64,000 bases of DNA from Artemia franciscana. Taxonomy: Eukaryota > Arthropoda > Branchiopoda > Anostraca > Artemiidae. Under the pieces are notes generated by a model. That model saw only the letters and a list, made by a program, of their open reading frames with translations. It was not told the origin of the DNA and did no database searches. The translations under genes and the position numbers were made by a program. Shown here piece after piece: positions 1 through 64,000 of the stretch (within the stretch, counting starts at the first letter, position 1; every line of letters starts with the position of its first letter). The DNA is taken from contig NW_027062693.1 in assembly GCF_032884065.1 (NCBI RefSeq), positions 1,599,631 to 1,663,630 on the forward strand, written 5' to 3'.

Positions 1-200
1 TATCAAACTTCGTTGAGATCCAATAACCCGTTTGTAAGTTAAAAATACCTCATTTTTCTAACTTTTCCGAATTAACCGTCCTTGAACTCCCCCTCAGATG
101 GTCGAATCGGGGGAGCGACTATTTCTAATTTAATCTGGTTGGGTCCCTGATATGTCTGCCAAATCTCAGCAATTGTTATATTGATCACGTATCTAGTTTT
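1..200 (+). repeat. Fragment of hairpin-ended repeat family B
   Basis: This stretch matches parts of the longer family-B copy at 22470-24145 and the inverted copy at 48393-49395. Shared phrases are the run around 'gtaagttaaaaatacctcat' and the 'cagatggtcgaatcgggg' block followed by a C-rich stretch. It is cut by the window edge. No coding potential is evident. Confidence 0.7.
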
Positions 201-776
201 GGATCTTCTTCATGTAAACATTTGGGTAGCCTGGGATTCGAACATCATTTATCAATTTTGTGCATGAAAATACAGTTTTTGGATAAAAAATTGATTCTTT
301 TCTTAATAAATATTTTTGTGAAATAGAAAAACTTCTTACATACATCAATTTTTTTTTAAATAAGCCATTAAACAGCACTCTAGGATATTCCAGTGCCCCA
401 CGAGCTACGGAGGAAAAAAGGGGGAAAAATGCCCTTGATGCAAAATATCATAGTTCAAGCAACCTTTCCAGTTCTCAAGCCCATAGATTTTCTTTGTTAT
501 TCAAGTCAAGGGGCTGTAAGTTTAATAGACAAGGGTTTCAAACAGAGCAATTCTAAGAGTATACATTTGTGTTTCCATCTCACTATTTTTAAGGATTTAT
601 GGGCTAATGTATTTCTTAGTATTGGAAATGATCCTCTCTAATTAAGTTGCAAGCTACCGCTACAAACCGGACCGGCATTAGCCATGATACTGTAAAAACA
701 ACAAACCAGAGAAATAAATTTGAAAAATATATTTTTCATATCAGATAAGTTCTAATTAAAAAAAAAGATAGAGCAT
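201..776. other. No recognised feature
   Basis: AT-rich sequence with only short chance frames. I see no protein motif, RNA gene or clear repeat boundary, apart from a rise in homopolymer A and T runs near 720-770. Confidence 0.5.
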
Positions 777-1830
777 TGAGATAGAGTCCAGCTTTGGCGT
801 AAAGAGCCAGGTATTGAAGAGGGAACAGCCCCTTACATATACAGAATAATTTCTGTTTGTTTTAAGTTTTAATGTCACCTTTACTTTCAGTAGAAAAACA
901 ACTTGCTATTTAAAATTTTATTTCTTATCTGTTTTAAATTATGCCAAGAAATCTGACCCAATCTCCATGGATAAACCCCCCCACCTTGGAAATCCTCTAA
1001 GAAATTCACTCCCGGTGAAAATTTACCCCAAACAATTTCTTTTAACCACTCTGCACGTAAAGTTGAGTCGGAAAAGAGAAAGAAAGACATATAAAAAGAA
1101 TTTTGTATACAAATTCTGGAAAATTCCTACAGTGTTCACTCCCTGAAAACTCCCCTAAACATGGGAAGGTCCCCCTCGAAAAACAAAACAGCAGAAAATT
1201 GCCCCCCCTCTCCCAAAAAATTTACGCATACATCCCAATAACAAATTCTATTTGTAAACAATGGGCAAATTTTGTAATTTAAAGACCATAACCCTAAGGC
1301 TGTGCGGGGGGGTCAAGCTATACCCAAAAGCATAGTTATTGAGCCTTTCAATCATGATGAACATGGCTATCTCAAAATTTTGATCGCACAATTTTAAGAA
1401 AAACAAGTGGTGGGAATTTTGGTTCCAATCCTTTAGTATGTCTCCTGAATCCCCCAAGTCGTTCATTAAAATAAATGGCTCTTTTGAAATTACTAAAAAT
1501 ACTTTAGCGTAAAGAGTGAGAGATTTAATGTTGCTCTTTACTGTCAGTTGAAAACCAATTGTTTTTCTAATTTAATTTCTGATATTTTTTTTAATAATGA
1601 TTGGAAATCCAGCGCCCCCTTCATGGAAATTATTTTTCCCATGAAAAAATCCCCCTTGGAAACATAACCAATACTATATGTAAACAATGGGAAAAGTTTG
1701 GACTTTGCCCATTTTGCATTTTTTTATCTGGGAAAATTGGCCCAAGCTTTGCCCCCCCCCCCAGGATTTTTACGAGGGACAAACTAAATATGCGTAAAAT
1801 GGGCAGGGTTTTGAAGTCGAAGAAAGTAGT
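777..1830 (+). repeat. Old, diverged foldback-family copies
   Basis: Two degraded pieces in right-arm orientation, about 777-1480 and 1490-1800. Each shows the family signatures: 'cgtaaagag' near the start, 'ttttaagttttaatg', then 'ctttactttcag' or 'ctttactgtcag', then a C-rich stretch with 'ccatgaaaa' and 'actatatgtaaacaatgg'. They are much more divergent than the copies at 2081-7310. No coding potential is seen. The 250 bases from 1831 to 2080 hold nothing recognisable. Confidence 0.55.
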
Positions 1831-2080
1831 TTAAATACTACTTTCAGTCATCACTGTAATTTTTCTATAGTAGCAAGACGAAAGACTATTAAAAAACTTA
1901 CGCATCCATTAATTCCAATTACCCACTGTCACTTCCAAAAGTGGAAGAGGGGGGTCGACTTTCAGAGAGCACTTACAAAAGACGGCATGTGCCCTGTGTT
2001 GTGGGACTGTGCCAGGCGTGACAGAACTGTGGTACACACGGAACTCCAAGATATACAATAGGTGGTTGGAAACTGTGATT

Positions 2081-5000
2081 ATCAAACAGTTCGTGGTAAC
2101 GAACACTAGTAGAGAGAGACCCGATTCAATAGTAACCAAAACTCTAAGAAAAGGGAATTATTAAAGGAAAAAGGATTTCAATAGCTTCATCAAAAGAATC
2201 GCATTTTAATTCTGATTTTAAATATATAAGTTTAATCTTGTTTAGTCTTAACCATCAAAAGTTACGAGCCTGAGAAAATTTGCCTTATCTTAGAAAATAG
2301 GGAGAAACAACCCCTAAAAGTCATATAATCTTAACGAAAATCACACCATCCGATTCAGCGTATCAGAGAACCCTATTGTAAAAGTTGCAAGTTCCTATCT
2401 ACAAAAATGTGGAGTTTTGTATTTTTTACCAGAAAGCAGATCACGGATGCGTGTTTATTTGTCTGTTTTTTTTTTCCCTAGGGGTGATCGTATCGACCCA
2501 GTGGGACTACAATCTTGCGATAGGGCTCATTCTTACGGAAATGAAAAGTTTTAGTGCCCTTTTTAAGTGATCAAAAAAATTGGAGGGCACCTAGGCCCCC
2601 TCCCACGCTAATTATTTTCCCTAAGTCACCTGATCAAAATTCTGAGATAGCCATTTTATTCAACGTAGTCGAGAAAGCTTACAACTATGTCTTTGGGGAC
2701 GACTTACTTCCCCAGAATCCCCGTGAGAGGGGTTACAAGTTACAAACTTTGACCAGTGCTTACACGTAGTAATGGTTATTTGGAAGTGTACAGACATTTT
2801 CAGGGGGATTTTTAGGCTGGGGGGTTGAGAAGAGGGGGATATGTTGGTGGATCTTTTCTTGGAGAAATTTGTTATGGGGGAAGAAACTTTTCATGAAGGG
2901 AGCGCAGGGTTTTCTAGTATTATTAAAAAAAACAATGAAAAAATAAATATAAAAGTTTTTTCAACTGAAAGTAAAGAGAAGCATTAAAAGTTAAAACGAA
3001 CAGAAATTATTACACTTATGATGGGCTCACCTCCTCCTTATACCCCGCTCTTTACGCTAAAGTATTTTTAGTAATTTCAAATATTTATTCTACGGCTTTT
3101 GTGATTCAGGGGTTATTCTTAAGAAATTGGAACAAAATTTAAGCTTAAGTGTAAAGAGCGAGGTACTGACGAGGGGGTGAATCCCCTTATATACGTAATA
3201 AAAATATGAGAATAGAGAATTCCGTTACGTTAGCTAATTTGTAAATGACGTATATCTTTTACTAATAAAAACATTCGTAAAAAATTAAAAGTTCTAGTTG
3301 CCTTTATAAGCACCAAAAAAATCGGAGGGCAACTAGGCCTCCTCCCCCGCTCCTTTTTTTCTCAAAATCATTCGATCAAAACTATGAGAACGACATTTAG
3401 CCACAAAAATAAATCTGCAAATTTCGTTTTAATTATTCATCTGCGGAGAGCCAAAAAAAACATTTATTGATTCAAAAACGTTGAGATTTTAAACAAAAAA
3501 AAAGGTTTTTTTAACGGAAAGTAAGGAGCGATATTAAAACTTAAAACGAACAGAAATTACTTCGTATATGAGAGGGGCTGCTTCCTCATCAACGCCCCGC
3601 TCTTTACGCTAAAGTTTGACTCTTTTTCTCAACTCTTCTTCTTAAAACAATAAAAAACTTTAGCGTAAAAAGCGGGACATTGAGGAGGAAAAGCCTCTTT
3701 CATATACGGAGTAATTTCTGTTCGTTTTAAGCTTTAATGTCGTTCCTTACTTTCATTTAAAAAAACTCGTTTTTTATTTAATTTCTGGACTTTTTTTTAA
3801 TTAATGCATGTTTTGATCTTGGCTGTCCGCACATAAATAATTAAAACAAAATTTGCATATTAGTTTTCTTTTTGGCTAAATGGCTTTCTCATAGTTTTAA
3901 TTGGAAGATTTTGAGAAAAAAGAAGAGAGAGAGGAAGCCTAGCTGCCCTCCAGTTTTTGATTACTTAAAAAGGCAACTAAAACTTTTAATTATTTTACGA
4001 ACACTTTCATTAGTAAAAAATAAACGTAATTTACGAATTAACTTACGTAAGGAAATTCCATATTCGTATGTTTTAATTATGTATATGAGGGAGTTCACCC
4101 CTCGTTGAAACCTCGCTCTTTACGCCAAAGCTTAAATTCTGTCCCAATTCCTTAAAAATGACCCTTGAATCACAAAGGCCATAGCATAACTAGTTGAAAT
4201 TACTAAAAATACTTTATCGTAAAGAGCGAAGTATTACGAGGAGGTAAACCCCTCATATACGTAATAGTTTCTGCTTGTTTTAAGTTTTAATGCTGCTCCT
4301 CACTTTCAGTAGAAAAAACTTTTCATATTTATTTTTTCATAGTTTTTTTAAATAATGCTAAAAAATCCTGCGCCCCCTTCATTGAAAGTCTCTTCCCCCA
4401 TGAGAAGTTTTTCCATGGAAAGATCCCCCCACGTAACCCCCCCCCCACCTCAACTCTCCCTCCCACACCAAACAAATCCCCCCGAAAACATCCGTACACT
4501 TCCCAGTAACCATTACTATATGTAAACACAGGTTAAAGATTGTAACTTGCAACCCCTCTCACGGGGAATGCGGGGGAGTAAGTAGTCCCCAGAGACAGAG
4601 TTATTAGGTTTTTCAACTATGGTAAATAAAATGGCTATCTCGGAATTTTGATCCGGTGACTTTGGGGAAAACATTAGCGTGGGAAGGGGCCTATGTGGCC
4701 TCCAATTTTTTTGGTAACTTAAAAAGGGCACTAGAACTTTTAATTTCCGTTAGAATGAGGCATCTTCCGACATTCTAGGACCACTGAGTCGATGCGATCA
4801 CCCCCGGGAAAAAAAACAAAAAACAAATAAACAGGCATCCGTGATTTGACAGAAGGCAAAAAATGCGAAATTCCACATTTTTGTAGATAGGAGCATGAAA
4901 CTTCTACAATAAGGTTCTCTGATACGCTGAATCTGAAGGTTTGATTTTCGTTTATATTGTATGACTTTTAGGGGGTGTTTTCCCCTATTCTCTAAAATGA

Positions 5001-5189
5001 GGCAAATTTTCTCAGGCTCGTAACTTTTGATAGGTAAGACTAATCTTGATGAAAGTTATATATTTAAAATTAGCATAAAAGTGCATTTTTTGATGTAACT
5101 ATCGGTATCAAAATTCCATTTTTTAGAGTTTCGGTTATTATTGAGCTGGGTCGCTCCTTACTACAGTTCGTTACCACGAACTGTTTGAT
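2081..5189. mobile_element. 3.1-kb palindromic foldback element
   Basis: Reading inward from 'atcaaacagttcgtggtaac' at 2081, the sequence is repeated in reverse complement, with substitutions and small indels, outward to 'cgaactgtttgat' ending at 5189. The arms are about 1536 nt (2081-3616) and 1534 nt (3656-5189), with a spacer of about 40 nt. Paired landmarks include the gttacgagcctgagaaaa block (about 2262 and 5005), the GGATGCGTG/CATCCG block (about 2445 and 4828), the 'gctctttacgctaaag' blocks beside the centre, and the 'aactgaaagtaa'/'ttactttcag' blocks. Each outer end holds the hairpin CAGTTCGTTACCACGAACTG (8-bp stem), changed at its last bases in the left copy. No transposase-like frame is present, so it would be non-autonomous. 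I cannot assign a superfamily. Foldback or long-TIR DNA element is the best description. Confidence 0.75.
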
Positions 5190-7310
5190 TAAATAAAAAA
5201 AAACAAGTTTTTTAACTGAAAGTAAGGAGCAACATTAAAACTTAAAACGAACAGAAATTACTTCGTATATGAAAGGGGCTGCTTCCTCATCAGCGCCCCA
5301 CTCTTTACGCTAATGTTTGACTCTTTCTCTCAACTCTACTTCTTAAAACAGTTAAAAAACTTTAGCGTAAAGAGCAGGGCGTTGATGAGGAAGCATCCCC
5401 TTTCATATACGAAGTAATTTCTGTTAGTTTTAAGTTTTAATGTTGCTCCTTTCTTTCAGTTAAAAAACTTGTTTTTTTTATTTAATTTCTGAACGTTTTA
5501 ATCAATGCCTGTTTTGATTTTGGCTCTCCGCCGAGGAATAACAATAACGAAATTTGAATATTAATTTTTTTTGCTAAATGGCTTTCTCATAGTTTTGATC
5601 GAATGATTTTGAGAAAAAAGGAGCAGGGGAGGAAGCCTAGTTGCCCTCCGATTATTTGGTTAATTAAGAAGACAATTAGAACTTTTAATTTTTTACGAAT
5701 ATTTTTATTAGTAAAAGATATACGTAACTTATAAATTAGCTTACGTAACGAACTTTTATATTTTCATGTTTTTTTTACATATATGAGGGGGTGCACCCCC
5801 TCGTCAGTACCTCGCTCTTTACACTAAAGCTTAAATTTTGTTCCAATTCATTAAGAATGACCCCTGAATCACAAAAGCCGTAGAATAAATAGTTGCAATT
5901 ACTGAAAATACTTTAGCGTAAAGAGCGAGGTATTAGGAGGAGGTGAGCCCCTTATATGTTTAATAATTTCTTTTCGTTTTAAGTTTTAATGCTGCTCCTT
6001 ACTTCCAGTTGAAAAAACTTATTCATATTTATTTTTTCATTGTTTTTTTTAATAATGCTAGAAAATCCTTCGCTCCCTCCATGGAAATTTTCTTCCCCCA
6101 TGACAAATTCCTTGATGGAAAGTTCCTACTCTTCTCGACCCCTCCCCCAACCAAAAAAATCTCCCTGAAAACGTATGTTCACTCTCCAATACCCATTACT
6201 ATATGTAAGCACTGGTCAAAGTTTGTAACTTGTAGCCCCTCCCACGGGGACTGTGGGGGAGTAAGTCATTATAGTTATAAGGTTTTTTGACTACGCTGAA
6301 TAAAATGGCTATCTCAGAATTTTGATCTGTTGACGTTGGGAAAATAATTAGCGTTGGAGGAGACCTATGTGCCCTTTAATTATTTTGGTCACTTAAAAAG
6401 GGCACTAGAACTTTTCATTTACGTTAGAATGAGCCCTCTCGCAACATTCTAGGACCACTGGGTCGATTCGATCACCCCTGAAAAAAAAACGATCCTAGAA
6501 AATACTGCGCTCCCTTCATGAAAATTTTCTTCTCCCATGACAAATTCCTCCAAGAGAAGTTCCCCCAACATATCCCCCTCTTTTCAACCCCCCTACCTAA
6601 AAATCCCCCTCAAAATGCGAAACACTTCCAAATAACCATTACTACATGTAAGCACTGGTCAAAGTTTGTAACTTGTAGCCCCTCCCAAGGGGACTCTGCG
6701 GGAGTAAGTTGTCCCCAAAGACATAATTATAAGCTTTTTCGACTACGTTGAATAAAATGGCTATCTCAGAATTTGATCAGGTGACTTTGGGAAAATAATT
6801 AGCGTGGGAGGGGGCCTAGGTGCCCTCCAATTTTTTTGGTCACTTAAAAAGGGCACTAGAACTTTTCATTTCCGTTAGAATGAGCCCTGTCACAAGATTC
6901 TAGTCCCACTGTGTCGATAAGATCACCCCTGGGAAAAAAAATAAATAAACACGCATCCGTGATCTGCCTTCTGGCAAAAAATACAAAATTCCACATTTTT
7001 TGGATAGGAGCTTGGAACTTCTATGATAGGGTTCTTTGATACGCTGAATGTGATGGTGTGGTTTTCGTTAAGATTCAATGACTTTTAGCGGACGTTTCCC
7101 CCTATTTTCTAAAATAAGGCAAAGTTTCCCAGGTCCATAACGTTTGATGGGTAAGACTAAACGTGATGAAACTTGTAATTTAAAATCAGCATTAAAATGT
7201 GATTCTTTTGATGCAGCTATTGGTATCATATCAAATTTTTTTTTAGAGTTCTGGTTACTATTGAGCCGGGTCGCTCCTTACTACACGTTCGTTACCACGA
7301 ACTGTTTGAT
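5190..7310 (+). mobile_element. Second foldback copy, left arm shortened
   Basis: Begins directly after the 3.1-kb palindrome. Only about 125 nt of left arm remains (about 5200-5322, starting at 'caagttttttaactgaaagt'). After a spacer of about 30-50 nt, a full right arm runs to 'ccacgaactgtttgat' at 7310. Left-arm remnant and proximal right arm still pair as a hairpin of about 270 nt (5201-5495). The right arm is longer than in the first copy because of an internal tandem duplication (6059-6932). No coding capacity is seen. Its head-to-tail placement with the first copy is notable. Confidence 0.7.
6059..6932 (+). repeat. Internal 437-bp tandem duplication
   Basis: The block starting 'tagaaaatccttcgctccc' at 6059 recurs as 'tagaaaatactgcgctccc' at 6496. 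Both run through the 'cattactatatgtaagcac' type segment, the 'gtttgtaacttgtagcccc' segment and 'aaaagggcactagaactttt'. The two copies differ at many positions, so the duplication is not recent. The chance frames at 6009-6290 and 6518-6751 are duplicates of each other, not genes. Confidence 0.75.
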
Positions 7311-7959
7311 TCAAGAATGTTTTGTGCTAAATTCTATGTATCCTACTTGGAGGTACTTAGATGTTATAGCGACCACACCAAAGAAGTGAAGTTAGGTAAA
7401 TCCTAATGAAATTGACCAAAATGTGATGAAAATATAATACATTAATGTCAAAGGAAAAAATGTCAGAATTATGGAAAGCTGGCCGCCAAGAACACATTAC
7501 ATCAAATACATAATCTAACCACATCTATATATTGAATATCTAATTAAAATATATCTGCAAAGTAGTTTCCTCGCTAAGGCTAAGCTGATTATCTCAAAAT
7601 GGACACAAAAAACTGGTTTCATTAAAAACCAGCGTTCTAGGAGGGCAGGAGGGGGGGTAAACAGTTTAGACAGTTTGTGACGAAACTAAACATTTACCAC
7701 GATTTTCTGAGAGCTTGCTTCATTTTCTTAAAATTCGGTTGGAAAGGATTCAGTCAGCTTTAAATCCTGCATAATTAAATGAGTCTTGGGACTTTTGAGG
7801 TTTTAAGCATTAATGTATTCAAAAAAAATGACTGACATTTGTATCCTTTGACTTAAAACATGTTCATTCATAGAAATTTTTAAACAGATAAGTCTCCTGG
7901 CAGTGATATTAATTATTTTTTGAACTAATAATTTTATTAACAGTGCGATAATGAACGGT
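7311..7959. other. No recognised feature
   Basis: AT-rich sequence between the foldback cluster and a LINE remnant. A short G-rich run lies at about 7641-7660. No gene, RNA or repeat boundary could be supported. Confidence 0.5.
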
Positions 7960-8370
7960 GCTAAAATAGGTTTGGCAATTAATGTAACGAAAAGATTGAT
8001 CAGGTGGGCAGCTTCACTTATCTTGGTAGTATTAATAGTAAAGATGGTGAGAGTATTGAAGATTTTGAAAGTAGAATAGCCAAGGCTCAGGATGATTTTT
8101 CACAATTAAAAAAAAAAGAAAAGCAAATGGAAGATTAGGAATATAGGTCTGAAAACCAAGACTAGTATATTGGAAGCTACAGTGATGACAGTGATCAAAT
8201 ATGGCTCTGAAGCATGGGTGCTCTGAAAAGCGGATGAAAATCTACTAGATGATTTGTAGATGTGTTTGAGATGGCTAGGCCACGTTCTCTGGATGAAAGA
8301 TGACAGATTACCGAAGATTGTCCTTTTCGGCCAACTGTCTTGGGTTATACGGAAAGTAGGTCGTAATAGT
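7960..8370 (+). pseudogene. LINE reverse transcriptase C-terminal remnant
   Basis: Conceptual translation gives the post-catalytic signature of non-LTR reverse transcriptases: 'GSFTYLGSINSKDGES', then an I-x-D-F-x-x-R-I-A-K-A-Q block, then 'SILEATVMTVIKYGSEAW', and later 'RWLGHVLWMKDDRLPK'. Stops (for example after EAWVL) and at least one frame change interrupt it. Part of the region between the W-containing motif and the 'GHV' motif appears lost. The end runs into imperfect AGT repeats (8365-8390), as in several RTE-like families that end in short tandem repeats. It resembles the intact RTE copy at 42329-45802 but is far more decayed. Confidence 0.7.
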
Positions 8371-8667
8371 AGTCAGTAGTAGTAATCAAAGATTATTCGA
8401 TTGGGATTTCAAACATAAAACAATGAAAGGGTTGTCCATTCTGAGTATACCTTGTGTATTACCTGCAGATATGGCACTAGTGGCTTTTAACAAGTGTAAA
8501 CCTATTTGAGTTGGGTTTTTTTTCACTTCTCCTTTATATACAAACATTTTGGGTGTTATATAAAACATGCTGACATCTTTTATACAATGAAAATTGTCTA
8601 GAGCTGCTGTTAGGAAAGATGGCTCATCCCTTGTTATTAATCCCTCGTCGTTAAGAATGGAATTTTT

Positions 8668-9786
8668 GCATTGTTTATCCTTTCATATCAAAAGGTACTC
8701 CCTCGATTCTAACATTGCAAGGTATATCTTCTCAGTTTTCATTAATTATGTATTATACTTTTCCATGCGTCGTTAAGAATGGATGTATTCAATTTCTTCT
8801 TTGTTCAAAGAAAATCTATAGCTCTTCACAGTTTGTATATAAAATAAGAAAATTTTTTCTTCAAAGTACTGGAGACAAAATTTACTTCAAAAACTGGATG
8901 ATTATATCTAACAGCCTGGATCTATTAATCAAAATATTTCCGCGCCTTGCGTTTATGGTTTGGGAGGCACAACGCCAACTTTATTGTCATAATCGTAATG
9001 GCTTCCACTGGAATGGACCACTGAATGGTCCTGAATGGACCACTCAGTGGTCCAAGCTATTTTTATTTTGTGGAAAGTATGATTTTCGACGTTTCTATAT
9101 TTTTACCTCCCTTGTAAACATCCTATCTACGCTGTATTATCTTAACATGTCCAGCCAAAATTTTTGCATTGTTTACCCAGCTACTCCTTCGATTCTAACG
9201 TAGCTAAGTTTATCTTCTAAGTTTTCATTAATTGTGTATTATACTTCTCTATGCGTCGTTAAGAATGGAATCATTCCATTTTTTCTTTGCTCCAAAAAGT
9301 CTATAGCTCTTCACAGTTTGTAAATTAAAAAAAAAATAAAAATCCTTCTTCAAAGGTCTGAAGACAAAATTCATTTCAAAGACTGGATGATTATATCTGA
9401 CTGCCTTTATCTATTAATAAAAATATTTATCACGCCTTGCATTTATAGTTTGGGAGGCACAATGCCAACTTTATTGTCTTAATCTGAATGGCTTCCAGCG
9501 TTGTCAGAATTGTCTTGCAGCAACCACTATAGCTCTATAGTTTGTAAGTCTATACCTCAGTCTATAGCTCTTCACAGTTTGTAAAATAAAAAAAAAAAAA
9601 ATCCTTCTTCAAAGGACTGAAGACAAAATTAACTTCAAAGACTGAATGATTATATCTGACTGCCTTTATCTATTAATAAAAATATTTCTCACGCCTTGCA
9701 TTTATAGTTTGGGAGGCACAACGCCAACTTTATTGTTCTAATCTGAATGGTTGCCAGCTTTGTCAGAATTGTCTTGCAGCAACCTC
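8668..9786 (+). repeat. Three diverged direct copies of a LINE-derived segment
   Basis: A segment recurs at about 8668-9010, 9165-9500 and 9558-9786. Common landmarks are 'cgtcgttaagaatgg', 'tagctcttcacagtttgta', 'ggatgattatatct' and 'gtttgggaggcacaacgcc'. The third copy lacks the upstream part. The right edge of copies 2 and 3 ('ttgtcagaattgtcttgcag') overlaps the minus-strand LINE frame at 9689-10130, so the segment is part of a LINE 3' region duplicated in tandem. A 162-codon plus-strand frame at 8715-9203 falls in copy 1, shows no recognisable domain, and is probably chance. Confidence 0.75.
9036..9054. repeat. Perfect 9-1-9 palindrome
   Basis: TGGACCACTCAGTGGTCCA reads the same on both strands around the central C. 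Just upstream, GGACCA...TGGTCC at 9015-9031 forms a related imperfect version, so the motif is duplicated. It sits between the first and second copies of the repeated segment, at the duplication junction. Confidence 0.8.
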
Positions 9787-10130
9787 CGAAGACTTGTATA
9801 GAGTATTGGATCTTCGAATTTAATAATTCTCTTGTATAGGTCAGCACCACGCTTCCATCCCTTGCATAGAATAATCCATCTTGGAACGTATAAATTCCTT
9901 GGAGATATCCAGCATTACAGTTGACGAGCTGGCGCATTTTGTCCGTTAGTCGTTTGATGATCAGTTCTATCTTCATACAGGATTGTTTTATTGACTCTCT
10001 AGCAAGTCAATGCAGGGTCAACTATAACTCCCAAAAGCTTTTCAGAGGCATCATACATGATCCACTTACTCTCCAGTCAAATAGCTGGGGGTTGAAGGGA
10101 CATCTACATGTGAAAGAGCTTTGATTTTCT
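9689..10130 (-). pseudogene. LINE reverse transcriptase 3' remnant
   Basis: Translation of the minus strand gives, near 10050, 'KLLGVIVDPALTC', the L-G-V-x-x-D motif that follows the reverse transcriptase palm in many non-LTR elements. After a frame change comes 'IIKRLTDKMRQL', then 'LLNSKIQYSIQVFGGCCKTI' and a Q-x-R-T-I-K-L-A-L block, which matches the usual Y-x-I-x-x-W-G ... Q-x-R-A-I-R order. The longest open piece is 95 codons (9689-9976). The upstream catalytic domain is not recognisable. The clade is uncertain, but a jockey/CR1/I-type source is likely. Confidence 0.5.
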
Positions 10131-10600
10131 TGGCTCAAATTGGCAGACAATATACTTATAAGATTACCAGCGGCTCTGTCATCATTTTGCTGATTTTAGT
10201 TACTAATTGGTTCAAACATGTAGCAGTGTCCCTTATTAATAAATCATTTGCAAATTCAGCTTTTCTGTAGGAGACTATCAAGTTTTTGAAAGGGCTCAAA
10301 ATTTTCCCAATGCACGTCTTTCCATGAACTTTTTTTTACCAAATCGGGAGAATCATTTACTTCATTGAATCGTTAACATAATTTTGAGATAAGATGATCT
10401 TTATAGCAAAAGTTTATCCAAAATAACTTATGTAGTAGTGTGCCAATAACTTATATAGTGTGGCCAGAATTTTTTTCTTTTTTTTTTATAAAACAGTCCC
10501 ATAGCTTTTCAATTATAGTCTTCTGATTTTCAGAAGAGTCGTCTAGCTCTCTGACCCTATTTATGATATCTTCTAGCATAGGTCGAGTGAAAGGCACATT
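10131..10600. other. Unassigned; possible continuation of a minus-strand fragment
   Basis: Minus-strand translation of about 10450-10590 gives 'EDIINRVRELDDSSENQKTI', a charged, possibly coiled-coil stretch in register with the frame at 10601-10840 after one stop. The rest holds no feature I can name. Confidence 0.3.
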
Positions 10601-10840
10601 TTATTGTTGCCAATCTAAACAATAAGTTTCAAAATCCTCAGCTATCTCCTCGACAAAGAAAAGAGTCGAAGCGGAAAATCTCTTTCTCTTGGTCACAGCT
10701 TTTGTCCAAAGAGCTCTTAAATGTCTATTTTGAAATCGTGAACTGAAAGCTCCACACCTCTCTTGATAAGTCTTTTTATACGCCTCATTTTTTTTTTCGT
10801 GAAAGCCTTCTTCTTCAATGTTCACAAGGGGCAAGTCCAT
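10601..10840 (-). pseudogene. Fragment related to the 59.6-60.1 kb VLIG-like sequence
   Basis: A 79-codon minus-strand frame. Its segment 'RFQNRHLRALW' followed by 'TKRKRFSAS' corresponds at both DNA and protein level to the start of the minus-strand frame at 59579-60138 ('TKRKSFFA') and its duplicate at 61752-61915. The shared DNA is roughly 10670-10745, with 'ctctttctcttggt' and 'attttgaaatcgtg' in common. It carries no conserved domain of its own. It may be a broken exon of a very large GTPase-like gene, an inference resting on the zinc-like motif found only in the 59.6-kb copy. Confidence 0.3.
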
Positions 10841-11341
10841 TTGGTCACAAACCTAATTCCTTTGGTCACTCAAAAAGGGCACTAGAAATTTTAATTTCCG
10901 TAAGAATGACCCCTCACGCGACATTCTAGGACTACTCAGTCGATACGATCACCCCTGGGAAAAAAACAACAACAAAAAACGAAACAAAAAAACAAATAAA
11001 CACGCATCTGTCTTCTGGCAAAAAATGCGAAATTCCACATTTTTGTAGATAGGAGTTTGAAACTTCTACAATAAGGTTTTCTGATATGTTGAATTTGATG
11101 ATGTGGTTTTCGCTAAGATTGTATGACTTTTAAGGGATGTTTCCCCCTATTTTCTAAAATGAGGAAAATTTTCTCAGGCTTGTAACTTTTGATGGGTATA
11201 ACTGATCTTGATGAAACTTATATATTTTAAATCAGCATTAAATTGCGATTCTTTTGATGTAACTATTGATATCAAAATTTCATTTTTTTAGAGTTTTGGT
11301 TACTTAAATAATGACGAAGACCACACTGCCTTTCCATAATA

Positions 11342-11412
11342 CAGCAACAAAGGGGGAATAATGAGACTTTTTTCCCAAGACAGTGAACCAACAAAACCTA
11401 TTTTGAATATTT
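11342..11412 (+). repeat. Left inverted repeat of the Penelope-like element
   Basis: The sequence ending 'caaaacctattttgaatatt' is matched in reverse complement at 12333-12406. About 50 nt of the inner part are essentially identical, including 'cccaagacagtgaaccaac'. The outer 20 nt, around 'gaataatgag', are less conserved. Confidence 0.85.
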
Positions 11413-11418
11413 AGGTTA

Positions 11419-12120
11419 TTGCCTGTTATTGCTCAAAGATTAAAGATACATTCTTCTGAAGCCTTAAATCCCACACAAGTAAATAATTCAAATAAACCCA
11501 CAAACACGATTTACCTACCTTATATTCCGAAAATTACTTCAAAACTGAAAAAAGTTTGTTTAAAGAACAATTTATGTGTTGTGTTCACAACCAATTTAAG
11601 TATAACGAATCTTTTCAATTCTGGTAAGGATAAAACCCCAATTACTCGTCTACGAGGGGTGTATCAAATACCATGTAGTTGTGGAAATTATTACATTGGT
11701 CGAACCCACCAAAATTTAGGAACAAGATTGCAGCAACACAAAAAAAGTATTGAAAAAGCATTAAAATCTAAAAATAACTCCATATCTTTCGATTCAGCTT
11801 TAAGTAATCATATTTTTGAAAATCCACACCATTATGTTCTATTTAACAAAACAATTCTAATTAGCAATGACCTAGGAATCAAACAAACTATCCGTGAGGC
11901 AATCGAAATCAAACAAAACTTAAATAATAACACATCCCTAAATAGAGACTCGGGTGAATACACACTCAACCCTATGTACACAAAATTAATTATAGAAAAT
12001 AATGTAATTCAAAATAAAACAAAAGTAGGAACGAACACAAGCAAGCCCAATATCAAAAGAACTATCAGATTAGCTGCAGAGAAGGCAAATATCGCAATAA
12101 GAAATCATTCCAATTTTTAA
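11419..12120 (+). CDS. GIY-YIG endonuclease, C-terminal part of Penelope-like polyprotein
   Basis: Open for 233 codons, probably continuous upstream in the intact element, so the nominal start (a non-ATG codon at 11419) is not a true initiator. Residues about 80-97 hold the GIY-YIG core as G-V-Y-Q-I-P-C-S-C-G...Y-Y-I-G-R-T, followed by 'RLQQHKKSI' with the catalytic-type Arg. Further on come 'ALSNHIFENPHHY' and an 'REAIEIKQNLNNN' segment supplying the conserved Glu. The Cys pair inserted after GVYxI is typical of Penelope-like enzymes. Upstream, 'PYIPKITSKLKKVCLK' matches the linker that joins reverse transcriptase to endonuclease in this family. In complete elements the domain nicks target DNA for retrotransposition. 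This frame is intact but lacks its reverse transcriptase, so the copy is not autonomous. A related but broken piece lies at 24248-24440. Confidence 0.85.
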   Translation: MPVIAQRLKIHSSEALNPTQVNNSNKPTNTIYLPYIPKITSKLKKVCLKNNLCVVFTTNLSITNLFNSGKDKTPITRLRGVYQIPCSCGNYYIGRTHQNLGTRLQQHKKSIEKALKSKNNSISFDSALSNHIFENPHHYVLFNKTILISNDLGIKQTIREAIEIKQNLNNNTSLNRDSGEYTLNPMYTKLIIENNVIQNKTKVGTNTSKPNIKRTIRLAAEKANIAIRNHSNF

Positions 12121-12304
12121 TAAATGCAGTTAGTGAAATGAATGAACCTTTTTATCTTGCAAAATGTTAGCTTTTATCAGACAGTCTTGGCTGAACTTTT
12201 CCTTAAGAAGTAATGATGCCAAGGGTATTTAAAAAAAAAAACAAATGGATTTTTAACTGAGAACTTTTATTGTAAGTGTTTTATTGTTTTTTATTTTTAC
12301 TTTG

Positions 12305-12350
12305 CTGAAGACCACCCTTCGATATAGGGCCGAAATATTCAAAATAGGTT
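12305..12350 (+). ncRNA. Hammerhead ribozyme-like motif (degenerate)
   Basis: CTGAAGA at 12305-12311 fits the hammerhead core CUGANGA. It is followed by a stem-loop region with CCACCCT and AGGGCC, then GAAA at 12332-12335, then short complementary pieces before 'ATA'. Stem II would pair CCACCC with GGGCCG, with two mismatches. Stem I is not convincing in the linear sequence. Hammerheads in this position are known for Penelope-like terminal repeats. This copy is probably inactive or marginal. Confidence 0.35.
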
Positions 12351-12406
12351 TTGTTGGTTCACTGTCTTGGGAAAAAAGTCCTCATTATTCTCTCTTTTGT
12401 TGTTGT
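12333..12406 (-). repeat. Right inverted repeat of the Penelope-like element
   Basis: Reverse complement of 11342-11412, running 'aaatattcaaaataggtttt' through 'actgtcttgggaaaaaagtc'. It begins at the GAAA of the hammerhead-like motif and ends one base before the right target duplication. Confidence 0.85.
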
Positions 12407-12468
12407 GTTTTGGTTACTATTGAGCCGGGTCGCTCCTTACTACAGCGTCGACTACTATACAGCGTCGA

Positions 12469-13264
12469 CTTCAGAATTAACATCCCGAAAAACTTGAGAT
12501 CAGAATGGAATACTTCAAATGTGAATTTGTGCCCATGGGATTTTTCCATTTGGGAATTGAGCAACTGCAGCTGACCAATGAAGCTAAACAGCGCGTAGAA
12601 AATTTGTCAGAAGAGGCAGTTAAATTCATGGAGTACTTTGGCTCTCACTTTTCTACTGGAATTCATCATTATTTTGGAATGAATATTTATTACAGTGCAA
12701 AAAAATTCCGGCAAAAAGGAGTACATCAGGATTTTGACGGAAAAGACATAAAAGAGTATAAGGAAAAAATAACTAAAAATCCTGAAGAAGCAAAAATTAT
12801 TAGTCGGGAACCGGCTAAACATCTTAATGGTGTCTAGCAATTTTTAAAAAAAGACTTCCCTTTTCAATCCGACTTGCTAAGATTGGCATGGATTCAAAAA
12901 ACAGACTCAAGAGTCCGACCTCATACAGTCAATAAAGAGAAAATTACTGGATGAAATTCAACAAGAAAGGATACAAAAAAGAAAAGTATCTGATGAGAAA
13001 AGGAATTAGAACTTAACTTGAAGAGAAAAATAAATCAAAGAGCGAAAAAATATCGAAATGAAGAACAAATACCACCAAATAAGATGTAGGATGAATCCAC
13101 AGAACCAGAAAATGAATCTAAATAATCGAAGCATTAATCTACGGAGCAAAAGGAAAGATTCAAATTTAGAGTTTGTTCTTCAATACCATACAAGAAACTT
13201 TATTTTGTTTTTTAATATATTTTCTACTGGGGCTCATCATTATGGTGAAATAAATATTAAATAA
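12469..13264 (+). pseudogene. Decayed MACPF-like / VLIG-like protein fragment
   Basis: The frame 12505-12837 contains 'EEAVKFMEYFGSHFSTGIHH' at about residues 36-55. F/Y-G-S/T-H followed by a G-rich turn is the signature of MACPF-type domains, and the same 'FGSH...G..H.GG' string occurs in invertebrate very large inducible GTPase (VLIG-like) proteins. Here the expected GG is FG. A second piece at about 13206-13264 reads 'FSTGAHHYGEINI', clearly a sister of 'FSTGIHHYFGMNI', so the segment was duplicated. Between them (12840-13060) frames are broken and Lys-rich. ATG 12505 is the first Met, but the match suggests an internal exon piece without its true start. Function cannot be inferred. The identification is moderate to weak. 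Confidence 0.4.
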
Positions 13265-14590
13265 ACTTATAAAAAATTACAATCTATCTATCTATATAAA
13301 AATGTAGTGTCTGTCTGTTACATGACCGTCATTACGGTTACACGAGTAAAACTTGAAAGAATTAAAAACTATCTTTAAAAAAATGGAAAAAATAATAAAA
13401 TAAAAGAAAACAAAAAAGGGAAAAAAAACTATCTTCTATCAAAAAGAGACTAGACCGCTCTCGTTGCCAGAACATTTCTCTTGCATCGATAAAGTTAAAA
13501 CATTTTCTTTTTATTTTATACCTTCGGTAAGGGGAACTGAACTATTGTTACTTCTAAATTGATAAAGTCATCGATAAAATACGCATTCAAAAAATCAATG
13601 GCGGTAATTTAGCGAATTATTTTGTTTTTACTTAAATGATAGAATTTTGGAAAGGGATCATTCGATTATAAATTGAAAATTTTAGGGCTCTATATAATAT
13701 TCAAAAGTGGCTGGAGGCTAAAAATCTTCTCTCTATCACCTTTTTTAAACTACACTTCCCCTGAGTAGACAGTATCGAAATTTTAAGATAGACATTTTGC
13801 TCAAAATAGTTCAAAGGTTTTCATTGTTGAAATAACCCCATACCAAAGGGTTAAGTTACTCGAACTACCCACTTCTTGCATATGAGTTTTTTTAGTAAAG
13901 GAGCTATGTTTGATCCTGGGTCTCTAAGAAGACTTTGAGTATATAGGTGAAATTTTCAGGGAATCTTTAGAGAGTTCTCGAGTATATTCAAAACCTAAGA
14001 TATGCTGGTTGTCCAAAAGGAATATCTGCACGGCAATGTCTATGAAGCCACTGAAATTAATCAAGATTAATCAGGGGTTGTTTGTTTTGGGTCTTTGTAT
14101 TATCAGCCCCCTCAATCGATGGCATTTCTGGCGCGACCTGAAAAAGAGTGACAATTGTTCTTCCCTTGAAATACATTTTAGTAAAAAGCTACTAAAATAT
14201 AGTTCATATAGTTAGACTTTCTTAAAAATATATCAAATTCAAAACTTCAATAAATTAACGAATAGTAAGCAGGATGTAACAATTTCTGTTTTTTCAAAGC
14301 GCGACTAATCACTAAAAGGATTCATTATTTTAGTAGCAGAATGATCCTAACTATTTCCCCTTGATTAAGGCTAAAAGAATCTCTTGTTTTGGCTATTTCT
14401 TTGGGGACGTTAAAGCCCTCAAGGCCCCTTCAAAACTATCGAGAGGGTTCTTTCATTTAGCTGAAAAGAATTTTTTTTTTTAGGATGGGCTATAGCATTA
14501 AACCGTCCCTTCAGAGATAGCACACAAAAATACTCGACATCTTAGTTGTTTCACCATGCCAAAAAACGTTAAGATTTTTACTGCTAAAAC
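13265..14590. other. Mostly unrecognised; possible Helitron-like start near 13285
   Basis: At about 13285-13320, 'tctatctatctatataaaaa' followed by 'tgtctgtctgtt' resembles the T-rich 5' ends of arthropod Helitrons (TCTATATATATAAAA...). I could not find a matching 3' hairpin plus CTRR end, so this is only a pointer. The rest is AT-rich with short chance frames. Confidence 0.25.
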
Positions 14591-16934
14591 ATTATGCTTT
14601 GCGAAAAACATTAATAATTTTCATACGTGACGGCTGGCAATATTGATGAGCCTTGCGGAGGTGGCACAAGTCTTTTAGGCCTTGCATTCTCATCTTAAAT
14701 GTGAGTCGAAGGGACGGCATTCTTTCCGCTTCGTTGTGGGGCCATGGAAGGGCCGGCAATTTCGCTATGCATAGACGCAGCATTCACGTCTGCAAGTCTC
14801 GATGGGTCTGCATCTTGGGCACTAGATATGAATGTTGAATGACATGCCCTTGTCTGTTTTAGGGTAAGGGTATTGGTCATAATCTTCCATAAATAGAAAA
14901 GAAATTTTTGTTTTTCATGAAGCAATTGGATTAAAATCATAGTTTCCTATTAATTTTACTTCTAGCAGTCCATAACCCCAAGCGTATCATCAAAATTCTT
15001 GTAATAAAACTAAATGATTTTGTTTTTCCAAATAACTTGAGCCTAATTTCAACATGATCCGGATTAAATTTGACTCACTTCTATTGCACCCCAGCCCCTA
15101 TATATTAATGTTATAACCTTTTCCTTCTCCAGCTTAAATTTTTAGCTTTCGAAGTAATTTTCACGGTTCACGAGGAAAAAATTAAGAAAGAAAAAAAATG
15201 TTTCGAAGAAAATCAAAGGAAATAGGCTTCAGCAGTTATTTAAGGAATTTGCAATCATTCCACTCCCTGGGAATTTTACTGAGGCCTAAGTACCTCAATT
15301 CTATGACAAGAATTCAAAATCAAGACAAAAATGCGACAGTCGATTGAGAGTACAGAGTTTCGTTTGCACCCAAGTACCCTTATTCACATTTATTTCCCTT
15401 AAGGCTGATAATATAGGCCTGCTTGGTGCATCGAAATACCCTCCCAGGACATTGTTTAGTCTTTAGACCCGGTCTCATTAACCCAACCTAACCCTTTTTC
15501 AAAATAGCAAAAAGTAGCTAAACTAGAATTTTAACAATTTTTGCTTATTTAGGGTACAATCCTAGGCATTTGCTTATAAAAACCGCTTTTCTGTGAGAAT
15601 TAGGGACAATAAATAGACCACACCAGAAGGTTTTCTTGGAGGAATAGTTATTTTTTTTTCTCTGTGAACTCTCCTTATTAACTACTAAATTACAAAAACA
15701 ATAATTACACACAACCGCCCTGGGGGAGGCTCAAAGAGCCTGATGTTGGACGGCTGCAATCCTCTGATTCTCAACCTAATTTAATAAGAAAAAAAAGAAA
15801 CTAAAAAAACGGAAACTAAAGAAGGACAAAACACTCTCACTCAATTACTCCTTAATACCAGAATATACATAAATAAAGGCTATTAATAGTCTTCTTCAAA
15901 TAGAATACTCCAAGATAGTTTTCTTGGAGGAATAGTTATTAAACATTATGACTAGTTTGAAGAAAATAGCAATTTTGAAATGTTCATGAGAGTTGAGTAG
16001 AGGGAAAACGGTTGCTTTTGATTTAGTTTAACATAACCCTCAACATTCTCCAAAGTTTCACCTTAATACCGTTAGAATTTTCAAATATAAATGCAAACAG
16101 TCTCTTTTGCTAATGTCAAATTTTTGCATATGAAGAACGGGCAAATATCGTAATTTACAATTCTTACCCTGCGACTGGGAAGGGGGGCATGTTATCCTTG
16201 GAGCCATAGGCATTAGAACTTTTGACTAGTTTGAACAAAGTGAAAATTTCAAAATTTTCACGAGAGTTGAACAAAAAGGCCAATGGTGGCTTTTGATTTA
16301 GATTGTTTGAATTTGACTCTTAACAAACGTTCAGTATAAATATACAAGATGTAGATGTAGAGTCATTCAGTTTAACCCAAATAGATGAGGCCGAAAACCG
16401 CGGTAGGACGGGTTAGTTCAAGAGCTATTTGGTTGTTTTTTATTTGTTTATAAATATGCATATATTTCGTCGGTGATAATAAGCACGGGGTTCCATAGGG
16501 AGCTTATGGTAGGCAAGCCACTTTGCCCAGGAAGGGAAATTAAAGCACTGAAACCCTATAGGCATGTTTGTATTCTTGTGATGAGCCCTTGTGTTAGATG
16601 GTCGCCTTTAAATTATTTGTTTGATTTATAGTTTTAATTATTCGGTATATGACAACTTATACTTAATTGCGACACGAGTGCCTGTCCATAGGTTATTCTT
16701 TGTGATTGAATTTGTATGGCTATGCTGTTTGACCTATATAATAGGATGGATGAGTAGGGGTAGGGCCTCATTCAAGTACTTATATATATATATTAATTAC
16801 TAAAGTCGGAAAACAGTCTTCCTTTCTCATTCTGTCTTTTTTTTTGTTTGTTTTTTTATCTGTTGTATGGTATGTGTTTGTTTCTGTTTTGTGCTGTTGC
16901 ATTGGTGATTTCCTTTTTCACTATAAAATTAAAA
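14591..16934. other. Unrecognised sequence with small duplications
   Basis: A locally less AT-rich patch at about 14640-14830 has an 81-codon minus-strand frame (14695-14940) without a known motif. The phrase 'ttttcttggaggaatagtta' occurs at about 15637 and again at about 15920. A block with 'tttgactagtttgaa' or its variant plus 'tgagagttga' occurs at about 15950-16030 and 16225-16300. A short (AT)n tract lies at 16783-16796. No gene could be supported. Confidence 0.4.
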
Positions 16935-18037
16935 AAAGAATAAGTTTTTTTAACTGAAAGCAAGAATCGAAATTAAAACTTGAAAGAAACATAAATTATT
17001 CTGTTTATGAAAGGGGCTGTTACCTTCTCAACACTTTGCTCCTTATGAAAAGGTCCTTATGGTTTATAAAATAGAGTTGTGAGAAAGATCAACCCTTAAC
17101 GTAGAGAGCTGGGCATTGAGATTGGGACAGCCCCTTTCATATACGAAATAATTTCTGTGCGTTTAAAGTTTTAATGCCGCTTCTTACTTTCAGCAAAAAA
17201 ATTTGTTTTTTATTTAATTCCTGAATATTTTTGAATTAATGCAGGTTTTGATTTTGGCTCACCGTAAATGAATAATTAAAATAAATACATATTAATTTTT
17301 GCTATTTCTTGCCAAATAGCCTTCTTACAGTTTTCAATGGACGATTTTGAGAAAGTAAGGGGTGTAGGAGGGGGCCTAATTGCTCTCCAATTTTTTGGTT
17401 ACTTAAAAAGGCCACTGAAACTTTTCAATTTCCTTAAGAACATTCTGATTAGTAATAAATATACTTAGCTTTTGAATTAACTTACGTAACAAATTTCTAT
17501 ATTCGTATGTTTTATCACTTATATGAGGGAGTTCTTCCCCTAGTCAATACTTCACTCTTTACGCTAAGAACTTTTGCGGTCACTTAAAAAGAGCACAAGA
17601 ACTTTTAAGTTCCTTTGAAATGAGCCAGTGACATTTTAGGACTACTGGGTCGATGCGACCACCCCTAAGAAAATAAATAAATAAAGACGCGTCTATGATC
17701 TTTCATCTGGCAAAAAACGCAGTATTCCACATTTTTGCAGATAGGAGCTTGAAATCTCTACACTAGGGTTCTCTAATAAGCTAGATCTGATTGTAGGATT
17801 TTCATCAAGCTTTTTAGTGGGTATTTACTCCTTTTTTGAAAAAAGTAAATTTTTTCAGGCTCTTAGCAACGTTTGATGGATATGACAAAACTTTATGAAG
17901 CTTGTAGATTAAAAATCAACATAAAAATCTGATTATTTTGATGTATCTCTTAGCATGAAAACTCTGTTTTTAGAGTATCAATTACTATTGAACTGGGTCT
18001 CTTCTCACTATAGTTCGTTACCACGGACTGTTTTGAT
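16935..18037 (+). mobile_element. Foldback-family copy, left arm shortened
   Basis: Starts at the same internal point of the left arm as the copy at 5190 ('agtttttttaactgaaagca'). It folds back at about 17040-17100, continues through the right arm to about 17565 ('ctctttacgctaag'), then jumps to the distal right arm from 'cacttaaaaagagcac', and ends with 'gttcgttaccacggactg' and 'ttttgattc' at about 18037. The jump is an internal deletion of about 800 nt relative to the 2081-5189 arm. The terminal hairpin has one mismatch (CGGACTG). Confidence 0.7.
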
Positions 18038-18049
18038 TCATTTGTTTTT

Positions 18050-18417
18050 AGAATTAAATAAAAAAGACACAAGTTTTTTTTACTGGAATTAAGGAGTGAC
18101 ATTACAACTTAAAACGACCAGAAACTATTCTGTATATGAAAGAGGCAATCCCCTCCTCAACCACTCTTTGCGCTAAAGTTTTAGTTGTTTTAAAAAGTAG
18201 AGTTGTGAGAAAGAGTCAAACTTTGGCGTAAAGATCGGGGTGTAGAAGAGGGCGACAGCCCCTTTAATATACTGAATAATCAGAAATATTTAAAATCAGA
18301 ATTAAAATCTAGTTCTTTTGATGTATACATTGGTATCAAAATTTCGTTTTTTGGAGTTTTGATAACTATTGAGTCGGGTCTCTCCATACTACAGCTCGTT
18401 ACCCTGAACCGTTTGAT
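18050..18417 (+). mobile_element. Short foldback derivative, head-to-tail with the previous copy
   Basis: Left arm remnant (about 18070-18175), spacer, start of the right arm (about 18215-18285), then a direct jump to the terminal segment 'aaaatcagaattaaaatct...' and 'gagtcgggtctctcc', ending 'ctcgttaccctgaaccgttt'. It is only about 360 nt long. Again the copy begins at the inner left-arm boundary a few bases after the end of its upstream neighbour, as at 5190. Confidence 0.65.
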
Positions 18418-21400
18418 ATCTTGTAAGCTTGTAGATATTTTCGAGCGACAACAACAAACCCTGTCAAAATATAGGTGACTGTCAAAACTTCTTTGAACAT
18501 GTAAAACAAACGGGAAACAATTGGTTTCGAAATTCAAGGGTCCTCTGTCGAAAATATTGCTGCCGAATTTATGGGTACTTTTTCAAAAACGAGAGATTTT
18601 GATCATTATTAAATGTAACAATATTTCGCATGAAAGAAAAATTAGCCCATTTTACTTATTTAATTCTAGAAGCTTGTTTTTTCTGTCATCTAAGGTACTG
18701 CCACTTGGCCTCATTCCATGTTCATATATTTAAGCATCAACTTTGTTAATCAGAACACCCAAATTCATTTATCACTAAATAAATTTGAAGTACACACTCT
18801 CTTAGTGAACTTTATATAAATTTTATTTCAAATAGATCCAAAGCTGTAAGACACAAAATATTTTCTCTGAACTCTTTCCTAATCAGCTTCAACTCTTATC
18901 CCACCCAACCGCAGCCAAAACGCTAATGAGATATGTTAAATTCTTCGATTTTACAAACTTCGTAAAATCTTAAGTAGGACATTCATATTTAAAGGATTCT
19001 GTTGTTTCCAGACAAAGAAATGTCAAAACTAAAAATTTTAAACTGGATGAAACTGGTGGATCAACTTTGAAATGACCAAATGTTGACAAAACTTTAACTG
19101 TGAACCAAAAAGTAACCTTCGCTGGACCGTTAGAGCTGAGAGAAAGTGGCCCATTCCTGATGGCGTTTGTAAAGCGACCTTTATCACTCTATAATATCAC
19201 ACATTATACTATAGAGACCTAGGTCACACGGTTAAACCCCATATAGGTATCCTATTTCGTCCACATACCCTGGGTAATTTTTTAATTTTTGGCTTCACAT
19301 TTGTAATTAAACAATTAGATTTGAAGATTTTTTTTACATACTGAAATCCTTTTCAAACCAAATAAAGTCTTTTGGGGCAGAAAAGGTGGTTTTTCAGCAA
19401 AAAATTTCAAATCGGTAAATCCTCTACTCTATTTTAAAAGTTTCAATTAATACTCTCAACAATTTCTCAGCTATTGCTGATATTCTTTTTTGACAGTCGG
19501 TCAGTATAAAGTGCGTTTTGATTGGGTTTGGTATGCCTCTCAACGAAAAACGGAAAATTAACGTACTGGTAAAACTTTAACGTAAATTACATACTGGTCT
19601 TGAGGAAACTTGTCGGTTGTATGTCCAACTCATGTTAGTACTTGCTCTTTTTGACTTTTACTTGGTCATTTATTGTAATTTCTTTTCATTTTGGGTTTCA
19701 CTCATTTATTGATGGTAATTTTTGGTAGTTTTGCACTTGGAAAATTATTTATCTTTATTTCAGCTCATTTTTTGTCTTGTGGATCTTTTCTCTTTTTTCT
19801 GAAAAACTTGTTTTGTAGGAAAAACTTTTTTAAATAAATTTAATAGAAAAAATGAAAAAATTCATGAAAAAATGTTTTATATACTTGCATTTTTTCTACA
19901 GGAAACCATAGTTTAGCTACTATTTGTATGTTTGAGAAACTTCCCAACAATATTTAATTTTGACACAAATAGTATTGTTTAACTATAATTAACCAAATAG
20001 TATTAAAAAAAAAACTTAACCTAATATTCCAAAAAATTCCATCTATGCTCTTCTACAACCAGAGCACACTTATAATTTTTTGATTTATCTCAATTGTAAG
20101 AACGGATGTAGAAGTTGTAGTAGTAGCCGAATAGTAGTAATTTTAGCAATAGAAGTAGTAATACTAGTAATAGAAGATTGCTATAATATAGATCGTTATA
20201 TGACACATAATAAAGGACTTTTATTTTAGGTTATCCTAACTCGATTGTCACCTTCAACTCAGGGGATATGCAACCTCTTTGACGGTATGAAGATACCTAT
20301 ATTGAAATCACCAACACAATTTAACGATAATATCCATATCAAGTCGCCGTCCGATAACAATGAGCCAGAATACTTACATGATAAGCTATTGAGGGATTGG
20401 TCTGGATAAGCGAGCGTTAACAATATAACTTCACTTAATATTTGAATGAATGGTTTGGATGTTAGTTTTGCTCAACCAATTGCCTTTGAACAGCTAAGTG
20501 TGTCATTGAACGATCTGGTTGGTTTGACCCCACCGATGCACTCAAAAAAATATTCAGTGAGCGGGAAGATTTGACATATCAATCCACCCCTCTTACACAG
20601 TGATGGTAATGAAGGACTAAGTGGTAGTGGTAGTACAGCATAGGAAAATCCCCTAGCGCCCTCTGTATTGCATGGCTTTTGTTTGCCTTGCACAGTTTAT
20701 ATATTTAAAGACCGAGTTTGGGGATTCATTTAACACCCTTATGGCAGGTAGTATTATAACGGATCCGAAAGACACGTCAGACTCCTAGGTGGGCAAGATT
20801 CGAGCCCTTCTTGAACCAAAGATTAAGGAATGGGGTAGGGAGGATGGCGTTAAGCCACCTATCATACAAAAATTGTTTCATTCAAACAAAAGTCAGATGA
20901 TGTATATTCTCACTATTTGCAAACTAAAATGCAAACACTTCACCTGCACTTATATAATTTTGAGGGTATATTTTTTGTATTGGGTTGATAGTAATTTGAC
21001 AAAATTGTATAATCGTAATGAAAGGGGGATTAGGTAAGTGGTTTTAATTATTAAAAATTTATATATAAATGTGTTTAAACTTAACAAAAGTTTTATTTTA
21101 AGAGGCGGGAGAGGAAGTCTATAATTTTAAAATATAATTCAGATTTAAAGGGATATTAAGGCGCACAACAAATTTGTTTCGTTACAGGTCTTCAGTTCTT
21201 TAGATACAAATCCCTTATAGCAGCCCACAACCCCATGATAAGCGATGTCAGTAAGACATATTTGGAAATTTTGAAATTTAATAGGACGGGGAGGGGGTAG
21301 ATTTTCCTAGGGTACTTTTAATTTTTTTAATGGTCAATACCTAGCAAAAATTAAAGGAATAGATATTTTTTGGTGGTCTAATGAATTTTTAAGGATTGGT

Positions 21401-22469
21401 TTTACCATCTTGCATTATGATACAGAACTTCAGAAGGGTGTGTACAAACATAAAAGGGTATATTGCCGTCAGTTGAATCTGTGAATCACTGGGCATGGCT
21501 TCCTTACGAGTTTTTATAGATTTTATACTAAATTGAAGTCAAAACATCATCTGAGGAATCTGGTCTGTGGCAGTTGCAATGGCTACTGAGTCCTCTGACA
21601 AGGGATGTACGGACCCTCTTCTAAGTGTTTTTAAGTAATTAATGTAAAATATTTTACAAGTGTTGATTAAAATCTTGTGTATTTATTATAAATAATAAAA
21701 AACATCTAATATTCCAATTTTTTATTCTCGGGCATTGTAGTACTAGAACTGAGAGGGAAGTTATTGTTGTTTATTCATTAAATAACAACATTTTACAGTT
21801 TGTTGAATTCCAACTGTTGAAGCCGTTGACGACAGAAACAGTCAGAGTAATATATTTGAATCTGAAACTCCTTTCATATCTTTTCTTTGGGGTTCATTAA
21901 TGTTGGGCAATACAACACTTATAGCAAAAATAATCAAAAATCCTATTCAGAGGTTTTTGAAAAACCCCGAAAAATCTACTGTTTCTACAGTGTTTGGCAA
22001 GAGTCCTGTGATAAAATAAAAACTATTGCGCTAGACACAAATTTCATATTGGTACTTGGGGTGTTAAGTATTATTGAACTAAGCTCTTGGTTGATTTTTG
22101 ATGATTTACCTAAATCAATTGAACAAATAAACCGCCTGTTTAAATTTTGTTGGATCTCAGTCAAATTATACCTGAAGATTGGTATTTGCTCACAGATATT
22201 TTTGACGATATAATTACCGCATATTTTCCATTGAAAAGTAAAAAAGGTCATTAATTGCCATCATGACACTGAAAAAAAATACAGAAAATATATGAATTTA
22301 TTTTCCGTCAAAGTAATTCGAAATTAACATTTATAAAAGCCATGGTCAAATATGGTTGTGGAAAAAAATTTATCTTGCATCAGGACTTTGTTTACCTAAA
22401 CCTATGGTGATGTTTAATTGCCATAAGTAGTTAAGTAATAGACAAAGCAACATTTTTCTAGTGTACGTT
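18418..22469. other. Unrecognised sequence with minor repeats
   Basis: No gene could be supported. About 19690-19790 resembles 29385-29480 (shared 'tcatttattga' and 'cttggaaaa' context), an unnamed dispersed repeat. An imperfect AGT/ATA triplet tract lies at about 20105-20185. The region 20220-20800 is less AT-rich but shows only short broken frames. Overlapping frames on both strands at 21887-22251 (108 and 88 codons) have no recognisable motif. Confidence 0.4.
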
Positions 22470-24145
22470 TCCTAGCTTGAACAAGAGCTAAGGGCTCATA
22501 TGGCAATTGTGATGAGATCGGAAGAGCCAAGAGCTCATTTGGCATGAGTTCTAGCAAAGTTTTAAGAATCAATAGATTGCTTTAAAAGGAAAATTAGAGA
22601 CTTAATGCCGGTCGGGATTAAAAATAAGGGCTCTCAGTCATGAGATCCTTCGAAATTTCAAAATCCAATAAAATCCAATCGCCCACTCGTAAGTTAAAAA
22701 CACTTCAATTTTTCTAATTTTTCCTTCCCTTCAGTCCCCCAGATGGTCGAATAAGGGAAAACGACTTTACCAAGTCAATTTGTGCAGCTCCCTGACAAAC
22801 CCAATTATTTTCATCGTCCTAGCACGTCCAGAAGTACCAAACTCGCCAATGCGCTGAATCCTACCCCCTAACTCCCCCAAAGAGGGCGGATTCAGTCTGG
22901 TTACGGCAATTACAAATCTACGACAATTATAAGCGTTTTCGAATATTTCCAGTTTCCCCTTCCATTCCCCCAATCTCAACAGATCTGGTCGGGATTTGAA
23001 ATAAGAGCTCTGAGACGTACGTTCCTTCTAACAATCAAAATTCATTAAGATTCGGTCACCCGTTCTTAAGTTAAAAATACCTCACTTTTTCTAATTTTTC
23101 CAAATTAACAACTCGCAGCTCACCCAAATAGAACGTTACAATTATGTCAATCACGTAGACTATCCACAACTTGTGCTTATTCTTCCCATCAAGTTTAATG
23201 CCGATCTCTCCACTCTAAGCGATTTCCGAGATATCCAGTTTCTGGATTCTGGATTTCTGGTTTCCCCCTCAAACTCCCCCCACAAAGCGGATACGCTTTC
23301 TTTGCGAAGGATCCAGTCCGATCCTCGATCCAGTCGGGATTTAAAATAGAAGATGTGAGCTACAAGGTCCTTCTAAAATGAAATTTCATAAAGATCTGAT
23401 AATTTCTTCGTAAGTTAAAAATACCTAGTTTTTTAATGTTTTAAAATTTACCCTCCCCTCCCCCCTAAGATTTTAGGTTGCCCTCCAGCTCTCCCCAATG
23501 TCAAGGGATCAGGCTGGGATTTAAAATAAGAGCTCTGAGACACGACCTTCTTCCCAATATCAAATTTCATGAAGAGCTTATTACTCCTTCGTAAGTTAAA
23601 AACCTCATTTTTGCTAATTTTTCCAAATTAACCCTCCCCCTCCCAACTCCTCTAAAGCAAGCGGATCTGTTCCGGCTATGTCAATCACGTATCTAGAACT
23701 TATGATTAATTTTCCCACCAAGTTTCATCCCGATCCCTCGACTCTAAGCGTTTTCTAAGATTTTAGGTTTCCCCACTCCAACTCCCCCAAATGTCACCAG
23801 ATCCAGTCGGAATTTAAAATAAGAGCTTCGAGTCACTATATCCTTCCCAAAATCAAATTTCATTAAGATCCGATCACCCATTCGTGATTTGAAAAACCTC
23901 CTTTTTTTCTAGTTTTTTTTTTATTTAACCGTCCTCCCACTCCCCCCTCACCCCATATGGTTGAAACGGGGAAATGACAATTTTTAATTTAACCGGTCTG
24001 GTTTCTGATACTCCTGCCAAATTTCATCGTCCTAGCTTACCTGGAAGTGCCTAAAGTAGCAAAACCATGACACACCGATAGACAGACCCACAGAATTTGC
24101 GATAGCTATATGTCATTTGGTTAATACCAAGTGCTATAATATTAA
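22470..24145 (+). mobile_element. Hairpin-ended repeat family B, longest copy
   Basis: Composed of an entry segment ('ggctcatatggcaa...') and then about five diverged internal subrepeats. Each has 'aaatttcattaagatccgat' or a variant, 'gtaagttaaaaatacct' and 'ctaatttttccaaatta', separated by C-rich blocks ('ccccaaatgtca', 'agatggtcgaa'). It ends with 'cagaatttgcgatagctata' and a terminal hairpin 'catttggttaataccaagtg' at 24114-24133. The inverted copy at 48393-49395 has the same end and about three subrepeats. No protein is encoded. The unit is 1.0-1.7 kb, depending on subrepeat number. Confidence 0.7.
24114..24133 (+). repeat. Terminal hairpin of family B
   Basis: CATTTGGTTAATACCAAGTG forms a stem of 7-8 bp around TTAATA with one mismatch. 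Its counterpart at 48395-48414 is CACTTGGTATTAATCAAGTG. Its architecture resembles the terminal hairpin of the foldback family, though the sequence differs. Confidence 0.75.
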
Positions 24146-24247
24146 GTGTGGCAACAAGTTTCCTTTAAAGATTCCTGTAAACAGGTAAATTCCTGAGGGT
24201 TCTGGATAGTCTCTATCATAGTTTCCCCCAGTTAATTAACATAAGCA

Positions 24248-24571
24248 TTGAGAATGTTCACTAATGTACTTTATCAGGTTCATCAACAACCTAAAGGACA
24301 ACTACAGTTATGCATGATTACAATCGATAAATCTCCGAGATATGAAAACAAAAATAACGACTTTGGCTCTGCGTTGGCCTTCCACATTTTTGAAATTCAT
24401 GATCATTTACTTATTTTTGATGATGCAACTTTAATATCTATAGCGAATGGCTCGGTTCAGTGCCATGTATATATTCTTGCTTTTACAGTGATTGGATTAA
24501 TTTTTAGGTTATTAAAGAAATACTATTGCAGGTCGATAATTCTAGGTTTTTATCATAAAATCTTTGAGTAA
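24248..24571 (+). pseudogene. Penelope-like GIY-YIG endonuclease fragment
   Basis: The segment at about 24355-24440 translates as 'FGSALAFHIFEIHDHLLIFD' followed by D-A-T-L-I-S. This aligns with 'FDSALSNHIFENPHHYVLFN' and the T-I-L-I-S that follow in the better preserved frame at 11419-12120. The GIY-YIG core itself is not found just upstream, and the frame diverges after about residue 70. It is a short remnant of an older Penelope-like insertion. Confidence 0.55.
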
Positions 24572-26339
24572 AGAAGTTGTTTTGTTCATACAACTGCCCC
24601 TATGGTAGTCTGGGGCTTTCCATAGACAGCAAACTGAACTACCCATGTTGAGTGAACCTTCGCATGTAGAAATTAAACACGGAAATATTACGGTATGAAC
24701 TAAACTAGCATCATTAACTTTACAAAGAGATACAATAAAAGTGACGTTACACAATATTGTAGAAAATATAACCCTGAATTTAAAGGCCACGAACAGTACA
24801 TGTTGAATCTTAATGATCTGCCGACACTAGTCGTTGTTGACGACTACCCACACGTAAAAGTAGAAATCTAAAGGATGAAGACAAAAATCTTTATTGTAAG
24901 CAATTTCATTGATAAAAAAATACAAATATTATTTGGATGCTTCATTCCTGGAGCACTGAAATCTGTATTACATGGGTATGAAAGTATTTTTTCCACTAAA
25001 AAGTCATTCAGGTACTGGTTGTCTACATAAATGTTTAAAAATTCATTATAAGTGTAGCCAAGACATCAGAATACGAATTATAGTGATGTATGAAAACCAC
25101 TGAACTACTAGGTAGTGAAATCTTCTGCACAATATATACGCACATTTGACAAACATTGTTACGTAACCCTAGGTAAACATGGTTGTTTGGAATTTTTTAT
25201 TCAACTGCCCCCGTAGTAGTCTGTGGTTTGTCATCGACAGTAGCTAGTTTGTTATTTGTTGTCGGTTAGTATTAAATATGCACTGAAGATATAAATACTT
25301 ACATCTTATTTTGAAAAAGTGAAGATGAGATATTTCAAGGGAGTTTTTTGTGTATGATAGTGTTTTTGTAGCATTCAATGTTGAAAAAGACAAATATTTG
25401 AACTACTAAGCAAATACTAGTAGTGGAACTATTGAAAACGTTTGCCTGCACTGTCTTGACATACACAGATTAATTATCTTTGGAGTACAGAAAAAATTCA
25501 ACTCTTATGATGTTAGATATGTGCGAGTGAAATCCCCATAGATGATATTACTCAAAGAGAATGCTAACATTAAAGTAAAAACTGATGACGAGGGGCAACT
25601 CCTTGCGATTGCTTTTGGTAATACCTTGCCCGGTGATAAATTATGTCACCAGCTTTTGGGCTTAAGCATTCACCGGAAGGTAAAAAGAAGACAGACCTGC
25701 TCTTTTACCAATATCATAAACCATATCTTGTGCAATTGCCGAAACTGTTACCTGTGTATGAATAATGTGGTAACAGACATTTTTGCAGGTAAAATAAAAA
25801 GGGTGCTGCTAGATAATATCACCAAGGAATTGAAAGATGAATCGATGAAAACAAACATAAGCAAACGCTACTAGTACCATTGACTCTGTACCAACAGATT
25901 TAGTTAATAAACTCTTTAGTCAATAATACCAATGACAAACTTCACATTGAAGCTGTAGCTGAAACTTCATCCCAAAATGTAAATACGTCCCATTTTACAA
26001 AAAATATGATGAATCATTTTATGGAAGGAATTCAAAACATTCGAATTATTGCTATAAGGATTTTGAACTTATCATTATTTTAATAAAAACGCCAGATTGC
26101 ATTAATTTTCTATGGTTCAATTGTTTTTTTAAGTATACTAGCAACTCAAAAGCTTAGAATTTTTAATCAAAAGTCGGACATATGAACAACATTTTACCAA
26201 AGGCTGAGACAGAGAATTTTTCCAACGTTAGAGAAACGCAAGCCGGATTTTTTTTAGAGTTAGAAACACATGAAGTGGGAATTATCAAGATTCAGAGGCA
26301 GATACATGAGAATTTGATATTAAATTGTAGAAATTGCTA
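24572..26339. other. Unrecognised sequence; one 110-codon orphan frame
   Basis: A motif around 'caactgcccc...gtagtctg' occurs at about 24593-24615 and 25204-25226 with related flanks ('catagacagcaaac'/'catcgacagtagct'). The frame 25542-25874 (plus) encodes a Cys-containing segment, 'CNCRNCYLC', in a Lys/Asn-rich context. I do not recognise it, and it has no paralog in the window. Confidence 0.35.
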
Positions 26340-27295
26340 ACTTACATCAAGAATTTATCTTGTAATTAACAGGTTCTAAAGAATTGTTTGATGTTTCATA
26401 TAAGAAAGAAGTTTTAATCAAGGAATATACGCCGAGAGACCTTATTTTAGCCAAAGGTTTTTCAGCTGTTAATCTTTTGCAGGCGATTGTATAGCAATAA
26501 GCTATTAAACTGGTAAACACTGAAGACTTAAATCGATGACTTTTCTCCCAATTGGCTTGTCTTAAGAAAATGTTTGATTTGACATGGTAGAATAAAGCTT
26601 GAACCAGGAAACATCCCATGAAAAATCTTCCTTTGGTAAAAGGTTCTGTCAGTTGTATGGCTTTCGACGGGGGCCACCGTACAACAGGCTGCTAAATTTG
26701 TATGAATTGCACACTTAAATCAAGTATTTCTCTTATAATTGCCTTATTTTAAGGAAATGCTTTGTATTACATGTCAAAAAGAAGCTTGAATCAAGGAATA
26801 TATTCGGAGAAACCTTAATTAGCAAGTGGTGTTCGTTATATGTCTTTAGAAGGTGATCATAGGACAATAAGCCGTTAAATTGGTGAAAATTGCAGATTCA
26901 AATCAAGGATTTACCTTCTATTTGGCTTGATTTAAGGACAAGCTCTAGGTTACATGCAGAAAGAAGTTTGAATCTACGAATATACCCAGAGAAACCGTTT
27001 TCTAACCAAGTATTTTGTCGGCTTTTTATTTTTTGAAGGTGACCATAGGACAGCAATTTGTTAAATTGGTAAATATTACATATATAAATCAATGATTTTT
27101 CTCGCAAATTGCTTGCCTTGTGGTTAAATTTATTCGGATTATTAGCAGGTTTTTATTATGATTAAATATGGCGTACTGGTGATAAATTTAACACAGGTAA
27201 TTTGAACTGATATGTGAATAAATTTGACAGAATTTTAGCAAAGGGTTTTGTCAGTTGAATTTCTTTTGAAGGTGACCATAGAAAAACATTGTACT
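26340..27295 (+). repeat. 186-bp tandem repeat, about five copies
   Basis: Copies start near 26340, 26526, 26713, 26896 and 27082 (spacing 186, 187, 183 and 186). Each carries a variant of 'aatcaaggatttatctt', then 'aaagaagcttgaatcaagga', 'agagaaacctta', 'gtcagttgtatgtctttt', 'gaaggtgaccataggacaa' and 'gttaaattggtaaa'. The last copy has an extra segment and runs to about 27295. Copies are clearly diverged, so this is an old small array. Minus-strand frames inside it (26347-26619, 26898-27107) are by-products. Confidence 0.85.
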
Positions 27296-27439
27296 CGTGT
27301 GTCCGAGTTTTCAAATGATAACCTAAGTCGATGAGACCTTTATCCTAAATAAGACCTTAATCTAAATGTATCCCTGAGGGATGCCATAATCTCCTTCAGA
27401 AGGGCTCAGGAAAAGGGTTACCCTTTAAGATGACATTTT

Positions 27440-28950
27440 TAAGGCATAATGAGGGGAACGTTCCATTGACCCTAAAGCAACATGTACATGCAGTTACTGC
27501 TATTAATGTTGCTGCTGCTACTATTACAAATACTAGTAATACAGCAAAATTACTGCTGTTCTGTCCCTGCTAGTACAACTACCACTAAGGTACTTTTCCG
27601 ATTAAGGCTATGCGTATGAATCAGAGAATTTGACAGAATATTGACGGGAAATTTCGGTTAAATTAAAACTTACTATGTACGAGTATATTACTGAAAAGGG
27701 CTATTTCAAAAATAAATTTTGGTCTTAAGTTGGAACTTTCAGATAATGCTTGTACGGGAAGATCAATTGATCAAAACACAATACATGTATACTAGTTCTA
27801 GTACTAGCCTATTACTACTACCGCTACTAGCACTATTATTAATACTACTTCTATTGCTGTTGCTACTACTACCATTTCTGCTACAACTAAACCACTACTT
27901 CAATTGCAACTACTTGTAAGGCTAAGAGCAAAACGATGAAAAGGGTGTCAAAAGGGCACATCAGTAATACTCTTAGGACGGCTTACTGTATCAAGATAAA
28001 ACTTTTGGGGTATCATGAGGAATATATTCGACTGAACAAAACCCAACATGTTCAAGCTATATCTATAATTAATATTACTGTCCCCAATCATAGTACTAAT
28101 GCTAGAATACCACTGCCAATACTATTACTTCCCCTACTACCACTACTACTACTGTGATGCTAGTATTATTAAATTGGGGCGGTAGAAGGTAAAAATTCAA
28201 GAGAAAATTTTTAAAAATATTTTTTAAAAATCAAAATATACTGTGCGCATGTGGTTTGTCAAAAAGGTTAATAATTTGGTTAATAAGTTGGAGCTATTAG
28301 AGAATATTTAAAGGGGAAGATCAAAGGCAGTATGTGCACGCTACTATTAATGCCAAAACTATTTGTAAGGCTGTGAGTCTTTAGATTAAAATTTCAGGAA
28401 GTAAATTAATATACAGGTTGTCGAAAGGACATATGAGTAATGTCTTGGCAACAGCTAATTGTATTAACTTCAAACTTTCAGTACTTCATGAGAGGGACGT
28501 TCAATTGATCAAATTCTAATATTTTAAAACTACTGCTGCTTCTAGTGTTAGTGCTTTTTTCATGAACACCGCTACTAGCACAGCTAATGCTAATACGACA
28601 ACTGTGATTTTTATTATATATTTTCGAGACTATAATGGTGAGGGTTTCAGGGAATGTGGAGTGGGGAATGTAAAATGAATCAGAACAAGCCATCTGTATA
28701 TAAGATTATCGAAAGCGCTTATCCCGAATATTTTAAGAACTGTTTGGTGTGCGCAGTTGTAACTTAAATGATTAATGTGGGGAAGTTGGATGAACCAAAA
28801 GACAATATTCGCATCCAATTGTTACTGTTTTTACTCATACTACAGCTACTATTATTACTGCTGATATTACAAAAGCTGCCACTAAAGCTAAGGCTTGAGC
28901 CATTAATTTTATTGCTTTAAATACTACTACTGCTCCTAAAACTAAAAGAA
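27440..28950 (+). repeat. Diverged tandem array with ACT/GCT-rich triplet tracts
   Basis: About five or six units of 200-350 bp. Each has a header like 'atgaggggaacgttccattg' with variants near 27450, 27745, 28015, 28315 and 28490, then a triplet-biased tract (ACT, GCT, ATT, ACC) such as 27795-27905 and 28085-28155, then a spacer containing variants of 'aaagggcacatcagtaatac' (27953, 28427). The long Leu/Ser runs in frames 27719-27919 and 27936-28157 come from the triplet tracts and are not genes. Confidence 0.75.
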
Positions 28951-30403
28951 TTAAGGCGACTATTTTTCTAAAAACAAGTTTTTCAAAAACAATAAAGAGC
29001 TCAAATTAGAACTGAGCAGAAATTAAGTCAAATAATCTTCCAAGCGCGAAACTACCACAAATCGCCATCAAAGTCAACCTCAAAACAATTAGAAATTAAC
29101 ATAAGTAGGACTGACAACATTATACTTTTTTAGAAACAGAATATAATTTGCACTTAACTGAAAACAAATACGTTCAAAAAATTTTCACTTGTTTATCTTT
29201 AATATAATAAAAAAAGGCAGACTTTAAGGAATAAATAACAATCTTTATCCTGTTTTTCAGTAAAGTGCAAATTATACTCTGGTCTTGAGAAGGCATGGGG
29301 CTGTGAATCCTATTTATGTTTATTTTATCTTGCTTTGAATTTGAATCGGTTTCTAGTATATAGAAACCGTATAGTATATATTTCTGTTCGATTCGGGTTT
29401 CATTCATTTATTGAAGCTGGTTTGTGATAGTTTCACGCTTGGAAAAATAGTTGACTTTATTTTTGCTGATTTACGGCTAAATAGAACTCTTTACTTATTT
29501 TGAAAACTTATTGTCTAGAATTAATTTTAAAATTAATAGCAAAAACCAGTAAAAAAAAAGTTTTAAGTGCAGAATGATCGTGATCTGATTGTAGAATAGG
29601 CCGAAAATAAAAGAAAAAATTTGGAAACCTAATCTGATAACTTCCCAAGCGACAAAATAATATACCCCTAAGTTCAAACTTGGTTATAATTTTAAAGTTT
29701 TGATAAAATTAAGGTGGATGGAGCAAAGCTTAAAGTAGAGGAAATTATATTATCTTTTTCTTTAAAAAGATTCCTATGCGTTTCAATGTGTTATTTGTTT
29801 TTTATTTTTTCCTTTACATAGTAGATGATCAATACTCGGAATAAAAATGGTCATAAGTCAAACCTTTATCTACACTGGACCCAAAGCAGGAACTTCAAGT
29901 CAAGTAAGTCATGCTTAGACAGATAGGTGGCCGTAAAAACTTTATACCTTACATAAACTAAAAAATACTTTTCTATATGATGACCTATCGTCTGCTTAGC
30001 TTAGGAGCCGATCTTTGGATTTTTTACTATAGTCGGTAACTTAATGCGTGGTTGGGGACAAATCATCCCCCAATCACTGGTTAGATCTTGGAAGGGAGCT
30101 TTTTCATTCAATATTTGAAATCCAATCCTCTTCTCATCACTTTTTGTGCTACTTAGCCCTTCACTGCCCCCGAAAGATCTACTGAAAATTATGAAATAAC
30201 CCTTATCAGTTAAAATAGTCGAAAGATTCAATCAGAGTTAGGCTTAAATTCTTAGAGAATTTTTTAAACGTGGAAAAGACTCATCTAGCAACTGTAAAAC
30301 AAATATTATAATCAAAACAAAATTCAAGAAATTCAGAGATTAATAAAGAGATGACGTATATCAGAGATACTTCAATATAACACATATCACCGTCCAAATA
30401 TTA
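28951..30403. other. Unrecognised sequence with a dispersed repeat
   Basis: About 29385-29480 resembles 19690-19790. Frames at 29174-29407, 29495-29677 and 30001-30231 (all minus) show no motif. The pogo-like element begins at 30404, after a TA at 30402-30403. Confidence 0.4.
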
Positions 30404-30427
30404 GGGGAGAGTCGGGTAAGACGGACC
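30404..30427 (+). repeat. Left terminal inverted repeat of the pogo-like element
   Basis: 24 bp identical in reverse complement to 33208-33231. The outermost bases are GGGGAGAGTCGGG, preceded by TA. Confidence 0.95.
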
Positions 30428-30748
30428 CCATTTTGGTTTTTCGTCTGCGGAAGAGGTTGGAAACAAGCAACGACTGACGAAAGGTGTCTAACTTGTCCCC
30501 AAAACATTGAGTTACGTAAAGAAACCTTCTTCACACATAAATCAGCCGTATTTCCGGGCCCACATAAAAAAAAACTGAAGTTGGTCAAAAGGTCCATCTT
30601 GCCCACCCCATAGGATAAGACGGACCAGCCCTTTGGGCAAGACGGACCCAATTGCTCAAAAAGATTGATTGTCTCTAAACAATTTTATTTCGAATACTTA
30701 AAATACTAATAGTAAGTAAAAAAGTAAAAAGTTAGCAAATAACTATAT

Positions 30749-32692
30749 TTAAACACTGTACGAGGCCAAATCTACGTGAAAAACGAACTGAGCCGACTGT
30801 CTCGTCGTTCCGCCCGAAGAGGTCGGTTTTGGCAGCTTCATGATGACCTCTTCTTTTCGCACGAAGCTCATCTCTTCAGTTGCCGTGAATTTGCTCGATG
30901 GAGCTAATCGCTTCCAAAACTGAACTTGGAAACCATCAGATTCACAATCACACACAACTCCAACATAATTTCTGAAGCTCTTCTTGGTTGGCACTTTCAC
31001 AACCAAGAAATCCCCACTTTTTGGTTCGGTTCCATCAAGAAACTCCTCCTCCTCTGACCCATCCAAATGCAAGCTGTCATCACTTTCATCATCCAGCGCG
31101 ATATGTTCATCGAAGCTGTCTTCTCCGTTCCCAGGCTGTTTGGAGAGGTTTCTCTTTTCAGGCCGTTTTCTTTGAGCTTTCTTTTCTGATTTTTTTCTTT
31201 TCAACTCAAATTCTTCTTCCAGTCTGTTTTTTTCAGGTGTGTTCGTCAGAATTTTGGACTTTGTTCTTTTCCTAGACGTTTTTCCGTCTCTTGCATAGAA
31301 ACTCGCCTTAGGGTGAGGATGAACCGACTCTGGAGTCACTGGCATAGTCGCAGAAATCACTGAGCTACTGGTAGTTGGCAGCACGTCGTTATTCAAGCTC
31401 TCGTCGCCAGGGCTGGTTGATAGAACTGTAGACTGGCCTGTCATGGGAGACGTCTCTGGTGCTGGTCGGTCTGTCACAAAGGCGCTGAGAAAATCGTGAT
31501 CTTGGAAAACGTTCCTATTGAAAGGGTATATTCCTGTTTTTTGGAACCCGTTTAGTACGTTTTCCATGACGAAAGCTCTTGGAAAAGCGATTCCAACGAA
31601 TATTCCGATTTCATAAATGGTAATCCTCCTGTTTGGGTTCGAAATCATCCACAAGTTAGCTGCTTCATTGTAGTATCGCTTGAATGGCCCATAAACAGCA
31701 ACATCAAGAGGCTGCAGCTTGTGACTGCAATGTGGTGGAAGCCTTAAGACGTCAATGCCGTTTTCTCTGCAAAGATTAACCACGCTCAATGAGACGTGCG
31801 AATCATGGTTATCCACAATCAGCAGAAGTCGATTTGTGGGCGAGCAACTGGTTTGGGAGATCAGATGGCGTATCATATCTGAGAAGATTTCGGCTGTCAT
31901 CCATCCAGAGGGCTGGCATTTTCCTGTGCTTCCAGGGGGCGTGCCATTGAGAAAACTTTGAAGCCAGTTCACTCGTGGAAAGACAAAGAAAGGGGCTATC
32001 GACTGGCCAGCTGCGTTGATACACCCTACGACTGTTACCAGCGCCCCTCGCTCAGCCGAAGTAATGCGTCCAACTTGCTTTGATCCCTTTTCTGCAACCA
32101 CCTTTGGTGTCTTGTGAACGGTGGTTACTCCAGTCTCGTCAAGATTATATATTCTATTCGGCGGATACTTGTGCTTTATAAGCAGCTCTTCTAAATTATT
32201 GGAGAATTCGCTGACATTCGTCCTGTTGAAGCTGGTGGCTCTGGCAAGGCTTGTCGCTTCGGAGGACCTTAGGGAAAGCCCAACACGACTCATAAAGCTA
32301 TTCATCCAGTCTTTCCCTGCACACTTATTTTCAGTCCAGTTCTTCGGCATATTCTTCCCTTTGGCCTGGGCATATTCATATGCAAGCTGACCTGCTTCCT
32401 TTTTCGTAAGTCCATGATGCATGTGCTATGCCGTGATCATATAGTCCTTCAGAAGTATCTCTTCGTTTGCTGAAAACACACTTTTAAAGTTGAAGGTAGT
32501 TGCCAACTCCACTGATTGGGGATCTTCTGCTGCGTCGAGTTTTGCAACTGCTCTTCGAACTGTGCTTCGTGGCAAACCAACCTCTTTCGAAACTTTGCGA
32601 AGCGGCGAACCAGATTTAACTCGCATAGCAGCTGCTCTCAGTAAGTCCTGGTCGTGGAGACCGTGGGAGGTTTTTCTAGTATACTTTCCCAT
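30749..32692 (-). pseudogene. Pogo/Tigger-type transposase with one in-frame TAG
   Basis: Two frames in the same register: 32692-32429 (88 codons from ATG, ending in TAG at 32426-32428) and 32425-30749 (nominal 557 codons from an internal ATG at 32419). Read together they form one transposase of about 648 codons. The N-terminal part has a helix-turn-helix of the CENP-B/psq type (S-x-L-R-K-V-S-K-E-V-G-L-P-R-S-T, about residues 29-44). In the 557-codon part, residues 26-66 match the second DNA-binding region (W...G.DW...F..R). The catalytic triad is D95 (IYNLDETG), D204 (LLIVDNHDSH) and D240 (KLQPLDVAVYGPFK), 35 residues between the last two, as in pogo enzymes. Residues 381-430 are strongly basic, 435-465 acidic, and 469-535 form the usual C-terminal 'GDFLVVK...' segment. 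All key residues are present. The only visible defect is the TAG, so the copy may be dead by one point change or may be read through. Confidence 0.9.
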
Positions 32693-32815
32693 TCTTCAAA
32701 AGAGAGACAGCTTAATATATTTCTAATTGACATGCGGGAACAATAAATGCAACACAATATTCACAAAATACATAAAAAATAATAACTTCGAAAAAGATCC
32801 CAGATGATAGGGGGC

Positions 32816-32835
32816 AAGACGGACCGGTCCGTCTT
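32816..32835. promoter_or_regulatory. Subterminal palindromic transposase-site pair
   Basis: AAGACGGACCGGTCCGTCTT is a perfect 20-bp palindrome made of two head-to-head copies of the 10-mer in the terminal repeats. It lies about 125 bp upstream of the transposase ATG (32692, minus strand). It could bind transposase and also act on the promoter. That role is inferred from position only. Confidence 0.6.
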
Positions 32836-33207
32836 ACCCGCTGTCTCTGTGGTCCATCTTACCCTAAACCTACTTTTTCGGAATAGTTAAAAATTATAAC
32901 ATAAGATGGCGCTGCAATGAAAAAAATTAATGTCTCACACACTCTCCTAGACCTCCATATTTGTAAGAAAAATTACCACAGTATAAAACAGAACATTAGA
33001 AACACCAGAAAAGAAAAACATTTACCTCAATAGCCGGTTTCGAGAATGTGAAAACGAATAAAAATATTTTTCTCGAAGACAAGATTGGCTTCAACTCTCA
33101 GACTTCGCTCCGAAACTTGCCACTAGATGGCCGTTGTTTCTAGCTCTACAAGTGATAAAAAGGTGACGCTCAAGTCGAGCAATGACAAAAGGTCCGTCTT
33201 GCCCCCC

Positions 33208-33231
33208 GGTCCGTCTTACCCGACTCTCCCC
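33208..33231 (-). repeat. Right terminal inverted repeat of the pogo-like element
   Basis: Exact reverse complement of 30404-30427 and followed by TA. An extra direct copy of GGTCCGTCTT lies 17 bp inside, at 33191-33200. Confidence 0.95.
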
Positions 33232-33233
33232 TA

Positions 33234-33869
33234 CTTGTATCGCACAAATATTATAAGGAAGATATCGAATTAAATAAACAAAAATGGAGATAGAAGATGG
33301 GAGTCAGCCTGAAAATGAAAACCATGATGACAGAGAAAAAAACTTGGTCCTCTTTGTGCTTTACCAGAGTCAATGAAAAATGAAGCTGTCAAAACTTTGA
33401 ACTACCTGTCCAGTGACAATACCCTAAGGTTTTTGATTTTTAACAATCCATTCTAGGTATAGGCCAGAACTATCTGGAAAACATTTCCTTATTATTTTAA
33501 AAATAAATTGATGGTAAAGGTTACAAAAGGGACACCTTTGAAGAAAAACTTCAAAACTTCTTCAAACTGCCTTGAAATAGTTCTAACTGCACAGCAGGGT
33601 AATTGGACTAGGCTATAAATGATTCCATTGCTGACAGGGACAAAGTGAACAAACTACTCAGTTTTTTTATTCTCTTTGTGAATATGGTAATTGTTTCACT
33701 TACAAATACAAAAAGCCTAAATATTTACAAGATTTCATCCTAACTGTCATTAAGACAAGGTGAACACACCCTGATTACTTTTTCTAATGCACTTTTCAAC
33801 TATGCTATCCAAATCACATGCATATGCAGCTTCCCTCCTGAAGGTTCTATATACAGCTTTAATTAAATA
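33234..33869. other. No recognised feature
   Basis: Flank of the pogo-like insertion. A 31-codon frame from an ATG at 33283 begins M-E-I-E-D-G and is acidic, but nothing supports it as an exon. Confidence 0.4.
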
Positions 33870-34850
33870 TTTCTGGTAAAATTCTAGTTAATTGACTTCT
33901 TGCTATCTTAGAAAGTGTTTAGGTTAGGAAAATAAAACTTTCAGGGATGGGTCTACAGGCTGAAGTATGTCCCGGCAAGGTATTTTAAAGTACCCACCTC
34001 CACTCCTCCCTCTAGAGGGCCCTGAAATTTGCCTACATAACAGGTCTTTACCTATTGAAATTTTGACAAAACAACATTTTACCTTAATTTTCATTTACCA
34101 GTTGTGTTAAAATTCTAGTTAATTGACTTCTTGCTATCTCAGAAAGGGTTTAGGTTAGGAAAGCAAAATGTTCAAGGATGAATCTACAGACTAGGAAGGT
34201 ATTTTGAAGCAACTACCTCCCCTCCTTCTACCTCTAGAGGGCCCCAACCTTTGATGACCTATAAAAATATGTGTGTTGTAAAATCAAAACATTGCAAAAT
34301 AGATCATCTGCTTAATTAAAGTACAACAAAAGTGTTTTCAGCTTCATAACTTTGCTCAATTCCATTTTTCGAAAACTCTACTCAAATAACAACAATTGCA
34401 TTTTCAGATCTAAGGGCAGAGAAAAAGCAACAGGGTTAAAATTCTAGTTTAGTGTCTTCTTGCCATCTTGGAAAGGGGTTAGGCTAGGAAAATGAAACTT
34501 TTGGGGATGGTTCTACAGGCTAAAGTATATCCTAGCAAGGTATTTTAAAGTACCCACCTCCATTCCTTCTCCCTTTAGAGGGCCCTGAAATTTGTCTACC
34601 TCACAGGTCTATTACCTATTGAAATTTTGACAAACCAACATTTTACCTAATTTTTCAGTTACCAGTTGCTTTTTCTCTGCCTTTAGTTCTGAAAATGCAA
34701 TTCCTATTATTTGACTAGAATTCTGAGCCATATCAATGTTTTTTTTTTCAAAATTTAGGAAATGTAATTGCATATCTTTAAAACATTGTATATTGGGATT
34801 GAGCAAAGTTGTGAATCTGAAAACAATTTTTTGTATTTAATTAAAGTAGT
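33870..34850 (+). repeat. Tandem and inverted repeat cluster, about 330-bp units
   Basis: Three units start 'aaaattctagttaattgact' or a variant near 33879, 34108 and 34437. Each has 'ggttaggaaaa', 'ggatgg', 'aaggtatttt', 'cctctagagggcc'. Units 1 and 3 also share 'cctattgaaattttgacaaa'. In addition, 34337-34436 ('gttttcagcttcataacttt...gcagagaaaaagcaac') recurs in reverse complement at about 34666-34822 ('gttgctttttctctgcc...'), so units 2 and 3 flank an inverted pair with an insertion in the right arm. No coding function is seen. Confidence 0.75.
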
Positions 34851-36419
34851 ATTTTTCCTTATCTCTTTTGTAAAATCTAGTATAAAATTAACCAAATGTG
34901 CCCTACACTCCTTATTGTTGCATATATAGCCCAACTATGTAGGTTTTTGTACAATGGCCTACTAAAGGAAAAAAAATTAACAACAAATTACTTACTTTAT
35001 AACATCTGAAATACTTTAATTTGCACTTAAGAACAAAATAAGGTCCAATTTTGGATCTGTTTTGCTCTAGTGTTTAGATGTTAGATAAAGTTCACATTAT
35101 GTTTTTATGAATCGCATTATCATTTTTGCTTTTCTTATTATTCTTACTCATAATTCATTTTTAATTAATAGGCTATTCAAAGTCCAGTAGATCTGAAATT
35201 CTTTTATTGTCAGATACAGTTCTAATTCTTTTACTACTATCACTAGCAACTCACTTCAACACCAAGCCGCTTGAGACCAAACCAACTATTCACACTTCGT
35301 TTCTTTTCAAAGCCTCCCTCTTTATAACTTGTCAAGAATTTTCAATTTTTGGTAAATATTGAGCAGTTCATATCATTAACCTGCACATAAAGTAGACATA
35401 CAACATTTTTACTATTCAGTGGTAAACATACCACTTTTATACTATTTCTTATGTTCTATCTGAATATAATAATTGCTTTACTTGCAAATTCAATTTTAAG
35501 CCTTTTTTGACCCATGAAATTGATAGTTTCTTTGTATTTTTTTTTGGTAATATAACAAGGGTTAAAATATCAGTTTCAAACACAATATTTTGTTATAAGA
35601 TCCATTTCGTCAAAGCTATATAATCTTTAAGCATTGATGTGTCACAAGTAAGATAAAAAAATCAACACAGTTCCTCTATTTTTTCATCTGCCATGTTTCT
35701 TTTGTGGGCTGATATTTTTCAATACATAGGTAAAACAGCAGCTTTTAAGAAGCCTAACAGAATAAAAAGAAAACAGGGTATTTTTTTATTGCTCATTCTT
35801 TTGATTTAGTTCAAAGCACCTTAATTACCTTAATTCGCACTTCAGGGTAAATTAGTGGCTAGAACTGTGATGCTCTATATTTGATCATGGCATTAGATCT
35901 TGTTGTTGTGTTAAAGGTCAAGCAACAAAACATCAGGACTGGAGAGTGCTGGAGAGATACAATTTAAGGCCACTCAGTAATGCTGATCACATGGTAGGTG
36001 TGGTTCAAGAACCATTCTCCAGCAATTTAGAGCTGGCACCACCACACAACAGCAACTTCAGATTGAGTGTGCAAGGTGGTTGGGAATGACAAGCCACATC
36101 ATTCTCCAAGCTTTTTCTCTATTGTCTTCCAAGAGTGTTATGGTAGTGACGGCTTGGAGGGGTTTTCCCATGGAAATCTCCATATTTTGGCCTCCCATTC
36201 CTTGTCAAGCCTTTTTTATTTTCTCAGGTGAGGTTGCAGATATTGTCTCTTGGCTTAGTTGGCTCTAATTGTTTACCAGTCATTGGCTGAATAAATTTAG
36301 TTGGACCTTTTGGTATTAATGGTGGATCTGAACAGCTTTTTTGAAAGTCCTCATGTTTGTCTTTTGTGGGGAGAGAAGTTGAACAGCTTCTGGTTGGCTT
36401 GCTAGAGGTACCTGTAGAT
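34851..36419. other. Mostly unrecognised; right part adjoins the LINE 3' end
   Basis: No gene, RNA or clear repeat could be supported in 34851-35870. From about 35930 to 36420 the base composition becomes less AT-rich and similar to the minus-strand LINE. This may be its 3' untranslated region, but I found no poly-A or short tandem tail to define the end. Confidence 0.4.
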
Positions 36420-36479
36420 GAGTATCATTTAATAAGGCTTTAGCTAAAAGACAAGTATTTTACATATATTAATACTTAT

Positions 36480-37778
36480 GGTGGCTCTCTTTTGGACACT
36501 GTCAATGAGCTGGATGTTGCTCTTGTAGAAAGGACCAGCAAGAAATGTTCCAAAATCTAGGATTGGCCTGACCAGAGCTTTATATAGTTTCAGAAAAATT
36601 GTGGAGGATTAAATGCTCATGGTTCTTTTCAGGAGTCCTAGATTTGCGTTTGCTTTCAAAACCACTTGGTCAGTGCGTTCATGGGATTTTAAACTGTCAT
36701 CCAACTGGACTCCTAGGTCTCTGCCACTGCTAAAAGTAGGAAGCAAGACTATCAATGATGTTTTGCTGTCATATTTAGTGTACTGGTAATGCAGATTTCT
36801 ATGACCAAAATGAAGTGTTATGCACTTTGAGATGTCAAATGACAGAAGCCATTTATCTGCCCATGATTGATTTTGGATAAGATTGGCTTGTAGGCTACTG
36901 TTGTCTGCAGTACCAAATAGCTTGGAGTTGTCAGCATAAAGAGTCAAGGGTTTTTTGTTTCAGCTACCAGGTCATTGATGTAGATGAGGAATAAGGTTGG
37001 TCCAAGGACAGCTCCTTGAGGGACATCACTCAGAACTTGGCAAGGTGTTGAATAGACCTTCTCTGTCTGTAGTAAAGAGACAAACCTTTGCATTCTGTCA
37101 CCAAGGAAATCCATTAGCCAGTCAGCTAGCTCTTTGTTGATGCCCACAGCTGCAAGTTTTGAGTGCAAACAACTGTGAGGGACTTTGTTGAAGCCTTTAG
37201 CAATGTTAAGCAGAATTAGGTTGACAGGAAATCCTCTGCCAAGAACCTGAGTAATTAGCTTATAATTTTTTAGTAGGTTGGTTTCAAATGACTTCCTAGG
37301 AAGAAAACCATGGTGTTTCTCTACACCAACAATGTTGTTGGAAACAAGATGCTTCAGAAGTGCATTGTTGATAACTCTCTTTAACACCTTAGCAACAGCA
37401 ATGTCAGGTTTATAGGTCTGTAGTTTTCTGCTTTAGATTTGTTCCCCTTTCTGAGTATGGGTGTAATACAAACAGTCTTCCATTGTGAGGGAACAACTCT
37501 GCTGTTGAGAGAAAACTGAAACAGATGGCACAAAGCAGGGAAACCTTGGAGGCTGTTTCCTTGAGCAATCTTGGGTGGATTCCATTGGGACTAGCTGGTT
37601 TGCTTGTATCAAGGTTTTTTAGCCTCTTTTCCACCATAGGTACTTTAATAACACCCATGCTCATGGGAGAAGGTATTTTGTATTTAGGAAGGGGTAGAGG
37701 CTCACTATCTGTTTCTACTGTGAAGATGGAAGTAAAGCGGTTGTTTAGTAAGGTTGTTAATTTCTGGCTGTCAGTCAA
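36480..37778 (-). pseudogene. LINE reverse transcriptase (CR1/L2-like), inactive
   Basis: Three successive minus-strand frames: 37778-37410, 37387-36944 and 36947-36609, continuing as 'LYKALVRPILDFGTFL' and 'IDSVQKRAT' down to about 36480. Recognisable parts are the N-terminal 'GIHPRLLKE' motif, palm motif A as 'NIAKGFNKVPHSCL' (Asp expected where Asn is), 'VLSDVPQGAVLGPTLFLIYI' (motif B), and motif C as 'LYADNSKLFG' (second Asp is Asn). The C-terminal 'GRDLGVQLDDSLKSH' and 'ANLGLLKRTM' blocks follow. Loss of catalytic Asp residues and at least two frame changes make it non-functional. Confidence 0.85.
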
Positions 37779-38460
37779 TCACTTCTCTTCCATCATTAAT
37801 AGTGAGGCGTTTAACACAGCGCCTTGCATGGTCTTTGCTGGACAATCAATTTCAAAACTTATTTGGGTTACTTTTGCACTCATTGGCAAGCCCAAGGTCG
37901 AAATTTTGGTACTGTTGTTTTGTTAAATTTTGTAGTCTGTTCTAATATTGGACATACCTTTCATAGTGACCAGGCTTGTCCCTTTTCTTCCAGTGGTGCA
38001 GTTTCTGATTTCTTTGTCTTTTAAGACAGCAATGTCTTTGGTATGGGAACCAGTATTTCTGTTTTTACTCTGAATCTTGGTGATAGCTGCCGGGAATTTC
38101 TGCACTGGTCATTGACATTGTCCTGACGTAGCTCATCCCAGTTGATGAGTCTTAGCTCCCTTTTAATTGTCTTGTTCTTTGTATAAACCTGTCTTTTGCA
38201 TTTACTTTTCACTTGGCATCTATAGGTGGTTATTTCTATGGGAAGATGGTTGCTTTTTCTGACTGGTGGGAGATAGTTTACCTTGTGAATTGTATCATTT
38301 TGTTTACAAACATCAGATCAAATACTGTGGATTGTTGGGATGGGCAAAACCAAGTGGGTTGGTCAATTAGTTGGTAGGCACGAAGGTTGTGTAAAATCTC
38401 AATGAATGGTCTGGCCTTAATGGGGCTATTGGTTGTCGAGTAGTAAGGGTACCCATCCTC
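37779..38460 (-). pseudogene. LINE endonuclease end and linker
   Basis: Minus-strand translation gives first (about 38400-38220) an endonuclease tail with 'NYLPPVRKSNHLPIEI'. Active enzymes of this family have S-D-H where S-N-H is seen. Then comes the linker with 'RLINWDELRQDNVNDQCRN' (38021-38212) leading into the reverse transcriptase. Several stops and frame changes are present. Confidence 0.65.
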
Positions 38461-39105
38461 TCAGATCAGTTCAGACAAATTAAAGTCACCTTCAATAATA
38501 AAATCGTCTGTAAAGTTTTCAATAGCTGGATGGAACATTAATGAAAGTGTTCTCAGTCTCAATTGCTGAGAGTGAAAACAGGCTTCAATAGGCACAACCA
38601 ACTCTGAGAGAGCAGTGGTGCTGGTCTTTACAGTAAAGTCAAACCATATAGATTCAGCAGGGGCTGAATTTGTCTCACTGCTCAGCCCATATACTGCATG
38701 TGTATTTTTGATCAGAGCCAAAACACTGCTTTTGCATCCTGTACAAGAAAGGTTAGGAAACACTTGGTAACCAGGCATATTAATATGATAATCTTCTAGC
38801 CTTGTTCTTGGATTCATAGGACACACTTCTGTTAATAAAACTAGGTCATAGTCCTTTTGGTACGACAGGCTCATAAGTTCCTGTAATTTGATTTTTAGTT
38901 GGTCACCATTAGATAGGAAAATAGAAAAGTCTTGACTTAAATATTGACTCCTCTTTGTACCTGGTACCAGCTGATCCTCTTCGATCAGATCAAAGGGGGT
39001 TGAATCAAACTGAGATTTTTTAGATATGTTACTAGGACTGGTGTTAGTGAAGGTCAAGGATGTATCCATTGCAGTTGGGGATAACTCGTCATCACTTGAG
39101 ATCAC
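38461..39105 (-). pseudogene. LINE endonuclease domain, N-terminal and central part
   Basis: A 214-codon open segment. 'YDLVLLTEVCPMNP' corresponds to the Glu-containing motif (I-x-x-L-x-E-x). 'GYQVFPNLSCTGCKSSVLAL' fits the usual G-Y-x-x-x-x-x-x-R-x-x-x-G-G-V strand. 'DDFIIEGDFNLSEL' is the G-D-F-N motif near residue 205. The catalytic core continues out of frame at 38460-38210. The first 50 residues are unrelated linker from the upstream region. Confidence 0.75.
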
Positions 39106-39204
39106 ACAAGAACTTTGCAGTGGTCTTGGACACTTTCACTTAGTCCTATACTATGCTCAGTGTAAGCAGACACTTTATTTTTAACACTATATACATGTCC
39201 CCCA

Positions 39205-40133
39205 TTATGCAGGTTTAGTGCTGCAAGGGCACCAACTGGGATTGGGGTGCTTCCCTATGGCTTGGTTCTTTTTTGTCACAATATGAAAGCCATGAATGGC
39301 TAGATTCATCTCCCCTGCATCAGTTCTTGCTTTAAGCTCTTCTTCAAGTGTTTTCTGGCTGGCACAGTCTTCCCTTGATGCATTGTTTCTAAATTGTATT
39401 TCACCTTTCTTCTCAAAAGATTTCTGCAGAATTTGCTTTTTCAATGCAAAGGAACTAACTGTGAATATGACTGGTGGTGGGCGGCTACCTGATGGCTGCA
39501 CCATGGATCCCTCTGTGGTGTGAGGCAGGAGTCTTTGTATATTGGTTATTGAGTCACATTTTATACCAAAATCTCTAATTTTTGTCTTTAGTTCAGCTGC
39601 AGAGAAGAAACTTTAATTTGCACAAATTGTTAAGCGTCATCAGTGCTACACCTACTTACAAGAGATGATTCAACCACATTAACTTTTTCATGGATGGTTG
39701 TTTGCTCAGTTCTCAGACTTTCCTATGAAATGGACTGGTTTATACTTTGTACTAGCGTGATTAGTACATTGTGCATATTAGGTTTGATTTCAGCAGCTGA
39801 AGCACCATGATGTGAAGCACTCTGGGGACTTGCTTTGCAAACTGGACACACCCACCTGAGACAGATTTTCTCCACTATTTTATTCACTAGGTCATATTCA
39901 GAGTCAGTTAGTTCTGGGCAAGCTGGACAAACCCAATTTGCACAGTCATCACAGTTTAGTGTTGATGAACTGTCAGCTAAGTTTGGACTGCACGTTACAT
40001 AAGGCTTTGCTGTGGATGTTTCTGTTTTGGTGGCATTGTCTTTTCTATTCACACTAGAAGTATGTTTCCATTCACTGTTACTTATTCTATGGTCCAATTT
40101 AGACACTTTCAAATTCAGTGGGTAGTGCGACAA
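39205..40133 (-). pseudogene. LINE ORF1 with PHD-like finger
   Basis: Two open pieces. 40133-39723 (136 codons) holds a Cys-rich finger: C...'LNCDDCANWVCPACPELTD' then 'RWVCPVCK'. This matches the C-x(n)-C-x2-C...W..C...W-x-C-x2-C spacing of PHD-like fingers found in ORF1 of some CR1 elements. 39504-39205 (99 codons) has 'RPPPVIFTVSSFALKKQIL' and 'KTLEEELKARTDAGE', matching the RNA-recognition-like C-terminal part of such ORF1 proteins. The piece between them is broken. ORF1 proteins bind element RNA and help reverse transcription. Confidence 0.7.
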
Positions 40134-40200
40134 AAAGCACTGTCACTTAGTCTGTGATCCAGTTTAGAGATTTTCTAATTCAGTGGGTAGCACCACAAGC
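40075..40200 (-). repeat. 65-bp direct repeat at the LINE 5' end
   Basis: 'tggtccaatttagacacttt' followed by 'caaattcagtgggtag' at about 40090-40130 recurs as 'gatccagtttagagattttc' plus 'taattcagtgggtag' at about 40150-40190. Some LINE families carry repeated 5' units of this kind that act as promoters. Here only position supports that idea. Confidence 0.5.
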
Positions 40201-41896
40201 AGAAAAGAGCAACACAGGCCAGACTAGGCTGACAACTATACTGCGACTATTCCTATAAAAAAAGAGGCCAATGCTGGTTAACAATACTTTCAGGGAAAAA
40301 TCTGATTTTTTTCCCTTTACTGTGACTATATGGGAATGTTATATTTGGTCACTCAGTCCTTGGAAATTATTAATTTATGCCTATAACTCATAAAAGTATG
40401 CATTAACATCCTCAACTGATGTCTATCAATAGTCTATCAGCAACAATAAAATCCAGAATTGTAGCATTAGTAATAATAACAATGGTGGTAACATGCACAT
40501 AATGCCTTTTAATTAGTTCAATTTTTCTGCTCAGATGCCCTCAAAGTTTCAACTTAACACTACAAGCTGTTTCTAAGATTTTGCTTCTATTCCATTTTGA
40601 GGACCTTCATGCATATAGTGTTTTAATTTAGTTGAAGCTCCCCAAAACATTTTCCAAAGGTTTCACTGTAACATAATTAGTGTCATTAGTTGCTATTATT
40701 GTGGTAGTAAACACAGTGCTTTTTGTTTAGTACAGTTTTAACATATAGGCCGGCACCCCCCCCCCCCTCTATAAAATTCATACCCCCTTAGAAATTCTTA
40801 AATTCAGGATTAAATTTCTCATTTCATACCCCTATGGTAAATTTCAAATTAGAAAAAGATTTAAAGTTAAGTCTTATAGAATCTGGAATTTAGCAGTTAT
40901 TCAATACTTTATGGGCTACTTGCCTTTAAACACAAGTCAAACAAAGAGTAGAAATGTTTCTCTTTGAATCAACCAATCAAAATCAAGTGTACTAATGATT
41001 CATATGAACCTTTAAACTCAAAGAGAAAATACTTCTTTTTTTGTCTCATGGGAGTGGAAACTGGTTGCTTCACAATTCGGAATATCAGTCGTATTGCGAC
41101 ATCTGCAGTAGAGGTCAACTACAAAGGTCGTCCCCCAAGTTCTTGTTTAGAAATCAAGTCTCGACTTATATTAGCGCGACACAGGCAGCTAGGAGTTCAG
41201 TTTTATATGAGTCATGTTCCAGTGTTCATGTGCACCCTTTCATGCTATAAATTATTAGAGTTGTTTTATCCAAGATTTTATGCTGTAAGTAAATAAAACT
41301 TATTATCTTTAATCATCTTTTGTCTATGTACTAGGGCATCAGGTACAGTTCCTCTAGTCTTCAGGTACGGTCCCAAGGGAATCTATACTATTTAGGGGAC
41401 CTTGAACATCACTGAGATGATTCTGTCTCCCAGGTTTTCTCCGGATTATCTACAGAGCCTTTTTATTCTGTTAGCAATTAAGCTCCCAAGTACCACTAGC
41501 AACAATTCCCCCATAAGCAGACTTCCCAAAAAACTCATTAATTTAACCAACCCCCCCCCCGTAACATTTTGCGCGGTCAGAAAACGAAGACAGTAAAAGG
41601 AACTGGAAATACCTAACACAATGAATGCCTACTAACATAGACAATTGTGATTATTTACAAATTATTTTTTTGATGTTTAAGTGCATTGCAATATTATTTC
41701 CATTTTTGCATTTTTTTTTTTTATTTATAGGTATACCCTATACAAAAACAGTCAAAATCTTTAAGAATCAAAATGAAACTGTAATAAAATTAAAAACCAT
41801 TAGATATTATTATATACCGCATACTTATAAAAAAGACTACAATATATATAGCCCAGGAACAAGATGAAATATTAAAAGTGCAACATAATTATTGCA
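40201..41896. other. Unrecognised; may contain the 5' LTR or leader of the Ty3/gypsy element
   Basis: A poly-C run lies at about 40755-40768 and another C run at about 41551-41560. AATAAA occurs at 41292-41297, after a less AT-rich stretch (41040-41230). This could be the R region of a long terminal repeat, but no second copy downstream of 47950 was recognised, so the LTR cannot be defined. Frames at 40964-41296 and 41041-41250 have no motif. Confidence 0.3.
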
Positions 41897-42328
41897 ACTT
41901 CGGTAGAAATTGCAAAATCTTTACCAGAATATGAAGGAGATACGGACGTTGATGAATTTAACATTCATTTGGGACAATTCGTAGAAATGACAAAAATTTA
42001 CTTAAAAGTATTAAAAAGCATGCTACTCTTAAGACTAAAAGGACAGGCGCTAACGTTTTTAAAACAAATTGAAAATACGATAGGCACAGAAGTAACCTCA
42101 ACAATTAACTGAACAGAATTATTGCAACAGGCCTTCCAGAAAAGATTTATCGACACAAGCTCATTGAATAAAGTGAAACATAGCCTAGTTACATTCGAAC
42201 AGTCCCAAAACCTTTGAGAGTACTTACATAAAATTAGAATCGCAACTGTAGCGCGATACGGTCCAAGAGAAGGGAAATTACATGAAAAATAATACTTAAT
42301 GCATTTAAACAGGGGCTAAACTTAAAAT
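41897..42328 (+). pseudogene. Ty3/gypsy Gag fragment, part 1
   Basis: Translates with 'PEYEGDTDVDEFNIHLGQF' and 'LRLKGQALTFLKQIE', the pattern of retrotransposon Gag/capsid N-terminal domains (L-P-x-F-x-G-D...F...F). TGA stops lie at 42110-42112 and 42215-42217, and there is a frame change near 42290. The frame is cut at 42317-42328, the target site of the RTE insertion. Confidence 0.65.
42317..42328 (+). repeat. Left target site duplication of the RTE LINE
   Basis: TAAACTTAAAAT, identical to 45803-45814. The Gag reading continues across the pair when the LINE is ignored, so this is a true insertion footprint. Confidence 0.9.
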
Positions 42329-45300
42329 GCCCTTCCTAAAGCCCCTGCTGATTCTAGGTGGGAGTCAAAGGTCAAGCTAAGCCAGTATATCTCCATGGCG
42401 GTGATGGTAGTTACAGGCAATGAGGCTCGATCTTCCGTCCCTGGGCAGCAGAGGAAATCCGGCAGCGCACCTCAAAGCGGTGGAAGGGTGTAAACACCAC
42501 TGAGCTCCACGCCGAGCGATTTGGTGGCCAACGCGCTCCGGGTGACCCGCAAGACTGAAGACCTTGCGGTCAACTCTATTCCCAAGAAACATTGATGGAT
42601 CTGAGACCTAGAAGAAAAGTTGTAACAACTACGGCGTCCCCGGCAAGCGACGCGGCCCCCGTATTGGCGCTGGTGTCGAGAAGTAAACTAGCCAACCATA
42701 CTACGGCGTTCCCGGCAGGCGACGCGACTTTGAATATGGCGGCGAAGTCGAAAAATCTTTTCAACGCCATAAATCTAGGAAAACCTACCACAGTCATTAA
42801 ACAGGCAAAATCCAGGATAAATGTTGGATGCTGGAATGTAAGATCCGCTAAACAAGAAGCCACACAAGCTTTTCTTGTCCATGAGATGGAGAAGTACAAC
42901 ATAGACATACTCTGCATATCCGAGACCAGAATCTCCGGTTCTGGCTCTATAGTTATAACGGCTCCAGAAACACTACATCAGTTCCACTTTTTCTATTCCG
43001 GAATAGAAGATAATTCAGGACTCCATGGAGTTGGTTTCATCATGAACCAAAGAACCAGAAACGCTCTCCTAGAATGGGAACCAGTCTCCTGTAGACTTGC
43101 TAGAATCAGACTAAAAGGAAACCCTGCAAATGTGTCCATAATTTCTACCTATGCCCCCACCCGTGACGCTACTGAAACGACCAAGGATGATTTCTACGGT
43201 GAACTGCAGCAGTTGTCTTCTTCTATAGCCGCACGTGATTACTTGATTGTTGCTGGAGACTTCAACGCAAGAGTTGGTCCATCTGACCAGACCACAAGAC
43301 AAATCCTGGGAAAATTTGGACAGGGTCACAGATGCGAGAATGGGCAGAGGTTGGTAAACTATGCCTTGATCAACCACCTTGTTATCACCAATACCATATT
43401 TCAACACAAACCTAGCCACCTCTTAACTTGGCATTCAAATGACGGTGTCACTAAGGCCCAAATTGACTTCATTCTCGTACGCCAGCGCTGGAGAAGCTCC
43501 GTGCAGGACTCTCGCTCTTACAATGGCGCGGACACAGGCTCACAGTCTGGATCTGACCACAGTCTCGTCGCAGCAAAAATTTTGCTACGTCTTGCAATTC
43601 GAAGAAAAAACAAGTCAAAGGTCGGCTTCGATATCGGTAAACTTCAAGACAAAGAAGTGCGGCAGGCCCTCAATTTGGAACTAACTAACCGGTTTGACGC
43701 CCTCAGCTCTGATGGAAACCTAACTCCCGATAAGAGATGGGAGACCTTTAAAACCGTGATGACAGAGACTGCCGATGAGATCCTAGGCCGAGCAAAAATC
43801 AAACGACAACACTGGATAACTGCTAGAACCCTGTCAATATTCGGTGAACGAAGACAAAAGATGGGAGGCCTTAAAGAAGAAACGAAGGAGTTACGCAGAC
43901 AGGTAAAACGCTCTGTTCGGCAGGACCGCCGCCAAATGTAGGAAGATGCTGCCGAGTCATTAGAGAAAGCAGCACGCTTACATGATACCCGCAAGCTTTA
44001 CCAGATCCTGAAGGAATCCGTTGGTAAGAAAGCTGCTGTCTCAGAAATAATCAAAAACAGATCAGGAAAAATCATTAGTTGTCAGAAGGAACGTTCAGCA
44101 AGATGGAAGGATCAGTTTCAGCTCCTCCTGAACCCATCCCCTTCATCTACTCATGATGCCTTCCCACCTTCCGTCTCTAAAGAGCCTTATGATATCGAGC
44201 TGGATACACCGACCAGAGCCGAAATACTAAAAGCGATCAAAACCCTAAAAAACCACAAAGCCCCAGGTGAAGACGGCCTCCCCCCGGAACTATACAAACA
44301 ATGCCCTGAGGTCACTGCTGAACAGCTCCATGGCATTCTCGACGAAGTGTGGAGGACCAACACTTTTCCAAAAGACTGGAAGACATCAGTCATCCTCCCT
44401 TTCTATATGAAAGGAGACAAAACCGAATGCAAAAATTACCGCGGAATAAGTCTCATAGACATTGCCGTCAAAATATTCGGGATCATACTCTTGAACCGCT
44501 TTAAAGGGGCAAGGGAGGAAAGAACTCGAGGAAATCAAGCCGGCTTTCGACGAGGTAGAGGGTGTACTGATAATATCTTCGCCTTTCGCCTCATTATCCA
44601 GCAGTTTGAAAGATACAACCTACCCCTGATCTTGATGTTCCTGGACTTCATTGCTGCCTTCGAGTCTGTCACTCGCCAGAAACTTTGGAAGATCCTGGAG
44701 AATGACGGAATGCCGATGAAGTTTGTTGAACTGATGAAGGCATACTATGACGCTTCAGTGAGCCGAGTTAGAATCTATGGCGAAGAAACTGAAGAATTTC
44801 TGGTTGAGTTCGGAGTAAAACAAGGATGTGTCCTCTATCCGACTCTGTTCAATTATTGCATCGATTGGGTGCTTGAAAATGCTCTATCGTCTTATCCAGG
44901 AGCGCAGGTTGGACATAATCTCTCGCTGACTGACCTCGATTATGCGGATGATGTTGGCCTCCTGTCAGACCCTGTAGAAGCCAAAAACATGCTTGACAGC
45001 GTTGTGGCCTGGGCAGATCTGATCGGCTTGAAAGTCAGCACAGAGAAAACGAAATTCATGGCTATTAACCACGACACAGGACCATTCCCACTAACTATCA
45101 ACCAAGTTCAGCTGGAAAAAGTCAACCGTTTCACATACCTAGGCTCCCAGCTTTGTACTGACGGATCTTCCGACGCTGATATCCAACAGAGAATACAGAA
45201 AGCGCAGACAGTCTTTGCCTCTCTTCGGAAACCCTTATGGAATCGCCGTGAAATCAGTGTCCAAACGAAAGTTCGAATTTACATGGCACAAGTCCGCACC

Positions 45301-45802
45301 GTTCTCCTTTACGGGTGCGAAACATGGTCGGCAAAACTACAACAAGAGAATACACTTAAGGTGTTTGAGCATACTTGTCTACGAAGAATTCTCAGAGTAC
45401 AGCTACGTGACCGTATCTCCAACGTGAATATACGTCGAATGTGCAATATTCAGAGAGATGTTGTGCTCACTATTAAAGAACGCCATTTGAAATGGTTGAG
45501 CCATGTATTGCGGAAACCGCCAGAGTACCTGCCTCGCCAAATACTTCTAGTTGAGCCTATTAGCTACTGGAAGAAACGCCAAGGAGGACAGAGGAAGAAC
45601 TGGTGGAACCTGGCCAAGTCAGACCTTGAACCAATAGGGGGTTTCAGAAAATTTGGTCACAGATGGTCAACACAGTGGCTCGCCTTTGCAGAGCAGCTGG
45701 CACAAGATCGATCAACATGTTCCAAGAAGGTCTCTAAGATCATCGATGCCGGGCGAGGTGGAAACGCCTGATTCCCGCCACAAGTACAAGTAAGTAAGTA
45801 AG
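42329..45802 (+). mobile_element. Nearly full-length RTE-type LINE, 3.47 kb
   Basis: Bounded by the 12-bp duplication TAAACTTAAAAT. It has a 5' leader of about 265 nt, one endonuclease-reverse transcriptase frame (42595-45771) with a single TAG, a very short 3' region and a terminal AAGT tandem repeat (45782-45806) instead of poly-A. One-ORF layout, length of 3.2-3.5 kb and microsatellite tail are typical of the RTE clade. The element is less AT-rich than its surroundings and much better preserved than the Ty3/gypsy copy it interrupts, so it is younger. Confidence 0.9.
42595..45771 (+). pseudogene. RTE endonuclease-reverse transcriptase, one in-frame TAG
   Basis: One register stays open from ATG 42595 to the stop at 45769-45771, except TAG at 43939-43941. 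An in-frame TGA at 42556-42558 sets the upstream limit. The endonuclease (about residues 75-330) has 'NVGCWNVRSA', 'ILCISETRISG' (catalytic Glu), 'IVAGDFNARVG' and 'SGSDHSLVA', all with expected residues. After the TAG come an Arg/Lys-rich linker, 'LKNHKAPGEDGLPPELYK', and the reverse transcriptase with 'LDFIAAFESV' (motif A), 'GVKQGCVLYPTLFNYCIDWV' (motif B) and YADD at 44941-44952 (motif C). 'FTYLGSQLCTDGSSDADI' and 'LLYGCETWS' follow in the C-terminal region. The TAG lies between the two domains, where related elements usually have Trp, so a TGG to TAG change is likely. No other defect was found. Confidence 0.9.
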
Positions 45803-45994
45803 TAAACTTAAAATTATATCGCCTACTAATAGCCAAAAATATTGATAACCTAGAACTAGCAGTTCAGGAAAAAGAAAGAGCCGTAGAAATTGATTCAATT
45901 GTCCTACAGCATCGAAAACTATCAATAAACGCCGTAGAAAAAAAGACCCCTATAAAATCAAGATATTCCTCTCCGGGATTTTTCATCAAGTAAA
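45803..45994 (+). pseudogene. Ty3/gypsy Gag fragment, part 2, with deletion junction
   Basis: Begins with the right copy of the target duplication (45803-45814) and resumes the Gag frame ('LYRLLIAKNIDNLELAVQEK'), ending with 'VEKKTPIKSRYSSPGFF'. The zinc-knuckle and protease regions expected next are absent. Reverse transcriptase sequence starts within about 50 nt, so a deletion happened here. Confidence 0.6.
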
Positions 45995-47283
45995 AATAGC
46001 AGGGGAGGATGTTTACAAAACTGCGTTTTCTACAACAGAAAGTGGCTCTTCTGAATATTTAAAAGTACGGTTTCGACTAAAAACTAGTTCAAGTGCATTG
46101 TGTAGACCCCTGCTTCATTTATTAAGAGGTCTAAATAACATAATTCATTTTGTTGACGACGTCATAGCAATGGACAAAGACACAGAAGACCATTTAGTAA
46201 CCCTAGCAAAAGTATTTGAGAAATTCAGAGAAGGTAATTTAAAATGTAGACCAGAAAAAGTAAATCCTTTTCAAATAAAACTAAAGTTTTTAGGAGTAGT
46301 TTTAACACAAGTACAAATTTCGCCAGACCCTGAAAAGATAAAATCCGTTAAAAAATATACCCCCCCCAAACTATTAAACAATGACGAGGAATCTTAGATT
46401 TAATGAGTTATTTTCGAAAATTTATATGGAATGACGCACAGGTAGTGAAACCTCTAACGGACCTCACTAGAGGGAACCCACAAAAAATTACTTGGTCTAA
46501 AATAGCTCAGAATTCATTAGATCATTTAAAAAAGGCTTTAACCTCTTAACCTATTCTATCACTACCCGATTTCTAAACAGGACAATTCGTTGTTACAACG
46601 GATGCCTCAACCAAGGGAATTGGGGCGATTCTATCCCAAATAATAAATGGGGAAGAAAGAGTAATAGCGTACGCTTCTCGTACCCTCACACCCGGAGAAA
46701 GTAATTATTCTGCTACACAGCTTGAATTATTATCGATTATCCACCATTTGGACAAATTCAGACACTATTTGGTTGGCAGAAAACTTAAACTGCGTTCGGA
46801 TCACAAAAGTCTGCAATGTTTGCAAACTTTCAAAAAGCCGACGGGAGTACTCGAAAGGTGGATACTAAAAATCCAGGATTTGGATTATGAATTTGAACAT
46901 CTTAAGGGAAAACATAACGCCCCATGTGATTATCTTATTAGGTTTCCAGATATTACTCCCGCTGAAGATGAAAGCGAAGAAGTAAACACAATAAAAGCAA
47001 AATATGCTCCAAAGAATAAAAGTTTAAGAATAAAAACCAATAATTCGGTCGAGGAAGAATATAAAGACAGCCCGCTTTCCTCAAATAATATAAAAACATA
47101 TCAAAAGAAAGACAATACTTCCGCTGCTCTAATAGAATATTTCTTATATAATAAAGAGCTACCTGACAAAATGAAATCTTTCAAAAAAGAAATTGATAAT
47201 TATTATTATGATTTGGATGAAAGAATATTCTGTATAATAATGACCGATAATAATAACATAAATCAAACTTCCATTGTACCAGT
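45995..47283 (+). pseudogene. Ty3/gypsy reverse transcriptase (partial) and RNase H
   Basis: Reverse transcriptase starts mid-palm ('YKTAFSTTESGSSEYLKVRF') and has 'IIHFVDDVIAMDKDTEDH' (catalytic motif as F-V-D-D) and 'LKFLGVVLTQVQISPDPEKI'. The Gly-Tyr-type connection 'MSYFRKFIWNDAQVVKPLTD' follows after a stop near 46396. RNase H shows 'FVVTTDASTKGIGAIL' (first Asp), 'VIAYASRTLTPGESNYSATQ' with 'LELLSIIHHLDKFRHYLVGR' (Glu), and 'LRSDHKSLQ' (Asp), then 'LKGKHNAPCDYLIR'. The longest frame is 46748-47287 (179 codons). Stops before RNase H break it. Confidence 0.8.
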
Positions 47284-47950
47284 TTAACCCCAAATTTTAG
47301 AAAAACCCGCTTTTGAATTTTTTTATTCTGATGTGTGAGGTCACTTGGGATTAGATTAGACTTTCCATGGATTAAAACAATACTTTTTCGTCACTTCTGC
47401 CTTAACAAAGTTGAAGAATTATGTCAATACTTGTGAAACATGTAATTTAAGAAAGAATCCCCAAATCTACCCTAATCCAACAATCGGAAGGACTCTTACA
47501 GCCAGGTTTCCATTTGATATAGTTTCTTTTGATTTATATGGTACTAGCGGAGGATTACCCACGTCTAACAAAGGACACACCTGCGTACTTTCAGTAATCG
47601 ATCATTTTTCTGGTTTCACTTTGGCTAAACCTTTGAAAAACCAAAGTGCTTATACTACCTCAAAAGCCCTTGCTAAAATATTCCTTAATTTCGGTATTCC
47701 TAATACATTATTAAGTTACAATGGTCCTAATTTTGTATCAAAAGTGACCAAGGATTTAATGCCTTTTCTTCAAATAAATAAATTGGTAACGACACCCTAT
47801 CACCCCCAGGCCAATGGAAAAATTGAGAACAGACACAAGCTATTCTCTAATATTTTAAGCATTTATACAATGGAAAATGGGAGGGATTGGCACGAAACCG
47901 TACCTTATTTAACAAATGTGGTGATCACAAGCAAATGTTTCCTCACATGA
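47284..47950 (+). pseudogene. Ty3/gypsy integrase, catalytic Asp lost
   Basis: A broken HHCC zinc-binding start (H-L-G...H-G...'CETCNLRK', with stops near 47328 and 47360) precedes an open 179-codon frame (47411-47950). The catalytic core has 'IVSFDLYGT' (first Asp) and 'ALAKIFLNFGIPNTLLSYNG', where the second catalytic Asp expected before N-G is Tyr, and 'TTPYHPQANGKIENRHKLF' with the Glu. With that substitution the enzyme would be inactive. The frame ends shortly after 'HETVPYLTNV', so the C-terminal domain is missing. Confidence 0.8.
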
Positions 47951-48392
47951 AAGAGCGCGTTGTTATTCAAGATCGGGTAAGTTTTTTCCTGATAATTCTT
48001 TCAGTTACCTAGTACACTTCACTGGACCCGTTCCAGTGCCAAGACAAGGGGAGTTTCCTGTCAATCATTTTAATCACCGAGCTTAAACACTATACTTGGC
48101 TCAATGTCACTTATGATCAGATAAGTTTCCCTTAATCCTTTAGGGCCATTTGGGTTTACTCGCCTGACCGGGTCCAATGATATTCGAGATCAGACTTTTT
48201 CCGTTAATTCTTTTTGTTGCTGGTTTCACTGCATTGGACTCGGTCCGATTTTGCGCATGATAGGGTAAAATTTTCCCCAGTAGTTCTTACGGTCACCAAG
48301 TTGTCAACACTGGACGGCAAACTTTTTTTCTTCCTAGATACTTTTCGCTATGTGAAATAAACCACCCATGTTGTCTATGATTCTCTTTTTAT
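47951..48392. other. Diverged direct repeats, no gene
   Basis: A segment with 'attc..gat...gtt.tttcc..ataattctttc' and 'cactggac' occurs about three times in altered form (about 47965-48035, 48175-48245 and 48255-48325). This could be part of the 3' region of the Ty3/gypsy element. No further assignment is possible. Confidence 0.35.
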
Positions 48393-49395
48393 GGCACTTG
48401 GTATTAATCAAGTGACATATTGCGATCGCAAATTCTATCGCTCTGTCTGTCCCGGTTTTGCTAGTTTAGGTACTTCCAGATAAGCTAGGACGATGAAATT
48501 AAGCAGGCGTATTAGGGACCAGACCTAATTAAATTGGAAATATTCATTTCCCCAGTTCGACCATCTGGAGGGGAGTGGGGGACGGTTAATTTGAAAAAAA
48601 TTAGAAAAAATGAGGTATTTTTAACTTGCGAATAGGTGATCGGTATCTTAATGATATTTGATATCTGGAAGGATATCGTGTCTCAGAGCTTTCGTTTTAA
48701 TTTCCGACCAGATCTGGTGACATTGGGGGAGTTGGAGGGGGAAACCCAAAATCTTGGAAAACGCCTAGAGTGGAGGGATCGGGATGAAACTTGGTGAGAA
48801 AAATAAGCACAAGTCCTAGATACGTGATTGACATAATTGGAACGGATCCGCTCTCGCTTTGGTGGAGTTGGGGTGGGGTGGGGGGCTTTATTTAATTCGC
48901 AAAAATTACAAAAAATGAGGTATTTTTAACTTAAAAACGGGTGACCGGATCTTAATGAAACTTGATATTTAGAAGGAACTCATTTCTCAGAGCTCTTATT
49001 TAGGGGAGCTAGGGAGGGGGTCCAGTGCTTTGGCGAGTTTGGTGCTTCTGGACGTGCTAGGACGATGAAAATTTGCAAGCGTGTCAAGGACCTGCACAAA
49101 TTGACTTGTTAAAGTCGTTTTCCCCGATTTGACCATCTGGGGGGCTGAAGGGAGAGTAAAAATGAGGTATTTTTAACTTACGAGTGGGTGATCGGATCTT
49201 AATGAATTTTGATATTTAGAAGGACCTCGTGTCTCAGAGCTCTTATTTTAAATCCTGACCGGCATTAAGCCTCTGATTTTCCTTTTAAATCAATCTGTTG
49301 ATTCTTAGAATTTTGCTAAAGCTCGTGCCATATGAGCTCTTGGCTCTTCTGGCCTCGTCACAAGTGCCATATGAGCTCTTAATTCTTGTTTAAAG
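48393..49395 (-). mobile_element. Family-B copy in inverted orientation
   Basis: Reverse complement of the 22470-24145 copy. It starts (on the plus strand) with hairpin CACTTGGTATTAATCAAGTG (48395-48414) and 'gcgatcgcaaattctatcg'. It has three subrepeats with 'atgaggtatttttaactt' near 48610, 48917 and 49167, and ends with 'ttttgctaaagctcgtgcca' and a duplicated 'catatgagctctt' (49331 and 49369). No coding content was found. Confidence 0.7.
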
Positions 49396-49399
49396 TGCA

Positions 49400-50030
49400 A
49401 AACTGCAGCGCTTCCCCCGGGGACTGTGGGGATTAAGTCGTTCTCAAAGACATAATTGATAGATATTTCGACAATGCTGAACAAAATAGTTATCTCAAAA
49501 TTTTGATCTGAAAAAAATTAGCGTGGGAGGGGGCCTAGATGCCCTCCAGTTCTTTTTATCACTTAAAAAGAACACTATAGCTTTTAATTTCCTTTCGAAT
49601 GAGCCCTCTCTCGAAATTCTAGGACCATTGGGTCGATACGAACACCCCTGAAAGAAAAAACCAAATGAACACGCATTCATGATCTTTCTTCTGGAAAAAA
49701 AATTACAAATTTCCACATTTGTGCAGGTAGGAGCTTGAAACCTCTACAGTAGGGTTTTCTGAACCGCTGAATCTGATAATGTGATATTCATTAAGATTCT
49801 ATGACTTATGGGGAGTGTTTCCCTATTTTTTCGAAAATAAGACAAATTTTCTCAGACTTGTAACTTTTAATTGGTAGGACTAAACTTGATAAAACTTATA
49901 TATTTAAATCAGCGTAAAATTCCGATCCTTTTTATGCATCTATTAGTATCAAAATACCGCTTTTTAGAGCTTCGATTACTATTGAGCCGGGCTGCATCTT
50001 ACTTACAATTCGTTATCACGAACTGTTTGA
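49400..50030 (+). mobile_element. Foldback-family right-end fragment
   Basis: Follows the distal right arm from 'ggggactgtggggattaagt' through 'tttttatcacttaaaaagaa' and 'tccacatttgtgcaggtagg' to 'attcgttatcacgaactg' and TTTGA at about 50030. The left arm and centre are absent. It directly abuts the family-B copy, as family B and foldback units do elsewhere in repeat-rich stretches. Confidence 0.7.
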
Positions 50031-50091
50031 CAGATCCCTTGGGAAAGAATCGGTAAATAAGTTGAGGAAGTATCTATTCATAAGAAGGATA

Positions 50092-50450
50092 ATCCATGGA
50101 CCGACTTCCGCCAACCCAGGTTACGCTAAACAAGCACGTTCGGCACGCTTACATTCAAGCCCAGGTATGGTTCATTTCTCATCTTGTCATTAGTCCCGAA
50201 AAGAACCGCCACGATAACGAATAGGAAAAGACTAGCAATGAGATTTGGGTTCCCCGATGATCAATCCTGCCCCAAGCTGCTGTCGCCTGTCGTTAGCTTA
50301 TACGATGCAGTTGCAAAAAGCAATACTCTTGACGCTGCAACTGCAAGTGGAGCTCACTTGAGTGCACCGAGTTATGTTCTTTCCAAGGGTCCTGCCAAGT
50401 GTAATGAATTTTTATTTATTATGTATTTTGATGTCACTTTTAAGGCTTAA
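50092..50450 (+). pseudogene. Unidentified coding-like fragment
   Basis: From ATG 50095 a 43-codon frame starts 'MDRLPPTQVTLNKHVRHAYI' and continues Q-A-Q-V-W. An L-P-P-T...H...A-Y-x-Q-x-x-V-W pattern is one I associate with repeat-borne arthropod proteins of unknown function, but I cannot name the family. A second frame (50184-50450) overlaps it. The stretch is less AT-rich than its surroundings. It is probably a broken piece of a mobile-element gene or exon. Confidence 0.3.
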
Positions 50451-52463
50451 GTCTAACTTAGAACTTCGGTTGTTCAGTATGTGAAATAATATCTCAGCGA
50501 AGTACCATATTATTTGATAATTATTGCCTTATTTTTTGTTCCATTTTCCAATAACAATGACAATCAAGACAAGTTAGCTAAAGTAGCAAACGGAAATGGC
50601 TTTTTTGGTTGTGCGTATCCAAAAAAGTGCCATGTAGGTCTCTATGTGTGTTCGAAATCCTTCATTCTCTTCGTGTCATTAAGCGTCGTGGGCACTACTG
50701 GACGCTTTAAATTTTGGGTTCGTATTGCATGTTCGATTTCATTTCGAATTATCGCTTGTTTTAAGAAACTAATGTTTTGTAAATTTTTCTATTTTGGCAC
50801 AGCGGGCATCAAGAAATGCCAGGAATGGATCCTGGCTAACAGATTCAATTTCTTTTCAACACCACTCAACTCTTGGTATTTCAAACCGTGTATCTACCAA
50901 ACCTGAACTTTCTGTAACAAGCAGATGAGGTTTGCGCTGTTAGCGCATTTTTCAGCGATTGCAAAAGTTCTACCTGAGCTATTGGGCTACCCTTACTTTG
51001 TACTGTATTACCACTTTTGCGGTTTTGAGCGTGCAAATTTCTTCTTTTAATGCGCAGACTTGCCGCTGCTGCTTATCATCTTCGGACTTCTAGTACTCTA
51101 AACTATGTTTTTGCCTGTTTTGGTATTACATGGGACATTTGCTCCTTTTTTGTGCCTTTTTTAGTGCTCTATCTTGCGCTTCAGAGCGATCCTTTATTTT
51201 TATCTGTCCACCATTGGAATCGCCTTATTTTAAAATGTGTATTCAGAGGTTTTGATGCTTAAGATTTCGCACGCTCGTAAAGGTGCTTTAGAACACCCGC
51301 CACCATTAGATTCCCCGTGCTTTATTCTGTGTTCCCACCAATTTTGGTGCTTTTTCCCAGAAGTGCACGATTCTTTTGCTTAACGGCTCCACTTTGTGAA
51401 TAGGTATCTGGGAAATGTGTGTTATTGTCTGGAACGAAGTAGTGTTAGGGGCAGAATCAAGATAATAACTACAGCATTTGATTGACAAGACTAATAAGTA
51501 TGTAAGCAGTGGCATTATTTGCAGAGGGTGTAGAGTGAGGTTGTTTTATGCCATTAGATGTTGAAGGGAGGTTGGTATTTCAATTTGAATACCCTTTTTG
51601 TATTTTCATTGAAGGAAACGTCAAATTGACCTTGCTGGCCCTTGGTTTTAATTAAACATAGTATGCCCTCCTAAATTTTCGTGAATTGACGCCGCTTTGT
51701 CTAAGAAAAAAAAAGTCTGAGCATGAAGAAATCAGTGTCAGCACTGTTCAGGAAAAGGGGAAGACTGATGACAGGAGATAGGGTTAGATTTTAGGTTATA
51801 TGTCTGGAAGTGAAAGAAAATTTTACATATTAGGGCTTCACCTTGGCAGTAACGATAAGTGTAGTAAACAAATAGAGATAAACTCGGGAAAAGGAAAGCG
51901 AGACTTTTTGTTGTGACCCGCTTTGCGTGTGGAATTTGGGGCATAAAAATGCTTAAAGTTGGAAAGTGCTGAGGTGCAATATTTTAAAAGAATTGACTGG
52001 GTTTTTCAGTAATTTGATAAATCATGGGGACTTGGGACTAAAGCCGATAATTTTCGTCTTGTTATGGCAAATTCTTATTCTCTCACGAATAAGTGCAAAT
52101 TATTCTTTCACGGCACAATTTTACTCGGAAAACTAGTACAGTTTACTTCAAATCGATGGTAACGCTGGTGCAATAACCAATTTTTGCAAAAGTGTCAATT
52201 ACAAACTAAAGCTGTAACAGTGGTGATATATAAAACAGAAAAATGAAAGACGGATAAGACACCATGCAATGGTGTGCCATTGCATTGGTGATTTCTTCTT
52301 TCATTATTTATCATATTGGCTAGTTTTAAAATCACTATTCATACTAACTGGATATTATTAATGGTATCCGAATTGATGAATTTGTTCAAAGGCTTAGTCT
52401 CAATGCTTTCAAAGCCTAGCGCCCTAGACTCTGGGGCTTCAAAGGTAGTGTCATCCGTAGAGG
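50451..52463. other. No recognised feature
   Basis: Frames at 50514-50906 (130 codons, plus), 51050-51262 (plus) and 51306-51515 (minus) have no motif. The minus strand near 51050-51090 gives a short charged stretch (E-E-I-C-T-L-K-T-A-K) that could be coiled coil but is surrounded by stops. If the O-GlcNAc transferase gene extends left, this is intron. Confidence 0.4.
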
Positions 52464-53083
52464 CATATTTATTTGACCTTTTGTCTATTTTGTGGAAAAC
52501 GGCTGTCTTTAAGTTATGATCCGTTCGATTCTGAGGAAATTTGGCACTGCGGGGAGTTAGTTGGTTGTCCCTCAACGACTTTGATCTTTATGAAGGGCAC
52601 TAGAACTTTTTTAATTTTCTAATCGAATCAGTTCCCTCTCTATTTTTCACGACCACCTCTAGCATACGAAATGGCTGAGGAAAACGATACAAAATGAAGT
52701 GCATACATGGCAGGCACTTCGTGCTTTCCCAAGTCACCGCTAGCCTATTGACTTTGGTACAGAGGGCATATTTATTTGACCTATTGTCTATTCTGTAGAA
52801 AATGGCTGTTTTTAAGTTATGATCCGTTGCTGAGGGAAAATTCAGATTCTGAGGAAATTTGGCACTGGGGGGAGCTTGTTGGTTTTCCCTCAACGACTTT
52901 GATCTTTAAGAAGGGCACTAGAACTTTTTTAAGTTTTCAATCGAATTAGTTCCCTCTCTATTTTTCATAACCACCTCTAGCATACGAAATGGCTGAGAAA
53001 AACGATACAAAATGAAGTGCATACATGGCAGGCACTTCGTGCTTTCCCAAGTCACCGCTAGTCCATTGACTCTGGTATAGAGG
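52464..53083 (+). repeat. 303-bp tandem duplication
   Basis: 'catatttatttgacc' at 52464 recurs at 52767. Both copies contain 'ggctgt..ttaagttatgatc', 'gaggaaatttggcactg', 'tgatcttta.gaagggcact', 'ccacctctagcatacgaaat' and 'catggcaggcacttcgtgct'. Copies are highly similar apart from an insertion of about 15 nt in the second, so the event is fairly young. It ends about 100 bp before the splice acceptor of the first O-GlcNAc transferase exon. Confidence 0.9.
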
Positions 53084-53185
53084 TCACGAAAGGAACTTTT
53101 TTTTGCTATTATACGAATTTACTGAGATTTTCTCCGTAGAAGTTTAAAAACTCTTCCAAAAATTTTTCTCATCCATTAAATATAG

Positions 53186-53383
53186 GAGAAATTATCGTCA
53201 AATTTGCCAGCCATAGCTGATAATGTTGCTGTTATCAATGGCACAGATCTCTCACCGCTATATGAAAGGACTGACGTTCGTCGGGTGACTGAAACAATTA
53301 GTTCATCTACAACCACCACATTTGAAGCTCCGGTGGTTGGTTCCTTGACTGTTGCTCAGCTTCCAACAATGCAACCCATTGAG
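53186..53383 (+). CDS. OGT: O-GlcNAc transferase internal exon (intervening domain)
   Basis: A 198-nt exon in phase 0 at both ends. A pyrimidine-rich tract and AG precede it ('aaatatag' ending 53185) and GTAAGT follows at 53384. The translation begins 'EKLSSNLPAIADNVAVINGT' and contains 'DLSPLYERTDVRRV'. After a Ser/Thr-rich stretch it ends 'VAQLPTMQPIE'. This matches the part of O-GlcNAc transferase between the two catalytic lobes (N-x-x-x-I-N-G-x-D-L, then ...L-P-x-x-x-P-I-E), which is less conserved than its flanks. The enzyme moves N-acetylglucosamine from UDP-GlcNAc to Ser/Thr of nuclear and cytosolic proteins. Its exon partner is 55442-55669, and the joined phase is consistent. No stop or frame damage is seen. 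Exons for the TPR and first catalytic lobe were not found to the left. Confidence 0.85.
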
Positions 53384-54162
53384 GTAAGTTTATCTGTGAA
53401 TTGAGAGAGGAAGACCTTTATATTTCTTAATTTTTAATATTGTGAATTTGTCACATAAGAGGAGTGTCTGAAGTGTCTAAGGTTGTCTGAAGTGGCTGCT
53501 CTGAAATATTGAGGAAAACACATTAATAGTGATAAACATTTCTTCATGTTGCGGGGTGCTCAATAGAATTTTCCCCAGTTCACCTCTAAATTGGGTTTTC
53601 AAGTCATTATTTAAATCCTAACCCTTTTCTTTCTTTCTTTAAATGTGCCACTAAATATATATACTTGAATGTAATTTCATTCAGCATCACCCTCCAAAAA
53701 AGCCCTGCCTTATCCGTCTTTCCCTGAGGTTCTGGGCTATTTCCCCCTGTGGCTTTGTTTAAAACAATGAGTTTGACTGGTAGTATTTTGTATTATGAGT
53801 TATCATGTAAATCAACGCCAAAAATTTACAGTAGATATTACTTCTTTTTACTATTCTTATTCTAGTTATGTCCTATAGTTATTATTATAATTCTATCAGT
53901 ATTTACCTTTAGTATTTTGTAGTTAGTATCTTTGGAACCCGCATTTTGTATTTTCACTGGTATTTATCACGATCTAAATAAGGCCGTGAGGATTCTCAAT
54001 TGGCAGCGTCGCTTCAGACAATTCCGTTACTTAACTTCCGACTGTATTATGCAAAACCATCCAGTCTTTAGGAATTTTAACGTTTCAAAACTTGGTTCTA
54101 AATTTCTGTCTGCAGAAGATAAAAATCAATTTTCACTATGAACGTTCTATTCATCCAATTTG

Positions 54163-54660
54163 TTAGAAACAGTTTAAACTGTTGTGTAAAGGATGATGTG
54201 TGAAGTTAAATCTCAAGCGAATTCCATTTTGGTAGAAACAGTTTAAACTGTTGTATAGAGGATGATGTGTGAAGCTCAATCTCAAGCGAATTCCGATTGC
54301 TCTTTTCTTAGAAAAACGGAAAGTATTGAAGATATAGAACCTAAGAATAAAGTTAGTGTTAAACAGAGTTATGTGACCGAAAACAAAACGCAAGAACATC
54401 CAGAAAACAACAAAGCAGACAAAGACAAAAGACTAAGTCCCGTATGCAATTACAATCCCTTGCCACATACAGATATGTATGCAGAAAGTTATTCTGAAAC
54501 GGGCTCAATTTCGACAAGAACCCATAAAGAGGCAAATCAAATGCAAGACAGAAGACACGCAAATACCCCCGACGTAAATACCCCCGACGTGTGAAGTATG
54601 ATGTGTGAAGTTGAATCTCAAACGAATTCCGGTTGTTCTTTTTTTTTTATAGAAAAAAGG
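54163..54660 (+). repeat. 69-bp repeats with a 16-bp palindrome
   Basis: AACAGTTTAAACTGTT, a perfect palindrome, lies at 54168-54183 and 54237-54252. Each is followed by 'ggatgatgtgtgaag' and 'ctcaagcgaattcc'. A third partial copy starts at about 54598 ('tatgatgtgtgaagttgaat') after about 300 nt of other sequence, which ends in two copies of 'aaatacccccgacgt' (54561-54590). Confidence 0.8.
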
Positions 54661-55055
54661 AGAACGGAAAAGCATTGAAGATAGATACCCTAAAAATCGT
54701 CAGATTGGTCCCTAGTGAGGTCCCTTTTTTTGACTAAAGAGATCGCTAAGTCCCTATTTTTTACCACTTGAACCTGCAGCAGTCCTGCAGAATGTAGCCC
54801 TAAACGAGGATTGTCTTAATTGGGGATGAAAAAAGAAGAAATGCAGACATCCCAAAAAGTAAAAGAGAATAAATCGACATAGAAAAGAAACAGTAAAAAA
54901 CAAACACGAGTGCATAAGATTAAACAAACTATTGCTTTCGGATTCATCATCAGTTGATTTAACTGTAAAAATATACAATTAGGGCTATTTTAGATATGGC
55001 TTATATTACGTCAACCAGGATTTTTTTTGGGGGGATGGGGTTTACAAAAGGATAT

Positions 55056-55086
55056 ATTTGTGTGTGTGTGTGTGTGGGGGGGGGGT
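55056..55086. repeat. (TG)n followed by poly-G microsatellite
   Basis: About nine TG dinucleotides and then eleven G residues. Such tracts are length-variable. Confidence 0.9.
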
Positions 55087-55134
55087 ACAAAAACCTAAAA
55101 ACGCATCAAAAATTTGTTTATATTCATTTTTGTT

Positions 55135-55230
55135 ACGTTTTTACGAGTCGGACAAACATTTCGGGTGGGATTCGAACCCCCAGCCCCCTTTGATGTGGCC
55201 TTTGGTTTATCGGCATATATGCAAACAGGA
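55135..55230 (-). repeat. tRNA-like SINE remnant
   Basis: The minus strand carries GGTTCGAATCC, a perfect RNA polymerase III B box (plus coordinates 55168-55178), inside a T-arm-like context (GGGGGTTCGAATCCC). A convincing A box was not found upstream; the nearest candidate is 'atgccgataaacc'. It is probably an old SINE or tRNA pseudogene. Confidence 0.45.
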
Positions 55231-55441
55231 CTGGATGTGTGACTACATGCAAATAGGACTGAAATTTCATTGTATCCAAAATAAAGTTAATTTTCCATTT
55301 TGTTCTTTAGACTTATCCCTCATTATTTTGCATCCTTTGCTACTCCTCCCATAAATAGGAATGATCCCTAGACAAGAGTTTAGTGCTTTTAAATTTTTGT
55401 TCATTCTGCTATTTTATACATTTTCTTTGTTTAATTTTAAG

Positions 55442-55669
55442 ACGATGATTGTTGCCGGTCAGATTCAGACTTCGGTGAACGGTGTGGTTGTTCAAAATGG
55501 ATTAGCAACACCGCAAGCACATACTCGTGCTGCAACAGGGGAAGAAGTACCACAAAATATAGTTGTTACAACGAGGCAACAGTATGGATTACCAGATGCT
55601 TCTGTGGTGTATTGTAATTTCAACCAACTTTACAAAATTGACCCAGCTACTCTCAAGATGTGGGTTAAT
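55442..55669 (+). CDS. OGT: O-GlcNAc transferase internal exon (start of second catalytic lobe)
   Basis: A 228-nt phase-0 exon between 'tttaattttaag' and GTAAGT at 55670. It contains 'INGxxxxNGLAT'-type sequence as '[15 protein letters not shown]', then '[20 protein letters not shown]', '[20 protein letters not shown]' and 'TLKMWVN'. This is one of the most conserved stretches of animal O-GlcNAc transferase. The Lys in [10 protein letters not shown] is the UDP-contacting lysine of the second catalytic lobe (Lys842 by human numbering, from memory). The next exon should begin with the I-L-K-x-V-P-N-S segment, but none is found up to 64000. The exon is intact, so the gene is probably functional and expressed from the plus strand. 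Confidence 0.95.
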
Positions 55670-56534
55670 GTAAGTGCTGTCGCTCATACCTGACTTCTAA
55701 ATTTTAATTCAATATACTTTTTCGCAAATCCAATGAAACTAGTTGAAATCCAATTTAAAGTATTCTCCCCAATTTTTCTTAGGTCGATATATATATCTGA
55801 AGACCCCTATTCTTTGTGATTTTATCTTTTGATTATTACGAAACTGTAAAATGTTTAGGGTATTTCCAAATTCGTCAACGTTGCCTTTTTCCAAACATGA
55901 AAACAAATGATCAAACCTAGTTAGTTCAATTTGACAACGCTCTCCGTAAAAATTTAGGTATTATAAAGACTTAACATGGTTAAAGTGAGGTATGTAAACC
56001 CTAAGAAATTACATTTTCTTTTTTTTTATATCCTACATTTTTTTTTTTTATGTTTATTATGTATAAAGACAATACGTGTAACTTGGGATATTTCTAAAGT
56101 GCAATAACGATTTTTTTTGTGCTTATGTAATGATTTTTTTTGAGGGTAAAGAAGAATTCAAATTCTAAAAAAGTTATCTGTCATCTAGCGTTACTTTTGA
56201 GTTTTAAAGTTTTCTTATGGCAAACCATGTATTATACTTTGGTCAGGACAGAAGTCTTGACCAAAGAGTGAAAGAAACTGTCGAAGGAGGGAGCGTTTGT
56301 ACTTTTATATGGCTTTGAATCAGAGACTAGTTGCACCGCTGACAATGCAGCACTACGCGGCAAAACTAGGAAACTTTCGTACAACTTCATTTTAATCCAA
56401 CTGAAATAATGTGCTCCTTAATAAAAATAAAGGCATACTTCGTTCGGGAATGATTTAAAATCGCTATGAAACAAAACGCAACTTTAACAGATGTGATGGA
56501 CGTCTTCAATCAAATAAACCAACTTTACAAAAGT
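55670..56534 (+). other. O-GlcNAc transferase intron, 5' part
   Basis: Intron sequence starting GTAAGTGCTG. It holds AT-rich sequence with T runs (56018-56050, 56111-56141) and nothing recognisable before the minisatellite. Confidence 0.6.
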
Positions 56535-56590
56535 TGGGTCCCGTAATATCGAGCTAAGGTCAAATCCACTGTGCCAACACAGGTCTCGTC
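56535..56590 (-). repeat. Partial SINE copy at the minisatellite start
   Basis: 'gggtcccgtaatatc' to 'caacacaggtctcgtcaagt' corresponds to the tRNA-like head of the SINE copies at 60829, 61965 and 62934 (minus strand). The body and tail are absent. It marks the start of the repeat array. Confidence 0.75.
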
Positions 56591-59330
56591 AAGTTTATTT
56601 GTTTAGTTTAGTTACATCCATTTTTATAGTTTGGTTACATCAATTTGTATAGTTTGTCATATCAATAATTTGTATAGTTTTATCAAAGTCTTATCATATC
56701 CATTTGTTTAGTCACATCCATTCATTATTCATTTCCATTTATATAGTTTTTTCACATCCGTTTGTATATTCTTATCATAGCCATTTTTAGAGTCTAGTCA
56801 CATCCATTTGCAGCGTCGTCACATCCATTTGAATAGTTTTGTCACATGAATTTGTATAGTGTTGTCATAGTCTTATCATATCCATTTGTTCAACTGATTT
56901 GTATAGTTTTGTCAAATCCATTTGTATAGTTTTGTTACTTCCATTTGTATAGTTTTATCACATCCCTTTGTATATTCTTATCATAACCATTTTTAGAGTC
57001 TAGTTACATCCATTTGTAGCGTCGTCATATCCATATATATAGTTTTGTCAAATCCATTTGTATAATTCGCCCACATCCATTTATATAGTATTTTGCATCC
57101 ATTTTAATACTTCAACTGATTTGTATAGTTTTGTCAAATTCATTTGTATAGTCTTATCAGAGTTTTCTCACATCCATTTGTATAGTTTTGTTACATCCAT
57201 TTGTATTGTTTTTTCACGTCTATTTCTATAGCTTTGTGGCATCCATTTGTATAGTTTTGTCACATCCCGTTGTTTATTCTTATCATTACCATTGTTAGAG
57301 TCTAGTCACATCCATTTGTAGCGTTGTCACATCCATATATATGGTTTTGTCAAATCCATTTGTATAATTCGGTCACATCCATTTATATAGTATTTTGCAT
57401 CCATTTTTATACTTCAACTGATTTGTATAGTTTTGTCAAATCCATTTGTATAGTCTTATCAGAGTTTTCTCATATCCATTTGTACAGTTTTGTCATAGCT
57501 ATTTGTATAGCTTTGTCATATCCATTTGTATAGTTTTGTCACTTCCATTTGTATAGTTTTGTCACATCCCTTTGTATATTCTTATCATAACCATTTTTAG
57601 AGTCTAGTTACATCCATTTGTAGCGTCGTCCCATCCATTCGTATAGTTTTGTCAAATCCATTTGTATAATTTGGTCACATCCATTTATATAGTATTTTTC
57701 AATCCATTTTTATAGTTTTGTTGCCTCCATTTGTATAGGTTTGTCACATCCATTTGTATAGTTTTATCATAGTATTATCATATCCATTTGTATAGTTGCA
57801 TCCATTTATAGTTTTTGGCACATTAATTTTTAGAATTTAGTCACATCCATTTTTAGTCTTGTCAAGTCCATTTGTATAGTTTTGCCAGCCATTTGGATGA
57901 TGTGTCGTTTAGTTTTGTCACATCCATTTGTATAGTTTTGTCACATCCATTGGTATAGCTTTTTCATTCCATTAATAGCCTTGTCATATCCATTAGAATA
58001 GTTTTATCACTACCATTTGTACAGTTTTATCACGTCCATTTGTATGGTTTTGTCATTTGTACTTTTATAATTTAGTCACATCCATCTGTATAGTTTTGTA
58101 AAATCCATTTTTATAGTTGTGTCCCATCAATTTTTATGGTTTTTTTCACATCCATTTGTATAGCCTAGTCAAATCTATTTGGATAGTCTTGTCACATCCA
58201 TTTGTACAGTTATGCTACATTTATTTGTTTGGCACATACAGTTGTATAGTTTTGTCACATTCATTTGTATGTTCTTTATAGTCTAATCTCATCCATTTGT
58301 TTAGTTTTACCACATCCATTTGTATGGTTTTGTCACATTAATTTGTGTAGTTTTGTCGCATCCATTTGTATGGTCACATCCATTTGTATAGTTTGGTTAC
58401 GTCCATTTGTATAGTTTTGACACATCGATTTGTACAGTTTTGTCACATCAATTTGTATAGTTTAACCATATCAATGTCTTATCAAATACATTTGTTTAGT
58501 CTCGTCCATTTTTAGTCTTTTCACATCCATTTGTATAGTTTTTTCGTATCCATTTTTATAGTTTTATCCCATCCATTTGTATTGACTTGTCACATCCGTT
58601 TGTATAGTCTCGTCAAATCTATCTGGATAGTCTTATAACATTCATTTGATAGTTTTCTCACATCCATTTATACAGTTTTGTCACATCCAATAGTAAATTT
58701 TGTCATATTCATTTGTATGGTTTTGTCAAATCCATTTGAATAGTGTTGTCACATCCATTTGTTTAGCTTTGTCGCATCCATTTGTATAGATTTTTCACAT
58801 CCATTTGTGATGACTTGTCACATCCATTTGTATAATCTTGTAATATGCATTTGTATAGTCTCGTCAAATCCATTTCCATAGTTTTGTCACATCCATTTGT
58901 ATTGCTTTATCATATCCATTAATAGCCTTGTCACATCCATTTGAATAGCTTTGTCACATCCATTTGTATAGTTTTGTCACATCCATCTGTACAGTTTTAT
59001 CACAACCATTTGTATGGTTTTGTCATATCAATTTTATAGTTTAATCACATGTATTTGTATAGTTTTGTCGAATCCATTTTTATAGTTGTGTCACATTTAT
59101 TTGTGTTGTTTTATCACATCCGTTTGTAAAGTCTTATCATATCCATTTGTATAGTTTTGTCACATCAATTTGTACAGTTTTTTCACATTCTTTTGTATAG
59201 TTTTATCTCATCAATTTATATAGGTTTTTCAAATTCATTTGTATAGTCTTGTCACATCCATTAATATAGTTTTGCCACATCCATTTGTATGGTTTTGTCA
59301 CATCCGTTTGTATTCGATTCATCCTTTTTG
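56591..59330 (+). repeat. 23-bp minisatellite array 1
   Basis: More than 100 diverged copies of a 23-bp unit built from 'catttgtatagttttg' and 'tcacatc', with substitutions, short deletions and composite periods. Larger repeats are visible: for example the block with 'tatattcttatcataaccat', 'tttttagagtctagt' and 'catttgtagcg' recurs near 56770, 56970, 57275 and 57580. The unit length is not a multiple of three, so the Ile/Ser/Val-rich frames here are artefacts. Confidence 0.95.
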
Positions 59331-59578
59331 TCTGCAATTTAAGTTTTTTCTTTCTCTTCTTTTCTGTATTTTCTTCTCTCAAAATGTTTTTTATTTGTTC
59401 AATGGCTTTTGCTTTTACTTGAGAAAGTAGTACTTCCTATTTTTCCTCTCCCGATTCAAAATGATATGGATAAAAGTTGAATTTGTTGGCAAGTTCAAAA
59501 TGGTATTTGTTGACGATGAATACTATAGAATAGTCTTTGAATTTATACTTTTTACTATCGAAAACAAATTTACGTTCC
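59331..59578. other. Non-repetitive spacer between arrays
   Basis: T-rich sequence ending array 1. It leads into the minus-strand coding-like fragment. Nothing is recognised in it. Confidence 0.5.
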
Positions 59579-60138
59579 TTAAAAGCCGAAGCGCAGGTGT
59601 AATTTGATAAAATATTTTGTAGTAAATGGAAAGAATTTTGCAGACCGAATTCGAGCTATAATAGTTTTTGAATAGAATCTTTCTAATCCTGGTATATTAC
59701 TCCTTAAATGGTAGTGACCTACTACTCCACCCGTTATATGAAAACAATCGTGCCTATCTTTATGGTTATTTTTCTTGAAACATTGAGCTTTGCAAAGAGG
59801 ACAGTAATAAGAACAACAGTAATTCAACATTGTGTTTCTTGATGCTGATTGATTTTCAAATTCATTCAGTATATTTTTCATTATAGTCTCTTGATTTACA
59901 AGAGGCTCTTTAAAATTAGTACCTAAAAAATCATTTTCGAATTCTTTTAGCTGTAGTCGTGTAAAAGAAATTTTTATTTCTTCAGCTGAACAAGTCATTT
60001 CAGAATTATAAGGTATTTCTTTCGAATTGAAACTTTCCTTTAGGTGAGAAAGAGTCATAGCAAAAAAGCTTTTTCTCTTGGTGGAAACTTTTGAGAAAAC
60101 ACTGTAAAATGTACATTTTTAAATCGTGCATTTGTATA
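59579..60138 (-). pseudogene. VLIG-like protein fragment with Cys/His motif
   Basis: A minus-strand frame of 159 codons from ATG 60058, with the register open a little further upstream ('KVSTKRKSFFA'). Central residues 83-110 read 'YCPLCKAQCFKKNNHKDRHD' then C-F-H: a C-x2-C-x3-C...H-x3-H-x-C-x-H pattern followed by a Gly pair. The C-terminal part of very large inducible GTPase-like proteins of invertebrates has a similar C-P-x-C-x-A-x-C...H...H motif. No GTPase motif is present. The 5' part is duplicated at 61752-61915 and related to 10601-10840. It sits antisense in an O-GlcNAc transferase intron and is probably a gene fragment. Identification is tentative. Confidence 0.4.
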
Positions 60139-60828
60139 GTCTAATCACAACCATTTTTAGAGTTTACTCAAAGCCATTATCACATCCATTTGTATAAATT
60201 TGTTACATTCATTTGTATTGGCTTGTCATATCCATTTGCGTAGTTTTGTAACTTGGATTTGTAAAGTCTTGTCAAATTCATTTGTATTGTTTGGTCAGTT
60301 TAATTTTTTTAGTTTTGTCAAATCCATTTGTACAGTTTTGTCGCGTCCATTTGTATAATGTTGCCCCATCCATTTGTATAGTTTTGTCACATGAATTTAT
60401 ATAGTGTTGTTATAGTCTTATCATATCCATGTGTTCAATTGATTTGTATAGTTTTGTCAAATCAATTTGTAAAGTTTTATCAGAGTTTTCTCACATCCAT
60501 TTGTATAGTTTTGTCACATCTATTTGTATAGCTTTTTATATCCATTTGTATAGTTTTGTCACATCCATTTGTAGAGTTTTGTCACATGAATTTGTGCAGT
60601 GTTTTCACAGTCTTATCATATCCATTTGTTAAACTGATTCTTATAGTTTGTCAGATCAATTTGTAGAGTTTCATCATAGTCTTCTCATATCCATTTGTAT
60701 AGTTTTGTCATATCCATTTGTATATAGTATAGTCACTAAAAAAATCATAGTCTTATCATATCCATTTGTTTAGTCACATTCATTTGTATAGTCTTATCAG
60801 AACCATTTTCAGAATATTGTCAAAGCCA

Positions 60829-60990
60829 TTATTTATTATTATCTAAGGATTAACGAGGCTTTTTCACTATTTGGTCCCTGTGTCGGTAGTCGGCCCTGCA
60901 TAGGCCCTACAGTGCTTTCCTTCTGCGCGATTCGATCTCTGGGTCCCATATTACCAAGCTAATGTCAAATCCACTGCGCCAACACAGGTC
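60829..60990 (-). repeat. tRNA-derived SINE, copy 1 in array
   Basis: On the minus strand: an A box TGGCGCAGTGG (plus 60971-60981), a B-box-like AGATCGAATC (60929-60938), A-to-B span about 53 nt as in tRNA genes. The body contains 'gggcctatgcagggcc' and the tail is A/T-rich (AATAATAAATAAT). The perfect match to the A-box consensus T-G-G-C-x-x-A-G-T-G-G and the tRNA-like spacing support a tRNA-derived SINE of about 160 nt. The B box is mutated. Confidence 0.75.
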
Positions 60991-61751
60991 TTGTCAAGTC
61001 AAATTTAATAGTTTTGTCATTTCCATTTGTGTAGTTTTGTCACATCCATTTGTATATTTGCATCGATTTCTATAGTTTGGTTACATCTATTTGTATAGTT
61101 TTGTCATATCCATTTGTATAGTTTTGTCACATCAATTTGTATAGCTTAATCATAGTCTTATCATATCCATTTATTTAGTCAAATCCATTTTTATTCTTTT
61201 CACATCCATTTGTGTAGTTGTTTCGTATCCATTTGTATAGTTATGTCAAATCCCTTTGTACAGTCTTGTCACATCCATTTGTGTAGTCTTGTCAAATCCA
61301 TTTGTATAGTCTCGTCAAATCTATTTGGATAGTCTTATCAAATTAATTGATATGGTTTAGTCAAATTCATTTGTATAGTTTTGTCACATCTAAGTGCACA
61401 GTTTTGTCATATTCATTTGTATGGTTTTGTCAAATCCATTTGAATAGTTTTGTCCTATCCAATTGTATCTTTTTGTCATTTTAGTTTGTTGAGTTTTGTC
61501 AAATCCATTTTTATAGTTTTGTCGCATCCATTTGTATAGTTTTGTCACATGAATTTGTATAGTGAATTCATAGTCTTATCATATCCATTTGTTCAACTGA
61601 TTTGTATAGTTTTGTCAAATCAATTTGTATAGTTTTATCAGAGTTTTCTCACATCCATTTGCTTAGTTTTGTCACATCTATTTGGGTAGCTTTGTCATAT
61701 CCATTTGTATATTTTTGTCACTTCCATTTGCATAGTTTTGTCACATCCCTT

Positions 61752-61915
61752 TGGGAAAAGAAATTTTTATTTCTTTATTTGATCAAGCCAGTTCAGAATC
61801 ATAAGGTATTTCATTCGCATTGAACGGTGAGAAAGATAGGAGTCATAGCAAAAAAGCTTTTTCTCTCGGTGGAAACTTTTGAGAAACCACTGTAAAATGT
61901 CCATTTTGAAATCCT
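61752..61915 (-). repeat. Duplicate of the VLIG-like fragment start
   Basis: 'gaaatttttatttctttatt' through 'agcaaaaaagctttttctct' and 'aaccactgtaaaatgtccat' closely matches 59970-60125, but with deletions that break the frame. Like the original it is followed by 'catttgtatagtct' and 'caaccatttttagagttta', so it was copied together with flanking minisatellite units. Confidence 0.85.
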
Positions 61916-61964
61916 GCATTTGTATAGTCTTATAACAACCATTTTTAGAGTTTAGTCAACGCCA

Positions 61965-62126
61965 TTATTTATTATTATTTAAGAATTAACAACGCTTCTT
62001 CACTATTCGGTCCCTGCGTCGGCAGTTGGCCCTGCATAGGCCGTGCAGTGCATTCCTGCTGCGTGATTCGATCTCTGGGTCCCGTATTATCAAGCTAAGG
62101 TCCAATCCACTGCACCATCACAGGTC
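61965..62126 (-). repeat. tRNA-derived SINE, copy 2 in array
   Basis: Same structure as copy 1. The A box is altered to TGGTGCAGTGG, and the B-box-like AGATCGAATC is kept. The flanks match copy 1 ('gccattatttattattattt' on the left, 'caggtcttgtcaagtc' on the right), which argues for amplification with the array and against separate insertion. Confidence 0.75.
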
Positions 62127-62933
62127 TTGTCAAGTCCATTTGAATAGTTTAGTCATTTCCATTCATGTAGTTTTGTCACATCCCTTTGTATAGTTACATC
62201 CATTCATCTAGTTTGGTTACATCCATTTGTCTACTTTGGTTACATCCATTTTTATAGTTTTGTCATATCCATTTATATAGTTTTGTCACATCAATTTGTA
62301 TCGTTTATTCATATTCTTATTATATCCATTTTTTTAGTCAAATCTATTTTTAGTCATTTCACATCCATTTGTATAGATGTTATATTCATTTGTATTGGCT
62401 TGTCATATCCATTTGTATAGTGTTGTAACATGCTTTTGTAAAGTCTTGTCAAATCCATTTGTATAGTTTCATCAGTTTTCTCACATCTATTTGTATAGTT
62501 TTGTCACATCTATTTGTATAGCTTTGTCATATCCATTTGTATAGTTTTGTTACTTCCATTTGTATAGCTTTGTCACATCCCTTTGTATATTCTTATCATA
62601 ACCATTTTTAGAGTCTAGTCACACCCATTTGTAGCGTCGTCATATCCATTTGTATAGTTTTGTCTTATAAATTGGTATAGTGTTATCACAGTCTTATCAT
62701 AGCCATTTGTTAAACTGATTTGTATAGTTTTGTCAGATCAATCTGTAGAGTTTTATCATAGTCTTCTCACATCCATTTGTATAGTTTTGTCATATCTATT
62801 TGTGTAGCTTTGTCATATCCATTTGTATATAGTATTGTCACTATACAAATTATAGTCTTATCATATCCATTTGTTTAGTCACATTCATTTGTATAGTCTT
62901 ATCACAACCATTTTTAGAGTTTAGTCAAAGCCA

Positions 62934-63096
62934 TTATTTATTATTATTTATGAATTAACGAAGCTTCTTCACTATTTGATCCCTGCGTCAGGAGTCGGCC
63001 CTGCATAGGCCCTGCAGTGCATTCCAGAGGCGTGATTCAATCTCTGGGTCCCGTATTGCCAAGCTAAGGTCAAATTGGGTGCGCCAACACAGGTCT
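62934..63096 (-). repeat. tRNA-derived SINE, copy 3 in array
   Basis: Same element with A-box region TGGCGCACCCA (two changes at its end) and 'agattgaatc' as the B-box region. Flanks are the same as in copies 1 and 2. Confidence 0.7.
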
Positions 63097-64000
63097 TTTC
63101 AAGTCCATTTTAATAATTTTGTCGTTTACATTTGTGTAGTTTTGTCAAATCCATTTGTATATTTACATGCATTTGTATAGTTTGGTTACATCCTTTTGTA
63201 TAGTTTTGTCGTATCCATTTGAATAGTTTTGTCACATCAATTTGTATAGTTTAATCATAGTCTTATTATATCCATTTGTTTAGTCAAATACATGTTTAGT
63301 CTTTTCACATCCATTTGTATAGATATTTCGTATCCGTTTGTATAGTTTTGTCAAATCCATTTGTACAGTCTTGTCAAATCCATTTGTGTATTTTTGTCAC
63401 ATCCATTTATATAGTCTCGTCAAATCTATTTGAACAGTCTAATCAAATTAATTGATATGGTTTAGTCAAATTCATTTGTATAGTTTTGTCACATCCAAGT
63501 GCATAGTTTTGTCATATAAATTTGTATGGTTTTGTCAAATCCATTTGAATAGTTTTGTCAGATTCATTTGTATAAATTTGTTACATTCATTTGTATTTGC
63601 TTGTCTTATCCATTTGTATAGTGTTGTAACATGCATTTATAAAGTCTTGTCAATCTATTTGTATAGTTTTGTCACATCCATTTGTATTGTTTTGTCATTG
63701 CAATTTGTTTAGTTTTGTCAAATCCATTTGTATAATTTTGTCACATCCATTTGTATAGTTTTGTCACAAGAATTTGTATAGTGTTGTCATAGTCTAATCA
63801 TATCCATTTTTTCAACTGATTTGTATAGTTTTGTCAAATCAATTTGCATAGTTTTATCAGAGTTTTCTCACATCCATTTGTATAGTTTTGTCACATCCCT
63901 TTGTATATTCTTATCATAACCATTTTTAGAGTCTAGTCACACCCATTTGTAGCGTCGTCATATTCATTTGTATAGTTTTGTCTTATGAATTGGTATAGCG

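Follow-up and report, generated by a model that had tools for sequence, protein, structure and literature searches.

A 3.1-kb inverted repeat in Artemia franciscana, probably composed of head-to-head copies of a non-autonomous Helentron/Helitron2-type element

The inverted repeat at positions 2081-5189 of the window, i.e., the 64,000-nt stretch of the Artemia franciscana genome analyzed here (G000:C107:1599631-1663630), raises the question of whether it is one palindromic object or a composite of smaller ones. A sequence-only reading had described it as a near-symmetrical palindrome of 3.1 kb with hairpin ends, unusual in its length and hard to keep. In a blastn comparison of the window with itself (minus strand), 2081-5189 aligned with 5189-2081 at 80.6% identity over 3148 columns with 78 gaps (2836 bits), while the best self-match among 100 dinucleotide shuffles of the same stretch reached 42.8 bits, confirming the inverted layout. 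The outer hairpin ends were found at 2083-2104 and 5166-5187, and the 22-mer hairpin end, allowing up to three mismatches, occurs five times in the window against a mean of 0.00 in 100 shuffles. The spacer of about 40 nt between the arms was also recovered, as the middle of an inner 300-bp palindrome (3489-3782). The label near-symmetrical masks a divergence between the two arms of about 19%.

This divergence bears on two ways of explaining the locus. Palindromes and repeats are frequently misassembled, and the repeat might be an assembly artefact; a false inverted join would, however, give near-identical arms, and the same type of junction is seen again at a second locus (L030, described below), which makes an artefact very unlikely indeed. 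A functional long-hairpin RNA locus feeding a small-RNA pathway, for which the inverted layout would speak, is also highly improbable, because the arms have diverged to an extent that would interrupt their pairing at many places.

Across the genome (1,270,528,402 bases in 6468 contigs), 1520 nt of the left arm gave 48 matches on many contigs, the longest of them at 86-88% identity (best 40 of 26,792 candidates). In most of the 20 regions of 9.5 kb taken around the best 20 non-self matches, a unit running from TCAAACAG to ...TTTATTTAAT is present in complete copies, either alone or clustered. A consensus of 1705 bp was built from 27 copies and part copies outside the window, to which element 1 (the left arm) is 90.5% and element 2 (the right arm) 87.7% identical; its longest open frame comprises 93 residues, so that an otherwise complete element has no coding capacity. 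Each arm is a non-coding mobile element of about 1.7 kb that also stands alone elsewhere in the genome.

The hairpin end of the element begins with TCAAA, followed by CAGTTCGT-GGTA-ACGAACTG, which form a terminal hairpin with an 8-bp stem and a 4-nt loop located 5 nt from the end; seven or eight of the eight pairs are kept in 16 out of 18 complete copies. The opposite end is a 300-bp palindrome (consensus 1409-1705, 93% identical to its own reverse complement) with a spacer of about 40 nt, carrying ATTAAATAAAA/TTTTATTTAAT at both its inner and outer edges and finishing in ATTTAA. Furthermore, the 13-mer AGTAAGGAGCGAC is found at consensus 28-40 and, inverted, at 1661-1673 of 1705, approximately 32 nt from the palindromic end. 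At least 11 of the 13 bases of this inverted repeat are present at both ends in 17 of the 18 complete copies, the exception being element 1 of the window with 10 bases at one end. Solo palindromes lacking a body also occur (L010, 1486-1771 and 2802-3128). An exact search with the 22-base hairpin end gave no match in viral contigs or in GTDB genome contigs, a result that covers exact matches only and for which same-genome records may be missing.

The ends being defined from full copies, their insertion sites could be compared with two empty sites, neither of which shows a target duplication. In one case (L013) a host stretch exists in two copies, one empty (GCAAAA^TTAACC) and one with the element, and in the other (L012) the element is nested within another element (AGTGY^TTACATA). 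Over 15 complete copies, the longest word shared between the flanks had a mean of 2.0 compared to 1.89 in shuffled pairs, a value reached by 35% of 500 shuffles. The base preceding TC is A in nine and T in six of these 15 copies, and the empty sites read A^T and Y^T rather than a strict TT. With a query continuing past the hairpin end, 34 out of 40 scored places end no more than 9 nt from it (best 40 of 10,829 candidates), the other six being Helentron-linked loci (see below), and with a separate query none of 40 scored places extends more than 4 nt beyond it. Matches ending this sharply mark the hairpin end as a genuine boundary of the mobile unit. On these grounds each arm can, with good confidence, be assigned to a dispersed family of non-autonomous rolling-circle transposons among the non-canonical Helitrons, a family that would insert before T without target duplication.

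On the plus strand of the window the order is body 1 (+), palindrome A, body 2 (-), palindrome B and body 3 (-), i.e., three bodies but two palindromes. The body of element 1 occupies 2081-3486 (consensus 1-1407, 91.6% identical to the consensus body), with its hairpin end at 2081, a terminal hairpin at 2083-2104 (plus strand) that matches CAAACAGTTCGTGGTAACGAAC exactly and forms six of eight stem pairs, and a subterminal inverted repeat at 2108-2120 (plus strand) with 10 of 13 bases. Palindrome A (3489-3782), the 300-bp palindromic end common to elements 1 and 2, is 91.9% identical to consensus 1409-1705, and its spacer has the same orientation as expected for element 2 and the flipped one for element 1. 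The body of element 2 follows at 3783-5189 on the minus strand (consensus 1408-1, 86.8%), with its hairpin end at 5189, an exact 22-mer match with all eight stem pairs at 5166-5187 and, with coordinates taken from the sequence, a subterminal inverted repeat of 13/13 bases on the hairpin-end side at 5150-5162 (both minus strand). Adjoining this hairpin end, palindrome B (5188-5486, 93.7% identical to the consensus palindrome) forms the palindromic end of element 3, and its spacer is in the orientation usual for that element. The first part of the element 3 body covers 5487-6489 (minus strand, consensus 1408-380, 90.5%), and 6492-7310 (minus strand, consensus 836-1, hairpin end at 7287-7308) either continues it or is a fourth piece. 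As consensus 380-836 occurs twice in this region, either part of the element was duplicated internally or a second copy has been joined to it.

Overall, 16 rows of the window match the consensus, 14 of which are pieces beyond the two arms, and none of these overlaps any of the 27 listed stop-to-stop frames of at least 110 residues, in agreement with the earlier claim of a dispersed non-coding family that recurs in the window. Besides the two pieces of the element 3 region (5188-6489 and 6492-7310), they are located at 762-911, 1230-1385, 1415-1520, 1521-1662 and 1664-1700, at 10855-11304 (minus strand, consensus 493-51, 87.6%) and 12407-12445 (consensus 62-24), in a cluster of older fragments at 16928-18417 with 75-85% identity (16928-17567, 17569-18033 and 18286-18417 on the minus strand, 18052-18280 on the plus strand), and at 49404-50030 (minus strand, consensus 649-2, 81.4%). 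A search of the window with Rfam returned no match at gathering scores.

Several other repeats and genes share the window with this family. In the region 10855-12445 a frame with a GIY-YIG match (11407-12120), which we take to be probably a Penelope-like element, separates two pieces (consensus 493-51 and 62-24) that belong to a single family copy; about 12 bp of the family element (51-62) are present on both sides of it, which looks like a target duplication. A second dispersed repeat family is found at 22477-24139 and 48389-49393, mutually inverted with 79-83% identity in the two longest matches, and also touches 1-168. In addition, 30749-32425 (minus strand) holds a 558-residue open frame with a DDE_1 match (4.1e-21), presumably a pogo/Tigger-like transposase, and 42559-47950 holds an Exo_endo_phos frame of non-LTR type, a long next frame and then an RT_RNaseH frame of an LTR-type element. 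A Glyco_transf_41 match at 55355-55693 (plus strand, 4.4e-35) likely belongs to an O-GlcNAc transferase-type host gene. In much of the last 7 kb (56597-64000) a 23-bp unit, ATTTGTATAGTTTTGTCACATCC or one of its variants, is arrayed in tandem, with longer periods of, for example, 46, 69 and 302.

How the two arms came to face each other was approached with a tree of 34 bodies, in which the three window bodies were compared with other copies. Body 1 was placed in a group of 20 rows (support 96/88), body 2 in a group of five (100/100) and body 3 in a group of seven (100/98), and this distribution over three supported groups argues for independent insertions of the arms and against an inverted duplication. 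Body identity between elements 1 and 2 is 82.3%; none of the 30 comparisons involving element 1 gave a lower value, whereas element 2 is less similar to some other copies, with identities down to 80.8%. On this evidence the two arms inserted independently, and the notion of a single palindromic object that is hard to keep was not borne out. Fold-back (snap-back) copying that starts at the palindromic end and duplicates one copy in inverted orientation has taken place elsewhere in this family: at L029 (2632-3370, on C2) the mirror image of a body piece of 221 bp is 99.1% identical to it, compared to at most 89.4% among the other copies to hand, and represents a recent fold-back duplication at the palindromic end. 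For the window, however, such an origin is quite improbable given the low identity of its bodies and their placement in different supported groups, unless gene conversion rewrote a whole arm.

Junctions elsewhere in the genome were surveyed with a 511-nt query across the centre, which found the body on both sides of the palindrome at three of 40 scored places (the window, C2 and C12) and on one side at the other 37 (best 40 of 8507 candidates); these counts do not represent a genome frequency, because only the best candidates were scored. They too speak against a single palindromic object. The C12 locus (L030) is a second head-to-head case, with 81.8% identity over 1782 columns, and, among 28 long palindromes listed, none of those lying in the 20 fetched regions is flanked by bodies head-to-head on both sides. 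The family has two routes to long palindromes, of which the window represents head-to-head insertion. In the parts of the open-licence PubMed Central literature that were covered, no report of head-to-head Helitron palindromes was found.

These data also bear on a known class of transposons with a comparable outline. Foldback elements (Galileo and others) carry large inverted arms around a short spacer, and the repeat might accordingly be read as one DNA transposon of foldback type (in the manner of Galileo, FB or MULE), whose terminal inverted repeats would measure 1.5 kb and which a DDE transposase would move as one unit; the long arms, the short spacer and the lack of coding capacity resemble such elements. 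In most fetched regions, however, an arm with its own two ends stands without a partner arm, the body lies on both sides of the palindrome at few of the scored places, no target duplication was seen, and the arms fall into different groups of the tree; each arm here behaves as an independent element, unlike the arms of foldback elements. Such a unit is therefore improbable, and membership among foldback or long-TIR DDE transposons was rejected on the absent target duplication and the separate origin of the arms. Taken together, 2081-5189 is a real long inverted repeat, most probably made of two old head-to-head copies of a non-autonomous Helentron/Helitron2-type element.

The proposed course of events starts with copies of different subfamilies that would land side by side in opposite orientation and come to share one palindromic end, giving rise to the window palindrome. 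The orientation of the spacer is a weak sign that element 1 may have lost its own palindrome, and palindrome A is assigned to element 2 only weakly, because the spacer is flipped in four of 26 bodies examined. When element 2 was removed in silico, the flanks joined to a continuous family copy, in keeping with an insertion of element 2 where the body of element 1 met its palindrome. Palindromes A and B resemble each other, however, and recombination of two palindromes would leave an identical picture, so the palindrome of element 1 may have been lost by either route. Movement of the copies would presumably be driven by a Helentron-type Rep-helicase.

Helitron-type proteins are abundant in this genome: with PF14214, 150 of 150 scored places were above the cut-off (best 150 of 7435 candidates), and passages of PMC11492255 give a share of 8.81% Helitrons for the A. 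franciscana genome. Canonical Helitrons with a 1663-residue open frame were found at L031 and L032, 99.9% identical to each other over 5715 columns; these copies (L031:418-6132 and L032:377-6091) show an STPRs match at the start of the open frame and look young. As partners they were rejected, since their CTAG ends differ from the ends of the family.

With a second profile, PF20209 (DUF6570), all 59 candidates were scored and 47 matches obtained, and six of these loci (C6, C10, C3, C116, C4112 and C11) were examined in part. The C4112 element has a 2446-residue open frame with UCH, PIF1 and Exo_endo_phos_2 domains in the two parts examined, together with a QQRGSPHIH stretch that we take to be Rep-like, and is a Helentron. 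A family hairpin end is located approximately 1.07 kb before this open frame and points at the gene, and a family hairpin end is likewise present at the DUF6570 locus of C11. A 1201-nt query joining the hairpin end to the Helentron upstream stretch matched all or nearly all of its length at six places (C11:44626500, C12:31163132, C16:705936, C16:18510186, C2876:6378 and C4112:8280) with 82-100% identity, one of them covering 1-1155; a seventh matched, at 76%, only the part beyond the family end, and 33 further places of the 40 scored matched shorter parts. With a second query the six linked loci matched all 700 nt at 90-100%, the family part being about 84% identical to ordinary copies. A DUF6570 match follows approximately 1.7-2.4 kb further on in five of the six, with none listed for C12. 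The six loci may in part be alleles (C4112 and C2876 lie outside the large contigs). From these sequence matches, the family appears to be linked to a Helentron through its hairpin end, joined to the Helentron upstream stretch.

Among the Helitron and Helentron loci examined, none was found to combine a coding element with both ends of the family. In the 3.6 kb after the gene of the C11 Helentron no family end was present. A joined query for the palindromic end scored 40 places, and at the four Helentron loci among them it did not match that end; a further query had none of the six linked loci among its 40. If anything, these two results speak slightly against a palindromic end at the Helentron loci. 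The pieces examined from C6 (L033, L034, L037, L038) contained no family end, L034 showing a single weak match to the family interior (68.5% over 108 columns), and those from C3 and C116 (L044, L045) contained no hairpin end. On C10 (L035, L036, L039, L040) a different hairpin flanks the gene on both sides; upstream of the gene, a hairpin end accompanied by 147 bp of family sequence is embedded in a further family copy, and in L036 the body/palindrome border is matched over 56 columns at 78.6%. L036 also carries, downstream of the DUF6570 gene, an inverted repeat of 98.4% identity over 312 columns (416-727 and 895-1205), so that Helitron2-type elements of this genome may have long inverted repeats in their vicinity.

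The locus illustrates that a kilobase-scale palindrome can form without inverted duplication, through clustering of a transposon with one palindromic end. For one non-autonomous A. franciscana family, the anatomy and a lead to a coding partner can now be given. A more speculative and rather unlikely extension is that the 300-bp palindromic end might be a two-way rolling-circle start, with pairs sharing an end acting as double units that launch both ways, and that the family might be a Helentron front piece in which copying would end prematurely at an internal hairpin and, where it reads through, take the Helentron gene along, as at the six linked loci. If so, fold-back growth as at L029 would be a by-product of a single-stranded intermediate, and a shared palindromic end working in both directions would have consequences for the way Helitrons initiate and terminate.

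Canonical Helitrons have a 5' TC and a 3' CTRR with a hairpin about 11 nt upstream, and insert between A and T. The family has the TC start, but its far end, ATTTAA, is without CTRR, and canonical membership was rejected accordingly; the canonical Helitron of L031 and L032, likewise of the rolling-circle group, ends in TC...hairpin...CTAG^T, unlike the family. Closer likenesses are found among non-canonical Helitrons, where, in passages of PMC4067079, HINEs are described as non-coding, with subterminal inverted repeats of 12-15 bp, a palindrome or hairpin near one terminus and T-rich target sites left unmodified. The family resembles these HINE/DINE-1 elements in its subterminal 13-bp repeats, its hairpin at one end, its non-coding nature and the absence of target duplication, and differs in that its far end is a 300-bp palindrome with the repeat about 32 nt in. 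The same passages mention neighbouring Helitron copies for HINE/DINE-1 and place the 5' inverted repeat of mite HINEs 2-4 nt from the terminus, a spacing that the family does not show. Helitron2 elements, as presented in parts of PMC5148889, possess asymmetric terminal inverted repeats and hairpins at their termini, and FoHeli1/2 of Fusarium start with TC and a hairpin, end in ATTTT and carry an inverted repeat of about 12 bp, one repeat lying 38-51 nt from an end. The spacing of the family therefore excludes the mite layout, but not the Helitron2/Helentron group. Like FoHeli1/2, the family begins with TC and an immediate hairpin, has a repeat tens of nt from its far end and ends A/T-rich in ATTTAA; unlike FoHeli, which codes for a Rep-helicase, it lacks this gene, and the parts of PMC5148889 that treat FoHeli do not describe a 300-bp palindromic end. 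Overall, the comparison fits a new family of the non-canonical Helitron kind (Helitron2/Helentron, HINE) with an unusual palindromic end.
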